This document shows, one piece after another, positions 1 to 64,000 of a stretch of DNA of 64,000 nucleotides. The position numbers and the translations under genes are program-made. This DNA comes from Cyclobacteriaceae bacterium. GTDB lineage: Bacteria; Bacteroidota; Bacteroidia; Cytophagales; Cyclobacteriaceae. Where the stretch lies: positions 1 through 64,000 of the forward strand of contig JAHCHY010000012.1 of NCBI GenBank assembly GCA_026129485.1. The letters run 5' to 3'. The notes beneath the pieces were generated by a model, which was not told the DNA's origin, made no database searches, and worked only from the letters and a program-made list of their open reading frames with translations. Positions within the stretch are counted from its first letter, which is position 1. Each line of letters starts with the position of its first letter.

Positions 1-939
1 GTAGAGCGCAGGAAAAAAGAAGATCAGGGTGCCGGTGATCAGGGTATGATGTTCGGCTTTGCCACCAATGAAACGGATAACTATATGCCGCTTCCATTGG
101 AGCTGGCGCACCTGCTGCTGCGCGAGCTGGCTGTTATCCGCAGGGAAGGGAAGGTAATGACGTACCTCCGCCCCGATGCAAAATCGCAGGTAACGATCGA
201 ATACAGCGATGACAACAAGCCGCAGCGCATTGATGCGATTGTGATCTCAACGCAGCACGATGATTTCGCCAAAGATGCTATTATGCTGAAGCAGATCAAG
301 GATGATGTGATCAACATCCTCGTTCCGCGCATTTTGAAGAAGCTTCCTAAGCGTGTTCAAAAATTGTTTGGCGCTGATATTAAATACCATGTTAATCCTA
401 CCGGCAAATTTGTTATTGGCGGCCCGCATGGCGATACCGGGCTAACCGGAAGAAAAATTATTGTGGATACCTACGGTGGTAAAGGTGCGCACGGTGGTGG
501 CGCGTTTTCCGGGAAAGATCCTTCCAAGGTAGATCGTTCGGCTGCTTATGCTACCCGCCACATTGCTAAGAACATGGTAGCGGCCGGCTTGTGCGATGAA
601 GTGCTGGTACAGGTTGCTTACGCGATTGGTGTGGCAAAACCGGTTGGACTGTACGTGAATACTTATGGAAGCGCCAAAGTAAATTTAACCGATGGCGAAA
701 TTTCAAAGAAGCTTGAAAAGATCTTTGATATGCGGCCGTATTTTATTGAAGAACGCTTCAAACTGCGCACACCCATCTATTCCGAAACCGCAGCCTATGG
801 CCACATGGGCCGCGAGCCGAAAACGGTGGAGAAAGTTTTCAACAAGGGTAAGAAGAGTGAGAAGAAGGTTAAGGTTGAGCTGTTCCCTTGGGAAAAATTA
901 GATTATGTGGAAGCCATTAAAAAAGCATTCAAAGTATAA
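1..939 (+). CDS. metK: S-adenosylmethionine synthetase (5'-truncated by window edge)
   Basis: This enzyme makes S-adenosylmethionine from ATP and methionine in the cytoplasm. The reading frame is open from base 1 and 312 residues are visible, so only the N-terminal part, which includes the first ATP-binding motifs, is missing. Near the left edge the frame reads [16 protein letters not shown], the first family signature. [16 protein letters not shown], at about residues 162-177 of the visible part, is the second signature and forms the phosphate-binding loop. Both are intact. The internal ATG at 46 lies inside the first signature and cannot be the real start. A weak hairpin at 963-987 follows the stop. 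The identification is secure and only the start is unknown. Confidence 0.97.
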
Positions 940-962
940 GAATTGGTTTTTGTAAGACAAAG

Positions 963-992
963 AAAAGGCCTGCAAGTGAGACCTTTTGCTTT
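963..992 (+). terminator. Probable metK terminator
   Basis: An imperfect stem (AAAAGGCCT pairing with AGACCTTTT, one mismatch, 7-nt loop) lies 24 nt after the metK stop and is followed by GCTTTT. The T-run is short, so efficiency is uncertain. Confidence 0.45.
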
Positions 993-1053
993 TAGCAGAT
1001 GTAATATGAATCAGTTCTATACTAAGATTACAGGCTAACAATACGAGAAAAGC

Positions 1054-1602
1054 TTACTCGTACGAGTAATAAAACTCTGCTGGAACAAGTTTTGCATCAG
1101 AAGCACGAACTAAGTTCCCTTTAAATTTAAGAGTTATTTTCGGGGGGCTTGCTTGTTCATCTATACTTATTATTTCTAAGGGACTATGTGCTTTATCGGC
1201 ACTAGATGTTGGGCTTTCATACAAATTAATCCCTGCTTTGCTTATCAAAATGGAACATCTGGATTCGTTATTTGGATTTGATATGTTCGTCAATTCAGAG
1301 GGGGCATACTGATAATATTTGCCCTCTTTTACGACACTTGCCCCCCCAATGACACTTGGTCGAAGTGTAATAAACAACCTTAATTTTGAAATATTGGATA
1401 TTGTAATTCGTTGCACCAAGCGTCCGCCCTGAAAATAACTTTCTCCTTTCCAAGCAGCTGTGCTCAAGTCCATAATGTCGTTCTCTGCTCTAAATTGCAT
1501 ACTTGGCGTTTTATCCACAGCCTCTTCTTTGCAGGATGTTGTTATTAGCGAAAGGGCAAAAAATAGCATTATTGTAGAAGATGATATTTTGAATTGCTTC
1601 AT
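1054..1602 (-). CDS. Putative lipoprotein of unknown function
   Basis: The 182-residue product begins with a basic N-terminus, a hydrophobic stretch at about residues 9-22 and then TTSCKEE. This looks like a signal peptide with a lipobox, so the mature protein would be attached by Cys24 to an envelope membrane. The mature part is predicted to be mostly beta (alternating segments such as VQRITISNIS and KITLKFKG). I recognise no catalytic motif. It resembles in style the small secreted beta-sandwich lipoproteins of Bacteroidota, but I cannot assign a family. The convergent neighbour metK and the downstream small genes give no functional hint. Confidence 0.7.
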   Translation of the reverse strand: MKQFKISSSTIMLFFALSLITTSCKEEAVDKTPSMQFRAENDIMDLSTAAWKGESYFQGGRLVQRITISNISKLRLFITLRPSVIGGASVVKEGKYYQYAPSELTNISNPNNESRCSILISKAGINLYESPTSSADKAHSPLEIISIDEQASPPKITLKFKGNLVRASDAKLVPAEFYYSYE

Positions 1603-1707
1603 GGATTTAAAAATTAGAGGTCATCATATGCGGGCACCACCGATGTTTAATCGAGTTGAATCTTTGTAAACACATATTGACTGATTTATAATAGATGCGA
1701 CAACCCT

Positions 1708-1983
1708 TCATTCGGTATTAGCCTGAAATGCTTTTAGATACTCCAAACATAGAACGCAATCATTATATGTAGATTTGCCAGAAGAAAATGTTTCCTCAAA
1801 AGCACTCAATTTATCATCTGCTTCCTTAGTTGGAGATAAATTGTTTCTTATAATGACACAAATAGTGAAAAGGATAGCCCGTGTCTGAAAATTATCCCCC
1901 CAATAACCAGCGTAGTAAATAGATGTTTTTGGGTGGCCCAGTAACTTTTCTACAACCTGTTCAAAGCTCATTGCGTAAGCCAT
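1708..1983 (-). CDS. Hypothetical small protein
   Basis: The ORF encodes 91 residues with no signal peptide. A short hydrophobic segment (AILFTICVII) lies near residues 36-45. Cysteines occur at about residues 42, 76 and 79. The sequence is predicted to be largely helical. It is co-oriented with the gene at 2014-2250, with a 30-nt gap, so the two may be co-transcribed from the regulatory region near 2300. I do not recognise a family, and coding status rests on ORF length and context only. Confidence 0.5.
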   Translation of the reverse strand: MAYAMSFEQVVEKLLGHPKTSIYYAGYWGDNFQTRAILFTICVIIRNNLSPTKEADDKLSAFEETFSSGKSTYNDCVLCLEYLKAFQANTE

Positions 1984-2013
1984 AATAATTATATCATTAA
2001 ATCTTTCTCGCGG

Positions 2014-2250
2014 TCATGGATAGAGTAGAGGGAACAAACTACGCGCCTCTTCTTCATCCAAAATGGTTTCACCTTGCTTTACTTTTTTTGTTAGGCATTC
2101 ATCGGAGATGTCCCCTGAAATAGAAGATAAAGACTTTACAGTTAACTGTCCATTATCCTCATAAGCAATACAAACTACAAAACCACCACCAAAACGTTGA
2201 ATATTGATTCCTTTCAAAGAAGGGTCTTTATGAAATAGGTTTGTCATCAT
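2014..2250 (-). CDS. Hypothetical small protein, divergent from the XRE regulator
   Basis: This is a 78-residue soluble protein starting MMTNLF, with a beta-rich first half (FGGGFVVCIAYED) and an acidic helical C-terminal half. It has no signal peptide and no motif I recognise. It is transcribed divergently from the XRE-family gene at 2353. A perfect 7-bp palindrome sits between the two starts, so the regulator may control it (inference). The two adjacent ATG codons at the start cannot be told apart. Confidence 0.5.
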   Translation of the reverse strand: MMTNLFHKDPSLKGINIQRFGGGFVVCIAYEDNGQLTVKSLSSISGDISDECLTKKVKQGETILDEEEARSLFPLLYP

Positions 2251-2299
2251 GTGTCGATCACAAATTTTCTGCCCTACACCAGCTTAAACAAGTTATTTT

Positions 2300-2314
2300 C
2301 GCATAGTCTATGCG
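2300..2314. promoter_or_regulatory. Candidate operator palindrome between divergent genes
   Basis: CGCATAG-T-CTATGCG is a perfect 7-bp inverted repeat with a 1-nt centre. It lies 38 bp before the XRE gene start and 49 bp before the divergent gene start. Size and position fit autoregulation by a dimeric HTH protein. This is inference with no binding evidence. Confidence 0.45.
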
Positions 2315-2352
2315 TTTTTTCATAGCTTTACAGTAATAACAATATCAGCACT

Positions 2353-2733
2353 ATGTCAACCCTTAAAGTATTACGCGAGGTAAAAAACTACACCCAGGAG
2401 TATGTGGCCACGCACATAGGCGTAGATCAAAGCACTTATTCCAAATTAGAGCGCAACCCTAAAAACCTGTTGGCTGAGCAAGCACAAAAATTGGCGGAGT
2501 TGTATCAGGTGAGTTTGTCGGATATTATTTCAGGCGGTGTGTCAATTTCTTTTTCTAATAATAATTTTTCGGAAAAAGGGTATGTACACAATCTTACAGA
2601 AGAAACACCGGGTAGTTTGATTGAGAAAATCATTTCATCTAAAGACAGTGAGATAAAAACACTTAAAGACGAGAATGATTTTCTTCGTATGCAAAATAAG
2701 CAGTTGCTTGATTTGTTGGAAAAGAAGGTATAA
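2353..2733 (+). CDS. XRE-family HTH transcriptional regulator
   Basis: The 126-residue protein has an N-terminal helix-turn-helix of the Cro/C1 (XRE) type at about residues 3-60. The pattern is LREVKNYTQEYVA, then VDQSTYSKLERN, then AEQAQKLAELYQVSLSDII, which is the classic five-helix arrangement. After a polar linker comes a C-terminal helix at about 88-125 (KTLKDENDFLRMQNKQLLDLLEKK). Its heptad pattern suggests a coiled coil for dimerisation. Such proteins bind palindromic operators, and one candidate lies just upstream at 2300-2314. No ligand domain or toxin partner is evident, so its targets are unknown. Confidence 0.85.
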   Translation: MSTLKVLREVKNYTQEYVATHIGVDQSTYSKLERNPKNLLAEQAQKLAELYQVSLSDIISGGVSISFSNNNFSEKGYVHNLTEETPGSLIEKIISSKDSEIKTLKDENDFLRMQNKQLLDLLEKKV

Positions 2734-2739
2734 CACCGG

Positions 2740-2797
2740 GCAGAACAAGTACATTGCCCCCCTGGTTATTGTTGGTCGCCTGACCAACAAGTTCTGC
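2740..2797. repeat. REP-like nested hairpin A
   Basis: An inner 9-bp stem (2769-2777 with 2782-2790) closes a GCCT loop. It sits inside an outer 7-bp stem GCAGAAC/GTTCTGC (2740-2746 with 2791-2797). It follows the XRE stop codon and could also end transcription, although there is no T-run. Confidence 0.6.
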
Positions 2798-2825
2798 TCT
2801 TCAAAATTAAATGAACCTCTTACCC

Positions 2826-2849
2826 GTTGCGGGTCAGGCGACCCGCAAC
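2826..2849. repeat. REP-like hairpin B
   Basis: A perfect 10-bp stem GTTGCGGGTC/GACCCGCAAC closes an AGGC tetraloop. The loop is the reverse complement of the loop in hairpin A, so A and B look like the same kind of element in opposite orientations. Confidence 0.6.
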
Positions 2850-2946
2850 AACTGACCAACATCAACTAAGGGGTACTTTCTGTATTGCATTATACTAACT
2901 ATTTAAGTTTAGAAGCATCAATAGGCATAGTAAATTGATCCAATTG

Positions 2947-2970
2947 CTGTCAGGTCTTCCGACCTGACAG
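2947..2970. repeat. REP-like hairpin C
   Basis: A perfect 10-bp stem CTGTCAGGTC/GACCTGACAG closes a TTCC tetraloop. It shares the TGTCAGG arm with hairpin D. Confidence 0.6.
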
Positions 2971-2982
2971 TTCAATCTCAAG

Positions 2983-3010
2983 TGGTGTCAGGTGGAAACA
3001 CCTGACACCA
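2983..3010. repeat. REP-like hairpin D
   Basis: A perfect 12-bp stem TGGTGTCAGGTG/CACCTGACACCA closes a GAAA tetraloop. It is 12 nt from hairpin C, and the two share the TGTCAGG arm core. Confidence 0.6.
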
Positions 3011-3041
3011 TAAGAAACACCATAAGAAGAAGCCGGGTTAT

Positions 3042-3344
3042 TTATACCCTCCCGTTTTTAATTTTAGTTTTAAACTTTTTGAGCTGCGAACGCAGCGCTT
3101 CCGTAGCCTGGTCGGTAGCCGCTTCAAACGAACGGGCCTGTTCCCTGGCAAACAGGTTCTGGCCGGGCAAATTCAATTTTATTTCAACTGTTTTGTTTTC
3201 AATACCTTCATTGTTCAGTCTCAAATAGACTTCGCCATCTACCATCCGGTCATAAAAGGTTTCCAGCTTGTCCACCTTCTTTTGAATAAAGTTGATGAGT
3301 TTTTGATCAGCATCGAAATGAATGGAATGCACTTGCAGTTTCAT
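3042..3344 (-). CDS. hpf: Ribosome hibernation-promoting factor, short HPF/RaiA type
   Basis: The 100-residue protein belongs to the HPF/RaiA (sigma-54 modulation) family. Members bind the decoding region of the 30S subunit and silence ribosomes in slow growth. The start at 3344 gives MKLQVHSIHFDADQ, which fits the family; an upstream in-frame ATG would add eight residues that do not fit. The beta-alpha-beta-beta-beta-alpha pattern is visible: LINFIQKKVDKLETFYDRM, then GEVYLRLNN, NKTVEIKLNLPG, and AATDQATEALRSQLKKFK. It lacks the long C-terminal dimerisation domain, so it is a short form. It lies downstream of xerC on the same strand and may be co-transcribed. Confidence 0.88.
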   Translation of the reverse strand: MKLQVHSIHFDADQKLINFIQKKVDKLETFYDRMVDGEVYLRLNNEGIENKTVEIKLNLPGQNLFAREQARSFEAATDQATEALRSQLKKFKTKIKNGRV

Positions 3345-3426
3345 AAAACAGAATTTTAAGTTGAACAATAAACAATGTCGGTTTTTAAAGGCTCCGGCAG
3401 GCCGGTAGTAATCATCTTATCATAGG

Positions 3427-4311
3427 CTATGCTTTAGGGTGCGCCTGGTCAAACACTTTCTTCAGTTTCTCCATCGAGTTATGGGTATAAACCTGCGTAG
3501 CGGCCAAACTGCTATGGCCCAGCAAGTCTTTTACAGCATTTATTTCGGCTCCTTTATTTAATAAATGGGTGGCGTAGGTATGGCGCAGCACATGCGGGCT
3601 TTTCTTTTCAACCATTGTAAACCGGTTCAGGTGTTTTTTTACGATTCTGTTTACTAACATGGGGTAGAGCGCATCACCGGTTTGTGTTACCAGCAGGCAA
3701 CCATGATCTTTCTTTTCGATCTCACGGTCGCGTACTTTCCGGTAGTCCTTGATAATAGAAACGAGCTGTACGGGAAAAGGGATAACTCTTTCCTTATTTC
3801 TTTTACCCAATACTTTCAGCGTTCTTTCTTTCAGGTTGATGTGCTGATCTTTCAGCGTGATAAGCTCGGCCAGACGAATGCCCGTGCCGTATAAAAGTTC
3901 TAAAACCACCTTATCGCGCAAAACTTCATAGTCCTGGTCAACCTTCTGGTTATCTAAAAGAGTTATAGTTTCCTGCTCGTTAATAAAGTGCGGCAGCTTC
4001 TTCTTGGTTTTCAGGATTTTGATCTTGGACATCGGGTCAAGGCTGATCAATTCTTCGCGAAGCAGGTACTTATAATAAGATCGCAGGCAGGCTATTTTCC
4101 GGTTTACCGAAAGCGCATCTAATTTTTGCTCCACCAGGTTAACGATCCAGGAGCGGATAAGACCATAGTTCGCTTCCTGTGGCGGAGTGCCATCGAATTC
4201 TTTGTTCAGAAACGCTTCAAACTGGGAGAGATCGGTACGGTAGGATTGTATCGTCTTGGGACTATACCGCTTTTGATATTGCAGATATTTCAGAAAAGAG
4301 TCGACCATCAA
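3427..4311 (-). CDS. xerC: Tyrosine recombinase XerC/XerD
   Basis: This 294-residue site-specific recombinase resolves chromosome dimers at dif during division. The N-terminal SAM-like core-binding domain spans about residues 1-90. The catalytic domain spans about 105-290. All catalytic residues are in place: Arg146 in GTGIRLAEL, Lys170, His240 and Arg243 in HVLRHTYATHLL, His266 in LLGHSSLA, and the nucleophile Tyr275 in TQVYTHNS. Length and the housekeeping neighbours rpsU and hpf indicate the chromosomal Xer enzyme rather than a mobile-element integrase. XerC and XerD cannot be separated from sequence alone. The first of two adjacent ATGs was used as the start. Confidence 0.92.
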   Translation of the reverse strand: MMVDSFLKYLQYQKRYSPKTIQSYRTDLSQFEAFLNKEFDGTPPQEANYGLIRSWIVNLVEQKLDALSVNRKIACLRSYYKYLLREELISLDPMSKIKILKTKKKLPHFINEQETITLLDNQKVDQDYEVLRDKVVLELLYGTGIRLAELITLKDQHINLKERTLKVLGKRNKERVIPFPVQLVSIIKDYRKVRDREIEKKDHGCLLVTQTGDALYPMLVNRIVKKHLNRFTMVEKKSPHVLRHTYATHLLNKGAEINAVKDLLGHSSLAATQVYTHNSMEKLKKVFDQAHPKA

Positions 4312-4337
4312 CTACACCCTGCTTGTATACCGACAAT

Positions 4338-4376
4338 GTAAAAAAAAATCCCCTGCAGGGAAAGCCCGCAGGGGAT
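4338..4376 (-). terminator. rpsU terminator
   Basis: Read on the minus strand, AATCCCCTGC and GCAGGGGATT form a 10-bp stem followed directly by a run of T. It lies 25 nt after the rpsU stop and before xerC. Confidence 0.85.
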
Positions 4377-4400
4377 TGTGTATAGAATGTTTATTAAATG

Positions 4401-4595
4401 TTAGGCGTTGTCCGACCCGTAAGTCTTCTGGCGGTAGGCAGCGCGGATAACCTCACTTCTTCTTTTAACAGAAGGCTTGGTGAAAGACGTTCTTTCGCGC
4501 AATTCTCTTAAAACACCGGTTTTTTCAAACTTCTTCTTAAAGCGCTTCAGGGCCTTGTCAATCGATTCGTTCTCCTTGATGTTGATAATCAGCAT
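4401..4595 (-). CDS. rpsU: 30S ribosomal protein S21
   Basis: This 64-residue basic protein has the S21 hallmarks: an N-terminal strand (MLIINIKENESID), the helix KALKRFKKKFEKTGVLRELRER, and a basic tail (KPSVKRRSEVIRAAYRQK). S21 sits on the 30S platform near the anti-Shine-Dalgarno region. In Bacteroidota it helps occlude that region, which agrees with the absence of Shine-Dalgarno sequences in this window. A promoter lies 20-50 nt upstream and a strong terminator follows, so it is mainly monocistronic, with possible read-through into xerC. Confidence 0.96.
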   Translation of the reverse strand: MLIINIKENESIDKALKRFKKKFEKTGVLRELRERTSFTKPSVKRRSEVIRAAYRQKTYGSDNA

Positions 4596-4614
4596 TTTTC
4601 AATTATTTGGGCTG

Positions 4615-4646
4615 CAAATATAGCATTCCTGATTTCATTTGTGCAA
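4615..4646 (-). promoter_or_regulatory. rpsU promoter (Bacteroidota type)
   Basis: On the minus strand TTG (4646-4644), 21 nt, then TATATTTG (4622-4615) matches the Bacteroidota -33/-7 pattern. The -7 box ends 20 nt before the rpsU start. Confidence 0.65.
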
Positions 4647-4649
4647 GAA

Positions 4650-5801
4650 TTACTTCAAAATGGCTCTTGAAATCACTAATTTCTGGATTTCGGACGTTCC
4701 TTCGCCTATGGTGCACAGTTTGGCATCGCGGTAATATTTTTCGGCCGGAAAGTCTTTGGTGTACCCATAGCCGCCAAAAATCTGTACGCCCTCGTTGGCT
4801 GCTTCAACCGCCACTTCGGAGGCATAAAGCTTGGCCATAGCCGATTCGCGGGTTACACTTTTGCCTTTGGTTTTCAGATCGGCAGCGCGGTAGGTAAGCA
4901 ACGATGCCGCTTCAATTTTGGTAGCCATGTCCGCCAGCTTGAATGAAATGCCCTGAAAAGCAGAAATGGGCTGGTTGAACTGATGGCGCTCTTTGGAATA
5001 CTTCAACGCAGCCTCAAAGGCTCCCTGTGCTATGCCCAAACTCAGGGCTGCAATGGAAATACGCCCGCCATCCAAAACCTTAAGTGATTGAACAAAACCT
5101 TCACCTTCGTTACCAATTACCTGGCTTTTATGAACCCGGCAGTCCGTAAAAATTAGCTCGGCAGTTTCGGATGCCCGCATGCCCAGCTTGTTCTCTTTCT
5201 TTCCGGCTGTAAAACCGGGTGTTCCTTTTTCAATGATGAAGGCAGTCATGCCGTGTGAATCTCCCACTTTGCCGGTTCGGGCAATTACAACGGCCACATC
5301 GCCCGACTTGCCATGTGTAATAAAATTCTTTGCCCCATTCAGAATGTAATAATCACCATCTTTCACAGCCACCGTTCTCATATTACCAGCATCCGATCCC
5401 GTGTTGGGTTCTGTTAACCCCCATGCGCCAATCCATTCTGCGGTAGCTAATTTTGGCAGGTACTTTTGTTTCTGCTCTTCATTGGCATGCTGCAAAATAT
5501 GCCCGGTACAAAGCGAGTTATGTGCAGCTACAGACAATCCAATTGAGCCATCAATTTTGGCGATCTCAGCAATGGCCGTAACATATTCGTGGTAGCCGAA
5601 ACCCGATCCGCCATATTCTTCAGGTACCAGCACACCCATCAGTCCAAGCCCGCCCATCTTCCGGAATAAGTCCACCGGAAAATGCTGGCTTTCATCCCAT
5701 TCCATGCTAAAGGGCCTGATCTCTCTTTCACCGAAATCGCGCACCATCTGTGCAATCATCTTCTGGTTTTCCGTTACATCAAAGCTCACCTGCGTTTCCA
5801 T
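4650..5801 (-). CDS. Acyl-CoA dehydrogenase (short/medium-chain type)
   Basis: This 383-residue FAD enzyme catalyses alpha,beta-dehydrogenation of acyl-CoA, passing electrons to electron-transfer flavoprotein. The N-terminal helical domain (1-115), the middle beta domain with the FAD-binding [13 protein letters not shown] (about 131-143), and the C-terminal domain are all present. The catalytic base is Glu367 in IGEGTSEIQ, the same position as in butyryl-CoA dehydrogenases, which argues for short-chain or branched substrates. The motif [20 protein letters not shown] is intact. It is a single gene with its own promoter and a start 30 nt downstream of it. The precise substrate cannot be told from sequence. 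Confidence 0.93.
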
Positions 5802-5830
5802 TTCGTATAGTAATTAAGTTGGTAGAGCTG

Positions 5831-5861
5831 CGAAGGTATTTGAAATAACGATAACACCCAA
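5831..5861 (-). promoter_or_regulatory. Acyl-CoA dehydrogenase promoter
   Basis: On the minus strand TTG (5861-5859), 20 nt, then TACCTTCG (5838-5831) fits the Bacteroidota pattern with one change in the -7 box. The same boxes and spacing occur at lemA. Confidence 0.6.
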
Positions 5862-5930
5862 ACACTCGTTAGGTTTAAAAAAACTTGTGGAACACCTGAA
5901 AAATCAGGCGAAATAGCCCAACCGTATGGT

Positions 5931-5938
5931 TATTTTTG
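5931..5938 (+). promoter_or_regulatory. Candidate -7 box for ugd-uxs
   Basis: TATTTTTG matches TAnnTTTG and ends 35 nt before the ugd start. No clear -33 TTG is found at the usual distance. Confidence 0.4.
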
Positions 5939-5973
5939 CGATCCAATCGATTTTTAAACTCTAAACACCGTAA

Positions 5974-7287
5974 ATGAAAATTGCAGTTGTAGGTACAGGC
6001 TACGTAGGCCTTGTTACAGGAACTTGTTTTGCCGAAACGGGCAATACCGTGACTTGCGTGGATATTGATCCTGAGAAAGTAAAGAAACTAAGTAGCGGAA
6101 AGATTACGATTTACGAGCCCGGTCTTGAACAGCTTTTTGAACGCAACCTGAACCAGGGCCGGCTGTTTTTCACCACCAACCTGGCAGAAGGAATTAAAGA
6201 TGCGCAGATTATTTTTTTAGCATTACCAACTCCCCCGGGAGAAGACGGCTCTGCGGATTTAAAGTATATTCTTGGAGTAGCTTCGGATCTGGGGCCGCTG
6301 TTAAAGCAATACACCGTAGTGGTAGATAAGAGTACCGTACCGGTTGGTACGGCTGATAAAGTGCGCGAAAAAATTGCTGCCCAAGCAACCGTAGAGTTTG
6401 ATGTGGTCTCCAATCCCGAGTTCTTGCGCGAGGGTGTGGCTGTTGAAGATTTTATGAAGCCGGAGCGTGTGGTTATTGGCACCACTTCTTCCAAGGCAAG
6501 AAAAATAATGGAAACCCTCTACGCGCCCTTTGTTCGCCAGGGGAACCCGTTGGTATTTATGGATGAGCGTTCTGCGGAGCTCACCAAGTATGCAGCCAAC
6601 TCCTTCCTGGCCACTAAAATTTCATTCATGAATGAAATTGCCAATCTCTGTGAACTGGTTGGTGCCGATGTGGATGCTGTACGCAAAGGCATTGGTACCG
6701 ATAGCCGTATTGGTAAACGCTTTTTGTTCCCGGGCATTGGTTACGGAGGAAGCTGCTTCCCTAAAGATGTTCAGGCCCTGGCCAAATCATCGGCAGAAGT
6801 GCAATATGATTTCAGAATTCTTTCTGCCGTAATGGATGTTAATGCCGATCAGAAAACCAAGCTGATCCCGCGTATTAAAGACTATTATCGCGGTGATCTG
6901 AAAGGAAAAGTTTTTGCCATGTGGGGACTTTCCTTTAAGCCGCATACCGATGATATCCGTGAGGCTCCTGCGCTCTACAACATAGAAGAGCTTATTAAAG
7001 CCGGGGCAATTGTAAAAGCCCACGATCCGGAATCCATGGAAAACGTGCAACGTTTATTGGGCGATAAAATCAAGTTCTCTAAAACGCCATACGAAGCGGC
7101 CGAAGGCGCGGATGCCATTTTTATTGCTACCGAGTGGCCGGAATTCCGCACTCCTGATTTCGATAAGATATCTTCTTTGTTAAAGAGCAAAGTAATTTTT
7201 GACGGTCGCAATTTGTACGACTTACAGCAAATGAAAGACCTCGGTTACACCTATTTCAGCATCGGACGCGAAACTATCTATGGCTAA
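5974..7287 (+). CDS. ugd: UDP-glucose 6-dehydrogenase
   Basis: This 437-residue enzyme oxidises UDP-glucose twice with NAD+ to UDP-glucuronate in the cytoplasm. The N-terminal Rossmann fold begins [15 protein letters not shown]. The central dimerisation region contains [24 protein letters not shown]. The catalytic cysteine is Cys261 in [10 protein letters not shown], and the C-terminal UDP-binding domain contains [16 protein letters not shown]. All are intact. Its 3' end overlaps the next gene by 8 bp, so product handover to the decarboxylase is translationally coupled. The pair supplies precursors for envelope polysaccharides. Confidence 0.96.
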
Positions 7288-8269
7288 GAAACGAGTATTA
7301 ATTACCGGTGGAGCCGGTTTCCTCGGGTCGCACCTGTGCGATCGCTTTGTTAAAGAAGGGTATTCTGTAATTGCTATGGACAACCTGATTACAGGAGACC
7401 TGCGCAACATGGAGCATCTTTTTAAGCATCCTGATTTTGAATTCTATCATCACGATGTTTCGAAGTTTGTGCATGTGCCGGGCGAGCTGCATTACATACT
7501 TCACTTTGCATCACCGGCCAGCCCGATCGACTACCTGAAAATTCCGATCCAGACATTGAAAGTAGGTTCTTTGGGAACACACAATCTTTTAGGATTGGCC
7601 CGTGCCAAAAAAGCCCGCATTATCATAGCCTCTACATCAGAAGTATATGGCGACCCAACCGTGCATCCGCAAACAGAAGATTATTACGGTAATGTAAATA
7701 CGGTGGGCCCCCGTGGTGTGTATGACGAGGCCAAGCGTTTCCAGGAAGCTATCACGATGGCGTACCATACCTTTCATGGTTTGGAAACACGCATTGTGCG
7801 GATATTCAATACGTATGGCCCACGCATGAGGCTTAACGATGGTCGTGTGTTGCCTGCGTTCATCGGTCAGGCTTTGCGCGGAGAAGATCTCACCATTTTT
7901 GGTGATGGTTCTCAGACCCGCTCGTTCTGTTATGTAGATGATCTGGTGGAAGGAATCTATCGTTTGCTGATGTCAGATTATGCTCAACCGGTTAACATTG
8001 GTAACCCAAGCGAAATCACAATAAAAGAATTTGCAGAGGAAATCATTAAGCTAACCGGTACCACGCAAAAGGTTGTGTATAAAGATTTACCAAAAGATGA
8101 TCCGAAGCAACGGCAGCCGGATATAACCAAAGCTAAACAAATTCTGGGCTGGGAGCCTAAAGTTTCCCGGGCCGAAGGATTGAAGATCACGTACGAATAT
8201 TTCAAATCATTACCCAAAGAGGTGCTTTACCAGCGCGATCATAAGAGTTTTGACAGCTACAACCGATAG
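7280..8269 (+). CDS. uxs: UDP-glucuronate decarboxylase (UDP-xylose synthase)
   Basis: This 329-residue short-chain dehydrogenase/reductase converts UDP-glucuronate to UDP-xylose. The NAD-binding motif [10 protein letters not shown] lies at residues 10-19. The catalytic Tyr148 and Lys152 lie in GVYDEAKRF and the Thr/Ser of the triad in ASTSEVYG. The motifs [11 protein letters not shown] and GPRGVYDE distinguish UXS from 4-epimerases. It begins inside ugd (8-bp overlap), which supplies its substrate, so assignment as the second pathway step is well supported. No glycosyltransferase genes lie next to the pair, so the polymer that uses xylose is unknown. Confidence 0.93.
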
Positions 8270-8274
8270 CCTGC

Positions 8275-8304
8275 TTGACAGGAAATGTTTTTTGCATATC
8301 TTTG
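8275..8304 (+). promoter_or_regulatory. Promoter of the rimP-nusA-infB operon
   Basis: TTG (8275-8277), 19 nt, TATCTTTG (8297-8304) is a full match to the Bacteroidota promoter. Transcription should begin near 8311, so the hairpin at 8328-8355 would lie inside the rimP leader. Confidence 0.7.
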
Positions 8305-8327
8305 CAGCACTTTCTTGAAAAAATCAA

Positions 8328-8355
8328 AAAGAGGGGACCTAAAAGTCCCCTCTTT
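8328..8355 (+). terminator. Hairpin in the rimP leader (uxs terminator and/or attenuator)
   Basis: AAAGAGGGGAC and GTCCCCTCTTT form a perfect 11-bp stem with a 6-nt loop, followed by a weak T-rich stretch. It can end transcription from uxs. It also lies downstream of the rimP promoter and could act in the leader. Confidence 0.7.
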
Positions 8356-8372
8356 GTTTATAGAAATTTTGA

Positions 8373-8840
8373 ATGGATACTGCGCAAAAAATACGGGAAC
8401 TGGCTGAAAAGCACCTGGCCGATGCATCGCATTTTGTGGTAGATGTGGTTATAGGCAAACATAAGCCCCATAAGGTTTCGGTGTTTGTAGATGGCGATAA
8501 GGGTATCACGATCGACCATTGCTCCGATTTGAGCAGGGCCTTATCCGAAGAATTAGATAAGCTTGACCTGATCAGGGAAAACTACATGCTGGAAGTAGGC
8601 ACCCCGGGGCTGGATCAGCCACTAAAGCTGAAACGCCAGTTTGTAAAAAATACAGGGCGTGAGCTAAAGGTTTTACAAAAGGATAAAACCATGTGGCAGG
8701 GAAAGCTGGCCTTGGCTACAGAAGAAGCAATAACCCTTGAAACACAAATCAAAACCAAGGGTAAGAAGGCAGAAATTAAACCGGTAGAAATACCTTATAG
8801 TGAAATAGAAAAAGCAATTGTAATGGTTTCTTTTAAATAG
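8373..8840 (+). CDS. rimP: Ribosome maturation factor RimP
   Basis: This 155-residue protein is needed for 30S subunit maturation. The N-terminal alpha/beta domain carries VDVVIGKHKPHKVSVFVDGDKGITIDHCS and the typical EVGTPGLDQPLK motif at about residues 75-86 (the E.SSPG.DRPL equivalent). The C-terminal SH3-like barrel follows. It is the first gene of rimP-nusA-infB, a conserved bacterial order, with only 8 nt to nusA. Identification rests on both motif and synteny. Confidence 0.95.
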   Translation: MDTAQKIRELAEKHLADASHFVVDVVIGKHKPHKVSVFVDGDKGITIDHCSDLSRALSEELDKLDLIRENYMLEVGTPGLDQPLKLKRQFVKNTGRELKVLQKDKTMWQGKLALATEEAITLETQIKTKGKKAEIKPVEIPYSEIEKAIVMVSFK

Positions 8841-8848
8841 TTGATACT

Positions 8849-10090
8849 ATGGATACAGCAACACTGATTGAATCGTTTGCCGATTTTGCGAAACAAAAAA
8901 ACATCGATCGTCCTACGATGATCCGCATTCTGGAAGATGTGTTCCGGAACATGATCCGCAAAAAATACGTGGAGGATGATAACTTCGACATTATTGTTAA
9001 TGCCGATAAGGGTGATCTTGAGATCTGGCGTTTCCGCGAGATCGTGGATGATGATTCGGAAGATATCTGGGATCATGATAAGATCAGCTTAACCGATGCC
9101 CGTAAGATTGAAGAAGATTTTGAAGTAGGCGAAGAAGTTGCCGAGCAGATTTATCTCGAAGACTTTGGCCGCAGGGCGGTAACCACAGCGCGCCAAACGT
9201 TGATGCAGAAAGTGAAAGACCTGGAGAAGGATATTCTTTATCAAAAATATAAAGACCTGGTAGGTGAAATCATTACCGGGGAGGTTTACCAGGTGTTAAG
9301 CCGCGAGGTATTGTTGATTGATGCCGAAGGAAATGAAATTTCCATTCCACGCAATGAGCAGATTCAGAAAGACCGGTATCGCAAGGGAGAAAATGTGCGT
9401 GCGGTGGTGCACAAGGTAGACATGGTAAACGGCAGCCCGAAAATCATTTTGTCGCGTACTTCGCCAGTGTTTGTAGAACGCCTGTTTGAGCAGGAAGTAC
9501 CGGAAGTTTACGATGGCCTGATCACCATTAAGAAAGTAGTACGCGAGCCGGGAGAGCGCGCCAAGGTAGCGGTTGAATCGTACGATGACCGTATTGACCC
9601 GGTGGGCGCTTGCGTGGGTATGAAGGGTTCCCGCATTCATGCCATTGTGCGCGAATTGCAAAACGAAAACATAGACGTAATCAATTATACCGAGAACCTC
9701 GAACTATATATTCAACGGGCGCTTAGCCCGGCTAAAATTGTAAGCATTAAGGTTGATAAGGAAAACAATCGCGTGTCGGTGTTCTTAAAGCCCGACCAGG
9801 TTTCGTTGGCTATCGGTAAAGGAGGACTTAACATTAAATTAGCCAGCCGCCTCGTGGGTATGGAGATCGATGTATTCCGCGAAACCGATGGCGAGCAGGA
9901 AGAAGATGTGGACCTGGATGAATTCAGCGATGAGATTGAAGGTTGGGTGATCGATGAACTCAAACGCATTGGTCTTGACTCGGCCAAGAGCGTGCTTAAC
10001 CTGAGTAAAGAAGAGCTGGTGCGCAGAACCGACTTGGAAGAAGAGACCATCGATAGCATATTGGCGGTATTGAAGAAAGAGTTTGAATAG
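8849..10090 (+). CDS. nusA: Transcription termination/antitermination factor NusA
   Basis: The 413-residue RNA polymerase-binding factor modulates pausing, termination and antitermination. The N-terminal polymerase-binding domain (about 1-130) is followed by an S1 domain (about 135-205, GEIITGEVYQVLSREVLLIDAEG). Two KH domains follow, with VGACVGMKGSRIHAIVREL and LAIGKGGLNIKLASRL. The C-terminus is a short acidic segment with one helix-hairpin-helix-like region (IDELKRIGLDSAKSVLNLS). It lacks the two long acidic repeats of E. coli NusA, as is usual outside Proteobacteria. Confidence 0.97.
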   Translation: MDTATLIESFADFAKQKNIDRPTMIRILEDVFRNMIRKKYVEDDNFDIIVNADKGDLEIWRFREIVDDDSEDIWDHDKISLTDARKIEEDFEVGEEVAEQIYLEDFGRRAVTTARQTLMQKVKDLEKDILYQKYKDLVGEIITGEVYQVLSREVLLIDAEGNEISIPRNEQIQKDRYRKGENVRAVVHKVDMVNGSPKIILSRTSPVFVERLFEQEVPEVYDGLITIKKVVREPGERAKVAVESYDDRIDPVGACVGMKGSRIHAIVRELQNENIDVINYTENLELYIQRALSPAKIVSIKVDKENNRVSVFLKPDQVSLAIGKGGLNIKLASRLVGMEIDVFRETDGEQEEDVDLDEFSDEIEGWVIDELKRIGLDSAKSVLNLSKEELVRRTDLEEETIDSILAVLKKEFE

Positions 10091-10143
10091 GCTTAACAGT
10101 AATAAAATCAAGGTAAAATAATATAAATAGCGATATTTGGGGC

Positions 10144-12774
10144 ATGGCAGAAGAAAAAGGCATAAGACTGGGGCAGGCATCTCGCAAACTCAATGTGGGC
10201 CACAATACCATTTTGGATTTTTTGGCCAAAAAGGGTTTTAGCGTAGAGAATAACCCCAATGCAAAACTTACAGCCGAGCAGTTCGCCATGCTTTCAAAAG
10301 AGTTCGCATCATCGGCTTCTGAAAAGGCCGAGGCTTCGGGGCTTACTATTGGTATAAAGCTGAATGAGCCTCCTCCGGCTAAAACAGAGCCGGAAGCAGT
10401 GCGCAAAAAGACTGAGGAGGAAGAAAGTGTTTTAATTAAAAACCTCGGATCCAAAGAGATTGTAAAACCGAAAGAAGACCCGAAAGCCGAAAAGGTGGAG
10501 CTTGAAAAACCCAAGCTGGAAGGCATAAAGGTTTTGGGTAAAATAGAGCTCGATAAAAAGAAGCCGGTCAAGAAAGAAGAAAAAGAAAAGCCGGTAAAAG
10601 AACAAACGCCAACCCCAACAGAAAAGGTGATTGAAACACAGCCCGAGCTCGAAACCATAAAGGCCAAGGCTGGTAAATTGCAAGGCCTTAAGGTGGTGGA
10701 TAAGATTGAGCTGCCGGTGGAAAAGAAAAAAGAACCGGTTGCATCTTCCGATCTTAAAACACAAGGACATCAAAAGCGGCCGCGCAAGCGTATCGACACC
10801 GGTAAGCCGGTGGCTCCGTCCGGAAACCAGCAACGGGGTCAGAAGCAATTTCAATTACGGCAGCAGAAGGCAGAGCCTACCGATAAGGAAATTCAGGATC
10901 AGATCAGGGCTACGCTGGCCAAGCTTAGCGGAGGCCAGAAAAAAGTAACAGGTGCCAAATACCGCAAGGAAAAACGACAGGCTATTTCCGAGGCAGAAGA
11001 AGAACGCTTATTACAGGAGCAGGAGTCATCCAAAATACTGAAAGTAACAGAGTTCATTTCTGCGAACGACCTGGCATCGCTTATGAATGTTTCGGTAAAC
11101 GATGTTATCTCAACCTGTATGGGATTGGGTATGTTCGTTTCAATTAATCAACGCCTCGATGCGGAAGCCATTACAGTGATTGCCGATGAATTCGGGTTCG
11201 ATATTCAGTTTACTACTACGGAAGAAGAAGTAGAAGAGGAGCAAGAAGTAGAAGCGGAAGAGGAGCTACAGCCGCGCGCCCCGATTGTAACCATCATGGG
11301 GCATGTTGATCATGGTAAAACTTCCCTGCTGGATTACATTCGGAAAACAAAAGTTACGGCATCGGAAGCCGGTGGCATTACGCAGCACATTGGCGCGTAT
11401 GATGTAACCACCAAGAATGGAAATAAGATTGCGTTTCTGGATACACCCGGTCACGAAGCGTTTACCGCGATGCGTGCCCGCGGTGCCAAGCTTACAGATG
11501 TTGCCATTATTGTGGTAGCAGCCGATGATGACGTGATGCCCCAAACCAAAGAAGCGATCAACCACGCGCAGGTAGCCGGTGTGCCGATCATTATTGCCAT
11601 CAACAAGATTGATAAGCCGGGGGCAAATCCTGAAAAAGTAAAAGAATCGCTTTCCAAGATTAATATCCTGGTGGAAGACTGGGGTGGTAAATACCAGTGT
11701 CAGGCTATATCAGCAAAAACGGGCCAGGGTATTGACGACCTGCTGGAAAAAGTATTGCTTGAAGCAGAGTTATTGAACCTGAGAGCTAACCCGGACAAAG
11801 CTGCTGTTGGTTCTATCATTGAGGCATCGTTAGACAAAGGCCGTGGTTACGTAACTACTTTAATGGTGCAGGGGGGCAGCCTGAGTGTGGGCGATGTAAT
11901 GGTAGCCGGCTCAAACTATGGCCGCGTAAAAGCCATGTTCGATGATACCGGTAAGCGTGTACAGAAAGTTGGTCCCTCCACACCGGTACAGGTGCTTGGT
12001 TTGGACGGTGCGCCACAAGCCGGTGAAAAATTCCAGGTGATGGAAAGCGACCGCGAAGCGCGTGAGCTTGCGAATAAGCGCGGCCAGATTTTACGCGAGC
12101 AGAGCATTCGCACCAAGAAGCATATTACATTAGATGAAATCGGAAGACGCCTGGCAATCGGCTCGTTCAAGCAGTTGAATGTAATTGTGAAGGGTGATGT
12201 GGATGGTTCGGTAGAAGCGTTGTCCGATTCGTTGCTGAAACTTTCTACCGAGAAGGTAGCGGTAAGCATTATCCATAAAGGGGTGGGCCAGATTTCGGAA
12301 TCCGATGTGCTGCTGGCATCGGCCTCAGATGCCATTGTGGTGGGCTTCCAGGTAAGGCCTTCTGCGGCAGCCCGCAAAGTAGCCGAAAACGAAGAGATTG
12401 AAATCCGCCTGTATTCCATCATCTACGATGCCATCGATGAGGTTAAGGCCGCGATGGAGGGTATGCTGGAGAAGGAAATGGAAGAGGTGATTGTGGGCAA
12501 TGCCGAAGTACGCGAGGTATTCAAGATATCGAAAGTGGGTACTGTGGCAGGCTGTATGGTTATCGATGGTTACATCAAGCGCAGTAACCCGATCCGCCTG
12601 ATCCGCGAAGGTATTGTGGTGTACTCGGGAGAAATGACGGCCCTCAAGCGTTTTAAAGATGATGTAAGCGAGGTGAAGTCAGGATTTGATTGCGGTATCA
12701 GTATCAAGAACTTTGCGGACATTAAAGTGGGCGATGTAATTGAAAGCTATGAGAACCGCGAAGTGAAGAAGTAA
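10144..12774 (+). CDS. infB: Translation initiation factor IF-2
   Basis: This 876-residue GTPase delivers initiator tRNA to the ribosome. The N-terminal IF2 domain is followed by a long Lys/Glu/Pro-rich disordered stretch (about 80-280). The G domain has G1 GHVDHGKT at about 386-393, DTPGHEAF as G3 and NKIDKPGA as G4. Beta-barrel and C-terminal tRNA-binding domains end the protein. It lies 53 nt after nusA in the conserved operon. A bidirectional terminator follows the stop. The low-complexity linker is typical for the family in this phylum. Confidence 0.98.
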
Positions 12775-12808
12775 ATCCCTTCAGCTTACAGCCGTATATA
12801 AAATAAAA

Positions 12809-12842
12809 AAGCCTGACCAAATGGTCAGGCTTAATTTTTTGG
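12809..12842. terminator. Bidirectional terminator between infB and lemA
   Basis: AAGCCTGACCA and TGGTCAGGCTT form an 11-bp stem with a 2-nt centre. It has a T-run on the plus side and an A-run (T on minus) on the other, serving both convergent genes. Confidence 0.88.
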
Positions 12843-12851
12843 TATCGGTAA

Positions 12852-13436
12852 TCAGAATTTAACCTCAGGAGCTTTTTCAGCGCCTTCTTCAGCTTTGAAG
12901 TACCCCTTTTCAGTATGGCCTCCCATGCTGGCGATTAATGCGCGGGGAAATCCCACAATAGCACGATTATAATTGCCTACGGCATCATTAAATCTTTTTC
13001 GCGAAACGGAAATCCTGTTTTCTGTTCCTTCCAGTTGTGCCTGCAAATCCAGGAAGTTCTGGTTGGCTTTCAGGTCAGGATAGTTCTCAGCTACTGCAAG
13101 TAATCTTCCCAGTGCAGAGTTTAGCCCGCTTTGTGCCTGCTGAAATGCCTGCAGGTTTTGGGGCGTAAGACTGGAAGCATCAATTTTTACCTGCGTGGCG
13201 CTGGCTCTTGCTTCTACCACACGGGTAAGCGTTTCCTGTTCAAAGTTCGCATAACCCTTTACGGTATTAACCAGGTTAGGGATAAGATCATTTCTGCGCT
13301 GGTAGTCCGACTCCACATCGCCCCATGCCTGCTTCACGGTTTGATCCAGGCGGGCCATTCCATTGTACATGCTGATACCCCAGATAACCAGTAACCCGAG
13401 AAAAATCCAGATTCCGTATTTCTTTAAAATTTCCAT
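12852..13436 (-). CDS. lemA: LemA family protein
   Basis: The start at 13436 gives a 194-residue protein. A longer frame to 13592 would add 52 residues of non-family sequence and run through the promoter, so it was rejected. One N-terminal membrane helix (about residues 5-22, YGIWIFLGLLVIWGISMY) is followed by the helical LemA domain. That domain carries the family pattern LDQTVKQAWGDVESDYQRRNDLIPNLVNTVKGYA. The cellular role of LemA is unsettled; it is often placed near membrane proteases or TPM proteins, which are absent here. The C-terminal sequence EKAPEVKF is typical. Confidence 0.93.
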   Translation of the reverse strand: MEILKKYGIWIFLGLLVIWGISMYNGMARLDQTVKQAWGDVESDYQRRNDLIPNLVNTVKGYANFEQETLTRVVEARASATQVKIDASSLTPQNLQAFQQAQSGLNSALGRLLAVAENYPDLKANQNFLDLQAQLEGTENRISVSRKRFNDAVGNYNRAIVGFPRALIASMGGHTEKGYFKAEEGAEKAPEVKF

Positions 13437-13456
13437 ATTCAGATTTTTTTGAATTG

Positions 13457-13487
13457 CGAAGGTAGCGGCTCTAAACCGGAAGCGCAA
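13457..13487 (-). promoter_or_regulatory. lemA promoter
   Basis: On the minus strand TTG (13487-13485), 20 nt, TACCTTCG (13464-13457). It lies 21 nt before the chosen lemA start and supports that start. Confidence 0.6.
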
Positions 13488-13573
13488 CTTTGAGCAGGCT
13501 CTTATTGCTTTGATTATTATCTCATTTTGGACAATAATGAACTTTGGTAAATATTTTTTTGATGAACCCAAAA

Positions 13574-13602
13574 GAAAAAAGGGAAGCCCCAACGGACTTC
13601 CC
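13574..13602 (-). terminator. asd terminator
   Basis: On the minus strand GGGAAGtCC and GGgCTTCCC pair (one mismatch, short loop) and are followed by TTTTTT. It lies 28 nt downstream of the asd stop. Confidence 0.75.
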
Positions 13603-13630
13603 CCAAATGCTAACGAAATGGATACTTTTT

Positions 13631-14626
13631 CTAAGACACCAGGCTTTTTTCCATCAGGAACTCAGCAATCTGCACCGCGTTGGTAGCGGCACCTTTGCGC
13701 AGGTTATCAGCCACAATCCACATGTTTAACGTGTTGGGCTGTGATTCATCTCTGCGTAAGCGTCCTACAAATACCTCGTCTTTACCTTTAGCGTTGATCG
13801 GCATGGGATAAACATTGTTCTTCACATCGTCCTGTACGGCAACACCGGGAGTGTTCTCTAATATTTCCCGCACTTCTTTCAGATCAAAGTCGGTATAGAA
13901 CTCAACATTCACCGCTTCGGAGTGGCCGCCAATTGCCGGGATGCGAACTGTGGTAGAAGTTACGCCAATGGTTGGGTCATTCAGAATTTTGCGGGTTTCG
14001 TTCACCATCTTCATTTCTTCTTTGGTGTAACCATTGTCGAGGAAAGAATCGATATGCGGCAGCGCGTTCATATCAATACGGTGCGGGTAAACTTTTATAC
14101 CGTTGGCAACACCCTGCCGTTCTTCCATCATTTGCTGCACGGCATCTTTACCTGTACCGGTTACAGACTGATAAGTGGAAACCACAATGCGCCTGATTTT
14201 ATACCTGCGATGAAGCGGGGCCAGCGCCATAACCATTTGAATGGTTGAGCAGTTGGGGTTGGCAATGATCAGGTCTTCGTTGGTTAAAACATCGCCATTG
14301 ATTTCAGGCACAACCAGCTTTTTGGTCGGATCCATACGCCAGGCTGAAGAGTTGTCGATAACAACAGTACCCTTTTCAGCAAACTTCGGAGCCCACTCTA
14401 AGGAAGTACCGCCACCGGCAGAAAAAATAGCCACATCCGGGGCAAGTGAAATCACCTCCTCCATACGCTTAATGATGTATTCCTTACCCTTAAACTTTAT
14501 CTTCTGGCCTGCTGATTTAGGCGAGGCTGCTAAATACAATTCATCAAATTCTACCTGGCGCTCTTCCAGCACCTTAAGCATCTCCTGGCCCACCAGGCCG
14601 GTTGCTCCTACTACTGCGAGTCTCAT
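13631..14626 (-). CDS. asd: Aspartate-semialdehyde dehydrogenase
   Basis: This 331-residue NADPH enzyme reduces aspartyl phosphate to aspartate semialdehyde, feeding lysine, threonine and methionine synthesis. The start at 14626 gives MRLAVVGATGLVGQEML, the expected first Rossmann strand and GxxGxxG. A longer frame to 14698 adds 24 residues that fit no family member. The catalytic cysteine is Cys126 in NPNCSTIQ. Downstream motifs IPAIGGHSEAVNVE and VGRLRRDES are intact. It is divergent from the lamin-tail gene with only 52 bp between starts, so the two promoters must overlap. Confidence 0.96.
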   Translation of the reverse strand: MRLAVVGATGLVGQEMLKVLEERQVEFDELYLAASPKSAGQKIKFKGKEYIIKRMEEVISLAPDVAIFSAGGGTSLEWAPKFAEKGTVVIDNSSAWRMDPTKKLVVPEINGDVLTNEDLIIANPNCSTIQMVMALAPLHRRYKIRRIVVSTYQSVTGTGKDAVQQMMEERQGVANGIKVYPHRIDMNALPHIDSFLDNGYTKEEMKMVNETRKILNDPTIGVTSTTVRIPAIGGHSEAVNVEFYTDFDLKEVREILENTPGVAVQDDVKNNVYPMPINAKGKDEVFVGRLRRDESQPNTLNMWIVADNLRKGAATNAVQIAEFLMEKSLVS

Positions 14627-14652
14627 TTTTATTCGTATTTTTAAAGAGGATG

Positions 14653-14660
14653 CAAACATA
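14653..14660 (-). promoter_or_regulatory. Candidate asd -7 box
   Basis: TATGTTTG on the minus strand matches TAnnTTTG and lies 26 nt before the asd start. No TTG is present at the normal -33 distance. Confidence 0.4.
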
Positions 14661-14678
14661 CTTTTTTGTGAGCAAGCG

Positions 14679-17267
14679 ATGAAAAAAATGTTCATCATAC
14701 TAAAGGGTATCTTCTTTGCGACCGTTTGTTCGGCTCAGGTAAATGATAATTTCGAGGATGGCGATTTCACTGCCAATCCGCAATGGACGCCCGATATGCC
14801 CGGCAACTGGGTAGTAGAGAATGGCCAGCTCCGCTCGAACGCAGCAGTAGCCAACACGACTTTTTACATTACTACACCATCTGCGAAAGCGACAGAAGCA
14901 CAATGGGAGTTTTGGGTTAACCTGAGGTTCAATACTTCGGGCGCTAATTATGCTGATGTGTTTCTGATAGCCGACCAGGCTAACCTGCAAAGTGCAACAC
15001 TTAACGGTTACTTTGTTCGCATAGGTGGAACCCCCGATGAAATCAGCTTATACAAAATGGTAAACGGTACCGCCTCTATCCTGGTAAACGGAACTGATGG
15101 CATTACCAATTCATCAAGCAACACATTACGCATTAAGGTAATACGCGATGCCGGTAACACCTGGACGTTACAACGCGATGCCACCGGGGGCACTAACTAT
15201 TTCGTGGAAGGAACCGTGGTTGATAACACCTTTTCAACTTCAGGCTATTTCGGAATACGTGTACAGCAATCCACCTCGGGTTTCTTTAACCGGCACTTCT
15301 TCGATGATGTATATGTGGGCGAGATCATTTTGGATAATGAGCCCCCGGTTGTGCAGCAAATACAGGTAGCTAACCAGAATCAGCTTCAGGTTATTTTTAA
15401 TGAACCTGTGCAAACCGCATCGGCACAAGCGGTAAGTCATTACCACGTTTCGGGCGGAGTGGGTAACCCGGTAAGCGCACAACTGCAGCCGGATGAAAAA
15501 ACGGTATTGTTAACATTCACGCAAAACTTTCAGAATGGGATCACACATCAGTTAACCATAAACGGCATTGCGGATTTACCCGGTAACGTTATGCCCGAAG
15601 CTGTTCTGCCTTTTGTGTTTTTCCAGCCTTTGCCGGTTTCCTATAAAGACATAATTCTTACCGAGATCTTTCCCGATCCATCGCCACAGGTAGGGTTACC
15701 CGATGCGGAGTTTGTGGAAATTTATAATCGCAGCACAAACCCGGTTGACCTTGCCGGGTGGAGGTTTACCGATGGCAGCTCTACCGCTACACTAACTTCG
15801 CGCATTATTTTGCCGGGACAATATCTCATCTTAACCTCCAGCGCGAATGCATCGCTTTACAATTCATTCGGAAACACATTGGGAGCAGGCAACTTTCCTA
15901 CGTTAAACAATGCAGGCGAAGCCCTGATGCTTCGTGCACCGGATAACCGCCTGGTCGATTCGGTAAACTATAACACAGCGTGGTATCGCGATGAAGACAA
16001 AAAGGAAGGTGGCTGGACATTGGAGCTGATTGATGTGCACAACCCTTGCGGGGAAGAAGACAACTGGACGGCAAGCGAGGCGCAGCAAGGCGGAACGCCC
16101 GGTTATGTAAATTCGGTTCATGCCAATAAACCCGATGTTACCGGTCCGCAGCTTGTGGCTGCAACCGCAGCAGGTACACAGGAAGTGCTGTTGGTTTTTA
16201 ACGAAAAGCTTGAAAGGCAAACTTCCAAGGCAGATTTTGAAATAGAGCCCTTAGTTGAAATAGAAGCGCTGTCGTTTACATCAACCTCTTTGCGGGAGGT
16301 AAAATTAAAGCTGACTACACCGTTGCAGGCTCGCGAGCTTTATACGGTTAAAGCTGTAAGCGTTCGGGACTGTGCCGGTAACTTTATTCAGCATGATTAC
16401 AATTCGTTTACGGTTGCCTTGCCGGAGCAGGCAGAGCAAGGCGATATTTTGCTGAATGAAATTTTGTTTAACCCGAAGCCGGGTGGCGTTGATTTTGTTG
16501 AGCTGGTAAACACCTCAGAAAAGTATATTAACCTGAAAGGGTGGTCTTTGGCAGACTACGCAGATCAGGCTGTTACCAATACACGGGTTATCACTGCACA
16601 GGATTACATCCTTTCGCCCGGTGCATACCTGGTAACAACAACTAACGGAACAATTTTGAAGAATCATTACCCGAAGGCTAAGGAAGACCGGTTTTTGATC
16701 ACCACCATTCCCGCTATGAACGATGGTTCCGGTTCTGTTGCCTTGATTTCGGATGAAGGAACTTTGTTTGATTACCTGCTTTATGATGCGGATTTCCATA
16801 CACCCATGCTGAAGGATAAGGAAGGAGTTTCGCTTGAACGCGTATCCTTATCCAATCGCATCAATAATCGCGACAACTGGAAGTCGGCCGCCAGCGCATC
16901 GGGCTTTGCCACCCCGGGTTTCCTTAACTCAAATGCGCGGCCCGGCATAGAGATATCGGGCGATGAAGTGCGTATTGCCCCTGAAATATTTTCACCTGAC
17001 CGGCCCGGTCAGGATTTTGCCCGTATCCATTACCAGTTTGACCACCCGGGTTGGGTAGCCAATATTAAAATAGCCGACCAGCAAGGGCGCGTTGTTAAAG
17101 AAATTGCCAACAATGAAACGCTTGGAACGGAAGGCTTTTTTAGGTGGGATGGCGATAACGATAATGGCTATAAAGCCCGTGCCGGGTATTACTTTGTATG
17201 GTTCGAAGCTTTTACGCTGGATGGAACAGTTAAAACCTTTCGGAAGCGGGTGGTAGTTGGCCAGTAA
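14679..17267 (+). CDS. Secreted lamin-tail-domain protein with FlgD-like C-terminus
   Basis: The chosen ATG at 14679 begins a signal peptide (MKKMFIILKGIFFATVCSAQ) and gives 862 residues. The frame is open to 14241, but that stretch is antisense asd. Domains in order: a beta-jellyroll-like region (about 20-210), a bacterial Ig-like module (VQQIQVANQNQLQVIFNEPV), and a lamin-tail domain (ILTEIFPDPSP with EFVEIYNRS and LAGWRFTD). Then come a second Ig-like module, a second lamin-tail domain (ILLNEILFNPKPGGVDFVELVN), and a C-terminal FlgD-like Ig fold (FRWDGDNDNGYKARAGYYFVW). It is likely an exported adhesin or surface structural protein. A typical type IX secretion tail is not evident. Confidence 0.85.
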   Translation: MKKMFIILKGIFFATVCSAQVNDNFEDGDFTANPQWTPDMPGNWVVENGQLRSNAAVANTTFYITTPSAKATEAQWEFWVNLRFNTSGANYADVFLIADQANLQSATLNGYFVRIGGTPDEISLYKMVNGTASILVNGTDGITNSSSNTLRIKVIRDAGNTWTLQRDATGGTNYFVEGTVVDNTFSTSGYFGIRVQQSTSGFFNRHFFDDVYVGEIILDNEPPVVQQIQVANQNQLQVIFNEPVQTASAQAVSHYHVSGGVGNPVSAQLQPDEKTVLLTFTQNFQNGITHQLTINGIADLPGNVMPEAVLPFVFFQPLPVSYKDIILTEIFPDPSPQVGLPDAEFVEIYNRSTNPVDLAGWRFTDGSSTATLTSRIILPGQYLILTSSANASLYNSFGNTLGAGNFPTLNNAGEALMLRAPDNRLVDSVNYNTAWYRDEDKKEGGWTLELIDVHNPCGEEDNWTASEAQQGGTPGYVNSVHANKPDVTGPQLVAATAAGTQEVLLVFNEKLERQTSKADFEIEPLVEIEALSFTSTSLREVKLKLTTPLQARELYTVKAVSVRDCAGNFIQHDYNSFTVALPEQAEQGDILLNEILFNPKPGGVDFVELVNTSEKYINLKGWSLADYADQAVTNTRVITAQDYILSPGAYLVTTTNGTILKNHYPKAKEDRFLITTIPAMNDGSGSVALISDEGTLFDYLLYDADFHTPMLKDKEGVSLERVSLSNRINNRDNWKSAASASGFATPGFLNSNARPGIEISGDEVRIAPEIFSPDRPGQDFARIHYQFDHPGWVANIKIADQQGRVVKEIANNETLGTEGFFRWDGDNDNGYKARAGYYFVWFEAFTLDGTVKTFRKRVVVGQ

Positions 17268-17359
17268 TTCATCACGAGATCTTACGAAGTCCGTAATCAG
17301 GTAGTTTTTCGAATTGTATCCCCAAATATTCACCCCCAGATATAGTCCGGTAACATTTT

Positions 17360-17386
17360 TTGTTTCAAGCCATAGCCGTATTTTTG
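17360..17386 (+). promoter_or_regulatory. Promoter of the H1-like/DksA gene
   Basis: TTG (17360-17362), 16 nt, TATTTTTG (17379-17386). The spacer is slightly short, but both boxes match. The start codon is 37 nt further on. Confidence 0.5.
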
Positions 17387-17423
17387 CCAATCTTTTTCAA
17401 AACCTTTAAAAAGGAACTGTTTT

Positions 17424-18182
17424 ATGGCCAAATCAAAGAAGAAACCAGCCAAGCCGGCTAAAAAAGCTGCTAAGGCTAAACCTGCCGTCAAGGCTAAGAA
17501 AGCAGCCAAGGCTAAACCTGCTGCAAAAAAGGCTATTGCTAAAAAAGCTCCGGCAAAAAAGGCTGCTCCTAAAAAGGTAGTAGCTAAAAAAGCTGCTCCC
17601 AAAAAAGAAAAGGCGCCTAAACCTAAAAAGGTGAAAGTGGAGGTAAAACAAACCTTAAAAAAGGCCGCTGAACCTGCCCCTAAAAAGGAACCCAGGCCAA
17701 TAGCTCCCCCGGTAAAATTGTCACCGTCTCAACTTAATATTTTCCCGATCATCAACCAGCGCCCTATAGCCCACAAGCCGGCTAAGGCTATTGTTGTATC
17801 GGAAGATAAGACACGCTACAGCGATGAAGAGCTGAAGGAGTTTGAAACCCTGATCCTGGGTAAGCTCGATAAAGCGCGCGAGGAGTTTCGCATTCTGAAA
17901 GAAACCCTTAACCGCAACAACGATGAAGGTACTGATTCAACTTCGGGCGGTAACACCAAGGTGCTGGAAGATGGCGCTGAAACTGCCGAGAAAGAAAACC
18001 TGAGCCAGTTAGCTGCGCGCCAGTTGAAATACATCACCAACCTGGAAAATGCGCTGGTGCGAATCAAGAACCGCACATATGGTATCTGCTCGGTAACCGG
18101 AAAGCTGATCCCGAAAGAACGCCTGATCGCGGTGCCGCACACCACGCAGTCGATTGAGGCTAAAATGATGAAACAAGATTAA
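17424..18182 (+). CDS. Histone-H1-like tail fused to a TraR/DksA-type zinc-finger-like domain
   Basis: The 252-residue protein has two parts. Residues 1 to about 90 are almost only Lys, Ala and Pro in repeats such as PAKKAAKAKPA and KKAPAKKA, like eukaryotic H1 and bacterial H1-like tails, and should bind DNA or RNA. Residues about 130-252 match the DksA/TraR fold: a coiled-coil hairpin (SDEELKEFETLILGKLDKAREEFRIL through NLENALVRIKN), then YGICSVTGKLIPKERLIAVPHTTQSIEAK. Only one Cys remains of the C4 zinc site. DksA proteins act in the RNA polymerase secondary channel. Whether this one does, or is a nucleoid protein, is open. Confidence 0.85.
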   Translation: MAKSKKKPAKPAKKAAKAKPAVKAKKAAKAKPAAKKAIAKKAPAKKAAPKKVVAKKAAPKKEKAPKPKKVKVEVKQTLKKAAEPAPKKEPRPIAPPVKLSPSQLNIFPIINQRPIAHKPAKAIVVSEDKTRYSDEELKEFETLILGKLDKAREEFRILKETLNRNNDEGTDSTSGGNTKVLEDGAETAEKENLSQLAARQLKYITNLENALVRIKNRTYGICSVTGKLIPKERLIAVPHTTQSIEAKMMKQD

Positions 18183-18194
18183 ACCAATACTCAA

Positions 18195-18306
18195 GGCTGC
18201 CTCAAAAGCAATTTACGGATGTCAACCTGAGCCTGTCGAAGGCTATTCAGTTCTAAAAGGTTTCGACAAGCTCAACCTGACAACCTGGTAGGTTTTTGAG
18301 AGCCCT
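18195..18306. repeat. Imperfect inverted-repeat element
   Basis: Two 21-nt arms (18220-18240 and 18262-18282) are inverted copies with four mismatches. They share TGTCA, TGAGC and TGTCGAA. Weaker outer arms (GGCTgcCTCAAAA at 18195-18207 and TTTTGAGaGCC at 18295-18305) enclose them. It fills the gap between the H1/DksA gene and scpB. The small AACCTGGTAGGTTTTT at the right end could act as a terminator. Confidence 0.5.
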
Positions 18307-18321
18307 CTCTAACTGATCACT

Positions 18322-18888
18322 ATGGACTTTCTTCAAAATCACATTGAAGCGCTTATTTTCTGCTCACCCACTCCGGCAAAAATTGCTGATATTAAGGTGT
18401 GCCTTTCCGAAATGTTTAATGCCGATGTTCCCGAAGAAGATATTTCAGGCGCGCTTACCCGCATTGAAGAAAAATTTCAGGGAGAGGAATATTCATTTCA
18501 ATTGTATAAAGCGGCAGGCGGCTACCAGTTTTTGACCAAGCCCGCCTACCAGGCCAGCATTGGCATTATGCTCAAGCAGCAATCCAAAAAGCGATTGTCC
18601 ACTTCGGCTATGGAAACACTTTCCATTATTGCCTACAAGCAGCCGATCTCCAAAACCGATGTAGAAAATATTCGTGGTGTAAACTGCGATTACGCGGTGC
18701 AGAAATTGTTAGACAAGGGCTTGATAGAAATTCTGGGTAAGGCCGAAACAATAGGCCGGCCGATTCTTTACGGAACCAGCCCCAGGTTTATGGAGTACTT
18801 CGGCATCAACGATATTAACGAGCTGCCCACACCCAAAGACTTCACCAGCGAGGTGAACACCATTGGTGAAACTCCGGAAAATCAATAA
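18322..18888 (+). CDS. scpB: Segregation and condensation protein B
   Basis: The 188-residue protein is the kleisin-interacting subunit of the SMC-ScpAB condensin, which compacts and segregates chromosomes. It opens with the family sequence HIEALIFCSPTPAKIADIKVCL. Two winged-helix domains follow; the second carries RLSTSAMETLSIIAYKQPISKTDVENIRGVNCDYAVQKLLDKGLIE and GRPILYGTSPRFMEYFGI, both hallmark stretches. No scpA is adjacent. Its neighbour is an RluB-type pseudouridine synthase, and scpB-rluB order is common in bacteria. Confidence 0.95.
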   Translation: MDFLQNHIEALIFCSPTPAKIADIKVCLSEMFNADVPEEDISGALTRIEEKFQGEEYSFQLYKAAGGYQFLTKPAYQASIGIMLKQQSKKRLSTSAMETLSIIAYKQPISKTDVENIRGVNCDYAVQKLLDKGLIEILGKAETIGRPILYGTSPRFMEYFGINDINELPTPKDFTSEVNTIGETPENQ

Positions 18889-19002
18889 GCACGCCTCTGA
18901 ATATTTTAACCCCTTAGCGGAATAACAATTCCGTTTCTCTACATTTAACTACACGTTAAGTCATTGACGGATTGGTTACTGACTTACTTAACACATTGAA
19001 TT

Positions 19003-20451
19003 ATGGCACGCCCCAGAAAAACATCCGGTAAAACAGCTTTTGGCAAACGATCAGATGCTGAGAAGTCATTCCGAAACCGAAGAAAGGAAAAACCAGCAGG
19101 CCGGGGCGATGGCCGGTCTTCATTCGGCAAAAGAAGCGACAGCCCAGCGCGCGGCTCGCGATTTAGCCGATCTGAAAAGCCTGCCTTCGGAAAACGCGAA
19201 AGCGGAGAGCGCCCGCGAAAATTTGAAAAACGGTTTGACGCTGATAATAGCAAGCCATTCAAAAGAAAGCCTTTTGATTCGGACGATAAGCCGGGGTTTG
19301 TCCGCAAAAGCGCAGGTTTTGGCAAGAAGAAGTTTGACCGGGATGGTGGTGAAGGATTTGACAAACCCAAAAGCAACCGGTTTGAGAAGAAGCGTTTTGG
19401 CGATTCGGAAAGAAGCGATAAACCAGCCTTTAAAAAGCGCAATGCATCCTTTGGCTGGGGCGGTTTCGATAAACCCGGAACGGAAAAAAGAGGATTCAAT
19501 TCAGAACAAGGCGATAAGCCCGGATTTAAAAAACGAACAGGTCGTTTTGATTCGCGAAGTGCCGGGCCATCAAAGTTTGTAAAGAAGCCTTTCGAAAAAC
19601 GTGCGCCACGTGAAGAGGAAGACAAGCCCTTTGGTAAAGGCTCTAATTATGGTTTGCCTTACAAGCGCAAGCCTTTCAATAAGCATCGCGATGTAAAATC
19701 AACCAAACGTGCGCGCACAGAAGATAAACCCAAATCAGATTCAGACCTTATCCGCCTGAACAAGTTTATAGCCAACAGTGGGGTAGGCAGCAGGCGCGAA
19801 GCGGATGAGCTGATTAAAATGGGGCTGATAACCGTGAACGGTGAAGTAATTACCGAAATGGGTTATAAGATCAAGCCTACCGATGAAGTTCGCTATGAAG
19901 GAAAAAAATTGAAAGCCGAAAAGCCGGTTTACATTTTGCTGAACAAGCCCAAAGGATTTATCACTACTACCGATGATCCGCAGGAACGCAAAACGGTAAT
20001 GAACCTGGTAGCCAATGCGGGCAGCGAGCGCATTTATCCTGTTGGGCGATTGGACAGGAACACAACCGGCCTGTTGCTCTTAACCAATGATGGTGAATTA
20101 GCCGATAAGCTTACACACCCGTCTTACAATGTAAAAAAGATTTACCGTGTTGAATTAGACAAGCCCATAACCAAAAACGATTTTCAAAAAATTAAAGATG
20201 GTGTGTATTTGGAAGAAGGCCGTGCGATTGTAGATGACCTGGCTATTGTAGAGGGGGACAACAAAACCGTAGGCATTGAGCTGCATATTGGCTGGAATCG
20301 TATTGTGCGCAGGATTTTTGAATCGCTGGGTTATGCCGTTGAAAAATTAGACCGGGTGGTGTATGCCGGTTTGGATAAAAAAGACCTGGGCCGTGGCGAA
20401 TGGCGTTTCTTAAAACCGGAAGAGATTATCAGGTTGAAGCACTTTAAATAG
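19003..20451 (+). CDS. rluB: RluB/RsuA-family pseudouridine synthase with long basic N-terminal tail
   Basis: The 482-residue protein has a disordered tail of about 240 residues. The tail is rich in Lys, Arg, Phe, Gly, Ser and Asp with loose repeats such as FGKRSD and KPAFGKR. It is followed by an S4 RNA-binding domain (LNKFIANSGVGSRREADELI, about 247-305) and the catalytic domain. The catalytic aspartate is Asp351 in VGRLDRNTTGLLLLTNDG. LLNKPKGFITT and LTHPSYNVKKIYRV are also typical. It probably modifies 23S rRNA at the RluB site or a similar uridine. The tail may add nonspecific RNA affinity (inference). Confidence 0.9.
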   Translation: MARPRKTSGKTAFGKRSDAEKSFRNRRKEKPAGRGDGRSSFGKRSDSPARGSRFSRSEKPAFGKRESGERPRKFEKRFDADNSKPFKRKPFDSDDKPGFVRKSAGFGKKKFDRDGGEGFDKPKSNRFEKKRFGDSERSDKPAFKKRNASFGWGGFDKPGTEKRGFNSEQGDKPGFKKRTGRFDSRSAGPSKFVKKPFEKRAPREEEDKPFGKGSNYGLPYKRKPFNKHRDVKSTKRARTEDKPKSDSDLIRLNKFIANSGVGSRREADELIKMGLITVNGEVITEMGYKIKPTDEVRYEGKKLKAEKPVYILLNKPKGFITTTDDPQERKTVMNLVANAGSERIYPVGRLDRNTTGLLLLTNDGELADKLTHPSYNVKKIYRVELDKPITKNDFQKIKDGVYLEEGRAIVDDLAIVEGDNKTVGIELHIGWNRIVRRIFESLGYAVEKLDRVVYAGLDKKDLGRGEWRFLKPEEIIRLKHFK

Positions 20452-20479
20452 TGAGCCTGTTTTTCGTAATTTTATCGGC

Positions 20480-20707
20480 ATGGAAAATTACCTTAGCTAT
20501 ATTACCATAGACAAAGAAATCAGGTTTGGTAAACCCACTCTAAAGGGCACTCGTATTGCTGTGTCGGATGTGCTTCAATGGTTTGCTTCCGGTATGACGG
20601 AGGAGGATATCATGAACGACTATCCATACCTGTCAAAAGAACAGATCAGGGCAGCTTTGATGTTTGCGGCACATAAAGAAGAGCTTACCAAGATTATTGC
20701 TGCCTGA
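20480..20707 (+). CDS. DUF433 antitoxin-like protein
   Basis: This 75-residue protein matches the DUF433 family, small winged-helix proteins found with PIN-like toxins. ITIDKEIRFGKPTLKGTRIAVSDVL is the family signature, followed by WFASGMTEEDIMNDYPYLSKEQIRAALMFAA. It should bind DNA and neutralise the toxin. The gene overlaps the next one by one base (TGATG), as toxin-antitoxin pairs often do. The second DUF433 gene at 45435 has exactly the same arrangement. Confidence 0.88.
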   Translation: MENYLSYITIDKEIRFGKPTLKGTRIAVSDVLQWFASGMTEEDIMNDYPYLSKEQIRAALMFAAHKEELTKIIAA

Positions 20708-21036
20708 TGAAGCTGCTGTTGGATGCAAATCTCTCCTGGAGATTAACCAAGCCGCTTCAAAAGCACTTTACGGTGAACCATATACTTGATTTTTTTAAGC
20801 ACAATGAGCAAGATTCAGTGTTATGGGATTTCGCCAAAAGAGAAAAGTACATGATTGTTACCAATGATGAAGATTTTGTAGATATTTTATTATCCAAAGG
20901 CTGGCCGCCTAAAATTATTCTGATCAGGACCGGTAATCAGTCAAATAATTTCTTGCTTGATCTTCTTGCAGGTAAAAAGACGGAAATAGAGTTGTTTCAC
21001 CAACGTGAAGACCTTGGACTTTTATTGATAGCGTAA
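20707..21036 (+). CDS. DUF5615 PIN-like toxin
   Basis: The 109-residue protein is of the DUF5615/Mut7-C-like PIN class. The conserved acidic residues of a PIN ribonuclease site are visible: Asp6 in MKLLLDANLSWRL, Asp28 in HILDFF, the VLWDFAKREKYMIVTNDEDF stretch, and the following DIL. It likely cleaves RNA when free of its antitoxin. Start and upstream stop overlap (TGATG), which implies coupled translation. It is complete, unlike the frameshifted homologue at 45077-45435. Confidence 0.87.
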   Translation: MKLLLDANLSWRLTKPLQKHFTVNHILDFFKHNEQDSVLWDFAKREKYMIVTNDEDFVDILLSKGWPPKIILIRTGNQSNNFLLDLLAGKKTEIELFHQREDLGLLLIA

Positions 21037-23472
21037 TCATTCCTTCAAATTCTCCACCGGGTTTACAAACGTAGCCCGTATGGCTTGCGAGCCGATGGTG
21101 ATGATCGCAAACAGAATCAGGATCAGCACACCAGCTACAATCACGCTCGCATCGAATGTGGTGTGATACGCGATCAGTTGCAGCCAGGCATTGTTGGCTA
21201 AGTAGGCAAGCGGCACGGCAATGGCAACCGAGATCAGCAACAGGACAATGAAGCCTTTGGAGAGCAAGACGATCAAAGAACCGTTTCCGGAGCCTAATAT
21301 TTTACGAATGGAAATTTCTTTGATGCGTGTTTCAAGCGTATAGGTAGCCATACCCAGTAAACCCAGACAGGAAATTAAAACAGCCAGCGAAGCGATAACG
21401 GCAAGCACCGATACGAGATCGCCAAAAATGATCTCATAAAATTTCTTTACTTCCGAGTTCACCGTTTTGTAATCTATTTTAAGATCGGGGTTTACGGTTG
21501 CCCATGCTTTTTCGATTGAAGCGGCAGCTTGCTCGTATGTGCCGAGGTAAGAAACCTGCAACACATTATACTGGGTTGGGTCGTATAACAATGTCAGAGG
21601 TATAATCTGTTGCGTCAGGTCGCGGTGATGGTAGCCGGCCACCACACCAATAATGGTGCGCTTTAGCGAATCATGTTCCTGTATCAGCTCCTGGCCAATG
21701 GCATCTTGTGGTGTGCCAAGATTAAATTTGGTTACCGCCTGTTCGTTGATTACAACGTAATCTTTATTGGTTTCGGTTGCCCCGGCTTTAAAGAAACGCC
21801 CGGCCAGCAGTTGCAGATTCATATTGGCGAGATAATCTTCATCCACCAGGAAGTAATCGGCATTAATCCAATCAGGGTCATCTAATTTGTGCTTGAGGCT
21901 GGTTCCGTACGACATGCCAGCCGATGGTACATGCGAAGTAGCCGACACATGCGTAATGTTGTTATAGCGGGCCAGCTCGTTTTTCAGGTTTTGCGCGGAA
22001 GTATTGTTCAGCTTTATGGCAATGTTGTTCTCCATGTTAAAGCCATGACTTTGTCCCATAAACAAATTGAACTGTTTGTACAATACAAGGGCCGACAGAA
22101 TGAAAAAGAGCGAAAGCGTGAACTGCGCCACCAACAATGTTTTGCGTAAACCCATGCGCGAAAACAATTTCATGTTGCCAAAATTCTTAAGCACCTTCAC
22201 CGGCTGAAATCCCGATAGCACAACAGCCGGAAAGAAGCCGGCCAGCACGCCTACTAAAATGGCAAACGCGGCAAAGGCTGCCATCACCAGCGTGTTTGAT
22301 TCAAGATCCCACCGGAACATGCGCGCAAAGTTGAGCTGCAGGATAACCGGCTTTAATATAAGCAGGAGCATATAACTCAGCGCAAGCGCAACAAAAGCAA
22401 CCATAATAGCTTCGCTTAAAAACTGCGTGAACACCTGCCAGCGTACAGCGCCTGTTACTTTGCGTATGCCGATTTCGCGTGCGCGCGTAAGCGACCGTGC
22501 AATAGAAAGATTGGTAAAATTAAAGCAGGACGTAAGCAGGATAACAAGGGCCAACGCTCCCAGGAAGTAAATAAAGAACCAGGGCAGAATGGGGCCCACC
22601 GGGTTGTTGGTTAACGGGCCGGGCGTAATGCTCATCAGGTTCTGCAAACCAAACTTCATGCGATACGTGTTGGGATTTGTAATGCTGCCGATGTGCTGCG
22701 CATAAATTTTATCCAGATTGGCCTGCACGCTTTCGCGCGATTGTGCGGCATCGGTTAAAATATAAGTCCAGCCGTTCCAGTAGTTGGTCCAATCGGTAAG
22801 CCTGCCTTTGTACCAGCTAAGCGATCCGCCCGTATCGGGCGAGCTGCTTACGGTAGAAATGCTGGCCAGCGCCTCAAACACAAGGTGCGATTTGTTTTCG
22901 GTTTCTTTTAAAACGCCTGTTACGGTGTACGTGCCGATTTCGCCAACCGTAATGGTTTGGCCTAACGGGTTTTCTTCTTTAAAAAGTTTGTTGGCTGCCT
23001 GGCGGGTAAGCACCACCGAGTAAGGTTCTTTGAGCGCAGTGGCCGCATCACCATATTGAAGCTCGTATTCAAAAAAAGCAAGCGCTTCGGCATCGGCAAA
23101 AAATCCTGCTAACGGAATGTTCACGTTTTGATTTTCCATTTCAAGCCAGCCGTTGCCAAAGCCGCGCATAATTCTCACCACCTGCTCAACGCCCGTATAT
23201 TTTTCCAATAGCTCCTGCCGCAAGGGCATAGGCGAAGCCGCATTTGGCTGTTTATCAATAATCACCCCGTTTTGATCTGCATAATGAGTAGTGATGCGGT
23301 AGATGCGATCGCGTTTGGAATTGTGCCGGTCGTAAGTAAGCTGATCGGCCACCAGCATGATAATGCACATGCAAACCGACATGCCTATGGCAAGCCCGAA
23401 AATATTAATGGCAGAGAAAAATTTATGACGCGCCAGACTGCGTAGGGTAGTCTTCAGGTAATTGCGGAACAT
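21037..23472 (-). CDS. MacB/FtsX-type ABC permease, 811 aa, without prefix domain
   Basis: This protein has the duplicated MacB-like layout: TM1 (about 20-42) and an extracytoplasmic MacB periplasmic core domain. Then come three helices (about 285-430), a second TM/periplasmic unit starting near 440, and three last helices (about 690-800). Each FtsX core has the ATPase-contact motif, REIGIRKVTGAVRWQ and KEISIRKILGSGNGS, and it ends NPVENLKE. Such permeases use a separate ATPase to drive mechanotransmission or efflux of peptides, lipids or antibiotics. No ATPase gene is adjacent. It starts directly at MFRNYLKTTLRSLARHKFF, without the prefix found in the 50-63 kb array. Confidence 0.9.
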   Translation of the reverse strand: MFRNYLKTTLRSLARHKFFSAINIFGLAIGMSVCMCIIMLVADQLTYDRHNSKRDRIYRITTHYADQNGVIIDKQPNAASPMPLRQELLEKYTGVEQVVRIMRGFGNGWLEMENQNVNIPLAGFFADAEALAFFEYELQYGDAATALKEPYSVVLTRQAANKLFKEENPLGQTITVGEIGTYTVTGVLKETENKSHLVFEALASISTVSSSPDTGGSLSWYKGRLTDWTNYWNGWTYILTDAAQSRESVQANLDKIYAQHIGSITNPNTYRMKFGLQNLMSITPGPLTNNPVGPILPWFFIYFLGALALVILLTSCFNFTNLSIARSLTRAREIGIRKVTGAVRWQVFTQFLSEAIMVAFVALALSYMLLLILKPVILQLNFARMFRWDLESNTLVMAAFAAFAILVGVLAGFFPAVVLSGFQPVKVLKNFGNMKLFSRMGLRKTLLVAQFTLSLFFILSALVLYKQFNLFMGQSHGFNMENNIAIKLNNTSAQNLKNELARYNNITHVSATSHVPSAGMSYGTSLKHKLDDPDWINADYFLVDEDYLANMNLQLLAGRFFKAGATETNKDYVVINEQAVTKFNLGTPQDAIGQELIQEHDSLKRTIIGVVAGYHHRDLTQQIIPLTLLYDPTQYNVLQVSYLGTYEQAAASIEKAWATVNPDLKIDYKTVNSEVKKFYEIIFGDLVSVLAVIASLAVLISCLGLLGMATYTLETRIKEISIRKILGSGNGSLIVLLSKGFIVLLLISVAIAVPLAYLANNAWLQLIAYHTTFDASVIVAGVLILILFAIITIGSQAIRATFVNPVENLKE

Positions 23473-23618
23473 AATAAATTCGTATTAAGGGTTGATCGCG
23501 AGCATCAAAAACCGAACCTCTTGTTCAAAGACGCCAATTCATTTAAAAATGAAATGGTGTATGGTTAAAAGTGTTGAGAAATGAACAGGTGTTCAGCCGA
23601 AACTGAACACCACTCTTC

Positions 23619-23972
23619 CTACCGGTTTGCTTCTTTCCTGATCACGAAGTAATAGATCAGGAAGCCGAGCGATACCGACAAGGCGAACAATCCATACGGC
23701 AGTGGCGAATCCGGGCTGGCAGGAATGTATTCCATTAAAATCAATGAAAGTCCGCCAAAGAAAATGATCAATCCCCACTTCAGCGAACTGTATTTACCAT
23801 CGGTGGTGTGTGTTTTAAAAATGGCTTGCGTGTCTTCATTTACAAAACCCTTGTCAATCATCCGCTTCTTTAAAATATAGTCGGTCATCACTTTGGTGAA
23901 GAAATAGATGGCGGCTCCAAAACTACCGATAATGGTAAGGGGCATCAAAACATCGCGTAAGGCGTGGCTCAT
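23619..23972 (-). CDS. Small membrane protein (DUF6249-like)
   Basis: The 117-residue protein has three predicted helices. The first is at about 8-27 (VLMPLTIIGSFGAAIYFFTKV), the second at 64-82 (LKWGLIIFFGGLSLILMEYI) and the third at 92-110 (YGLFALSVSLGFLIYYFVI). A polar loop of about 35 residues with RMIDKGFVNEDTQAIF separates the first two. It resembles the DUF6249 proteins that often sit beside ECF sigma factors in Bacteroidota; here it is divergent from such a gene. Family assignment is from memory of the pattern. Function is unknown. Confidence 0.7.
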   Translation of the reverse strand: MSHALRDVLMPLTIIGSFGAAIYFFTKVMTDYILKKRMIDKGFVNEDTQAIFKTHTTDGKYSSLKWGLIIFFGGLSLILMEYIPASPDSPLPYGLFALSVSLGFLIYYFVIRKEANR

Positions 23973-24133
23973 ATTTTTTGTGTTTTAAGTTTCTGAATTT
24001 GGTTTTGGGGCGTAAGACACAGGTCTTTCGATCAATGTTGCAGCGAATGGAAAAGTATTTTACGTAACCGATCAGTATGCTTCGTATGAACAGGTATATG
24101 GGCAACTCGTAACCATGCGCAAAGCAGCCAGAA

Positions 24134-24160
24134 ACAGGTAACCAGCAACCAGTAACTGCT
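24134..24160. repeat. GTTACC/GGTAAC-type repeat upstream of the sigma factor
   Basis: Three near-copies of the unit AACCAG/GTAAC occur in tandem in the 225-bp gap between divergent genes. The unit is the same as in the intergenic repeats of the permease array at 52.8-63.7 kb. Confidence 0.45.
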
Positions 24161-24197
24161 TTTTAACTAACTTCCTGCAACATCCCTTAACCCCCGC

Positions 24198-24776
24198 GTG
24201 TCTAACCCCGAAATGATTGATGACAAGGCCCTGGTGGCGCAGGTTTTAAGTGGCGACCGGCACGCATTTCGTGTGCTGATCAAACAGCACGAAAGATTAG
24301 TGAGCCACATGATCGGCCGGCTTACCAGCAGGCCGGAAGATCGCGAAGAGCTTTGCCAGGATGTGTTTTTAAAGGTGTATGAAAAATTAGGTGAGTTTAC
24401 GTTTCAATCCAGGCTGAGCACGTGGATTGCCACCATTGCATACCGGCATGGAATTAACCATCTGCGCAAGCGAAAGATCAAGATCAGCGATTTGCCGGAA
24501 GATGAAACACACATTGAACGGTTTATTGCGGTGGACGATGCCAGCGAAAACCTGGCTGAGGCACAACTGGATCAGATCGTGTTAACCCTGGTTGAAAAAT
24601 TGCCGCCACAGTACAAAGCTATTCTTACACTATACCATGTGCAGGAAATGAGTTATCCGGAGATAGTAGAAATTACCGGCTTGCCCGAAGGCACGGTGAA
24701 GAATTATTTATTTAGGGCGCGGCAGTTGTTGAAAGAAAAAGTAAAGCAGTATCTTGGCAAAGAAGCCGTATTATGA
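24198..24776 (+). CDS. ECF RNA polymerase sigma factor
   Basis: The 192-residue sigma-70 family protein has region 2 (FRVLIKQHERLVSHMIGRL, then DREELCQDVFLKVYEKLGEF and FQSRLSTWIATIAYRHGINHLRKRK). Region 4 follows (LPPQYKAILTLYHVQEMSYPEIVEITGLPEGTVKNYLFRARQLLKEKV). There are no regions 1 or 3, so it is an extracytoplasmic-function sigma. The start is taken as GTG 24198; ATG at 24213 would remove five residues. The stop overlaps the next gene by 4 bp (ATGA), so the downstream membrane protein is probably its anti-sigma factor. Confidence 0.94.
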   Translation: MSNPEMIDDKALVAQVLSGDRHAFRVLIKQHERLVSHMIGRLTSRPEDREELCQDVFLKVYEKLGEFTFQSRLSTWIATIAYRHGINHLRKRKIKISDLPEDETHIERFIAVDDASENLAEAQLDQIVLTLVEKLPPQYKAILTLYHVQEMSYPEIVEITGLPEGTVKNYLFRARQLLKEKVKQYLGKEAVL

Positions 24777-25153
24777 CAGACGAAGAATTACAGAAGCAGG
24801 TTGAAGCAGGATTGGCCACAAGCCATGAAGATGGCGAAGCGTATCAACATGTGTTTAAGGCGTTGAAAAAAGAGCCTGTGTTTCATGTGTCATTGCCATT
24901 TGCCGACCGCGTGCTGGCCCGCATCGAGAGGAAAGAAGAGCAGCGCGATTTCCGATGGCTGGCTTTAGGGATTTTCCTTTCAGTGATTGCGCTTATCGTT
25001 AGCCTTGCGCTTACCAATGCGTGGACAATAGGGGTGTTCTCATTTATTTCCGGTTACCCGGGATTGGTGATTTTCGGAGTAGCATTTGTTTTGTTGTTGC
25101 AGTGGCTGGATCGGAAGTTTGTCAGGAAGCAGCCGGGTACAAATGGCCGGTAG
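24773..25153 (+). CDS. Putative anti-sigma factor (membrane protein)
   Basis: The 126-residue protein has a soluble N-terminal half (1-65), which holds a short helical segment ending FADRVLARIERKEEQRD. Two membrane helices follow, at about 68-87 (WLALGIFLSVIALIVSLAL) and 96-116 (FISGYPGLVIFGVAFVLLLQWL). It overlaps the sigma gene by ATGA, the usual arrangement for an anti-sigma factor. I see no zinc-binding anti-sigma motif (HxxxCxxC). The role is inferred from position and topology. Confidence 0.7.
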   Translation: MTDEELQKQVEAGLATSHEDGEAYQHVFKALKKEPVFHVSLPFADRVLARIERKEEQRDFRWLALGIFLSVIALIVSLALTNAWTIGVFSFISGYPGLVIFGVAFVLLLQWLDRKFVRKQPGTNGR

Positions 25154-25207
25154 TTGTGCGCAAGGCTGTAAAGTCCAAACATCAATCACAATTAATTTAA
25201 ACACACT

Positions 25208-25642
25208 ATGCTGTACAGAAAGGTGTTTTTTCTAATAGGGTTGTTATCATTGGGTCATTTATCCTTTAGCCAGCAGGAAAAACAAGCTGAAGAATTAAGG
25301 CTTATCCTTCAGAGCTATTCAAAGGCTGTTGAGAAATATGACACAGCTACTATAGAGAAGCTTTTCGATGACAGGATGGTAGTAACTTCCGCCAATGGCA
25401 ACCTGAGAAACAAACAACAGGAAATTAATGATCTGCTCTACAAACCAGCGAACTCGACACTTATTTATTTTTTAGCCGAGAATCTGAACATAATCGTAGA
25501 TGGGCAAACAGGAATTGTAAAAGGCGTCTTGCGATGGCAATTTAAAGATCAACCTGTAACATCAAGAACCTTCACATTTACACTTGTAAAAAAAGGTGAG
25601 CATTGGAAAATTATTGCTCAACATATCGGAAGAACACCATGA
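25208..25642 (+). CDS. Secreted NTF2-like (SnoaL/DUF4440-type) protein
   Basis: The 144-residue product starts with a signal peptide (MLYRKVFFLIGLLSLGHLSFSQ). The mature part has the cone-shaped NTF2-like pattern: a helix (EELRLILQSYSKAVEKYDTATIEKLF), strand DDRMVVTSANG, and a terminal sheet (GIVKGVLRWQF, TFTFTLVKKGEHWKIIAQHIG). Such domains serve as small enzymes or binding modules. No catalytic residue can be named. A run of small hairpins follows the stop. Confidence 0.78.
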   Translation: MLYRKVFFLIGLLSLGHLSFSQQEKQAEELRLILQSYSKAVEKYDTATIEKLFDDRMVVTSANGNLRNKQQEINDLLYKPANSTLIYFLAENLNIIVDGQTGIVKGVLRWQFKDQPVTSRTFTFTLVKKGEHWKIIAQHIGRTP

Positions 25643-25655
25643 TAGGATTGACGCT

Positions 25656-25737
25656 GGTCAACATTTGCAATGCTGACCGATAGATGTGAAGATTTAAAAT
25701 CTTTTCTGATTTGGGTTCGGGAATTGCAAATCCCGAA
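25656..25737. repeat. Cluster of three small hairpins
   Basis: GGTCA..TGACC with inner CATT/AATG (25656-25678), AAGATTT/AAATCTT (25689-25703) and TTCGGGA/TCCCGAA (25716-25737) follow each other in the gap after the NTF2-like gene. The first and third share a TTGCAA-like loop core. They resemble dispersed REP-type elements. Confidence 0.5.
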
Positions 25738-25793
25738 TAGCAGAGATTACCTCCTGACATACCGTTGTCATTCTTAATCCATAGCTTCGTACT

Positions 25794-26225
25794 ATGTCAA
25801 ATCCCGGCTCCTATCGATCGGTAGAGGAATTGCTGCTTGAGTTACCGGCTGGCGAACGCAAAATCGTGCAACACCTGCGGGCTATTATGTTGGAATGCCT
25901 GCCTAAAGCCACGGAAAAGCTGAGCTACGGTGTGCCCTTCTATACCCGCAACCGCATGATCTGCTTTATCTGGCCGCCTACCATAACGTGGGATCCGCAG
26001 CAACTGAAAAAGAAGGAGGAAAATCTCGCCAAAGGCGTTACGCTGGGCTTTTGCCAGGGCAACCGCATGAGCAATGAAGATGGTGTTTTGTTGGCGGAAG
26101 GCCGCAAGCAGGTGTACTGCATGTATTTTAAAACATTGAAAGAAATAGACGATCAGCAGATCAGGGCTTTGCTTTTTGAAGCTGACGTGATAGATGAATC
26201 TTTCCGAAAGAAGAAACCAAAGTAG
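25794..26225 (+). CDS. DUF1801 domain protein
   Basis: This 143-residue cytoplasmic protein fits the DUF1801 (YdhG-like) fold. The pattern is SVEELLLELPAGERKIVQHLRAIMLECLPKATEKLSYGVPFYTRNRMICFIWP, then a beta strand with VTLGFCQGNRM. The C-terminus DDQQIRALLFEADVIDESF is also typical. Members have an alpha/beta frataxin-like structure and some are implicated in iron handling or stress, but biochemical function is not established. It is a single gene, and an alternative reading on the other strand is a shadow. Confidence 0.85.
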   Translation: MSNPGSYRSVEELLLELPAGERKIVQHLRAIMLECLPKATEKLSYGVPFYTRNRMICFIWPPTITWDPQQLKKKEENLAKGVTLGFCQGNRMSNEDGVLLAEGRKQVYCMYFKTLKEIDDQQIRALLFEADVIDESFRKKKPK

Positions 26226-26376
26226 AACCCGGTTACCCATTCAACAAAGTGTGGAAAAAAACCACAAAAATTTAAGCTCATCATTCTCAGTTTGTTGAAA
26301 AATGTTGGTTTTGAGCCTTTTTTAAAAGCGGGTTACGGTTTTTGCAGGCAAGGGATACAAACAAAACCCAATTTGT

Positions 26377-26967
26377 ATGATTAAGAAAACAGCAGTACTT
26401 ATTGTCTTGTTAGCCACATCCGTTGGCGCCTGGAGCCAGACTGCCTTTGGATTGAAAGGCGGGTTAAACCTGAGCACCATTAACCTGAAAGATGCGCAAG
26501 CCACTTACGATACCCGCACCGGCTATCATGCAGGTTTCTTTTTGCGCGGCAGATTTGATAAGATAGCCATTCAGCCCGAAGTTTTACTTTACACGCAAAG
26601 AGGAGATTTGCAGAGCTCATTGATCGGCACAGCCCAGGAAAGCTTTACCTATGTTACCGTGCCCGTTCTGTTCAAATTCTACCCGGTTGGCGGACTGAAC
26701 CTGCATGCCGGCCCGCAGTTCGGGTTCCTGGTGGATGGTGAGCGGAAGTACGATACGGTATTCGGAGGCGGCACGGAAGACATCACCGACCATTACAAGA
26801 GCAGCGATGTGGCCGTTTCGGCAGGCGCAGGTTATGATTTTGGCTTCGGGCTGAGCGTTGATGTGCGTTATAACATAGGTGTAAAAGACATCAACAACGC
26901 AGCTAATGGTGAAGAAGCCAAAAGCCGTGTGTTCATGGTGTCGCTCGGATGGAATTTTCTGAAGTAA
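26377..26967 (+). CDS. Outer-membrane beta-barrel protein (PorT-like)
   Basis: The 196-residue protein has a signal peptide (MIKKTAVLIVLLATSVGAWSQ) and then eight or so amphipathic strands starting FGLKGGLNLSTINL. The strands include GYHAGFFLRGRF, IAIQPEVLLYTQRGD, VTVPVLFKFYPVGGLNLHAGPQFGFLVDGE, and the closing FMVSLGWNFLK. The terminal aromatic fits BAM recognition. It belongs to the small porin-like barrels (outer membrane beta-barrel/PorT family) widespread in Bacteroidota. A specific PorT role in gliding secretion is not implied. A strong terminator follows. Confidence 0.88.
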   Translation: MIKKTAVLIVLLATSVGAWSQTAFGLKGGLNLSTINLKDAQATYDTRTGYHAGFFLRGRFDKIAIQPEVLLYTQRGDLQSSLIGTAQESFTYVTVPVLFKFYPVGGLNLHAGPQFGFLVDGERKYDTVFGGGTEDITDHYKSSDVAVSAGAGYDFGFGLSVDVRYNIGVKDINNAANGEEAKSRVFMVSLGWNFLK

Positions 26968-26986
26968 TTGCAAGTACTTAAAAGTA

Positions 26987-27019
26987 AAAGGCCTTACCGG
27001 TTTATTTGGTAAGGCCTTT
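26987..27019. terminator. Bidirectional terminator between barrel gene and S9 peptidase
   Basis: AAAGGCCTTACC and GGTAAGGCCTTT form a perfect 12-bp stem with a 9-nt loop. It serves both convergent genes. Confidence 0.88.
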
Positions 27020-27024
27020 ATTTA

Positions 27025-29409
27025 TCACTTCAGATTCTCGTCAAACAATTTTAAAATCCGCTTGTATTCATCCGTCCAACTGCTGGGCTCTACAAAGCCG
27101 TGATCTTCCATTGGGTAAACCGCCAGTTCCCAGTTGTCTTTGCCCAGCTCAATCAGGCGTTGTACTAATTTTACGGCATCCTGAAAATGTACATTCACAT
27201 CTACCATGCCGTGGCAGATGAGCAAGTGGCCTTTCAATCCTTCAGCATGATAATACGGAGAGCTTTTCGCGTAAGCAATGCTATCGGCAACGGGTGTGTT
27301 CAGGATGTTGGCCGTGTAACCATGATTGTATTGTGCCCAATCCGTAACCGGGCGTAATGCCGCGCCTGCAGCGAATACATCGGGTGTGGTGAACATACCC
27401 ATTAGCGTAATAAACCCGCCATACGAGCCGCCATATACACCAATGCGTTTGGGATCAACACCGTGCTTTTCGGCCAGCCATTTGGCACCATCCACATTGT
27501 CGGTTAGATCTTTACCGCCCATAAACCGGTAAATGCCCGTGCGCCAGTCGCGGCCATAGCCTGCGCTTGCGCGATAGTCCAGGTCGAGTACGGTATAACC
27601 TTTATCAGCTAATAAATTATGGAACATGTATTCACGGAAGTAGCTGCTCCACCACTTGTGCGCATTTTGCAGGTAACCTGCACCGTGCACAAAAATTACG
27701 GCTGCACCGTTTGGCTTTTCGGGCTTGTATAAACGTGTATAAACATCAGCGCCATCACGGGCTTTGAATGTAGTTACTTCCGGTTCGCGCCAGTTGTACG
27801 ATTTAAACTCAGCCGAAAGTGAGCTGGTTATTTGTTGTGGCTTTGCACCCGTTTTGTTTTCCTGGATGTAAAGCTCCCACGGTTTGTTGCTGTAGGAGTA
27901 GCGGTAGGCAATCCATTTTTCATCGGGCGACAGGTCAACTTCATGCGCACCGGTAAGCGTTGTAAGCTTTTCAGCCTTGCCACCGGCTACCGGAAGCTTA
28001 TAAAAATGTTTTTCACCCGGATGCACTTCGTTGGTGATGAGGTAGAAAAATTTCTTATCGCGCGAAAGTGTAACAGACTGCACTTCGTACTTGCCGGATG
28101 TAAGGGCTTGTTTCTTGCCGGTAGTTACATCTGCAACATACAAATGTGAGTACCCGCTTTCTTCCGACTGGAACCACAACGATTTGTTATCAGCCAGCCA
28201 GCCGATGCTGGCTCCTCCAAAAAAACCGCCACCCATGCCCGGGCCACCAATCCACGCATCATCATGCTGCCGGTCGATCAGCTTAAGCTTACCGGTTGTA
28301 ACATCGAGCGATACGATCCACCGGTCTTTATTGTCTTGCGAACGTAATACCAACGCATTGTTCTTTCCATCGGCCGACCACACCAGGCCGGAGAAGCTTA
28401 CGGCACGAGGTTCAGGTTTTTTTTCTTTGTTGTCTTTACCGGGTTTTGCCGGATAATCTTTTTTGCCTGCCTGTCCGGTAGGCAGGTATTCAGGCACATC
28501 GAGTATGCCGGGGAGTTCATCCGTTTTTATAGAAACTACTGTATCGCGTTGAATGTCGTACACAAAAAGCTCGGAAGTGTTTTGCGTGCCACCCACTTTG
28601 CTGCGTGCCGGAATATCTTCCGTAAATCCCGATTCGGTTACATAGTTAGGTACAATGGTGTTCTTGGCATTGCTGCTTTTGATAAGCTGGTAGGTTACAA
28701 AATTTCCATCCGGGCTTAGCTGGATAGCCGTGATGTTCTTATCGTCCAGGTAAATTTCCTTAGGACGTTTCGGCTGATCAGCCTTTCTGTTTTTCTCTGC
28801 AGTCTTACGCTTTTCGCTACGCTGCTTCAAAACTTCAAAGTAGTCAAGCTGATCTTTCTTCAGCCATTTTTCCTGTTCGGCAGCTTTGGGTTCGGGGCGT
28901 TTGGCGCCTCGTTTAAAATCCGTTAGCTGGGCAAATGCACCGGTGGCGATTTCCCAGCTAAATAAATTGTTGTTGGCGGTAAAAATGATTTTGCGTTCGT
29001 CTAACGAAAAGCCGGCACCGGATTCGCGATCTACCGTGTTGGTAATCTGCGTGATCTTACCGGCAGAAATATCCAATAAAAAGAGATCGCCATTTTTTTC
29101 ATACACTTTACGGGTAAAAGCTTTGTTATATGCTCCTGCGAAAGCAGGTAATGCCCTGCGCGTAGCCGGCTGCACTTTTTGGGGTGTACGGTTTGTGAGG
29201 GTAATGCTGTACAGCGAATCGCCCGGGTTACCTTCCGGGTTCCAGTTAAAATAAAGCTGCCTGCTGTCGTCCGACCAGTTAAGGTTAGATGGCGCCACTC
29301 CGATCCACTTCGGATCGCGCATAATTTTTTCAACGGTAAGCGGGGCCAGGGTTTGCGCCATTGCCATGGGCCCCATCAGCAAAAGCAAAAGAATTTTTTT
29401 CATGGTCAT
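27025..29409 (-). CDS. Secreted S9 family (DPP IV-like) prolyl oligopeptidase
   Basis: The 794-residue exported serine peptidase has a signal peptide (MKKILLLLLMGPMAMAQ), a seven/eight-bladed beta-propeller (about 30-520) and a C-terminal alpha/beta hydrolase domain. The catalytic serine is Ser662 in GGSYGGF, the aspartate lies in CHGMVDVNVHF and the histidine is His770 in MEDHGF. Members release dipeptides or cleave after Pro/Ala in the periplasm. The propeller contains LPTGQAGK, encoded by a 21-bp palindrome (28466-28486) that looks like an in-frame repeat insertion in a loop. The start could be either Met1 or Met3. Confidence 0.93.
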   Translation of the reverse strand: MTMKKILLLLLMGPMAMAQTLAPLTVEKIMRDPKWIGVAPSNLNWSDDSRQLYFNWNPEGNPGDSLYSITLTNRTPQKVQPATRRALPAFAGAYNKAFTRKVYEKNGDLFLLDISAGKITQITNTVDRESGAGFSLDERKIIFTANNNLFSWEIATGAFAQLTDFKRGAKRPEPKAAEQEKWLKKDQLDYFEVLKQRSEKRKTAEKNRKADQPKRPKEIYLDDKNITAIQLSPDGNFVTYQLIKSSNAKNTIVPNYVTESGFTEDIPARSKVGGTQNTSELFVYDIQRDTVVSIKTDELPGILDVPEYLPTGQAGKKDYPAKPGKDNKEKKPEPRAVSFSGLVWSADGKNNALVLRSQDNKDRWIVSLDVTTGKLKLIDRQHDDAWIGGPGMGGGFFGGASIGWLADNKSLWFQSEESGYSHLYVADVTTGKKQALTSGKYEVQSVTLSRDKKFFYLITNEVHPGEKHFYKLPVAGGKAEKLTTLTGAHEVDLSPDEKWIAYRYSYSNKPWELYIQENKTGAKPQQITSSLSAEFKSYNWREPEVTTFKARDGADVYTRLYKPEKPNGAAVIFVHGAGYLQNAHKWWSSYFREYMFHNLLADKGYTVLDLDYRASAGYGRDWRTGIYRFMGGKDLTDNVDGAKWLAEKHGVDPKRIGVYGGSYGGFITLMGMFTTPDVFAAGAALRPVTDWAQYNHGYTANILNTPVADSIAYAKSSPYYHAEGLKGHLLICHGMVDVNVHFQDAVKLVQRLIELGKDNWELAVYPMEDHGFVEPSSWTDEYKRILKLFDENLK
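28466..28486. repeat. Palindromic repeat inside the S9 peptidase gene
   Basis: CCTGCCT and AGGCAGG flank a 7-nt centre that itself contains CCGG. On the coding strand it reads as Pro-Thr-Gly-Gln-Ala-Gly in frame. It has the form of mobile REP-like repeats found in this phylum. Confidence 0.65.
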
Positions 29410-29496
29410 TCTTAATTATGTCAGAAAATTAAGAAAAGCCCCATGAGGGTTAGCTGAAAATTGTACCAATGGTCAAAATCAATCCTGTTGCCCGGA

Positions 29497-29847
29497 TTAA
29501 TCTTTTTTATCCTTGGTCAGATCCGTAATTATACTGTTGAAGATGGAGAGGATTAAGCTGAAGCCCAGCGCCCACCAGAAGCCATCTACCGTAAAGCCAG
29601 CCAGGAAGTAATCCACCAGCAGGATGATCAGCGCGTTAATTACCAACAGGAAAAGGCCGAGCGTAACGATGGTAATGGGAATGGTGAGAATCACCAATAC
29701 AGGCTTTACAATTACGTTGGCAATGGCCAGCACGATTACCACCAGCAGGGCATAGCCGTAGTTTTCAACATGCACACCGCGTTGCAGCAGGTAGCCCGTA
29801 AGCAATACGGCAAGGCCGTTTAAAAGAAAGCGTATTAGTCCGTTCAT
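29497..29847 (-). CDS. Phage-holin-family (DUF/4-TM) membrane protein
   Basis: The start at 29847 gives 116 residues (MNGLIRFLLNGLAVLLTGYLL) and sits about 18 nt from a clear -7 box. A longer frame to 29955 runs through that promoter and was rejected. There are four hydrophobic segments at about 5-22, 29-49, 53-75 and 85-106. The pattern GYALLVVIVLAIANVIVKPVLVILTIPITIVTLGLFLLVINALIILLVDYFLAGF is that of the mycobacterial 4-TM holin superfamily. These chromosomal proteins are widespread and need not be phage-derived; no phage genes are nearby. Function is unknown. Confidence 0.88.
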   Translation of the reverse strand: MNGLIRFLLNGLAVLLTGYLLQRGVHVENYGYALLVVIVLAIANVIVKPVLVILTIPITIVTLGLFLLVINALIILLVDYFLAGFTVDGFWWALGFSLILSIFNSIITDLTKDKKD

Positions 29848-29864
29848 GATAAGTTTTATTTTTT

Positions 29865-29872
29865 CAAAGATA
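29865..29872 (-). promoter_or_regulatory. -7 box of the holin-family gene
   Basis: TATCTTTG on the minus strand matches TAnnTTTG exactly and lies 17 nt before the start codon. A -33 TTG is not obvious. Confidence 0.5.
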
Positions 29873-29905
29873 AGGTTTTGGCATTTTTTAGAGAGATAAT
29901 TCTGG

Positions 29906-30052
29906 TGCATTTCAACCTCACCCCCGGCATAATGAGGAGTTTGTGAAAAAATCATCTTCTCCCTCTCCCCTGGAGAGGGGGAGCAGAAGCTCTGCGTATG
30001 TGAAAAATATTTATGGGGGTGAGGTCAACAAGCCACGACAATTTGAAATGCA
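29906..30052. repeat. Composite palindromic element of 147 bp
   Basis: The ends are inverted copies: TGCATTTCAA (29906-29915) with TTGAAATGCA (30043-30052), and next to them CCTCACCCCC (29916-29925) with GGGGGTGAGG (30015-30024). The centre holds a further C/T-rich hairpin (CCCTCTCC with GGAGAGGG, 29961-29980). It fills the gap between divergent genes and looks like a non-coding mobile repeat. Confidence 0.55.
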
Positions 30053-30118
30053 CACATAATTCGTTGGATTTCAAATTTTGAATTTTAAATCCCGAATATT
30101 TCTACCTTCGTTCTCCTT

Positions 30119-31492
30119 ATGTACGCCATTGTTGATATTGAAACCACGGGGGGCTATGCAGAGAACCATCGCGTAACAGAAATAGCGATTTACCATTACG
30201 ATGGCATACAGGTAACGGATCAGTTTCATACGCTGATTAACCCCGGGCGTAAAATCCCGCATTTTATAACAGGGCTTACCGGCATAACCTCGCAAATGGT
30301 AGAAGAAGCCCCGGCCTTTGATGATGTAGCCGAAGAAATTTACGGTTGGGTAAAAGACCGCGTATTTGTTGCCCATAATGCGCACTTCGATTACAGTTTT
30401 CTCAAGAAAGAATTTGAAGAAGCGGGCATTAGCTGGAGCACCAAAAAGCTTTGTACAGTAAGGTTAAGCCGCAAGATCATTCCGGGCCTTAGTTCATATA
30501 GCCTGGGCCGGCTGGCCGAAAGCCTCGGCATAAAAATACCGAACCGGCACCGTGCTGGTGGCGATGCATTGGCTACAGCCAAAATTTTTGATGTGCTGGT
30601 AAAGCGCGACCAGGCTGGCGTGATCGCAAAAGCATTGAAGCGTAATTCAGGTGAAACCATCTTACCGCCCAACCTGCCCAAGGAAGAATTTGATAAGCTG
30701 CCGGCCAAAGCGGGCGTGTATTATTTCCACGATGCGCGTGGCACGGTTATTTATGTAGGCAAGGCCATCAACATCAAAAAGAGAATTGCCGGCCACTTTA
30801 CCGGTGAGGCCCGCGAGTGGAACCGCTCCAACATCCGCAACGAAATCCATCACATCAGCTACGAGCTTACCGGCAACGAGCTGATTGCGCTTATACTCGA
30901 ATCGCAGGAGATCAGGAAAATATGGCCCAAGTATAATCTCGCCCAGAAATACAAAGTGGAGGAGTGGGGCGTGTATGATTATGAAGACCGCAACGGTTAC
31001 CTGCGTTTTGGAATTAATGTAGTAACCAAAGGAGCACGGCCGCTCATTACGTTTTCATCGAAAGGCGATGCCTGGAATTTTATGTGGGAAAAAGTAAAAG
31101 AGCATGATTTGTGCCCCAAGCTGAGCGGCTTACAGATAGCAAAGGGCCTGTGCTTTAGTCATCAGTCGGGCACGTGCAAGGGCGCATGCCAGGGTGTGGA
31201 GAAAGTAAAGAAATATAACAAGCGCGTGCAGAAGGCCATCGACTCGTTCTTTGAAGCCGGGCAAACCGTGGCCCTTGTAGGTAAAGGCCGCAGGCCCGAT
31301 GAAAAATCGGTGGTGCTGGTGGAGAACGGAAATTACTTAGGTTTTGGATTTTTTGATGAGACTGAAAACATTTCTGACCTGGATGCAGCGCGTATGTTTA
31401 TAAAGCCGTCTAAAGATAATCGCGTGGTGCAAAACATTGTGAACTCCTACCTTACCAATCCGAAAGGGGTAGAGCTGTTGTTGTTTAACTGA
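30119..31492 (+). CDS. DnaQ-type 3'-5' exonuclease fused to a GIY-YIG nuclease domain
   Basis: The 457-residue protein starts with a DEDDh exonuclease. Asp6 and Glu8 lie in VDIETTG, FVAHNAHFDYSFLKKEF is ExoII, and HRAGGDALATAKIF is ExoIII, giving a domain of about 1-165. A UvrC-like GIY-YIG domain follows (about 195-280) with GVYYFHDARGTVIYVGKAINIKKRI and ELIALILESQEIRKIWPKYNLAQKY. The rest (about 290-457) is UvrC-like without an HhH. The fusion resembles the Cho/PolC-epsilon-like proteins of many bacteria and suggests DNA repair. A Cys pair region (CTVRLSRK; CFSHQSGTCKGACQG) may bind metal. Substrate is unknown. Confidence 0.9.
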   Translation: MYAIVDIETTGGYAENHRVTEIAIYHYDGIQVTDQFHTLINPGRKIPHFITGLTGITSQMVEEAPAFDDVAEEIYGWVKDRVFVAHNAHFDYSFLKKEFEEAGISWSTKKLCTVRLSRKIIPGLSSYSLGRLAESLGIKIPNRHRAGGDALATAKIFDVLVKRDQAGVIAKALKRNSGETILPPNLPKEEFDKLPAKAGVYYFHDARGTVIYVGKAINIKKRIAGHFTGEAREWNRSNIRNEIHHISYELTGNELIALILESQEIRKIWPKYNLAQKYKVEEWGVYDYEDRNGYLRFGINVVTKGARPLITFSSKGDAWNFMWEKVKEHDLCPKLSGLQIAKGLCFSHQSGTCKGACQGVEKVKKYNKRVQKAIDSFFEAGQTVALVGKGRRPDEKSVVLVENGNYLGFGFFDETENISDLDAARMFIKPSKDNRVVQNIVNSYLTNPKGVELLLFN

Positions 31493-31512
31493 TTCACGGA
31501 ACAAACTATTTT

Positions 31513-31770
31513 ATGAACTACATCGATCTCTTCGGTTACTTCGGTAGCTTTTTAACCTGTATCACATTTGTGCCGCAGGTATATAAAACCTGGCAAACCA
31601 AAAAGGCGGGCGACCTGAGCCTTACCATGATGCTAATCGTGGTGCTCAGCACCATAGTGTGGCTGGTGTATGGATTTTCACTCATGCTCTGGCCGGTAAT
31701 TGTTGCCAACGGTATTGTGTTTACCCTTAGCCTGGTGCTGGTGTATTTTAAGCTCACCTTTAAGCAGTAA
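31513..31770 (+). CDS. SemiSWEET-type PQ-loop sugar transporter
   Basis: The 85-residue protein has three membrane helices at about 5-25, 37-57 and 62-80. The PQ motif is in FVPQVYKTWQTKKAGDLSL. Bacterial SemiSWEETs dimerise to form a sugar uniporter in the inner membrane. Length and topology fit exactly. It lies 20 nt downstream of the exonuclease/GIY-YIG gene and may be co-transcribed, though no functional link is evident. Confidence 0.9.
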   Translation: MNYIDLFGYFGSFLTCITFVPQVYKTWQTKKAGDLSLTMMLIVVLSTIVWLVYGFSLMLWPVIVANGIVFTLSLVLVYFKLTFKQ

Positions 31771-31891
31771 ATTCAGGTTTACCTCTGAAAAGGGAGACAA
31801 ACCGCATATACAGGCGGTTAAACATTCCGCAAAAATTTTAACACCAAATGGTTAATATTGCGTTTTGATCTGAAAAGCAAGCAGAGAAATT

Positions 31892-32881
31892 ATGGCATTC
31901 GCAGAAGTATCGGAGATTCAGCAGGAGCATCATCAAAAAGTAAAGCAGGTTTACAGTGAAGTAGCCAAAGTGGTGGTGGGGCAGGAGTACATGGTAAACC
32001 GCCTGCTGGTTGGCCTGTTTACCAATGGCCACATTTTATTAGAGGGGGTTCCCGGCCTGGCCAAGACCCTAACCATAAGCACCGTAGCCCGTGTGCTGCA
32101 CCTCGATTTTTCGCGCATCCAGTTTACACCCGATTTGCTCCCTGCCGATCTGGTGGGCACCATGATCTACAACCAGAAAGAAGGAAAATTTGAAGTAAAG
32201 AAGGGCCCTATCTTTGCCAACATTGTGCTGGCCGATGAGATTAACCGCTCGCCAGCCAAAGTGCAGTCTGCCCTGTTAGAAGCCATGCAGGAGAAGCAGG
32301 TAACCATTGGCGAAACCACCTTTAAGCTGGATAAGCCCTTCCTGGTAATGGCTACCCAAAACCCGGTAGAAAACGAAGGAACCTATCCGCTGCCCGAAGC
32401 GCAGATCGATCGCTTTATGATGAAAGTGTTCGTGGACTACCCTACCAAAGAGCACGAGCTGGAAATTATGCGCAGGATTTCCAACATGCAGTTCAGCTAC
32501 GAAGTGAACCCTATTCTTACCAAAGAAGACATATTTTCTATTCGTGAGGCTGTGAATAAAGTAAAGATGTCGGAATCGCTGGAGAGATATATTATTGAAT
32601 TGGTAACGGCTACACGCAGACCGAAAGAATATAAATTAGACAACGAAGCACAATACATCCAGTTTGGAGCTTCCCCGCGTGCCAGCATCAACATGAACCT
32701 CGCGGCCAAGGCTGTGGCCTTTATGGATGGCCGCGATTACGTGCTGCCCGAAGACATTAAAGAAGTAGCGCTGGATGTAATGAACCACCGCATTATCCTG
32801 AACTACGAAGCCGAAGCGGATAATGTGCGCACCAAAGACATTATTAAGGCGCTGCTCACCAAAGTGCCGATTACAAAATAG
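31892..32881 (+). CDS. MoxR-family AAA+ ATPase
   Basis: The 329-residue AAA+ protein has Walker A in LLEGVPGLAKTL (about 51-62) and Walker B in IVLADEINRSPAKVQSALLEAMQE. Sensor-1 is in MATQNPVENEGTYPLPEAQIDRF. The C-terminal lid has SPRASINMNLAAKA and EDIKEVALDVMNHRI. MoxR ATPases act as chaperones that insert cofactors or activate VWA/DUF58 partners. Usually a DUF58 gene and VWA genes follow, but here the next gene is a TonB receptor 257 bp away, so this copy is separated from its common partners. Confidence 0.94.
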   Translation: MAFAEVSEIQQEHHQKVKQVYSEVAKVVVGQEYMVNRLLVGLFTNGHILLEGVPGLAKTLTISTVARVLHLDFSRIQFTPDLLPADLVGTMIYNQKEGKFEVKKGPIFANIVLADEINRSPAKVQSALLEAMQEKQVTIGETTFKLDKPFLVMATQNPVENEGTYPLPEAQIDRFMMKVFVDYPTKEHELEIMRRISNMQFSYEVNPILTKEDIFSIREAVNKVKMSESLERYIIELVTATRRPKEYKLDNEAQYIQFGASPRASINMNLAAKAVAFMDGRDYVLPEDIKEVALDVMNHRIILNYEAEADNVRTKDIIKALLTKVPITK

Positions 32882-33138
32882 TCAGCCTTACGACTGCTTC
32901 ACAGATGTTAACCAAATCTTACTTTCATTACCGGTTGTTTACCGTAATGTTATTGGGTATTACCATGTAACACGCTCATTTTCATTGGAAGTATATTGTT
33001 CAAGCAAAGAAAAAACGAAAACAAATGCACCGGAAAAAGACCGGTCAAATTCAATGCTTTAACAATTCCGTAACATAGCCGACTTAGCGGGATAATATTA
33101 GGGGTTGACCTTTGCGCTCAAACATTAAAACCCCGGCC
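32882..33138 (+). promoter_or_regulatory. Leader region of the TonB receptor gene
   Basis: This 257-bp gap is non-coding. It holds a small hairpin CCGGaaaaagaCCGG near 33030 and two similar motifs with an 11-bp period, TTAACA and GTAACA, in TTTAACAATTCCGTAACATA near 33058-33077. These could be sites for a response regulator. No clear TAnnTTTG box is present. Confidence 0.3.
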
Positions 33139-35994
33139 ATGTTGCGCTTTATCCTGGTTCTTTTAGCATTTTCTGTTTCATCCCTGGCATTATCTCAGAA
33201 TGGTAGTATTTCCGGTAAAGTTACCGATGCGGCTACGAGCGATGCGGTAATCGGGGCTAATGCTGTAATTCAAGGCACAACAGTAGGCGCCTCAACAGAC
33301 CTGGATGGGAACTTTACTATTTCCAACCTGAAGCCGGGAACCTACACGCTTTCCGTTTCTTTTGTAACCTATAAAACGCACGTTATACCGGATGTAACCG
33401 TAGAGCCCGGTAAAATTACTTCGGTGCAGATTCAGCTAAACGAAGATGCAACGGAGCTGAATGAAGTTGTGGTAACCGGTACACGCCAGATCAATACCGA
33501 CCATAGCTTGGTTACAGCAATAAGAGAAAGCAAACTGGTAGTTAGCGGAATTTCGGCCGAGCAGATCGTAAAGTTGCCCGATAGCGATGCTGCCCAGATT
33601 GCGCAACGTGTGCCGGGCATTACCATAGTGGACAATCGTTTTGTAATGGTGCGCGGAGTGCCTGAGCGGTATAACCAGGTAATGATTAATGGCGCCATAG
33701 CGCCCAGCACGGAAATAGACAGAAGATCTTTTTCGTTTGACCTGATACCCAGCAGCTCAATCGACCAGATGCTGATCTATAAATCCGGTACGGCCGATTT
33801 GCCGGGCGATTTTGCAGGAGGTGTTATTCGTATGCTTACAAAAGAAGCAGCAGTAGATGAATATACCAGCTTTGGTTTTAGCACGGGCTATCGTGTGGGC
33901 ACCAGCTTTAACGCTTTTAATAAAACCAAAACCAGCGCTACTGATTTTTTAGGTTTTGATAACGGGCTTCGTTCATTACCGGATGGTTTCCCTTCCAGCG
34001 AAGCTATGCGCGAAAGCGCTACCCGTTCGGCCTTACGATCAGAAGCCGGCAAGTCTTTGCTGAACACCATGAATTATTCAACCGTTGATGCTCCGTTAGA
34101 TTTTGGCTTGAATTTCGGGTTGGCCCGCAATCTTAATTTCGGAAAAGTAAAAGCAAGCAATGTTACGGCTTTAAGCTACTCCAGGAGCTTTCAGAGCTAC
34201 GATATGAATTTTATCCGGTATAATGAAGTACGCACAGAACCCAATCAGGAACCTGTTGTTCAATTTGATTTTAACGACAATTATTCAAAATCTGAAACGA
34301 AAGTTAACCTGGTGCATAACTGGATGTTTGACCTGGGGCCACGCGCAAAAGTGAAGTTCAAAAACCTGGCTGTACAGATAGGCGAAGATCAAACCATGCT
34401 CCGTTCAGGATTTAATAATTACGAGCAGGTGGGTAAAATTCAAAACAACAATGCCTACCGGTATTTGTCGCGCTTTATTTATTCGGGCCAGTTAGAGGGT
34501 ACATTTAAATCAGCCAATGAGGCAAATATTTATACGGTGGTGTTGGGCGCTAATTATGTAAATCGTAATGAGCCTGACTACAGAAGATTCAGAAGAGTTA
34601 AAATAGATGGCTCAGACGATCCGTTTGAACTTATTTTACCTCCAAGCTCATCGCCTATCGATGCGGGCCGCTTTTATTCCGAACTGGAGGACGTAGGATT
34701 TTCCAACGGATTTAATTTTGAGCACAAGTTTGGTGATGTACACGCGGGCCGTTCGTCTTCTGTAAAGGCAGGGTATTATGTAGAGCGTAAAACACGCACG
34801 TTTAACTCGCGTTACATTAGTTATTTTTACCCAGGTATAATGGGTTTCCCCGGAGAAGTAGGCCAGGAGATAATCCGCCAGCCATTGGATCAGCTTTTCT
34901 CTCGTGAGAATATGTTTACCTACAACCAGGATGGCTCTGTAACACCGGGTATGGCTATTATTGAAGGAACCCGTCCGACTGATCGTTATACAGGTGAGAA
35001 TTTATATACAGCAGGTTATGTGTCAGGAAATGTTCCGTTAGGGAAATTCGACCTGACAGGCGGGTTTCGGTTGGAGTATAATGCACAAAAGCTGAGCACA
35101 CAAAACGACAGCGGACCTATTCATGTAGATAACCCGGTTACATCTCCGCTCCCTTTTGTAAACCTGGCGCTTAACGTTACGGAGCGTTCATTGGTAAGAG
35201 CAGCTTACAGCCGTACTATTAACAGGCCGGAATTCAGGGAACTGGCTCCATTCGGGTACTACCAGTTTGAATTGGATGCCAACACCTATGGTAACCCGGA
35301 TCTTAAGACAGCTACAATCGACAATATAGATTTGCGTTATGAGCTATACCCAAACCCGGGCGAAGTAATCAGTGTAGGAACTTTCTATAAAAAATTCACC
35401 AACCCGATTGAGTTTAGCCTGATGAACACGGGAGGACTGGGCCAGAACTTTTCTTATGTAAATGCACCGGAGGCTTTTAGCTACGGTGCCGAAATAGAAA
35501 TTAAAAAATCATTAGCCAGCATTTCGGTTTCCCGGTTTTTCAGAAATACTTCGGTAAATATTAATGCATCGTTTATTAAAAGCGAGGTGGATTTGGGCGC
35601 TGGCGCTGGAGGGTTTCAAAGCCAGATCAGGCCGCTGCAGGGGCAATCGCCTTACGTGGTAAACGGCAACCTGTATTATAGCGACCCGCAAACAGGCTGG
35701 TCGGTAAACGTGGGATACAATGTTTTTGGCAGGAGAATTATGGCTGTAGGCAGCATCATTCTTCCTACCTGGTGGGAGATGCCCCGCAATGTGATAGACC
35801 TGCAAGTAGCCAAAACTATTAATAAGATGGAAGTAAAGCTGAATGTGAACAACCTGCTTAATGCCAAATACCGTGTTATGCAGGATGACAATCTTGACAA
35901 TAAAATAGATAATAGTATCGATCAATTTGTGCGCGGCTATCAAACCGGCCAGCTCGTATCGTTAAACGTGGGCTGGAAGTTTATGAAAGATTGA
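33139..35994 (+). CDS. TonB-dependent receptor with carboxypeptidase-like N-terminal domain
   Basis: The ATG at 33139 gives a signal peptide (MLRFILVLLAFSVSSLALSQ) and a 951-residue outer-membrane transporter. An upstream TTG in frame was rejected. The carboxypeptidase regulatory-like domain (about 20-100) has GSISGKVTDAATSDAVIGANAVIQGT and TYTLSVSFVTYK. The plug (about 105-220) follows with LNEVVVTGTRQ as TonB box region and ADLPGDFAGGVIRMLTK. The 22-strand barrel ends VSLNVGWKFMKD. It has no SusD partner, so it is not a classic polysaccharide utilisation pair. The following lipoprotein gene suggests a receptor/surface lipoprotein unit. Confidence 0.93.
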   Translation: MLRFILVLLAFSVSSLALSQNGSISGKVTDAATSDAVIGANAVIQGTTVGASTDLDGNFTISNLKPGTYTLSVSFVTYKTHVIPDVTVEPGKITSVQIQLNEDATELNEVVVTGTRQINTDHSLVTAIRESKLVVSGISAEQIVKLPDSDAAQIAQRVPGITIVDNRFVMVRGVPERYNQVMINGAIAPSTEIDRRSFSFDLIPSSSIDQMLIYKSGTADLPGDFAGGVIRMLTKEAAVDEYTSFGFSTGYRVGTSFNAFNKTKTSATDFLGFDNGLRSLPDGFPSSEAMRESATRSALRSEAGKSLLNTMNYSTVDAPLDFGLNFGLARNLNFGKVKASNVTALSYSRSFQSYDMNFIRYNEVRTEPNQEPVVQFDFNDNYSKSETKVNLVHNWMFDLGPRAKVKFKNLAVQIGEDQTMLRSGFNNYEQVGKIQNNNAYRYLSRFIYSGQLEGTFKSANEANIYTVVLGANYVNRNEPDYRRFRRVKIDGSDDPFELILPPSSSPIDAGRFYSELEDVGFSNGFNFEHKFGDVHAGRSSSVKAGYYVERKTRTFNSRYISYFYPGIMGFPGEVGQEIIRQPLDQLFSRENMFTYNQDGSVTPGMAIIEGTRPTDRYTGENLYTAGYVSGNVPLGKFDLTGGFRLEYNAQKLSTQNDSGPIHVDNPVTSPLPFVNLALNVTERSLVRAAYSRTINRPEFRELAPFGYYQFELDANTYGNPDLKTATIDNIDLRYELYPNPGEVISVGTFYKKFTNPIEFSLMNTGGLGQNFSYVNAPEAFSYGAEIEIKKSLASISVSRFFRNTSVNINASFIKSEVDLGAGAGGFQSQIRPLQGQSPYVVNGNLYYSDPQTGWSVNVGYNVFGRRIMAVGSIILPTWWEMPRNVIDLQVAKTINKMEVKLNVNNLLNAKYRVMQDDNLDNKIDNSIDQFVRGYQTGQLVSLNVGWKFMKD

Positions 35995-36145
35995 TCCGGT
36001 AATAATTGTAATTGATCAACCCGATCAGCAAAAATGCACCAGGCAATTTCATTTATTGCCTGAAGAGTTTGTATTGCCTGCCAGGAAATTACAGCATAAC
36101 ATTTCGGTAATAAATTCATAACCATTTGGGTGCCTGCCCTGGGAA

Positions 36146-36168
36146 CGGGTCATTCTAATTTTGACCCG
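36146..36168. repeat. Small hairpin between receptor and lipoprotein genes
   Basis: CGGGTCA and TGACCCG form a 7-bp stem with a 9-nt loop, 34 nt before the lipoprotein start. It may be a leader structure or weak terminator that sets the ratio of the two proteins. Confidence 0.35.
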
Positions 36169-36201
36169 GAAAAATTCACGAACCAACTAATCTAAAAACT
36201 C

Positions 36202-38061
36202 ATGAAAAGATTTCTCAGACTTTTAAGCTTTTTCATGGCAGTAGCAGCGGTTACGCTGGTACAAAGCTGTAAGGAAGATGATCCGGAGCCAGCGGCTGCT
36301 CCAACGGTTACATTAAGTGCAACTGCTGCAACCGGCACCCCCGGAAGCACAGTACCGGTTACCGTTACCATTCAGGCCGGTAACGGGGCCAAGACACTTA
36401 CGGTTACAGGTGCTGCATCTACACCTGCCAGCCCTATCACCATTAGCGGTACATCAGCAACCCAGGATATTACGCTTACCATTCCTGCCAATGCAGTAGT
36501 TGGTTCAACCATTACGGCAGTAATTATTGCTACCGATAATGAGAACATGGCTTCTGCACCGGCTACTTTCACCATTACGGTAGGCGACCCGGTTATTACC
36601 TTACAAGGTAACCTGACTACTCAAACATTAGATGCATCTAAAGTTTACTTGCTGAAAAGCCAGGTGTTTATCCCGGATGGCGTAACCCTTACCATCCCTG
36701 CCGGAACGGTAATTAAAGGAGAGAAAGCTACCAAAGCTGCGTTGATTGTAAGACCAGGCGGAAAGCTTGTTGCTAACGGAACAGCTTCAAACCCGGTTGT
36801 ATTCACTTCAAACCAGGGAGTTGGCGAAAGAGATAAAGGAGACTGGGCCGGTATAGTTGTTTTGGGGAAAGCTTTTGTTAATCAGCCTGGTCTTGTAGCC
36901 ATTGAAGGTATCTCTCCTGCGGTTAACTATGGTGTTAAATACCAAAGCGCAGATGCTGTTGCTACTCCTGCAACCAATGCAGATGATAACAGCGGTGTTT
37001 TAAAATATGTGCGTATTGAGTATGCCGGTATTGAGCTTACGCCTAATAACGAAACCAACAGCTTAACCATGGGCGGTGTGGGTAACGGTACTGAAATTGA
37101 CTATGTGCAGGTTTCGTATGGCGGTGATGACGGCTTTGAGTGGTTTGGCGGAACAGTAAATGGCAAGCACCTGATCTCCCAGGCTACCTGGGACGATGAC
37201 TTTGATACGGATTTCGGCTGGAGCGGAAAAGTACAGTTCGGTTTGATTGTTCGCTACCCGTTTGCGGCTGACCAGTCTGAATCTAATGCGTTTGAAAGCG
37301 ATAATCAGGGTAATGGTAATGCATTGGCAGGAATCTGTGATGATGTTACCCGTGCAGGTTGTACCAGTGGTGTGTTTTCAAACATTACAGTGCTGGGTCC
37401 TCGTGATATTACATCAAGAAGTATATCAGGAAATTACCGTAATGCGCTACACATCCGCAGAAGAAGCAGCATTTCCATCTTCAACTCGTACTTCTCCGGT
37501 TTCCGTATCGGGTTGCGTATAGATGATGCAGGAACACTTGGTAACATTACTTCCGGTAATGCAGTTTGGGAAAACAATATCCTGGTAGTACCAGGTAACC
37601 TATCGAGTGGAGTACTTGGTGCTATAGGTGGTAATGCACTTGGTGCAAGCATTAGTGGTACAACACCCAGCGATGCAGCTTTTGCTACAGGACTTTCTTT
37701 GACTGATGCCGGTTCAACTACAAGTGGAACAGCAGGAAATGCTACCTTTATTGGCGCAACCTGGGATGCAGCTAACGATGTAGTATTGGCGCCTCCTACT
37801 GTAGGATGGACAGCAGATACTAATCCGTACGCTGGTTTCGGTATTGGCCATGACTGGTACTGGAGAAACAGCGGAACAGCGGCTTACACAGCTCCTAACT
37901 TTACTGTAACAACAGGAACATTAGCCAGCGGTGCAGACTTCTCGCATGCTAAATTAACTGGTGATTTCTTTGAAACAACGGGAACGTTTCGTGGTGCTTT
38001 TGGTGCAACCAACTGGACTACCGGATGGGCTGAATTCCAACCACAAAGCAAGACATATTAA
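36202..38061 (+). CDS. Surface lipoprotein with beta-helix-like repeats, partner of the TonB receptor
   Basis: The 619-residue protein has a lipoprotein signal ending LVQSC (Cys23) followed by KEDDPEP, a sequence consistent with surface export of Bacteroidota lipoproteins. An Ig-like domain spans about 35-130 (PTVTLSATAATGTPGSTVPVTV). From about 135 the sequence becomes a right-handed beta-helix-like domain. It is rich in Gly/Asn/Asp turns: LIVRPGGKLVANGTASNPVVFTSN, IDYVQVSYGGDDGFEWFGGTVNG, and ATWDDDFDTDFGWSGKVQFG. The dense Asp clusters suggest Ca2+ or other metal binding. Its place after the TonB receptor suggests it catches a substrate for uptake. The substrate is unknown. Confidence 0.85.
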   Translation: MKRFLRLLSFFMAVAAVTLVQSCKEDDPEPAAAPTVTLSATAATGTPGSTVPVTVTIQAGNGAKTLTVTGAASTPASPITISGTSATQDITLTIPANAVVGSTITAVIIATDNENMASAPATFTITVGDPVITLQGNLTTQTLDASKVYLLKSQVFIPDGVTLTIPAGTVIKGEKATKAALIVRPGGKLVANGTASNPVVFTSNQGVGERDKGDWAGIVVLGKAFVNQPGLVAIEGISPAVNYGVKYQSADAVATPATNADDNSGVLKYVRIEYAGIELTPNNETNSLTMGGVGNGTEIDYVQVSYGGDDGFEWFGGTVNGKHLISQATWDDDFDTDFGWSGKVQFGLIVRYPFAADQSESNAFESDNQGNGNALAGICDDVTRAGCTSGVFSNITVLGPRDITSRSISGNYRNALHIRRRSSISIFNSYFSGFRIGLRIDDAGTLGNITSGNAVWENNILVVPGNLSSGVLGAIGGNALGASISGTTPSDAAFATGLSLTDAGSTTSGTAGNATFIGATWDAANDVVLAPPTVGWTADTNPYAGFGIGHDWYWRNSGTAAYTAPNFTVTTGTLASGADFSHAKLTGDFFETTGTFRGAFGATNWTTGWAEFQPQSKTY

Positions 38062-38082
38062 TTAATATTGTAGTTTAGGGGT

Positions 38083-38126
38083 GTAAAAGACTTACCCGTT
38101 CATTCGGGTAAGTCTTTTACTTTTAT
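38083..38126 (+). terminator. Terminator of the receptor/lipoprotein unit
   Basis: GTAAAAGACTTACCCG and CGGGTAAGTCTTTTAC form a perfect 16-bp stem with a 6-nt loop, followed by TTTTA. It is the strongest terminator in the window. Confidence 0.92.
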
Positions 38127-38215
38127 AAGCGATTTAGATTTTTAATTATGATCCGGTATGGCCGGATTACGGTGGAGTGAGGGTAAGGAGTTAGATTTAA
38201 AAATTAAGTGTACAG

Positions 38216-38791
38216 ATGAAACAGAGCCTATTGGTATTTTTTTCTTTTTTGATATTAGCAGGATGCAGCAAGCCGGAAACTTATTCGCCCAGGCAATTGT
38301 CTGCCGGTAAACAAGAAGCACTTAAGCAATCGATGGTGCGCTATTTTGCCAAACGACCTGAAACCGCCAGCGAAGAAACCAAATTCGAAGCCCGCTTCGA
38401 TCCCTATTACGAAGCCAAGGCCAAAGAAACCGTGCTGCTGTTTTATCACCCCACCGACAGCGTATATTCTATGCTGGTATCGCAGGTGGCGCCCAGCATG
38501 GTGGGCAAGCGCCACGCCACGGGCATTCGCTTTAAGCTGAACAACCAGGGGGAGATCACCGAATACGAAGAAGTGTTCCGCACCTGGAAAATGCTGCTCG
38601 ATACGTTACAAAAGCGCGGACTGTTCCTGTTCGATAAAATGGTGAAAGGCGAATCGCTGGAACCTTATCAAACTAAAAATTCAAATGGAACAGAATACAT
38701 TGAATTTCCCGATGATTTGAACCATTATGACAAGGAAGCACGCAGATGGAAATTTACCCCGGCTCAGGATACGCTCATTAATTTTAATTAA
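38216..38791 (+). CDS. Putative lipoprotein of unknown function
   Basis: The 191-residue protein has a textbook lipobox (LILAGCSK, Cys17). The mature part is alpha/beta with Arg/Glu-rich segments (FEARFDPYYEAKAKETVLLFY, GIRFKLNNQGEITEYEEVFRTW). No known domain is recognised. It converges on the coiled-coil gene with an 8-bp overlap of the 3' ends. It seems to be a monocistronic gene. Confidence 0.75.
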   Translation: MKQSLLVFFSFLILAGCSKPETYSPRQLSAGKQEALKQSMVRYFAKRPETASEETKFEARFDPYYEAKAKETVLLFYHPTDSVYSMLVSQVAPSMVGKRHATGIRFKLNNQGEITEYEEVFRTWKMLLDTLQKRGLFLFDKMVKGESLEPYQTKNSNGTEYIEFPDDLNHYDKEARRWKFTPAQDTLINFN

Positions 38792-39476
38792 TCTTCCGTT
38801 GCCGTTCTTTATGCGTTTCCATCACCTTCTTGATTTGGGTGTTTACGTTCACTAAAGAATCCTGCGCTTTCCTGTTGTTCTCGATCCTGATTTTTAAAGC
38901 CTCGTTTTCAAGACGGTTGTTTTCCAACGACTTTTCAAGCCTGATTTTCTCCTGCTCGTTGTTGCTGAGCCTGATAGTTAAGTCTTTGCTTTGATTAAGC
39001 ATGCGTTGCTGCTGTTTTTCTACCGCTTCCAGCGCCTGTTGTGTTTCATCAATTTGCTTTTGCACCTGGTCACGGTAAAACTTAATGCCAAACTGGTACA
39101 CCATCTTTTGCAGCTCGCGCGTAGCATAGGTTACATCCTTTTCCTCCCACTCGGCCGGGTTAATGCCCATCCATACGGTGGTACTTTTATCACCGGCTTG
39201 CGTTCCGGCATATACAACACCCTTGCTGAACGGTGTGCCGCTGATTACCGGCTCGGTAATGGTGGTAGGTGTGCTGAATAGCTTTACCTTGCCTGTTTCT
39301 TTCAGGTACCGGTTAAATGCCTGCTGAACATCTTCCTTGCGGCCTTCCAGCGTGGCGGCAAACACTTCGATGGTTTCGTTCTTTACCTTTTCGTTTTGTT
39401 TATTTACAGTTACGGTCTGGCCTTGCACAAGCCCGATAACCAAACTTAATCCAATCGCTCCCAAAAACTTATTCAT
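38784..39476 (-). CDS. Secreted coiled-coil protein of unknown function
   Basis: The 230-residue product has a signal peptide (MNKFLGAIGLSLVIGLVQGQ). A mixed alpha/beta domain follows (about 25-130), with VFAATLEGRKEDVQQAFNRYLKETGKVKL and STTVWMGINPAEW. The C-terminal part (about 135-225) is a continuous coiled coil rich in Gln, Glu, Lys and Asn (QQALEAVEKQQQRMLNQSKD, KSLENNRLENEALKIRIENN). It probably acts as a periplasmic structural or scaffolding protein. I do not recognise a named family. Its 3' end overlaps that of the convergent lipoprotein gene. Confidence 0.75.
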   Translation of the reverse strand: MNKFLGAIGLSLVIGLVQGQTVTVNKQNEKVKNETIEVFAATLEGRKEDVQQAFNRYLKETGKVKLFSTPTTITEPVISGTPFSKGVVYAGTQAGDKSTTVWMGINPAEWEEKDVTYATRELQKMVYQFGIKFYRDQVQKQIDETQQALEAVEKQQQRMLNQSKDLTIRLSNNEQEKIRLEKSLENNRLENEALKIRIENNRKAQDSLVNVNTQIKKVMETHKERQRKIN

Positions 39477-39509
39477 ACTTATGATGTTAATGTTTCAAAG
39501 CTACTAACA

Positions 39510-39656
39510 GATGTTACGCAAAACTAATAACAAGGTGTGTCAGGTTGTCCCGATAGCGATCGGGACAAAACCGATTTTCTGTATGGAATAGTCTTCGACA
39601 TCCCGATGGCTATCGGGACAGACTGACAACTATTCCCAAACGTTTTGCGTAACATC
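39510..39656. repeat. Composite palindromic element of 147 bp
   Basis: The 15-bp terminal inverted repeats are GATGTTACGCAAAAC (39510-39524) and its complement (39642-39656). Inside are two hairpins, GTCCCGAT-AGCG-ATCGGGAC (39547-39566) and TCCCGAT-GGCT-ATCGGGA (39601-39618). The second is enclosed by GGAATAGT/ACTATTCC (39585-39592, 39629-39636). The two inner hairpins are inverted copies of one repeat. The element lies between divergent genes and has no ORF. Confidence 0.65.
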
Positions 39657-39667
39657 AGCTACTAATA

Positions 39668-40567
39668 ATGAGTAAAAAAATTTTAATCACAGGCGCTTCC
39701 GGTCTGGTTGGCCCGCACCTTACCGGCATGCTGCTTCAAAAAGGCTACCCGGTGGTGCATGTCGGTCGCACAAAGCGTGCCGGAAAGATCCCTGCATTTG
39801 TTTGGGATGTAAGCAAAGGTGAGCTTGATGCAGCGGCTTTGGAAGGCGTGGATGCCATTATCAACCTCGCGGGTGCAGGCGTAGCCGATAAACGCTGGAC
39901 GGAATCGCGCAAGCGTGAAATACTGGAAAGTCGTACAAAATCGTCAGCCCTGCTTTATAAAACGCTGGCTTCTGCCAGGCATAATGTAACAACAGTAGTT
40001 TCAGCTTCGGCTATGGGTTATTATGGTTTTGGCGAAAAAATATTTACAGAAGAAAGCAAGCCGGGTTCTGATTTTCTGGCTACCGTAACCAAACAGTGGG
40101 AAGAGGAAACCGATAAAATAAATGACCTCAGCATCCGGGTGGTTAAGTTGCGTATTGGTATAGTATTAAGTGATAAAGGCGGAGCGCTGGCAGAAATGGC
40201 TAAGCCTGTTCGTTGGGGTGTGGGTTCACCATTAGGAAACGGCAGCCAATATCTTTCGTGGATTCATATTGATGATCTGTGCAGCATGTTCATAAAAGCT
40301 GTGGATGATGAAACGATGCAAGGCGTTTACAATGCGGTAAGCGGCAACTGGGTTACCAACAAGGAAATGACACAGGCGATAGGAAAGGTTCTGAACCGGC
40401 CCGTGTGGCTGCCCAACGTGCCGGGCTTTGTGCTGAAGCTGATGTTAGGTGAAATGGCAAACCTTGTTTTGCTTGGGAGCAGGGTAAGCGCAGATAAAAT
40501 CAAACAAACCGGGTTTGAGCTTCAGTACACAAAGCTGGAGGAAGCGCTTAAAAGCTTTAAGCTATAA
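39668..40567 (+). CDS. TIGR01777-family NAD(P)-dependent epimerase
   Basis: This 299-residue extended short-chain dehydrogenase has the nucleotide motif ITGASGLVGPHLTGMLLQKGY (about 6-26). Characteristic stretches of the TIGR01777 (YfcH/SulA-like) family follow: DAIINLAGAGVADKRWTESRKREILESR, SASAMGYYG and FLATVTKQWEEE. The C-terminal domain of about 45 residues (PVWLPNVPGFVLKLMLGEMANLVLLGSRVSADKI) is the DUF1731 part. No substrate is known for the family. The start is 12 nt after the palindromic element. Confidence 0.92.
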   Translation: MSKKILITGASGLVGPHLTGMLLQKGYPVVHVGRTKRAGKIPAFVWDVSKGELDAAALEGVDAIINLAGAGVADKRWTESRKREILESRTKSSALLYKTLASARHNVTTVVSASAMGYYGFGEKIFTEESKPGSDFLATVTKQWEEETDKINDLSIRVVKLRIGIVLSDKGGALAEMAKPVRWGVGSPLGNGSQYLSWIHIDDLCSMFIKAVDDETMQGVYNAVSGNWVTNKEMTQAIGKVLNRPVWLPNVPGFVLKLMLGEMANLVLLGSRVSADKIKQTGFELQYTKLEEALKSFKL

Positions 40568-40586
40568 AGCGGAAAGCAAATCAGCT

Positions 40587-41720
40587 TTAAAGTTTTTCGC
40601 TTTCTGCTTCCTTAACCGCCACGCCAATCTTAGAATCGGCCGTACCGTAATATAAAAACCATTGTCCGTTAAACGGAATCATGCCTTCAATAAAGCAAAC
40701 CTGGTTTACCTGGCCTTCTGTTTCGTAAGGCTGATCGGGCCGCAAGAAGAAATTATCCATCCGGTCGATTACTTGTGTAGGATCATGAAGATCAAACAAC
40801 GCCTGGCCGGAACAATATGCGCCTTTCGGCAGATTGGGATCGCCACCGGTATCGAGGTTCATGCCATTATATAAAAGTAAAATACCATGTTCTGTGATCA
40901 GCGCATAAGGCCCGCTTTCCACCAGCCGGCTGTCAAACATGCCGGGGCGCGGTTTTAATACAGGCTTTAGATTCCCGGTTTCATCCAGTACAGGCTCCCA
41001 TTGAATCAAATCATCGGAAGTTGCCACGAACAAATCAGTATCGCCAAAATACATCCAGTACTTGTTACTGATCTTCTCGGCAATTACTTTGTCGCCTTGT
41101 TGCCTGCCAACAATGGCGCCCGATTTACTCCATTGGTTAATAAATTTGTCTTTCAGCGCCAGCCCATGCTTAACCCAGTTCAGCAAATCGGTGGACGAAG
41201 CGATACACAGGCGTGCCGTTTCGCCATCATAAGCGGTGTAAGTCATCATGTAAGTGCCTGTTTCATTTTCGATAATACGCGGGTCTTCAATACCGCCTTC
41301 CCATTCATATGCTTTCATAAAATCTTCTGCCGGGTAAAGCACGGGTGCAAACATCCGGTTAAAGCGAACGCCATCCGTGCTGATCGCTAACCCGATTCGT
41401 GAAGTACCGTTGTACTTTCCAATGGTATCTTCTGCACGATAAAAAAGATAGATGGCCCCGTTACGCACAACAGCAGCAGGGTTAAATACATCCTTTTCTT
41501 CCCAGTTAACTTCTTGCTGAAGAATGGGGCATTTGAAAATTCCGGTGCCGGCCTGCAGAATAGGATTTGCATCATTTACCTTTTCAAAGGGAAGCAACGC
41601 CCAGGTGCTGTCATTTGCAAAAGTATTACGGTGCTCGGATGTGGTGCAAACTGTTAATCCAAGAACAAGCAGCGTGAATAAGCCGACCGGGTTATGCCAT
41701 TTCATGGAATTACAATTCAT
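40587..41720 (-). CDS. GH130-like glycoside phosphorylase/hydrolase, predicted lipoprotein
   Basis: The 377-residue protein has a five-bladed beta-propeller typical of GH130. The hallmark is EGGIEDPRII near 147, containing the catalytic-type Asp of the EDPR motif. KDVFNPAAVVRNGAIYLFYRAED and GPYALITEHGILLLYNGMN are other family stretches. The N-terminus (MKWHNPVGLFTLLVLGLTVC) looks like a lipoprotein signal with LTVC as lipobox. Most GH130 enzymes act on beta-mannosides in the cytoplasm; an exported one would attack mannosides outside. Met1 and Met6 are both possible starts. No other carbohydrate-active gene is adjacent. Confidence 0.82.
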   Translation of the reverse strand: MNCNSMKWHNPVGLFTLLVLGLTVCTTSEHRNTFANDSTWALLPFEKVNDANPILQAGTGIFKCPILQQEVNWEEKDVFNPAAVVRNGAIYLFYRAEDTIGKYNGTSRIGLAISTDGVRFNRMFAPVLYPAEDFMKAYEWEGGIEDPRIIENETGTYMMTYTAYDGETARLCIASSTDLLNWVKHGLALKDKFINQWSKSGAIVGRQQGDKVIAEKISNKYWMYFGDTDLFVATSDDLIQWEPVLDETGNLKPVLKPRPGMFDSRLVESGPYALITEHGILLLYNGMNLDTGGDPNLPKGAYCSGQALFDLHDPTQVIDRMDNFFLRPDQPYETEGQVNQVCFIEGMIPFNGQWFLYYGTADSKIGVAVKEAESEKL

Positions 41721-41754
41721 TTAGTAACTTGAAAAAAATTTGATTAAGAAAGGT

Positions 41755-42510
41755 ATGGCTTCCAGGACAAAAAAGAAAAAAACCACGATAGAAATAGACC
41801 AGGTGTTAGAGGACGAGCATCGCATCCGCAAGGCATTTAAAGATAAAGACTGGGCTGAGATCAAAAGCTCGGATTCGTGGATGATCTTTAAAGTGATGAG
41901 TGAATGTGTGGAGGGTTTTGAAAAGCTGGCCAAGATCGGTCCTTGTGTTACCATTTTCGGTTCCGCCCGAACCGGGCCCAATCATCCTTATTATAAAATA
42001 GCGGAAGATATTGCGGCCGAGCTGGTACATCATGGCTATGGCGTAATTACCGGTGGTGGCCCCGGTATTATGGAAGCCGGTAACCGCGGTGCGCATCGTG
42101 CCGGTGGAAAATCAGTGGGCTTGAATATTTTTCTTCCGTTCGAGCAAAAAGGAAATCCATACATTGATCCGGACAAGCTGATCACATTCGATTACTTCTT
42201 TGTGCGTAAGCTCATGTTTGTAAAATATTCGCAGGGGTTTATCATTATGCCGGGCGGGTTCGGCACATTGGATGAGTTAACCGAAGCGCTTACATTGATT
42301 CAAACCAAAAAGATAGGACGCTTCCCGATCGTAATGGTTGGCAAAAAATTCTGGGCCGGGTGGCTGGCCTGGGTTAAAAAAGTGCTGGTGGCTGAAAAGA
42401 TGATCAGCCCGGTTGACCTGGAGTTATTCAATGTAGTGGATACTCCGAAAGAGGCTGTAAAAGTGATTGATGAATTCTATGCGCGCTACCTGCTTTCCCC
42501 AAATTTTTAA
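41755..42510 (+). CDS. LOG family protein (TIGR00730)
   Basis: The 251-residue protein has the Rossmann-like LOG fold with both signature motifs: GGGPGIMEAGNRGAHRAGG and PGGFGTLDELTE. Family members release free base from nucleoside 5'-monophosphates (cytokinin-activating phosphoribohydrolase), and some were misnamed lysine decarboxylases. The first ATG at 41755 was used, as the earlier frame start is TTG. The N-terminus is a short Lys-rich stretch (ASRTKKKKTT). It is followed 3 nt later by the lytic transglycosylase gene, so they form an operon. Confidence 0.92.
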   Translation: MASRTKKKKTTIEIDQVLEDEHRIRKAFKDKDWAEIKSSDSWMIFKVMSECVEGFEKLAKIGPCVTIFGSARTGPNHPYYKIAEDIAAELVHHGYGVITGGGPGIMEAGNRGAHRAGGKSVGLNIFLPFEQKGNPYIDPDKLITFDYFFVRKLMFVKYSQGFIIMPGGFGTLDELTEALTLIQTKKIGRFPIVMVGKKFWAGWLAWVKKVLVAEKMISPVDLELFNVVDTPKEAVKVIDEFYARYLLSPNF

Positions 42511-42513
42511 GAC

Positions 42514-43437
42514 ATGCAACGTTTTATCAATATCCTGGCCCCGTTGTCTATAGGACTTTTGCTGGTGTATGTGCTGTTCGATCAGTCCGGCCGCGTGGCC
42601 GAACCGGAACCTGAGCTTGAACCCATACAGGTATCGGAAACATTTCAGCCTTTTGTAGCGGTATCATACGATCTGCCTGAAAGCATTTCGTTTGCCGGTG
42701 AAGCCGTGCCCTTGCAATACCCGGATGTGCGCGAACGGCTGGATCGTGAATTACAGGTAAACATATATTTACAAAGCAGCACCTTGTTCTTATTGAAACG
42801 GGCTAACCGCTGGCTGCCCCGCATGACGGAAATTTTAAAAGCGAACAATATACCCGAAGACTTTAAGTATTTACCCTTAATAGAAAGCGGTTTGGTAAAT
42901 GGAGTTTCCCCCAAAGAAGCAGTCGGATACTGGCAGATACGCGAGGCATCGGGCAAAGAGCTGGGTATGGAAATTTCAAAAGAAGTAGATGAACGTTATG
43001 ACCCGATAAAATCTACAGAGGCTGCGTGCAAGTACCTGAAGAAGGCTTACGAAAAATTCGGAAACTGGACACTGGTAGCAGCTTCGTACAACCGGGGTGT
43101 AGCGGGCATTCGTAGCGACCTGGAAGATCAGGAGATAGATAATTACTATGATGCACATTTAAATGATGAAACCTCGCGCTATGTATTTCGCATCCTGGCC
43201 ATCAAAGAAATTTTTGAGCACCCCGACAAGTATGGCTTTAAGCTAAAGCAGGAGCATCTTTACCAGCCGGAAGAATTAAAGGTTATTGAAGTACACGAAA
43301 CCATTCCCAACCTGGTAGCCTTTGCTAAAAGCCAGAGTAGCAATTATAAACTACTAAAGCGTCATAATCCGTGGCTGCGGCAGAATAAGCTTACGGTAAA
43401 GAAGAACAAGGTTTACCGTATTGCATTACCTGTATAG
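42514..43437 (+). CDS. Membrane-anchored lytic transglycosylase (SLT/MltD-like)
   Basis: The 307-residue protein has an N-terminal anchor (about 6-24, NILAPLSIGLLLVYVLFDQ) and a lysozyme-like SLT domain (about 105-230). The catalytic Glu124 lies in YLPLIESGLVNGVSPKEAVGYWQI, followed by ERYDPIKSTEAACKYLKKAY and NWTLVAASYNRG. It cleaves peptidoglycan glycan strands with anhydro-end formation. The C-terminus (about 255-307) ends in a short LysM-like or LysM-remnant segment (YKLLKRHNPWLRQNKLTVKKNKVYRIALP). It lies between LOG and creatininase genes with 2-3 nt gaps. Confidence 0.92.
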   Translation: MQRFINILAPLSIGLLLVYVLFDQSGRVAEPEPELEPIQVSETFQPFVAVSYDLPESISFAGEAVPLQYPDVRERLDRELQVNIYLQSSTLFLLKRANRWLPRMTEILKANNIPEDFKYLPLIESGLVNGVSPKEAVGYWQIREASGKELGMEISKEVDERYDPIKSTEAACKYLKKAYEKFGNWTLVAASYNRGVAGIRSDLEDQEIDNYYDAHLNDETSRYVFRILAIKEIFEHPDKYGFKLKQEHLYQPEELKVIEVHETIPNLVAFAKSQSSNYKLLKRHNPWLRQNKLTVKKNKVYRIALPV

Positions 43438-43439
43438 CT

Positions 43440-44201
43440 ATGCGTTCCTATATTCTTGCGGAGAACAGCTGGAAAACAATCAAAGAGGCTTCATTTGAAG
43501 TAGCCGTGCTGCCTTGGGGTGCCTGCGAAGCACACAATTATCATTTGCCTTACGGTACCGATATAATCGAAGCTGAAGAAATTGCGGCAGAAGGTGCGCG
43601 ACAAGCATGGGAACAAAACGCAAAAGTAATTGTACTGCCGGCAATTCCTTTTGGTGTTAATACCGGCCAGCTCGATGTGCTGCTGGATATGAATATGAAC
43701 CCATCTACACAATTTGCCGTGCTGCGCGATGTAATTGAAACCTTAAACCGGCAAGGCATTCACAAATTGATCATACTCAATAGTCATGGCGGTAACGACT
43801 TTAAAGCCATGATCCGGGAGTTGGGTTTGAAGTTCCCCGAAATGTTTTTGTGCTCATGCGATTGGTTCAAGAGCATAGACCAGAAAGAATTTTTTGTGAA
43901 TAAAGACGATCATGCGGGTGAGATGGAAACCAGCCTGATGATGCATTTACGTCCGCACCTCGTGCTCCCGCTTTCAGAAGCCGGGGATGGCAAGGCCAAA
44001 AAATTCCGGTTCAAAGCCATGCAGGAAGGTTGGGCGTGGGCCGAACGTAAATGGACAAAAGTTACCAACGATACCGGGGTGGGCGATCCGCGACAGGCTA
44101 CAGCCGAAAAAGGGGAGAAGTATTTTAAAGCGGTAACTCAAAAAGTAGCGCAGTTTTTTGCGGAGGTAGCCAAAACCTCAAAAGGTGATTATTACGTTTA
44201 A
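43440..44201 (+). CDS. Creatininase family protein
   Basis: The 253-residue metalloenzyme-like protein carries the creatininase ligands: Glu30 and His32 in WGACEAHNYHLPYGTD, Asp41, then LNSHGGND with a His, and HAGEMETS with a Glu. Members hydrolyse creatinine or the formamide of riboflavin/F420/PQQ-like precursors; which applies here is unclear. The start lies 2 nt after the transglycosylase stop. This suggests one operon (LOG, MltD, creatininase) with PNP next. Nucleotide or cofactor salvage would link LOG and PNP. Confidence 0.9.
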   Translation: MRSYILAENSWKTIKEASFEVAVLPWGACEAHNYHLPYGTDIIEAEEIAAEGARQAWEQNAKVIVLPAIPFGVNTGQLDVLLDMNMNPSTQFAVLRDVIETLNRQGIHKLIILNSHGGNDFKAMIRELGLKFPEMFLCSCDWFKSIDQKEFFVNKDDHAGEMETSLMMHLRPHLVLPLSEAGDGKAKKFRFKAMQEGWAWAERKWTKVTNDTGVGDPRQATAEKGEKYFKAVTQKVAQFFAEVAKTSKGDYYV

Positions 44202-44258
44202 AACAACCTGGCGTTAGCGCTTGTGTGCTTAACGTATTTTACAAAAAGCATAAGAACA

Positions 44259-45074
44259 ATGATCAACCAAATAAAAGAAGCGACCGACTACCTGAAAAAA
44301 TGCGGGATTGTTACACCCGAAATAGGTGTAATACTCGGTACAGGTCTCGGAAACAGGTTTGTAGAAAAAATCAAGCACCCGGTTGTGATCAACTACAACT
44401 CCATTCCGAACTTTCCTATCTCTACGGTAGAGCATCACAAGGGCAAGCTTATTTATGGAGAAGTAAAAGGCAGGAAAGTGCTGGCCATGCAAGGGCGCTT
44501 TCATTATTACGAAGGTTATTCCATGCAGCAGATTACGCTACCCGTTCGGGTAATGAAGCTGTTGGGCATAGAATACCTGCTTATCTCCAATGCAGCCGGC
44601 AATCTCAACCTGAAATGGAAGAAAGGTGAAATGATGTTGATTGAAGATCATATCAACCTGCAGCCGGATAACCCGTTGCGGGGGCCCAACTTTGAAATCT
44701 TTGGTCCGCGTTTTCCGGATATGAGCCAGCCCTATTCGAAGAAACTGAATAATACGTTGATCAAAATTGCGAAAGCGAAAGAAATAAAGCTTAACAAGGG
44801 GGTTTATGTTGCCGTGATGGGCCCTAACCTGGAGACCCGTGCGGAGTACAGGTTTTTAAGTCGCATTGGTGCCGATGCCGTGGGCATGAGCACCGTACCC
44901 GAAGTGTTGGTGGCTAATCACATGGGCTTACCCTGCTGCGCCATTTCAGTTTTAACAGACGACTGCGACCCTGATAATTTAAAACCTGCCGTGCTGAGCG
45001 AGATTGTGGCCGTAGCTAACAAAGCCGAACCCAGGCTTACCGAGTTGTATGTAGAGCTGATTGAGAAGATATAG
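44259..45074 (+). CDS. punA: Purine-nucleoside phosphorylase (trimeric type)
   Basis: The 271-residue enzyme phosphorolyses purine nucleosides to base and ribose 1-phosphate. Motifs of the trimeric PNP/MTAP family are present: GVILGTGLG (phosphate), VEHHKGKL, MQGRFHYYEGYS, SNAAGNLN, and MGPNLETRAEYRFLSRIGADAVGMSTVPEVLVANHMGL. The purine-site stretch is ISVLTDDCDPD, with acidic residues where the mammalian enzyme has Asn. ATG 44259 fits; the earlier GTG frame adds 12 residues with no support. It lies 57 nt after the creatininase gene and may share its operon. Confidence 0.93.
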   Translation: MINQIKEATDYLKKCGIVTPEIGVILGTGLGNRFVEKIKHPVVINYNSIPNFPISTVEHHKGKLIYGEVKGRKVLAMQGRFHYYEGYSMQQITLPVRVMKLLGIEYLLISNAAGNLNLKWKKGEMMLIEDHINLQPDNPLRGPNFEIFGPRFPDMSQPYSKKLNNTLIKIAKAKEIKLNKGVYVAVMGPNLETRAEYRFLSRIGADAVGMSTVPEVLVANHMGLPCCAISVLTDDCDPDNLKPAVLSEIVAVANKAEPRLTELYVELIEKI

Positions 45075-45076
45075 AA

Positions 45077-45435
45077 TCAGGCTTCGTATTTTCGCTGCCG
45101 CATACCATCAAATTCAATTACCGTAAAGGCATTTTCAAATTTTAGGTTTTTAGAGTCCATTAAATCCAGAAGTATTTTTGCTGCTGATTCTGGATTGTCT
45201 CCTTTAAACCTATAGAAAACTACTGCGGGAGGATTACTTGCTTCTGATTTGAAAATTATTTCTCGTAATCTTTATCAAAGGTCAAGACAACAGAAGAAGT
45301 CTTTTGAGCAAGGGAGATTACTTCAACATCTGAGATGCCAGGATGACTTTGCAAAATGCTAAGCACCTCAAAGCCTTTGCTTCTTAAAGTCTGGATGCTT
45401 GGGAATGGAAAATTTTCGTTGGCCAGAAAGCGCAT
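45077..45435 (-). pseudogene. DUF5615 PIN-like toxin, broken by a 1-nt deletion
   Basis: The frame from the ATG at 45435 reads MRFLANENFPFPSIQTLRSKG, then SILQSHPGISDVEV, then VVLTFDKDYEK, and stops at 45256 after 59 residues. One base further on, the other frame continues with IIFKSEASNPPAVVFYRFKGDNPES and so on to EFDGMRQRKYEA, stopping at 45077. Adding one base (G) to GAGAAATA would restore DYGEIIF, the family sequence. So this is a DUF5615 toxin with a single-nucleotide deletion near 45258, or a sequencing error. It overlaps the antitoxin gene by one base (TGATG), the same layout as 20480-21036. Confidence 0.85.
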
Positions 45436-45671
45436 CAGGCCGATTTAGGAATTGGAAAATAAAGCTCAGTTTCCATACATTCCTTCAGGTACCCGAACAC
45501 GGCTTTAAGGTCTTCCCGTGTAAGCTTGGGATAGCTTTCGAAAATCATACTCTCAGTCCAGCCATTTGCCATTAACTCTAATATCAGCTCAACTGAAATT
45601 CGGGTTCCTTTAATAGTAGGTTTCCCCAGCAAAATGGAGGTATCAGAGATAATGTGATTTCGCCAATTCAT
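45435..45671 (-). CDS. DUF433 antitoxin-like protein
   Basis: The protein is 78 residues from the ATG at 45671, with NWRNHIISDTSILLGKPTIKGTRISVELI as the family signature. WTESMIFESYPKLTREDLKAVFGYLKECME follows. An upstream ATG at 45695 would add eight residues (MNFLVYLK). The chosen start matches family members. It remains intact while its toxin partner is frameshifted, as is often seen for decaying toxin-antitoxin loci. Confidence 0.85.
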   Translation of the reverse strand: MNWRNHIISDTSILLGKPTIKGTRISVELILELMANGWTESMIFESYPKLTREDLKAVFGYLKECMETELYFPIPKSA

Positions 45672-45737
45672 CTTCAAATATACTAAGAAATTCATTTAGT
45701 GAATAGTGGCATCCGTAAAGGTCTTACCATATCTTCT

Positions 45738-45745
45738 TACCTTTG
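45738..45745 (+). promoter_or_regulatory. Candidate -7 box for the Gfo/Idh/MocA gene
   Basis: TACCTTTG matches TAnnTTTG and ends 19 nt before the start codon at 45765. The -33 box is not clear. Confidence 0.4.
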
Positions 45746-45764
45746 AATCAGAAAATCAACTGTT

Positions 45765-46754
45765 ATGAAAAAAATCCGTTGGGGTATTTTAGGATGCGGG
45801 CGTATTGCGCGCAAGTTTGCGTCTGATCTTCGATTGGTGAATGATGCAGAGTTGATTGCATTAGGTGCACGCGAATTAAGCACAGCACAAATTTTTTCTA
45901 AAGATTTCCCGGCCAAATATGTTCATGGCAGCTACGAAGCATTGGTAAACAATCCTGAAGTAGATGTAATTTATATAGCCACACCTCATGGCTTGCATCA
46001 TGAGCACGTGTTATTATGCCTTAAGCACAAAAAGGCGGTGCTATGCGAAAAGGCGTTTGCGCTCAATTACAAACAGGCCAGTGAAATGATCGCTTTCGCG
46101 AAAACGCAAGGTGTGTTTTTGATGGAAGCCTTCTGGACGCGTTTTCTTCCGCATTATGTAAAGGCAAAGCAGCTTATTGCCGATGGTAAAGTAGGCCAGG
46201 TAGAATATTTCTATGGTGAGTTTGGATTTAAGCCCGCCCACCCGGTAGCGCCACGCTTGTACGATCCGGCTCTTGGAGGCGGTGCCCTGTTGGATATTGG
46301 TGTGTATCCGGTTTTTATGGCGTTGGATTTTTTGGGCAAACCTGATCAGATTGATGCGGCCATGACCCCGGCACATACCGGTGTAGATGAGCAGTGCGCC
46401 ATTCGCTTCCGGTATAAGAATGGAGCATTGGCCAACCTGTTTTGCACATTAGCTTCCAACCTGGCATCGGGTGGTGATATAGGCGGTACCGAAGGGCGCA
46501 TTCGCTTTACACACCGTATGCATGGCCCCACCACGCAGGTAGAATATTATCCGGGCCCGGTGGATACGCGCGAAATAATACCTTTTGAGAAAGCAAAGGG
46601 CAACGGATACGAATATGAGATTCGTCATGTAAATGAATGTTTGCAAAACAACCTGAAAGAGAGCCCGGTGCTTACGCATGAGCTTACCTTGCTGCTCATG
46701 CAAACGTTAGATGCTATCCGCGCTAAAGCGGGTATTCGTTATGCCGTTGATTAA
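45765..46754 (+). CDS. Gfo/Idh/MocA family oxidoreductase
   Basis: The 329-residue NAD(P)-dependent enzyme has a Rossmann domain beginning KIRWGILGCGRIARKFASDL. VDVIYIATPHGLHHEHVLLCLKHKKAVLCEKAFALN includes the conserved Glu-Lys pair. The C-terminal alpha/beta domain carries FPAHPVAP-like (GFKPAHPVAPRLYDPALGGGALLDIGVYPV), typical of trans-1,2-dihydrobenzene-1,2-diol/xylose dehydrogenase-like members. Substrate is likely a sugar or derivative. The gene stands alone. Confidence 0.92.
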   Translation: MKKIRWGILGCGRIARKFASDLRLVNDAELIALGARELSTAQIFSKDFPAKYVHGSYEALVNNPEVDVIYIATPHGLHHEHVLLCLKHKKAVLCEKAFALNYKQASEMIAFAKTQGVFLMEAFWTRFLPHYVKAKQLIADGKVGQVEYFYGEFGFKPAHPVAPRLYDPALGGGALLDIGVYPVFMALDFLGKPDQIDAAMTPAHTGVDEQCAIRFRYKNGALANLFCTLASNLASGGDIGGTEGRIRFTHRMHGPTTQVEYYPGPVDTREIIPFEKAKGNGYEYEIRHVNECLQNNLKESPVLTHELTLLLMQTLDAIRAKAGIRYAVD

Positions 46755-46847
46755 ATTTTTCTGCATTAAATCATGTTTTGAACGTTCGTTCGCTGAACAT
46801 TTTGCCGATTGTGTAAGGAAGATGGAATTTTTAGTCGCAATTCGCGT

Positions 46848-46855
46848 TATCTTTG
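46848..46855 (+). promoter_or_regulatory. Candidate -7 box for the desaturase gene
   Basis: TATCTTTG, exact TAnnTTTG, lies 32 nt before the start at 46888. No -33 TTG is seen at the usual spacing. Confidence 0.45.
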
Positions 46856-46887
46856 CAGTTCACTTTTACATTTAGAAATACTACCAT

Positions 46888-47874
46888 ATGGCACAGGCAG
46901 TTGTTCCCGAGGTTAGAAGAAAGCCGGTACTAAAGCAGGAGATCGCATTTTTGATGATTCACTTAATGCCTTTGGGGGCATTGTGGACAGGCGCTACTTT
47001 CTTCGATTGGATGGTTTGTATTTTCCTGTATGTGTTCCGTATGTTCTGGGTAACGGGCGGCTACCATCGCTACTTTGCGCATCGTTCGTACAGCACTTCG
47101 CGCTGGTTCCAGTTTGTAATTGCCTTTATGGCGCAAACCACCGCGCAGAAAGGCGCACTGTGGTGGGCCGCGCATCACCGTCATCATCATCGCCATAGCG
47201 ATACTCCGGCCGATCCGCACTCCATGAAAATTTACGGGTTCTGGTATTCGCACGTGGGCTGGATTGTAGGCCCTGATTTTAAAGAAACGGATTACAAGGT
47301 AATTGGTGATTATGCCAAATACCCGGAATTAGTCTGGCTGAATAAGCATTATTTAGTGCCGCCCGTTATCCTGGCCATTGCCGTTACGGCATTGGGTGCG
47401 TGGGTAAACGGAGGCAGCGTGTTGCTCATGTTTACCTCGGCCGGGCTGAGCACTTTATTTGTGGGATTCTTTTTGAGCACGATTATTTTATATCATGCTA
47501 CATTCTCCATCAATTCGATCATGCACAAAGTAGGCACGCAACGCTACGAATCGAACGATGAATCGCGCAACAGCTTGTGGCTGGCATTGCTTACAATGGG
47601 CGAAGGCTGGCACAACAATCACCATTATTATGAAGTGGCTTCGCGCCAGGGATTTTTCTGGTGGGAGATCGACATCACGTATTATATTCTTCGCGGACTG
47701 GCTGCCGTTGGCCTGATCTGGGATCTGAAAGAAGTGCCCAAGCACGTACTGCATTCAAAAAATAAAAAGGAAGCGGCTGAGCTAAAGAAAAAGTACGAAG
47801 CGCAAAATAACAGGAGCCCGGTAGCAAAATCTGAAAAAGCCAGGCAGGAAGCCGATCATGCCGAGGTGGAATAA
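46888..47874 (+). CDS. Acyl-CoA/acyl-lipid Delta9 fatty-acid desaturase
   Basis: The 328-residue integral-membrane di-iron enzyme introduces a cis double bond into saturated fatty acyl chains, controlling membrane fluidity. The three His boxes are HRYFAHRS, HRHHHRHSD (in WAAHHRHHHRHSD) and GEGWHNNHHYYE. Four hydrophobic helices lie at about 22-60 and 150-200. The C-terminus is a hydrophilic tail rich in Lys and Glu. The start fits family length. It is a single gene, convergent with the permease array. Confidence 0.95.
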   Translation: MAQAVVPEVRRKPVLKQEIAFLMIHLMPLGALWTGATFFDWMVCIFLYVFRMFWVTGGYHRYFAHRSYSTSRWFQFVIAFMAQTTAQKGALWWAAHHRHHHRHSDTPADPHSMKIYGFWYSHVGWIVGPDFKETDYKVIGDYAKYPELVWLNKHYLVPPVILAIAVTALGAWVNGGSVLLMFTSAGLSTLFVGFFLSTIILYHATFSINSIMHKVGTQRYESNDESRNSLWLALLTMGEGWHNNHHYYEVASRQGFFWWEIDITYYILRGLAAVGLIWDLKEVPKHVLHSKNKKEAAELKKKYEAQNNRSPVAKSEKARQEADHAEVE

Positions 47875-47904
47875 AGCATCTGCTTACGATTAGCCTGCTC
47901 CTCT

Positions 47905-50139
47905 TTACGCTTTAAGTACATTGGTCAGATCAGTGCGGTTCAGGCTTAAAGCCTGGAATCCGCAAAGCGCTACGATTACTCCCAAACAATACGCTAACGG
48001 GTAAACAGGATCAGTCCATTGAAACGGAGTGGTATAAACAAAGTTTCGCAGAAACTCTTTCAGAAAAATAAAAGTAACAGGAGTGAAAACCAGGATGGCA
48101 ATACCCATTTGTATGACAAACTCGCGTGCCAGTAAATGTGTAATACGTGAGGTGCCGGCTCCAAAAAGCTTGTGAATAGCAATCTGCTTTAGCTTGTCGC
48201 GCACTAAGCTTATACTTAAGCCATAGATAGCCAGGCAGGAAAGAATACCGGAAATGATCGCAAGAATTTTGGATAAAGCATTTAACCGATCCTGGTAGTG
48301 CAGCCACTCTTCAAAACGATTGTCCACAAAAGAAACCTGTGCCGGGGATTTATTATCAAATGCATGTGCCAGCACGTATAGTGTAGTGCGAATGTTAACC
48401 TCCAGTATGCGCACACATAAAAACTGATACTTAGTGTGCGATGCCACAAGATATTTCATCGGCTTTTGCGGCCGGTTAAACTTCTCGTCCATGTTTTCAA
48501 CCACACCGATTATATCGGCACTGCCGGAAAGACCAGCTGCCTGGTTGATAACGGCCATAGGCGATTCATCATTCGGTTGAAACCACCTGCCGCTATCAAC
48601 TTCTAAATTGAAAAACTCCCGGTAGCCACGGTCAACGGTCATGAAATAGAAATCTGAATTTAATTCTTTACTCTGTACCCGGTGGGGTAGCTGCGAAACG
48701 GCAATCACATCATCAATGTTCGGGTTGTTTTTCTTCCAGCCGGCCCGCAGCTCGTAAAGCCCTTCGTTTGTAAGACCTGCCGGGTACGGCATATACACCA
48801 CCTGGTAGTGGTTGCGTCCGGGTTCTTTTATCAAAGAATAGTTTACCTGCCGGCCGATTACCAATGACGCCACGATCAGGAAAATGCTTATACCTAATTG
48901 AAGAAAAGTGATTATCCTCTTGAACCGGGGAAACGTAATGGTATCTGTGCTTAGTAAACGTGTGGGTGTAGCCTTGGCGAATTTGAGTGTCATTGCCAGG
49001 GGAGCCACACCGCCCACAAGCAACAGGGCCAGGGCAATGTACACAAAAGCAAGGTTACCGCTTAGCAGCAAATTGATGGTATTGATCTGAAGGATAGGCT
49101 CGGTAAACGAGTTAAGGCCGACTAAAATTAAAATACCCAGCAGAAACGCAAGGCCGACCAGGGCAAAAGACTCCGAGGCAAACATGATCATCAATGACCA
49201 TTGGCTTGTTCCGGAAAGCTTTTTAATGGCCAGCTCTTTTGAACGATGCGGCAGCGTAAGCGTGGTAAGGTTAACAAAGCTGGTAATAGCCAGGAACAGG
49301 ATCAGCGCAGTAATGCAGAGTAAAATCAAAATGCTGTAAGCATCACCATGCCGGGCATCTTCACCGGCTACACGCGGGCCAAAGTAAATTTCCGGCAAAG
49401 GCTGGAATGAATAAGCATATAGCGGATCGTTGAGAGATTTATTTAACCGGCTTTCATAACCGGTTATCAGGCCCTGATTGATTTTACCGTAAACCCCACA
49501 GGTAGTTGTATTGAATTTTAATGCCTGAACAGACTTGTTACTGAAAGAAACAAAAAGATGAAAATTTTCATGTGTATTGGCAGGAAAATTCTGAAAGACA
49601 GCAGCGATTGTATAGGCTACTGTGTCATTCAATGCATAAAGCTTAATAGCCCGGCCTGCGCTTGCTGTTGTGCCGAAAAGCTCAAGCGAAAGCTGTTCAG
49701 AGATAAGGGCACCGTTTGCAAATCCATCAACTGAGCCATTGACGGATTTAAAATCAAAAACCGATAGCAGGGAAGTATCGGCAGCGTGCACCTTTCGTTC
49801 ATGGTAAAGCTTTGCCCCAACGGCTATGCTTAACCCGTTCATGATCTTCACGCGCGCCAGCACGATCGAGTCTTTTGGCCAGGAAGAAAATTGCCGGTAA
49901 ACAGCAGCGGGTATTTTAACGGATAGCCGGTTACCGCTGAATGCTTCGCTGTTGTTTCGTTCAAGCAAACGGAAAACAGAACGGGCATCAGGTTGAGCCC
50001 TATCATATCCGAATTCATGTAATGCGAATAACGAGATAAGTGTAGCGCTGGCTAATGCTACGGCCAGGGTAATGATCTTTAAGAAATAAACCTCGCGGTT
50101 TTTGAAAGCAATACGCAGAAAAAGCAAGAAGTGTAGCAT
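47905..50139 (-). CDS. Divergent MacB/FtsX-type permease without prefix, last gene of the array
   Basis: The 744-residue permease has the duplicated MacB/FtsX layout with helices near 20-40, 275-420 and 620-735. Its motifs are degenerate: KELAIKKLSGTSQWS and KQIAIHKLFGAGTSR in place of KEVGIRKVxG. It begins MLHFLLFLRIAFKNREVYFL with no prefix domain. Periplasmic domains are shorter than in the five upstream genes. It starts 9 nt after the stop of the 50149-52809 gene, so it is co-transcribed. It could be a partner subunit or a decaying copy. Confidence 0.85.
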   Translation of the reverse strand: MLHFLLFLRIAFKNREVYFLKIITLAVALASATLISLFALHEFGYDRAQPDARSVFRLLERNNSEAFSGNRLSVKIPAAVYRQFSSWPKDSIVLARVKIMNGLSIAVGAKLYHERKVHAADTSLLSVFDFKSVNGSVDGFANGALISEQLSLELFGTTASAGRAIKLYALNDTVAYTIAAVFQNFPANTHENFHLFVSFSNKSVQALKFNTTTCGVYGKINQGLITGYESRLNKSLNDPLYAYSFQPLPEIYFGPRVAGEDARHGDAYSILILLCITALILFLAITSFVNLTTLTLPHRSKELAIKKLSGTSQWSLMIMFASESFALVGLAFLLGILILVGLNSFTEPILQINTINLLLSGNLAFVYIALALLLVGGVAPLAMTLKFAKATPTRLLSTDTITFPRFKRIITFLQLGISIFLIVASLVIGRQVNYSLIKEPGRNHYQVVYMPYPAGLTNEGLYELRAGWKKNNPNIDDVIAVSQLPHRVQSKELNSDFYFMTVDRGYREFFNLEVDSGRWFQPNDESPMAVINQAAGLSGSADIIGVVENMDEKFNRPQKPMKYLVASHTKYQFLCVRILEVNIRTTLYVLAHAFDNKSPAQVSFVDNRFEEWLHYQDRLNALSKILAIISGILSCLAIYGLSISLVRDKLKQIAIHKLFGAGTSRITHLLAREFVIQMGIAILVFTPVTFIFLKEFLRNFVYTTPFQWTDPVYPLAYCLGVIVALCGFQALSLNRTDLTNVLKA

Positions 50140-50148
50140 AGGCAGGTT

Positions 50149-52809
50149 TTACTCGCTTCTCAAATTCTTCACAGGGTTTACCAACGCTGCGCGTACGGAC
50201 TGGTAGCTGATGGTGAGCAAGGCAATCACTACCGACAATACTCCGGTCAGCAGGAACACATCCCAACTGATTTCGGTTTTGTACGCATAGTTTTGCAGCC
50301 ATTTCGTCATCACATACCACGCAAGCGGTGCGGCAATCACAAAAGCAATGAGAACCAATTTCACAAAGTTGAAGGTAAGCAATCCAAAAATATTTTTTAA
50401 TGATGCACCCAACACTAACCGAATGCTGATCTCTTTACTGCGCTGTTCCGCCATAAACGCAGAAAGTGCAAACAGGCCGAGGCATGCCACTACAATAGCG
50501 AGCACCGAGAAGCTGGTGAAGATGCGGCCTGTGCGTTCCACATCTTTATACATCTGTGCATAGCTTTCATCCAGAAAAGCAAAACGCACGGGCTGGTTGG
50601 GAACAAACTCTTTCCATGTTTTGCTGATCGACTGAACGGCTTCCTGCATGTCGGCACTTTTTATTTTTACAGAGATAATGTCGGGGCTCGTTCCCAATCG
50701 CATCATCAACGGCTTAATGTTTTCCCGCATCGTTTCAAAATGAAAATCTTCCACTACGCCAATGATGGTATATTTATCCCCGTTATCGATAATCTTTCCA
50801 ATGGGATCAGTAAGTCCAAGCTCTTTTATCATGGCCTGGTTTACGATCGCTGCTGATAAGTCTGACGATAAGCGGGCATTAAAATCCCTGCCTTCTGTGA
50901 TCGTCATTCCCATGGTATGGATATAGTCTTCATCCACTACCCAGTTTTGCCCGCCCACACCACGGTCTGCTCCTCTTTTTCCTTCGTTGTGAAAGGTATT
51001 TCCGTTTCGTTTGGTGCCGCGTACCGGAAGGTAATCGCTGACGGAAACGCTTTTTACCTGTGGCAATTGCAGCAGCTCTTCCTTGAAAGTTTGAAGAGTA
51101 CCGCCCAATGTACTGGCTCCCTGTATCAACAACACCTGGTCTTTTTCAAAGCCGATTTTTTTATTCAGGATAAAATCCATTTGCCGGTAAGTAACAAATG
51201 TGCTCACGATAAGCACAATGGAGATCGTGAACTGAAAAACCACCAACGTACTTTGTGTGTAAGAGCTTTTGCTTCCCAATGCCAGCCTTCCCTTGATCAC
51301 TTCAATGGGTTTGAATTTGGACAAATAGAAAGAAGGATAAAGCCCTGCGAAAAAGCCAATGAGTATTGCTGCGCTGGTGAAAATGGGAATTAACCTCCAG
51401 TCGCTCCATGGAATGGTCAGTGATTTGCCTGCAAGATCATTGAACAAGGGAAGTAATGCTAAAGCCAGCATAATACCCAACACAAATGAAAGAATGCTGA
51501 GCAAGATCGATTCAGTTAAAAACTGGCTGACGAGGTTGCTGCGAAATGAGCCCACCACTTTGCGCATGCCCACTTCTTTGGCGCGGTTTGCCGAACGTGC
51601 CGTAGAAAGATTTATAAAGTTGATGCCGGCAATGATCAGAATAAAAACAGCAATACCGCCAAACAACCAGACGGTGTTCCAATCGCCATGGCTCCTTCCA
51701 TCCCTGATGTCGCCATCCAGATGAATATGGCTAACGGGTTGAAATTCCAGGTGAGCGTTTGCATTCTCTAAAAGCTCTTTTGCATTGGGCACGCCATCTT
51801 CTATCATCCTGGGCAACAGGTATTTTTCAATCGTACTCTTCGATGCTTTGGCTCCTAATTCTTTTGCATCAGCTCCTTCTTTCAGCAACAGGTAAGTCTG
51901 ATAATTGCTGCAACACCAGCTCGTTTGCTCGCCCGGCCAAAACTCGCGGTCTTTCATGGTGATCAAAAAATCAAATTGAAAATGTGTGTTTGAAGGAAAA
52001 TCTTCCATCACGCCACCTACCGTGAGCGGGTTTTTTTCATCGTTACTTAAAATCACCAGCTTGCCTATCGGGTTTTCGTTAGGGAAATATTTATCGGCTT
52101 TACGTTTGGAAAGTACAATGGTATTGGGAGCATCCAGCGCTTTGGAAGCAAGGCCATACACCATCGGTATGTCTAAAATTTCCAGCAGTTGAGGATCAAC
52201 ATACGTGAAGCCGTCATCATACGAATTATCGGGCTTATCGGCCGGCCTGAATTCTTTGCTGCCTGCACCAAAAAGTTCTGCGCTGTTGAGGCGGCCGGCC
52301 GCTTCTATTTCAGGATAATCATCCAGCAGTGATTGGGCAAACGGGGCCTGAAAATAAACCTCGCGAAGGGTTTGTCCTTTATCGGTGAACACACCCAGCA
52401 CCCTGTAGATACGATTGCCCTTGGGATAATTCTGATCGTAACTCAATTCATCGTTGATAAATAATGCAATGAGCAAACAGGCTGCAATGCCCAACGCAAA
52501 GCCCCCGATCTTGATGAATGAATATATCTTTTGCTTTAAAAGATTTCTCCACCCGATGGTAAAATAACTTTTGAACATACCGTAATTGTTTAACTGTTTA
52601 TATCCTTCTATCGGTTTAATAATACCCGGCTTGCACAACAGCAGCACATCCACTACAAAAAATAAATCTGCCTTTCGTTTGCCGGATTTGCTTAATCGCC
52701 TCTCATACACTTCCATCAGATCGCCTTCGATGTAGTCTTGCAGCTTCGGGTGGCAGTACCACCGGAAGAAGCGGAGCGGGAGTTGGGGTGGCGTTGAAGT
52801 TTCTTTCAT
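50149..52809 (-). CDS. Prefix-domain MacB/FtsX-type permease 5 of the array
   Basis: The 886-residue protein starts with the prefix PPQLPLRFFRWYCHPKLQD, YIEGDLMEVYERRLSKSGKRK and a short hydrophobic FFVVDVLLLCKPGII (about 1-65). TM1 follows near 98-120, then a MacB-like periplasmic domain, helices near 375-520, and TM5 near 525. A second periplasmic domain and three helices near 770-880 follow. The two coupling motifs are AKEVGMRKVVGSFRSN and KEISIRLVLGASLKN, and it ends NPVKNLRSE. In the linker it reads KPIEGYKQLNNYGMFKSYFTIGWRN. No ATPase is encoded beside it. Substrate is unknown; envelope stress or peptide export is the usual role of relatives. Confidence 0.88.
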   Translation of the reverse strand: MKETSTPPQLPLRFFRWYCHPKLQDYIEGDLMEVYERRLSKSGKRKADLFFVVDVLLLCKPGIIKPIEGYKQLNNYGMFKSYFTIGWRNLLKQKIYSFIKIGGFALGIAACLLIALFINDELSYDQNYPKGNRIYRVLGVFTDKGQTLREVYFQAPFAQSLLDDYPEIEAAGRLNSAELFGAGSKEFRPADKPDNSYDDGFTYVDPQLLEILDIPMVYGLASKALDAPNTIVLSKRKADKYFPNENPIGKLVILSNDEKNPLTVGGVMEDFPSNTHFQFDFLITMKDREFWPGEQTSWCCSNYQTYLLLKEGADAKELGAKASKSTIEKYLLPRMIEDGVPNAKELLENANAHLEFQPVSHIHLDGDIRDGRSHGDWNTVWLFGGIAVFILIIAGINFINLSTARSANRAKEVGMRKVVGSFRSNLVSQFLTESILLSILSFVLGIMLALALLPLFNDLAGKSLTIPWSDWRLIPIFTSAAILIGFFAGLYPSFYLSKFKPIEVIKGRLALGSKSSYTQSTLVVFQFTISIVLIVSTFVTYRQMDFILNKKIGFEKDQVLLIQGASTLGGTLQTFKEELLQLPQVKSVSVSDYLPVRGTKRNGNTFHNEGKRGADRGVGGQNWVVDEDYIHTMGMTITEGRDFNARLSSDLSAAIVNQAMIKELGLTDPIGKIIDNGDKYTIIGVVEDFHFETMRENIKPLMMRLGTSPDIISVKIKSADMQEAVQSISKTWKEFVPNQPVRFAFLDESYAQMYKDVERTGRIFTSFSVLAIVVACLGLFALSAFMAEQRSKEISIRLVLGASLKNIFGLLTFNFVKLVLIAFVIAAPLAWYVMTKWLQNYAYKTEISWDVFLLTGVLSVVIALLTISYQSVRAALVNPVKNLRSE

Positions 52810-52827
52810 AGATCCATTTTATAATCT

Positions 52828-52874
52828 GTTACCGGGTTCCAGTTACTGGTTACCGGCAACTGGAAACCGGTAAC
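52828..52874. repeat. Intergenic GTTACC/GGTAAC repeat 1 of the array
   Basis: Alternating units of GTTACCGG, CCAGTTACTGG and CCGGTAAC form a quasi-palindrome in the gap between two array genes. Similar repeats lie in four other gaps of the run. Confidence 0.7.
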
Positions 52875-52909
52875 TCATTCACTTCTCAAACTATTTTAAT
52901 AGCCGTAGC

Positions 52910-55540
52910 TCATTCTGAGCGTAGGCTATCCACCGGGTTGCTCATAGCTGCTTTCATTGCTTGGTAGCTCATGGTTAACAGTGCAATGGACATGACCAGC
53001 GCTCCGCCCGAGAAAAACATCCACCAGCTCATGTTGATCCGGTAGGCAAAGCCTTGCAGCCATTCATTCGTAAAATAGTACCCTATGGGGATTGCAACTG
53101 CAAAAGCTATAAAGATGAGTACGATGAATTCCTTTGAAAGCATCATGATAATTTTTGACACGGATGCGCCAAGCACTTTCCGTATGCCTATTTCTTTTGT
53201 GCGCTGCCCGGCCGACAGCATAACAAGGCCGAACAACCCCATGCAGGAGATGACAATAAAAAGCCCGGACGCAAAAGTGATGATCTGCTTCCACCTCGCT
53301 TCTGTTTCATAATTCCTTGCATTCAGGTCGTCCATGAAATGGTACGTGTACGGAAAATACGGGACAAGTTTGGCGTAAGTATGGTGCAGCAACGTAAGTG
53401 TGCCGGGAATATTATCCGGGGTTATCTTTACCCATATTTGCCCGTAATTGAAAGCAGGCTCCATTGTAAAAAGTTGCGGTGTGATTTTTTCTTTCAACGA
53501 AGTGAAGTGGTAATCTTTTATAACGCCAACAACCGTAACAGCAGGTTTGGTATCATCAAGATAGTTTACCGTTTTACCAACGGCTGTGTTCAGACTCCAC
53601 CCGGCTTCTTTTACAAAACGTTCATTGACGATAACGGAATACAATGAATCTGATGGAAAATCGGGAGAAAAATTTCTTCCGGCCAAAACCGGTATCCCGA
53701 AAACCGGAAGAAAGGATTCATTGACTTTGCTCTTTTCGATAATTATGTTTTTTCCATCCACCCTCACGCTTGTTGTACTCCTTCCGCCATTTTTTCCGGC
53801 CACATTTACAATACCCGGTTTTCCGTTCAATTCGTTTTTAAATAATTCGGGAAGTCGATTACTTGACCTGCTGACTGGTATATCTATCCTGACAAGGTTT
53901 TTGCTATCGTAACCAAGATCGGCATGTGAAAGAAAATTCATTTGTGAATTAACGGCAATGGTGCCGATGATCAGGAAAGCAGCGAGCGCAAACTGTAATA
54001 CAATCAAACCTTTTGTGAGGTAATTTTTCCCCGTCAGCTTTTCCCTGCTGTATAATGCTTTCACCGGTTGAAAGGCAGACAGCACAAGGGATGGATAAAA
54101 GCCGGTGAAGAACGCTGTAACCAGCAATAGCAAAAAGAACCCTGCATACAGATAGCCGTCCGATAAATAAGAAAGGCTTAGTTTTTTATTAGCCAATTCA
54201 TTGAAAAAAGGAAGGGTGAGCAGGGTTAATGAAACAGAGATGATAAAAGCAACTGCGGAAACAAGGAACGATTCGGTGAGAAATTGCCTTATGATTTGTT
54301 TACGTGTGCTGCCAATTACCTTTCTTATTCCTATTTCCTTGTTTCGCTTTAAGGATTGGGCGATGGAAAGATTAATAAAATTGATACAGGCGATAACCAG
54401 GATAAACACGGCAATGCAGGTGAGGATGTAAGAATAAACCGGTTTGCTTCCGTCTGTCATTCCGTTACCCGGGCCTGCTTGTGTGCTCAGGTGTATGTCG
54501 GTTAACGGCTGCAATGCTAACGTTATGCTTACATCAACACCAAGTTTCTCTTTTGCCTTTGTAATTTCATTGCTGATATTCTTGTCAAATATTGCCTGCA
54601 TCTTGCTGACAACCGTGTTGCTGTTCGCCTGGGGAGAAAGCAAAAGAAATGTGTTCATGCTTCCACCGAACCATTCTTTGTTATCGTTATAGCGTTCATA
54701 ACTTTCAAAGGGCAGAAGCACCCCGGTTTTCAGTGTTGAATTCTGCGGAAAATTTTCTGACACTGCGCTGATGGAAAAATCTTCAAAACCATCCCCCATC
54801 TTTATTTGTAAAGATTTACCAATTACGTCAACCATTCCAAAATATTTTAATGCCATATCCTTGGAAATAACTACGGAGTGCAGTTCTTTCAATGCCGTAC
54901 TTTCATTACCTGCCAGCAGGGGAAATGTAAACACCGAAAAAAAGATATTATCAACAAATAGCGTATGCTCAGTAAACACTTCATCATCTTTTTTGATGGT
55001 TACCGGAAATCCATTGATGCGTACATATTGCTGCACTTCGGGCAACTGTCTTGCAAAAGTTTCACCCACCACGGTATTGGTGGTGCCAAGAGTTTTTGGC
55101 GGCTTGTCGCCAATATGAAATGTTTGTATGATCCGGTACAGCCGGGTTTTGTTTTCGTGAAACTGATCGTAGCTCATTTCATCTTTGGCATAAAGGAAAA
55201 TGAGCATACAGGCGCTTAACCCAATGCTCAATCCGAAGATTTTGATGAAGGCAAGTGTTTTATTGCCTGCCAGGTTTCTCCACCCGATTTTGAAATAACT
55301 TTTATACATACCGTATGTGTTTAGTTTTTTATATCCTTCTGTTGGTTTAATGATACCCGGCCTGCACAACAACAGCACATCTACTATAAAAAGTAAATCT
55401 GCCTTTCGTTTGCCGGATGTCTTTAGTCTTCTTTCATACACTTCCATCAAGTCGCCTTCTATATAATCTCTCAGCTTCGGATGGCAGTACCAGCGGAAGA
55501 AGCGGGTTGCGAGTTTGGGTGGCGTTGAAGCTTCTTTCAT
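52910..55540 (-). CDS. Prefix-domain MacB/FtsX-type permease 4 of the array
   Basis: The 876-residue protein has the shared prefix (MKEASTPPKLATRFFRWYCH to LLLCRPGII, about 1-64) and the linker KPTEGYKKLNTYGMYKSYFKIGWRN. TM1 lies near 97-118 and helices lie near 375-510 and 760-865. Both cores keep the coupling motif: KEIGIRKVIGSTRKQ and KEIGIRKVLGASVSK. It ends NPVDSLRSE. Downstream of the stop lies a relic AGTTTGAGAAGTGAATGA that spells Ser-Leu-Arg-Ser-Glu-stop in another frame, evidence of a past recombination at the 3' end. Confidence 0.88.
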   Translation of the reverse strand: MKEASTPPKLATRFFRWYCHPKLRDYIEGDLMEVYERRLKTSGKRKADLLFIVDVLLLCRPGIIKPTEGYKKLNTYGMYKSYFKIGWRNLAGNKTLAFIKIFGLSIGLSACMLIFLYAKDEMSYDQFHENKTRLYRIIQTFHIGDKPPKTLGTTNTVVGETFARQLPEVQQYVRINGFPVTIKKDDEVFTEHTLFVDNIFFSVFTFPLLAGNESTALKELHSVVISKDMALKYFGMVDVIGKSLQIKMGDGFEDFSISAVSENFPQNSTLKTGVLLPFESYERYNDNKEWFGGSMNTFLLLSPQANSNTVVSKMQAIFDKNISNEITKAKEKLGVDVSITLALQPLTDIHLSTQAGPGNGMTDGSKPVYSYILTCIAVFILVIACINFINLSIAQSLKRNKEIGIRKVIGSTRKQIIRQFLTESFLVSAVAFIISVSLTLLTLPFFNELANKKLSLSYLSDGYLYAGFFLLLLVTAFFTGFYPSLVLSAFQPVKALYSREKLTGKNYLTKGLIVLQFALAAFLIIGTIAVNSQMNFLSHADLGYDSKNLVRIDIPVSRSSNRLPELFKNELNGKPGIVNVAGKNGGRSTTSVRVDGKNIIIEKSKVNESFLPVFGIPVLAGRNFSPDFPSDSLYSVIVNERFVKEAGWSLNTAVGKTVNYLDDTKPAVTVVGVIKDYHFTSLKEKITPQLFTMEPAFNYGQIWVKITPDNIPGTLTLLHHTYAKLVPYFPYTYHFMDDLNARNYETEARWKQIITFASGLFIVISCMGLFGLVMLSAGQRTKEIGIRKVLGASVSKIIMMLSKEFIVLIFIAFAVAIPIGYYFTNEWLQGFAYRINMSWWMFFSGGALVMSIALLTMSYQAMKAAMSNPVDSLRSE

Positions 55541-55558
55541 AGATTCATTTTATAATCT

Positions 55559-55592
55559 GTTACCAGTTTCCAGTTACTGGTTACCGGTAACT
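55559..55592. repeat. Intergenic GTTACC/GGTAAC repeat 2 of the array
   Basis: GTTACC-AGTTTCC-AGTTACTGG-TTACCGGTAAC lies between two array genes, with the same units as repeats 1 and 4. Confidence 0.7.
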
Positions 55593-55626
55593 CATTCACT
55601 TCTCAAACTATTTTAATAGCCGTAGC

Positions 55627-58245
55627 TCATTCTGAGCGTAGGCTATCCACCGGGTTGCTCATAGCTGCTTTAATGGCCTGGTAGCTTACGGTTATGATCG
55701 TAAGTATTAAGGCGCCAGCAACCGACAGCAGGATAACAAGCCATGAAATCTCAACATGGTATTGGTAGTTCGTCAGCCATTGCGACATGAGATAATAGGC
55801 AAGGGGTGCCGCTACCAAACCCGAAAGCAATATCAGCACGACAAAACCCGAAGAGAGCAAGCTCCAGAGCTGTGTGAGCGATGCTCCCAATACTTTGCGG
55901 ATGGCAATTTCTTTGGTTCGCTGTTCAGCTACAAACGAAGCCAGACCGATCAGCCCCAGGCAACTGATGAATGTGGCAAGCCCCGAAAATATGTAGGCCA
56001 GCTTGCCAATGGTTTCTTCCGTTGAAAATTTTCTTCCGTACTCCGTATCCACAAAAACATAATCGAAAGGGATACCGGGTGCAAATGTTTTAATTACCTG
56101 TTCAATTGCTGCGAGCGATTCAGTTGCGCTACGACCCGGGTTCAATTTCATGTTGATCCAGTTTACATGCCGGTATCGGTTATCGAGGAGGTAAAGATTG
56201 TGGCGAACCGGCCGGTAAGGCGATTCCATAATCATATCTTTTGCCACACCAATTACATGGTATTTTCTATCGCCACTGGTTAACTCCATGCCAACAGGGT
56301 TATCCACATTCATAAATTTTACCGCAGCTTCGTTCAGGATAATGGCCATTGAATCAGACGGAAAATCGTGCGAGAAGTCGCGGCCTTCCAGTATCTGCCA
56401 GCCCAGCGCTTTGCCAAACTCATGGTTCACATCAATAATACCAAAATCAGAAGATTGTAGTTCCGGGTCTTTGCCGGGCCAGCTATAACCGCCACTGTTG
56501 TTCCAGATTTGTGTAAGCGGAGTGGATGATGTACCCACCTCCACTACGGCACCGGTATTTTTCAACGCCAACCGCAATGCTTCATACCTGCCCATAAAGT
56601 CGTGCGACTTCACCTGGAATGTAACTAACCCATCATGATCGTAACCGATAGGACGGTTCTTGGAGTATTGAATCTGGTCGTACACCACCAATGTGCCGAT
56701 TACCAGCGTAATGGAAACCGTAAACTGAATTACCACCAACACTTTGCGCGGAAACGATGACTGTCCATCGGCTTTTAGCGAACCTTTTAAAACCTTCATT
56801 GGCTTGAACGCTGAAAGCATGAATGCCGGGTAAAAACCTGCCGCCAGGCTGGTGATGAGCATAAACGCAACGCTCACCATCCAGAACACAGGATTAGTCC
56901 ATTCGACTACTATTTGTTTATTCGCCAACTGGTTGAACCAAGGCATAGCGGTAACCACTATGGTCAGTGTAAGCATAAACGCAAGCATCACCATTAAAAA
57001 TGTTTCACTCAGAAACTGATTGATCAATTGGCTGCGCACAGAGCCCACCGTCATACGGATGCCCACTTCTTTGGCGCGTTTTTCGGACCGTGCAGTGGTG
57101 AGATTCATAAAATTGATGCAGGCCAGCAACAGCACAAACACACCAATGATGCCGAACATCATAACCATTTCAATTTGCCCTCCTGTTTTTACTCCATTCT
57201 CCCACCTTGAATAAAGCCGCCAGTCAGGCGTAGGGTGCAGAAAAATTTCGGGTTTAAAGTAATCGTCTTTCGTGTGAAGCACGCGCACATTCTTTATCTT
57301 TTCTGATGTAAGGTTCATATCGGTTTGCGGGGCAAGCTGCGCAAAGAGCTGAAACGAATTATTGTCCCATTGGTGCTCGGCATTGCGAACCCATGCTTCC
57401 GATGCGGCATAGAGCTCCCAGCTTGAAAGAAATTTCAGGTTTTGAAAAGATGAATGGTACGGGATGTCCTCATATACACCGGTAACTTTTACATCGTACC
57501 GGTTGTCAATGCGGATGGTCTGGTTCAGCGGATCGGCTGTTCCGAACAACGCCCTGGCAGAAGATTCTGAAAGTAAAATGGAAGACGGGTCTTTCAGACC
57601 GTTGCGTACTCCAGCGATCATTCTTAATGAAATCATTTCAGGGAAATCGGCCTGAACAAAATTTCCGGTTTGTGAAATACTCCGCTCGCCAATGCTCAGG
57701 ATATGATCGGCCGGCCAGGTGGCCATCGCGAGATGTTCAAAATCATTTGCATACGTATTGCGCATGGCGCTTTCCAGCGGGCGCGGTATGGCATGGCTGG
57801 TCATCACGTTCCCGTCAACCGTTTGATGTTGCATAACCTGCGCCAACCTGTCGTAGTTATCGTGGTATTGGTTGAAGGTCAGCTCATCCCACACCAGCAA
57901 CCCGATCAGCATAGCGATGGCCATGCCCACGGCAAGTCCACCGATGTTGATAATAGAATAACCCCTGTTCCTGAGCAGGGTTCTCCACCCGATCTTGAAA
58001 TAGCTTTTATACATACCGTAGGTGTTTAAATTTTTATACCCTTCTGTTGGTTTAATAATGCCTGGTCTGCAAAGCAGCAGTACATCTACCATAAAAAGTA
58101 AATCTGCTTTCCGTTTGCCGGATTTGTTAAATCGCCTCTCATACACTTCCATCAAATCGCCTTCGATATAGTCTTGCAGCTTCGGATGGCAGTACCAGCG
58201 GAAGAAGCGGAGGGCGGGTTTGGGTGGCGTTGAAGCTTCTTTCAT
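55627..58245 (-). CDS. Prefix-domain MacB/FtsX-type permease 3 of the array
   Basis: The 872-residue protein has the shared prefix (KEASTPPKPALRFFRWYCH ... YERRFNKSGKRK ... LLLCRPGII) and linker KPTEGYKNLNTYGMYKSYFKIGWR. TM1 (about 97-117, INIGGLAVGMAIAMLIGLLVW) precedes a MacB-like domain. Other helices lie near 375-520 and 760-865. The first coupling motif is altered, AKEVGIRMTVGSVRSQ; the second is normal, KEIAIRKVLGASLTQ. It ends NPVDSLRSE. Its 3' end and downstream gap are identical over 89 bp to those of permease 4. Confidence 0.88.
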   Translation of the reverse strand: MKEASTPPKPALRFFRWYCHPKLQDYIEGDLMEVYERRFNKSGKRKADLLFMVDVLLLCRPGIIKPTEGYKNLNTYGMYKSYFKIGWRTLLRNRGYSIINIGGLAVGMAIAMLIGLLVWDELTFNQYHDNYDRLAQVMQHQTVDGNVMTSHAIPRPLESAMRNTYANDFEHLAMATWPADHILSIGERSISQTGNFVQADFPEMISLRMIAGVRNGLKDPSSILLSESSARALFGTADPLNQTIRIDNRYDVKVTGVYEDIPYHSSFQNLKFLSSWELYAASEAWVRNAEHQWDNNSFQLFAQLAPQTDMNLTSEKIKNVRVLHTKDDYFKPEIFLHPTPDWRLYSRWENGVKTGGQIEMVMMFGIIGVFVLLLACINFMNLTTARSEKRAKEVGIRMTVGSVRSQLINQFLSETFLMVMLAFMLTLTIVVTAMPWFNQLANKQIVVEWTNPVFWMVSVAFMLITSLAAGFYPAFMLSAFKPMKVLKGSLKADGQSSFPRKVLVVIQFTVSITLVIGTLVVYDQIQYSKNRPIGYDHDGLVTFQVKSHDFMGRYEALRLALKNTGAVVEVGTSSTPLTQIWNNSGGYSWPGKDPELQSSDFGIIDVNHEFGKALGWQILEGRDFSHDFPSDSMAIILNEAAVKFMNVDNPVGMELTSGDRKYHVIGVAKDMIMESPYRPVRHNLYLLDNRYRHVNWINMKLNPGRSATESLAAIEQVIKTFAPGIPFDYVFVDTEYGRKFSTEETIGKLAYIFSGLATFISCLGLIGLASFVAEQRTKEIAIRKVLGASLTQLWSLLSSGFVVLILLSGLVAAPLAYYLMSQWLTNYQYHVEISWLVILLSVAGALILTIITVSYQAIKAAMSNPVDSLRSE

Positions 58246-58262
58246 AGATTCATTTTCTAATC

Positions 58263-58288
58263 GTTACTGGTTACCGGCAACTGGAAAC
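58263..58288. repeat. Intergenic GTTACC/GGTAAC repeat 3 of the array (short)
   Basis: GTTACTGGTTACCGGCAACTGGAAAC is a shortened form of the array repeat in the 43-bp gap between permeases 2 and 3. Confidence 0.6.
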
Positions 58289-60910
58289 TTATTCACTCCG
58301 CAATCCCTTAACCGGGTTATCAACAGCAGCCTTCATACCGTGTATGCCTATCGTGATAACAGCAATTAAAAGCGTGGCTAAACCTGCGAGGATAAAAATC
58401 CAAACCCCTAAATCGATCCGATAGACAAATCCGTCAAGCCATTGCTTCATTAAGAAATAAGCGGGAACAACAGCAATTATAATAGCCAGCAGCACTAACC
58501 TTACAAAGTTGCCCGAGAGAATGCTGAGTAAATTCCACAATGAAGCGCCCAGCACCTTGCGAATGCTGATCTCTTTCACCCGTTGCTGAATCATGTAGGA
58601 CGACAATCCGAATAACCCCAAACAAGCCAGCACGATAGTGATGCCCGCAAACAGGTTCATCACCTGGCCTAATTGTACTTCCGTACGGTACATGCGCTCA
58701 TACTCCTGGTCGAGAAAGCTATACTCAAACGGACGGTTGGGTAAAAACTGCTTCCACTTTGTTTCTATATGTGCAAGTGTGCCAACCATATCATCGCCTT
58801 TCACTTTTATCAGCATGCGATTGCCCCATGCAGCCGAGAACAACACAAGCGGTTCAATGCTGTTGCGCAATGACTGAAAGTTGAAATCTTTAACCACACC
58901 CACAATAATACCCTGGCTATTCAGGTGCATTTTCTGGCCGATCGCATCTTCGTTTGATTTAAACCCAAGCTTTTTAACCGCGCTTTCGTTCAGGATATAA
59001 TGAAATTCTTTATCCTCCCATTTTTCTGCCAAAGTTGCCTGTATGTGCTGTTCAGAAAAATCGGTTCCGGCAATAAGCTGTAATCCGGCCGTGCGCACAT
59101 ATTCGGCATCTACCGGTGTAGCTTTAGTGCCAATAACTTCGTTCTCGGCCATAGAAGGCAACCGCATGCTGTAACCACCCACTATGCTTACCGGGCTGCT
59201 TTCGCAACGCGCAATATTTGTAATATGTGTGTTTGTTTTTAACTCATGCTTTAAGGTTGAGATCAGGTTGTATTCGGCACTCCAGCCTATTGGTAATGAA
59301 ATAACGTGATCACGATCGTAACCTAATTTTTGGGTTTGAATGTAATGAAGCTGACCCTGGATAACCACCGTAGCAATAATCAGGAACACCGAAATGGCAA
59401 ACTGAAAAACGGTTAACGATTGTTGCAACACTTTGGCCGATTGTGTGTTCTTGAAAACACCTTTTAATACCCGTGCGGGTTGTAACCGCGAGAGTACCAA
59501 GGCCGGGTAACCACCTGCTATCAGGCTTACGAAAAGCGTAGCGACTATTGTCCACAATATAAATGAAGGCGTAAACAGACCGGCTAACTGAAGGCTTTTG
59601 CCAATAAGAATATTAAAGGGAGGCAGGAGCAAGCCAGCCAATGCAATGCTTACCATTATCGAAAGGCTGCACAACACAAACGACTCGCCAATGAATTGCC
59701 AGAACAGTTGACCGCGCATGGCGCCCGATACTTTACGAATGCCTACTTCCCGTGCCCGTTCAATGGATTTGGCTGTGCTCAGGTTAATGTAGGTGAAACA
59801 TACGATAATGATAATCAGCAAGGCCACACCGCCCAAAATGTATAAGTACTTGATGCTCGTGTTGGCTACAAAATCAGAGTACGGAGAATACAGGTGTACA
59901 TCTTCAAACGGTTCAAGATAGATATGAATAGAAGTGCCTGTGCCTTTCATTTCGTTTTCCATAAACGGGTGCAGCTTTTCCTGTAACGGGGCAAAGGCTT
60001 GCGCATCGGTTAACAGCAGGTACGTGGTGTAATTAGCATTGAAATAGGTTTTTTCCTGGTTTCGTCTCAGCGAAGAGAATGATGCCAGGAAATCAAATTC
60101 CATTTGGGAGTTGGCGGGGTAATCGCGCATAACCCCGGTTACCTCGTAAGGTTTTGCATCATTGCCGATCAGCAAGGTTTTACCCAGAACATTTTCGTTG
60201 CCGAAGTACCGGTTGGCTGTTGTTTCGGTAAGCACAACTTTATCGGGGCCGTTCAATGCCGTAGCCGGATTGCCTTGCAACATCTCATAGTAGAATGTGT
60301 CAAAGAAAGAAGAATCGGCAAACATAAAATTGCGTTCCATTACCGGCTCGTTGTTGAGCACCACAATCATATCGGCATCCGTCATGCGGATACCTTTCTC
60401 AACTTCGGGGAACGTGCGCGAAAAAACAGGCGCTACTTTGGTGCTGGTAAATGTACCGCGGGCCTTGTCCTCGCTGCCTTCAAAGCTATATTCCATCACC
60501 ACGCGGGCAATTCGTTCTTTGTTGGGTTGAAACTGATCGAAGCTCGCTTCATAGCGGATGAATAGCGCAATCAGCAGACAGGAGGTAAGGCCGGTGGTAA
60601 GCCCGAATACATTAATAACCGTGGATACTTTGTTTTTCCACAGGTTACGGATGGCGATTTTGAAATTACTTTTGAGCATAACGGTATGATAAAATTTTGG
60701 TGATTGATTTCCTGACCTGATAATACCCGGCCTGCATAGCAGCAGCACATCAATGATGAAGCGCAAATCTGCCTTTCGTTTACCGGATGTTTTTACTCTT
60801 CGTTCATACACCTCCATCAGGTCGCCCTCGATATAGTCTTGCAGCTTCGGATGGCAGTACCATCGGAAGAAGCGGAGGACGGGTTTGGGTGGCGTTGAAG
60901 TTTCTTTCAT
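58289..60910 (-). CDS. Prefix-domain MacB/FtsX-type permease 2 of the array
   Basis: The 873-residue protein keeps the prefix (KETSTPPKPVLRFFRWYCH to LLLCRPGII) but then differs: RSGNQSPKFYHTVMLKSNFKIAIRNLWKN instead of the usual EGYKNLNTYGMYKSYF linker. TM1 lies near 97-120, helices lie near 370-510 and 770-865. Coupling motifs are AREVGIRKVSGAMRGQ and KEISIRKVLGASLWN, and it ends NPVKGLRSE. The change at the prefix boundary suggests recombination between the prefix and a different permease body. Confidence 0.88.
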   Translation of the reverse strand: MKETSTPPKPVLRFFRWYCHPKLQDYIEGDLMEVYERRVKTSGKRKADLRFIIDVLLLCRPGIIRSGNQSPKFYHTVMLKSNFKIAIRNLWKNKVSTVINVFGLTTGLTSCLLIALFIRYEASFDQFQPNKERIARVVMEYSFEGSEDKARGTFTSTKVAPVFSRTFPEVEKGIRMTDADMIVVLNNEPVMERNFMFADSSFFDTFYYEMLQGNPATALNGPDKVVLTETTANRYFGNENVLGKTLLIGNDAKPYEVTGVMRDYPANSQMEFDFLASFSSLRRNQEKTYFNANYTTYLLLTDAQAFAPLQEKLHPFMENEMKGTGTSIHIYLEPFEDVHLYSPYSDFVANTSIKYLYILGGVALLIIIIVCFTYINLSTAKSIERAREVGIRKVSGAMRGQLFWQFIGESFVLCSLSIMVSIALAGLLLPPFNILIGKSLQLAGLFTPSFILWTIVATLFVSLIAGGYPALVLSRLQPARVLKGVFKNTQSAKVLQQSLTVFQFAISVFLIIATVVIQGQLHYIQTQKLGYDRDHVISLPIGWSAEYNLISTLKHELKTNTHITNIARCESSPVSIVGGYSMRLPSMAENEVIGTKATPVDAEYVRTAGLQLIAGTDFSEQHIQATLAEKWEDKEFHYILNESAVKKLGFKSNEDAIGQKMHLNSQGIIVGVVKDFNFQSLRNSIEPLVLFSAAWGNRMLIKVKGDDMVGTLAHIETKWKQFLPNRPFEYSFLDQEYERMYRTEVQLGQVMNLFAGITIVLACLGLFGLSSYMIQQRVKEISIRKVLGASLWNLLSILSGNFVRLVLLAIIIAVVPAYFLMKQWLDGFVYRIDLGVWIFILAGLATLLIAVITIGIHGMKAAVDNPVKGLRSE

Positions 60911-60927
60911 AGATTCATTTTCTGATC

Positions 60928-60974
60928 GTTACCGGTTTCCAGTTACTGGTTACCGGTAACAGGAAACTGGTAAC
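60928..60974. repeat. Intergenic GTTACC/GGTAAC repeat 4 of the array
   Basis: The repeat (GTTACCGGTTTCC, AGTTACTGG, TTACCGGTAACAGG, AAACTGGTAACT) lies in the 64-bp gap between permeases 1 and 2. It is nearly the same as repeat 5. Confidence 0.7.
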
Positions 60975-63593
60975 TCACTCCGTTCTCAAACTCTCCACCG
61001 GATTCGCCAAAGCCGCTCTCACAGACCGATAGCCTACTGTGAGCAAAACAACTCCAAGTATAATGGCCAGTTCCAGCATGAATATCCAGATGCCCATATC
61101 AACCTTGTACGCATAGAGCGAGAGCCAACGCGACATCAGCATCCAGCCAACAGGCGCTGCAATTAAAAACGCGATAATCACTAAGCGCGAGAATTCCTTT
61201 CCGAAAATCCAGAGTATCTGAGAAACATCTCCTCCCAGTACTTTTCGTATGCCTATCTCTTTTGTTTTTTGAATGGCCATAAACGATACCAGCCCGTATA
61301 AGCCCATGCAGCCGATCACGAGGGCAATACATGAAAAGACCTGTGTCAGCGTCATCATGGCTTGTTCTATCCGGTAAAATGCAGCAATCTGGTCATCGAG
61401 GAAATCATACTGGTACATCAGCTCCGGGTACATGCTGCTCCATGCTTTTTCAAGAGCGGCCAATGTGTTCGCTGCATCCTTCATATTTATTTTGATGGCG
61501 AACGCATTATAGGTTTCCTTTGCAGTGGTTATGGCTATCGGCTCAATGTCAGACCTAAGCGACTGGTCGTGAAAATCTTTTACCACACCGACAACCGGCC
61601 CTATCCAGGAATCGCCATTCACCGCAACCGGCCTGCCGAGCATATCCTCGGGAGAGGAAAGCCCAAGCTTTGCCGCCATCTTTTCATTTACGAGAAATTC
61701 CCGTGCTGTATCAGACGGTGTTAAATTCCTTCCGGCAACGAGACCGATACCGAACGTGGAAAGATAATTTTCGTCAGCGTTTCTTACGTTTACCGAAAAA
61801 GTTTCTGTTTCGCTGCGGTTATCGTACCTGAATGATGTACTCCAATGCTCGTTGGAAGCGGGCGCTGCAAAGCAAAGGGAAACATTCTCAACCTGCGGTA
61901 TAGCCAAAAACTGTTCCTTTAGTGTATTTGCCTTCGTGTCATTTGACCCGGTCGGGATCATCACCACGGCCTCATGGTTAAATCCCATATCGGTATTGCG
62001 GAAATATTTCATCTGGTAGAACACTACAATCAGGCCGATCAGCAAAACCTGCGAGATGGTGAATTGTGTAATGATAAGCCCACGCCTGATGTTAAAGCTT
62101 CCGCCCTGCTGCCCCTGAAACTTTCCTTTCAACGCCTGCACGGGCCTGAACCCCGACAGGACAATGCCGGGGTATGCGCCCGACAGGAACGTTACTGTGA
62201 ACATCAGCGCGAGCAAAAACCAAAGCGCGCTTATGTCGGAGAATAAATTGAGCGTTATTCGTATATTGAAAAATTCGTTCACGTAAGGCAGAACAGCATA
62301 AGAAACAAAAAATGCCAGCAACGTTGCTAATAAAACAATCACACCCGTTTCGGTTGTGAACTGCCAGAACAATTGCGTGCGTACGCTTCCCAGCACTTTG
62401 CGAATACCCACTTCTTTCGCCCGCGTAACAGCCTGCGCAGTAGCGAGGTTGATAAAGTTCAGGCAGGCCGTGAATACCAGCAGGAAGCCGACCATCGCCA
62501 GCACCCAGAGAATGGTTTTATCCATTCTTCCACCGTACTTTGCATTAAAATGAACATCATCAAGCGGCTGAAGCTTGTAGTGATGAACATTCTTGCTTTC
62601 CGCGCGGTACTTCTTTACATAAGCGGGTAAGACAAGCTCAACTTCTGCGGGAGTAACCCCGGGCTGAAGCCTCGCAAAGGTCTGAATGTCGGTGGTGATG
62701 CCGCCCCAGCCCCAATCATCATCGCCAGCATACCAGTGGTTGTACTGTTTTATGGTGCTGTACGAAAAATAAATTTCCGAACGCAGGTCAGTGTTGTCCG
62801 GGATGTCTTTCAGCACACCGGTTATGGTAAAATCAATGCGGTTATCAAACCGGAAGGTTTTGCCGAGGGGCGATTCATCGTCAAAATATTTTTTTGCGAT
62901 CCGTTCGCTCACGAGAGCCGTATTGGGTTCGGTGAGCATGTTATCACGCTTTCCCGAAACAAGCGGGAAATTGAAAATGTCGAAAAACTCAGGCTCGGCA
63001 AACGCTACTTCTTCCTTAAACTTTCTGATGTCAGCGTCTTCCTCCACTGCAATGAGTTGATCCGTTAGCGTGCACAGGCGAGCTGTTTTTTCGCCAAACG
63101 TATAATCATCGCGAAACGCTTTGCCGAAAGACGGAGGCACACTTCCACTAAAGCTCACCTGGTCGCGATGCGCTTCCGTAACAAAGCGGTAGATACGGTC
63201 GGAATTATTGTGAAAATTATCAATGTCTAAGTGATAGCTTATCAGGGAGAAAATCAATAACGCACAGGAAATGCCCAGGGCAAGACCTGACACATTGATA
63301 GCAGCATGTGTTTTTTTAGCGATGATGTTACGCCACGCAGTTTTTAAATAGCTTTTATACATACCGTAAGTGTTTAAGTTTTTATAGCCTTCTGTTGGTT
63401 TAATGATACCGGGTCTGCACAACAGCAGCACATCTATGATAAAAAACAGGTCTGCTTTCCGTTTGCCGGATTTGTTTAACCTTCTTTCATACACTTCCAT
63501 CAAATCCCCTTCTATATAATCTCTCAGCCTCGGATGGCAGTACCATCGGAAGAAGCGGAGAGCGGGTTTTGGTGGCGTTGAAGTTTCTTTCAT
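60975..63593 (-). CDS. Prefix-domain MacB/FtsX-type permease 1 of the array
   Basis: This is the first permease after the PadR gene, with 872 residues. The prefix spans about 1-65 (MKETSTPPKPALRFFRWYCH, RDYIEGDLMEVYERRLNKSG, ADLFFIIDVLLLCRPGII). Then comes KPTEGYKNLNTYGMYKSYLKTAWRN and TM1 near 99-120. Helices at about 365-525 and 760-865 surround a second periplasmic unit. Coupling motifs are AKEVGIRKVLGSVRTQ and KEIGIRKVLGGDVSQI, and it ends NPVESLRTE. It is 78 bp from the PadR stop and probably its co-transcribed target. Confidence 0.88.
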   Translation of the reverse strand: MKETSTPPKPALRFFRWYCHPRLRDYIEGDLMEVYERRLNKSGKRKADLFFIIDVLLLCRPGIIKPTEGYKNLNTYGMYKSYLKTAWRNIIAKKTHAAINVSGLALGISCALLIFSLISYHLDIDNFHNNSDRIYRFVTEAHRDQVSFSGSVPPSFGKAFRDDYTFGEKTARLCTLTDQLIAVEEDADIRKFKEEVAFAEPEFFDIFNFPLVSGKRDNMLTEPNTALVSERIAKKYFDDESPLGKTFRFDNRIDFTITGVLKDIPDNTDLRSEIYFSYSTIKQYNHWYAGDDDWGWGGITTDIQTFARLQPGVTPAEVELVLPAYVKKYRAESKNVHHYKLQPLDDVHFNAKYGGRMDKTILWVLAMVGFLLVFTACLNFINLATAQAVTRAKEVGIRKVLGSVRTQLFWQFTTETGVIVLLATLLAFFVSYAVLPYVNEFFNIRITLNLFSDISALWFLLALMFTVTFLSGAYPGIVLSGFRPVQALKGKFQGQQGGSFNIRRGLIITQFTISQVLLIGLIVVFYQMKYFRNTDMGFNHEAVVMIPTGSNDTKANTLKEQFLAIPQVENVSLCFAAPASNEHWSTSFRYDNRSETETFSVNVRNADENYLSTFGIGLVAGRNLTPSDTAREFLVNEKMAAKLGLSSPEDMLGRPVAVNGDSWIGPVVGVVKDFHDQSLRSDIEPIAITTAKETYNAFAIKINMKDAANTLAALEKAWSSMYPELMYQYDFLDDQIAAFYRIEQAMMTLTQVFSCIALVIGCMGLYGLVSFMAIQKTKEIGIRKVLGGDVSQILWIFGKEFSRLVIIAFLIAAPVGWMLMSRWLSLYAYKVDMGIWIFMLELAIILGVVLLTVGYRSVRAALANPVESLRTE

Positions 63594-63610
63594 AGATTCA
63601 TCTACTAATC

Positions 63611-63658
63611 GTTACCGGTTTCCAGTTACTGGTTACCGGTAACAGGCAACTGGTAACT
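63611..63658. repeat. Intergenic GTTACC/GGTAAC repeat 5 of the array
   Basis: The repeat lies between the PadR stop and permease 1 start, with the same succession of units as repeat 4 and only a few base changes. Confidence 0.7.
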
Positions 63659-63671
63659 GTGCTGCCTATTC

Positions 63672-64000
63672 TCAAATGAATTTAGCTTCCAACACCGTCT
63701 TCGGGATAGCCTTCCACAACTGCTCGCGGGTTTCTTTTGCGTAAAGCATCGCCTTCTTTCCCAGCGCGGTTATTTCAAAATAGCGCCTCGGTCTTCCGGC
63801 CCGGTCTTCAGTGCTTTCGCCTGAATACGATTTTAAATAGCCTTTATCTTCGAGGCGTAGCAAAGCCGTGTGCAGCGCGCCCATGCTTACCGTGCGTACT
63901 AAGCGTGATTCAATTTCATCTTTGATGGCTACACTGTAGGCTTCATTGTTAAGAATGCCTACCGTGAGGATTACGATTTCTTCAAACTCACCTAATTGAT
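63672..64000 (-). CDS. PadR-family transcriptional regulator (5'-truncated by window edge)
   Basis: Reading from the right edge, the visible 108 residues are LGEFEEIVILTVGILNNEAYS, VAIKDEIESRLVRTVSMGAL, HTALLRLEDKGYLKS, then GRPRRYFEITALGKKAMLYAKE. This is the winged-helix domain of PadR-type regulators, with the GALHTxLxRLExKGYLxS signature. They bind ligands through the dimer interface and repress adjacent membrane transporters. A shorter frame beginning at the internal ATG 63884 is an artefact of that codon. The start lies beyond 64000. It probably controls the permease run downstream. Confidence 0.92.
   Translation of the reverse strand, partial: QLGEFEEIVILTVGILNNEAYSVAIKDEIESRLVRTVSMGALHTALLRLEDKGYLKSYSGESTEDRAGRPRRYFEITALGKKAMLYAKETREQLWKAIPKTVLEAKFI

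Follow-up and report, generated by a model that had tools for sequence, protein, structure and literature searches.

The window analysed here, the whole stretch of 64,000 nucleotides, corresponds to bases 1–64000 of contig 4 of a 4.08-Mb genome assembled in 40 contigs (the host genome). On its minus strand lies an operon in which the gene of a PadR-family regulator is followed by five MacB/FtsX permeases of 872–886 aa and by a sixth permease of 744 aa. This arrangement on one strand and without an ATPase gene had been described from the letters alone (the sequence-only reading) and was confirmed by ORF, Pfam and NCBIfam analysis. The operon comprises the following features:

63672..64000 (-), gene to contig position 64010: PadR-family regulator, operon head (PF03551, 46.1 bits, cut-off 27)
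60975..63593 (-): prefixed permease 1, duplicated MacB/FtsX, 872 aa (ORF, NCBIfam, Pfam, AlphaFold model)
63354..63593 (-): perm_prefix_2 candidate tag of permease 1, codons 1–80, three predicted helices (NF038404, 57.4 bits)
58289..60910 (-): prefixed permease 2, 873 aa (ORF, NCBIfam, Pfam)
60671..60910 (-): perm_prefix_2 candidate tag of permease 2 (NCBIfam)
55627..58245 (-): prefixed permease 3, 872 aa (ORF, NCBIfam, Pfam)
58006..58245 (-): perm_prefix_2 candidate tag of permease 3 (NCBIfam)
52910..55540 (-): prefixed permease 4, 876 aa (ORF, NCBIfam, Pfam)
55301..55540 (-): perm_prefix_2 candidate tag of permease 4 (NCBIfam)
50149..52809 (-): prefixed permease 5, 886 aa (ORF, NCBIfam, Pfam)
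52570..52809 (-): perm_prefix_2 candidate tag of permease 5 (NCBIfam)
47905..50139 (-): terminal permease without prefix, 744 aa, unbroken ORF, degenerate coupling motifs, 9 nt past permease 5

The PadR frame is still open at the window end (63672–63998), with its start codon at contig position 64010, 10 bases outside the window, and the protein scored 38.2 bits with TIGR03433, under the cut-off of 101.8. Two MacB_PCD and two FtsX stretches were detected by Pfam in all six permeases. The sixth one had been called degenerate; it is indeed divergent, prefixless and decayed in its coupling motifs, but its reading frame is uninterrupted. Permeases continue past position 64000: the contig beyond the PadR gene holds seven prefixless permeases and then a second PadR-headed prefix run, all on the same strand and reaching to approximately 97.5 kb. 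Neither the window operon nor the following 35 kb of the contig, which was read to 99.5 kb, showed an ABC ATPase gene (loci L001 and L002). An ATPase gene of the same operon just past position 64000, which according to the sequence-only reading would have made this an ordinary transporter, is not located there.

The prefix domain and the permease fold

The prefix already has a name: it is the NCBIfam domain perm_prefix_2 (NF038404), a domain without an assigned function. It was matched with 55.4–65.6 bits (cut-off 35 bits) in all five prefixed permeases of the window, and no match was obtained by NCBIfam in the sixth. The structure models predicted helices at prefix residues 9–18, 21–42 and 44–58. 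In the AlphaFold model of full-length permease 1 (mean pLDDT 83) the three-helix N-terminal domain is followed by a duplicated MacB-like permease, whose model helix 94–122 we read as the putative first membrane helix. The three-helix model of the isolated prefix was weak (pLDDT 61), and its comparison with PDB folds gave nothing below E 2.6.

The best PDB match of the permease model was YbbAP (9ge6; E 1.2e-19, TM-score 0.46–0.49, with 0.46 on the query), and further matches were MacB (E 2.4e-13), LolCDE (E 5.1e-10) and BceAB (7tcg; E 6.7e-9). With query TM-scores of 0.21–0.46 across YbbAP, MacB and LolCDE, the model shows the fold of a type VII ABC transporter. Two motifs, around RAKEVGxRK and KEIGIRKVLGAS, which we take to be the coupling motifs of MacB, were kept alike in 32 prefixed and 31 other host permeases (the latter including one with a different prefix and two encoded beside an ATPase), and both were decayed in the 744-aa permease. 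Since permeases without the prefix keep these motifs, the prefix is dispensable for whatever uses them.

Acidobacterial duplicated orphan permeases (ADOP) have a doubled MacB_PCD plus FtsX architecture and no adjacent ATPase. The window permeases resemble them in their duplicated FtsX/MacB_PCD parts without an adjacent ATPase, in their many paralogues and in the lack of an ATPase in the operon and, judged by this architecture, they are ADOP-like orphans. With the ADOP model itself (TIGR03434, cut-off 622.3 bits), the five prefixed permeases scored 249–352 bits (maximum 351.6) and the sixth 73.5 bits, all below the cut-off. Unlike ADOP, the window operon lies in a Bacteroidota-type genome and carries a prefix of type 2. 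Published counts of duplicated orphan permeases are 28 and 33 RAST-annotated copies for two Dyadobacter species, and 102 for one acidobacterium.

Linkage between perm_prefix_2 and PadR

A census of the host genome detected 35 matches to the prefix and 17 to PadR, of which 34 and 16, respectively, pass the cut-off. MacB-type permease frames number 81, and 71 of them exceed 600 aa. The prefixes group into 15 runs, six of them consisting of a single prefixed gene. A PadR gene lies directly upstream on the same strand in 14 of the 15 runs, with 251–407 nt between the PadR and prefix match coordinates. The 15th run begins at the end of contig 34; contig 2 breaks off within a run of matching prefix type, so that a single operon may have been divided between the two contigs in the assembly.

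When the host permease frames longer than 600 aa were compared, a PadR was present within 2 kb upstream of 13/31 prefixed and 1/40 other frames, a split that counts C34:12169, whose first half gave no match, in the wrong group (the true totals are 32 and 39). The one frame outside the prefixed group with a PadR in this range (L015) bears a weak perm_prefix_1-like prefix (E 0.013, below the cut-off). Three host PadR matches occur without perm_prefix_2, namely this one, L018, where the protein after PadR is of the PspC-Toastrack kind and matches HAAS weakly (E 0.076), and L019, an HTH_34 protein under the PadR cut-off. Therefore, with the weak matches of L015 and L018 taken in, all 16 host PadRs over the cut-off precede a prefix- or HAAS-like N-terminal segment.

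The distribution of perm_prefix_2 is patchy: it was found in 7 of 118 genomes sampled from the phylum and in 26 of 148 from the order, the own genome being included in both. Absence of the linkage elsewhere had been named in the sequence-only reading as an argument against a conserved system; the linkage is present in other genomes, where 36/45 prefix loci have a same-strand PadR within the 1.5 kb examined upstream. Five of the nine remaining loci (L053, L054, L066, L067 and L069) are later genes in PadR-headed runs, two of them by coordinates only. No PadR was detected across approximately 15 kb upstream of L197 and L198, which correspond to each other in two genomes from a single genus, or within the 1.5 kb examined upstream of L087 and L089.

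The converse test was performed on named genome contigs with a PadR-only query that was blind to the prefix. The best 80 of at least 556 confirmed relatives were analyzed, loci 51–91% identical to the query PadR, a choice that favors PadRs of the query's own type. Among these best 80 of at least 556 loci, perm_prefix_2 lies at most 400 nt downstream of 87/88 PadR domains. In this set of named contigs, the two nearest relatives of one host PadR (91 and 89% identity) belong to Cyclobacteriaceae MAGs, and the host is presumably of the same kin. The sole exception among the 88 is the divergent PadR of L149 (36 bits), located before a permease with another N-terminal segment. The next ORF was scored as a permease in 85/87 cases; a different ORF was taken in the other two, though their prefix frames have 931 and 934 aa. 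A single prefix was seen within the analyzed stretch in 61 of the 80 loci. The link between prefix and PadR, proposed at first from position, is thus borne out by the runs of the own genome and by the PadR-first scan alike.

Prefixes in short frames were also considered as additional non-permease bodies, and the five inner cases in the named loci were rejected: L175 holds a shortened permease, the proteins of L185, L154 and L171 run on in another frame, and in L186 the prefix lies in a 45-aa frame ahead of the permease frame. L194, L195, L196 and L200 are permeases in pieces, and frames in L194 and L196 are, we assume, transposase-like.

Operon-specificity of the prefix

In the ten pairs formed by the five window permeases, prefix identity was 82–90% and body identity 31–36%. 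Across eight multi-permease operons of the host genome (leaving out a broken member and a fragment at a contig end; 33 pairs within and 292 between operons), the prefixes were 83% identical within and 38% between operons, and the bodies 36% and 34%, respectively. Residue by residue, the within-operon excess identity amounted to 0.43–0.52 at residues 11–70, 0.14 at 81–90 and 0.04 at 91–100, with values of at most 0.10 in every later block; it stops at the domain border, at the first membrane helix of the model. Within operons of other genomes (19 pairs, 15 operons) the identity was 76% for prefixes and 40% for bodies, compared with 43% and 35% between operons (368 of 400 drawn pairs), and the prefix exceeded the body by more than 0.2 in 15 of the 19 within-operon pairs. 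Since the candidate tags are operon-specific, their partner would not be common to all operons, and PadR is the other operon-specific component.

Synonymous differences within operons were lower in the prefix (0.53) than in the body (0.78), which makes the tag the younger part, probably as a result of recombination that contributes to its uniformity. Replacement differences in the prefix were low (pN 0.10 versus pS 0.53), so the prefix protein is under selection; a function of the prefix region at the DNA level was rejected as unlikely, because its synonymous sites differ by 0.53 within operons. The younger age of this tract is what would be expected from a neutral concerted evolution in which the 5' end of the gene is a recombination tract that captures new permease bodies and has no specific partner, and the broken copies in such runs, some with transposase-like frames, point the same way. 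This explanation is judged improbable, as it does not agree with the selection on the prefix protein or with a tract that stops at the domain border, and leaves the 87/88 PadR linkage and the PadR–prefix co-variation unexplained.

That co-variation was measured by Mantel correlation in 13 host operons, and was found between PadR and prefix (r 0.47, p 0.001) but not between PadR and body (r 0.00, p 0.49). In 125 operons from many genomes (135 distinct operons minus 10 with short bodies), the values were 0.77 for PadR–prefix and 0.60 for PadR–body, with partial correlations of 0.63 versus 0.20, all inflated by shared descent. Mutual information at residue level (Neff approximately 90) was 0.299 for PadR–prefix versus 0.283 for PadR–body and gave no clear interface. 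A neighboring tag and PadR can co-vary through joint inheritance alone; the tags of later genes in a run match too, which runs counter to pure joint inheritance. The co-variation would also be left unexplained if the prefix mediated the assembly of same-operon permeases with each other and not with PadR. Near-identical prefixes inside each operon are in keeping with such mutual assembly, but single-prefix operons with a PadR are common (6/15 host runs and, within the stretch analyzed, 61/80 named loci), and we regard it as very improbable.

The candidate tag also occurs on another protein. In L014, a PadR of its own is followed by the tag (33.5 bits when the protein was scored, 37.2 bits in the genome search) on a 341-aa protein that lacks a MacB domain and has approximately three hydrophobic stretches. 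This is the only non-permease body with the tag among the loci examined. Relatives of the body were detected in three loci of two other genomes (27–31% identical, two of them over the C-terminal half only), with neither tag nor PadR within approximately 1.5 kb.

The sequence-only reading had viewed the prefix as an adaptor to a shared partner such as an ATPase or the PadR protein. An adaptor towards PadR is the best-supported reading, in view of the linkage, the co-variation and an excess identity that ends at the first membrane helix of the model; one partner shared by all operons does not agree with prefixes that are 38% identical between and 83% within operons.

An ATPase acting in trans was weighed separately. 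No type VII ABC ATPase subunit encoded with the permease was found by phmmer in L001–L014, and the 80 named loci gave three ATPase hits, none inside the PadR–prefix operon: in L117 a convergent gene lies in between, the hit in L192 is divergent and upstream, and L172 has just a fragment at the edge of the locus. Two other candidates were discarded in the host genome. L010:11497-13884, flagged by a motif screen in a prefix locus, is upstream of PadR, gave no hit with the MacB-type ATPase query and presumably resembles UvrA; a fused ABC exporter near the contig 34 run lies approximately 5 kb past the last permease, with opposite-strand genes between. A stand-alone ATPase of the MacB/LolD type is encoded at C23:66465-67175. 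Matches to it with E 1e-60 or better occur in 56/59 genomes of the order, some of them represented only by matches of approximately 50–56% identity that may be other ATPases, and a permease within 1.5 kb was found at 0/30 loci examined (own locus included, four cut by contig ends).

It is possible that this ATPase serves the orphan permeases in trans. The operons would then encode ordinary type VII ABC transporters sharing one ATPase, with PadR as a plain autorepressor that responds to a soluble ligand and the prefix as a structural element. The wide occurrence of the ATPase apart from permeases, the coupling motifs kept alike in prefixed and other permeases (two of them beside an ATPase) and the closest solved folds, YbbAP, MacB and LolCDE, are in favor of this alternative. 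It is nevertheless considered unlikely: a shared ATPase predicts one prefix everywhere and the prefixes are operon-specific, the coupling motifs are retained by permeases without a prefix, the prefix of L014 sits on a non-permease beside a PadR, and the ATPase itself may simply be LolD. An ATPase that supplies energy in trans would not contradict a coupling of the tag to PadR.

A candidate PadR-coupling tag

Inverted repeats were somewhat stronger ahead of PadR than ahead of other genes: they lay above the 95th percentile of the controls (160, drawn from named loci) upstream of PadR in 6/14 host (p 0.004) and 16/87 other (p 0.006) cases, and the host PadR upstreams also exceeded shuffled versions of themselves (p 0.0006). 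Among the six host cases, that of L006 may instead be the terminator of the preceding gene. The repeat of the window operon is at contig positions 64011–64053, outside the window. Additionally, TACATTTA was present in 46/102 PadR upstreams versus 2/251 control upstreams, in the named loci mostly 18 to 45 nt ahead of the start. ATGT-N8-ACAT is a PadR site, and it was found upstream of PadR in 0/139 cases. As sequence features, the repeats and TACATTTA would fit autoregulation.

Several described systems bear on these operons. The HAAS–PadR dyad, in whose description an FtsX-like plus MacB_PCD fusion (ACO32024.1) is listed, is described by Ravi et al. (2024; PMC11237479). Like the window operon, the dyad joins a multi-membrane protein, whose N-terminus forms a cytoplasmic domain of three helices, to an adjacent stand-alone PadR, and this pairing of a helical N-terminal domain on a membrane protein with a separate PadR beside it is what was found here. 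The HAAS models matched 0/51 perm_prefix_2 segments at E 10, and hhalign of the prefix against 13 HAAS segments (12 of 14 found, plus that of L018) gave a probability of 2.8%, in a profile comparison that is weak, since HAAS segments against five prefix_1-like segments were likewise null. HAAS has a kinked third helix with GxP, whereas the third helix of perm_prefix_2 (44–58) is followed by a majority RPxxI and its consensus is without GxP. With these sequence tests null, the prefix was rejected as a HAAS member. The perm_prefix_2 operons differ from the dyad, moreover, in combining several permeases, one operon-specific tag and one PadR.

A permease of this kind takes part in signaling in BceAB–BceS, there with a kinase. 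Compared with YbbAP and BceAB–BceS, the window operon is without an ATPase, and the partner predicted for its permeases is a repressor that binds DNA rather than a kinase or an esterase. In Listeria, loss of the PadR protein LltR led to a more than 100-fold rise of both lltR and the DUF1700 membrane-protein gene behind it, according to the main text of Hauf et al. (2019; PMC6624303), where the words "interact" and "two-hybrid" are absent; the membrane protein of that operon is different from the prefixed permeases. The principle of PadR coupling is already in print through the HAAS–PadR model, and what is new here is the close association of prefix and PadR. Among the papers listed by keyword searches of the open-licence literature, none was found that describes perm_prefix_2 as a PadR partner or operon-specific tags.

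We consider it probable that the operon forms a one-component regulatory unit linked to the membrane, in which an envelope sensor is coupled to PadR by the prefix, a tag specific to the operon. At the level of sequence, this reading draws on the parts themselves, their linkage, the operon-specificity of the tag, the co-variation of tag and not body with PadR in the own genome, and the tag on another protein. The small PadR, which in these operons has 108–112 aa, would repress its own operon from the inverted repeats at its promoter, and the three-helix cytoplasmic tag of each prefixed permease would recognize this particular PadR. The sensor would be formed by the MacB-like periplasmic parts and the FtsX-type membrane helices; a periplasmic change could move the tag, so that PadR is captured or released and transcription is altered. 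Several permeases with unrelated periplasmic sequences and one tag would in this way report to one PadR. By analogy, the tag may work like the HAAS–PadR dyad, though it fails the HAAS sequence tests. Among the observations that stand against the coupling of tag and PadR, the prefixed permeases keep the coupling motifs, as a working transporter would, two prefix loci (L197 and L198) are without a PadR, and the residue-level mutual information for PadR–prefix was barely above that for PadR–body.

More tentatively, perm_prefix_2 could be a second, HAAS-independent class of PadR-binding tags, with some fourteen insulated PadR–tag–operator channels in this genome, several of them with a repertoire of permease sensors per PadR; the orphan duplicated permeases would then be receptors and not transporters.

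The PadR-coupling reading gives perm_prefix_2 a concrete candidate role, the binding of its cognate PadR, and it predicts which PadR pairs with which permeases and that the pairs are mutually insulated. Duplicated orphan permeases form large unexplained sets, with 71 frames of more than 600 aa in the host genome. If the reading is true, many of these orphan permeases would be served by a repressor system tethered to the membrane, in parallel with two-component signaling.

Prefixless permeases near the operon

Seven duplicated permeases without perm_prefix_2 were found at ~64.8-82.7 kb of contig 4 (L001:2840-19981 and L002:296-2716), on the same strand as the window operon, with a single 147-aa gene interspersed among them. 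Next to this stretch lie a prefix permease that is broken and, at L002:3521-3613, what remains of a prefix. Additional to the permeases of the operon, a prefixless 811-aa permease similar to the acidobacterial duplicated orphan permeases (ADOP) was located at window positions 21037-23472.

Prefix permeases and PadR genes at other loci

Directly 3' of two prefixed permeases of the window's genome, and sharing their strand, lies the gene of a 369-aa protein (L003:7909-9018) that looks secreted, the start of which we take to be carboxypeptidase-regulatory-like. Lone prefix_2 permeases were detected in two genomes of one genus (L197:14963-17650 and L198:764-3451), and PadR was absent from the ~15 kb upstream of each.

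Within the window's own genome, PadR also precedes an 896-aa permease (L015:2864-5897) whose N-terminal segment differs and is weakly perm_prefix_1-like, perhaps a second PadR-prefix class. At L018:1084-3887, the gene downstream of PadR encodes a PspC-LiaF-Toastrack protein that matches HAAS weakly, a pair of the type already published as the HAAS-PadR dyad (PMC11237479).

ATPases

A stand-alone MacB/LolD-type ATPase (L217:5463-6179), well conserved across the order, is a candidate for a shared engine; a permease within 1.5 kb of such an ATPase was observed in none of the 30 loci fetched. At L017:3639-7598, an ATPase, an 858-aa permease and a divergent gene, presumably a GDSL-like esterase, are grouped in what looks like a YbbAP-TesA unit.
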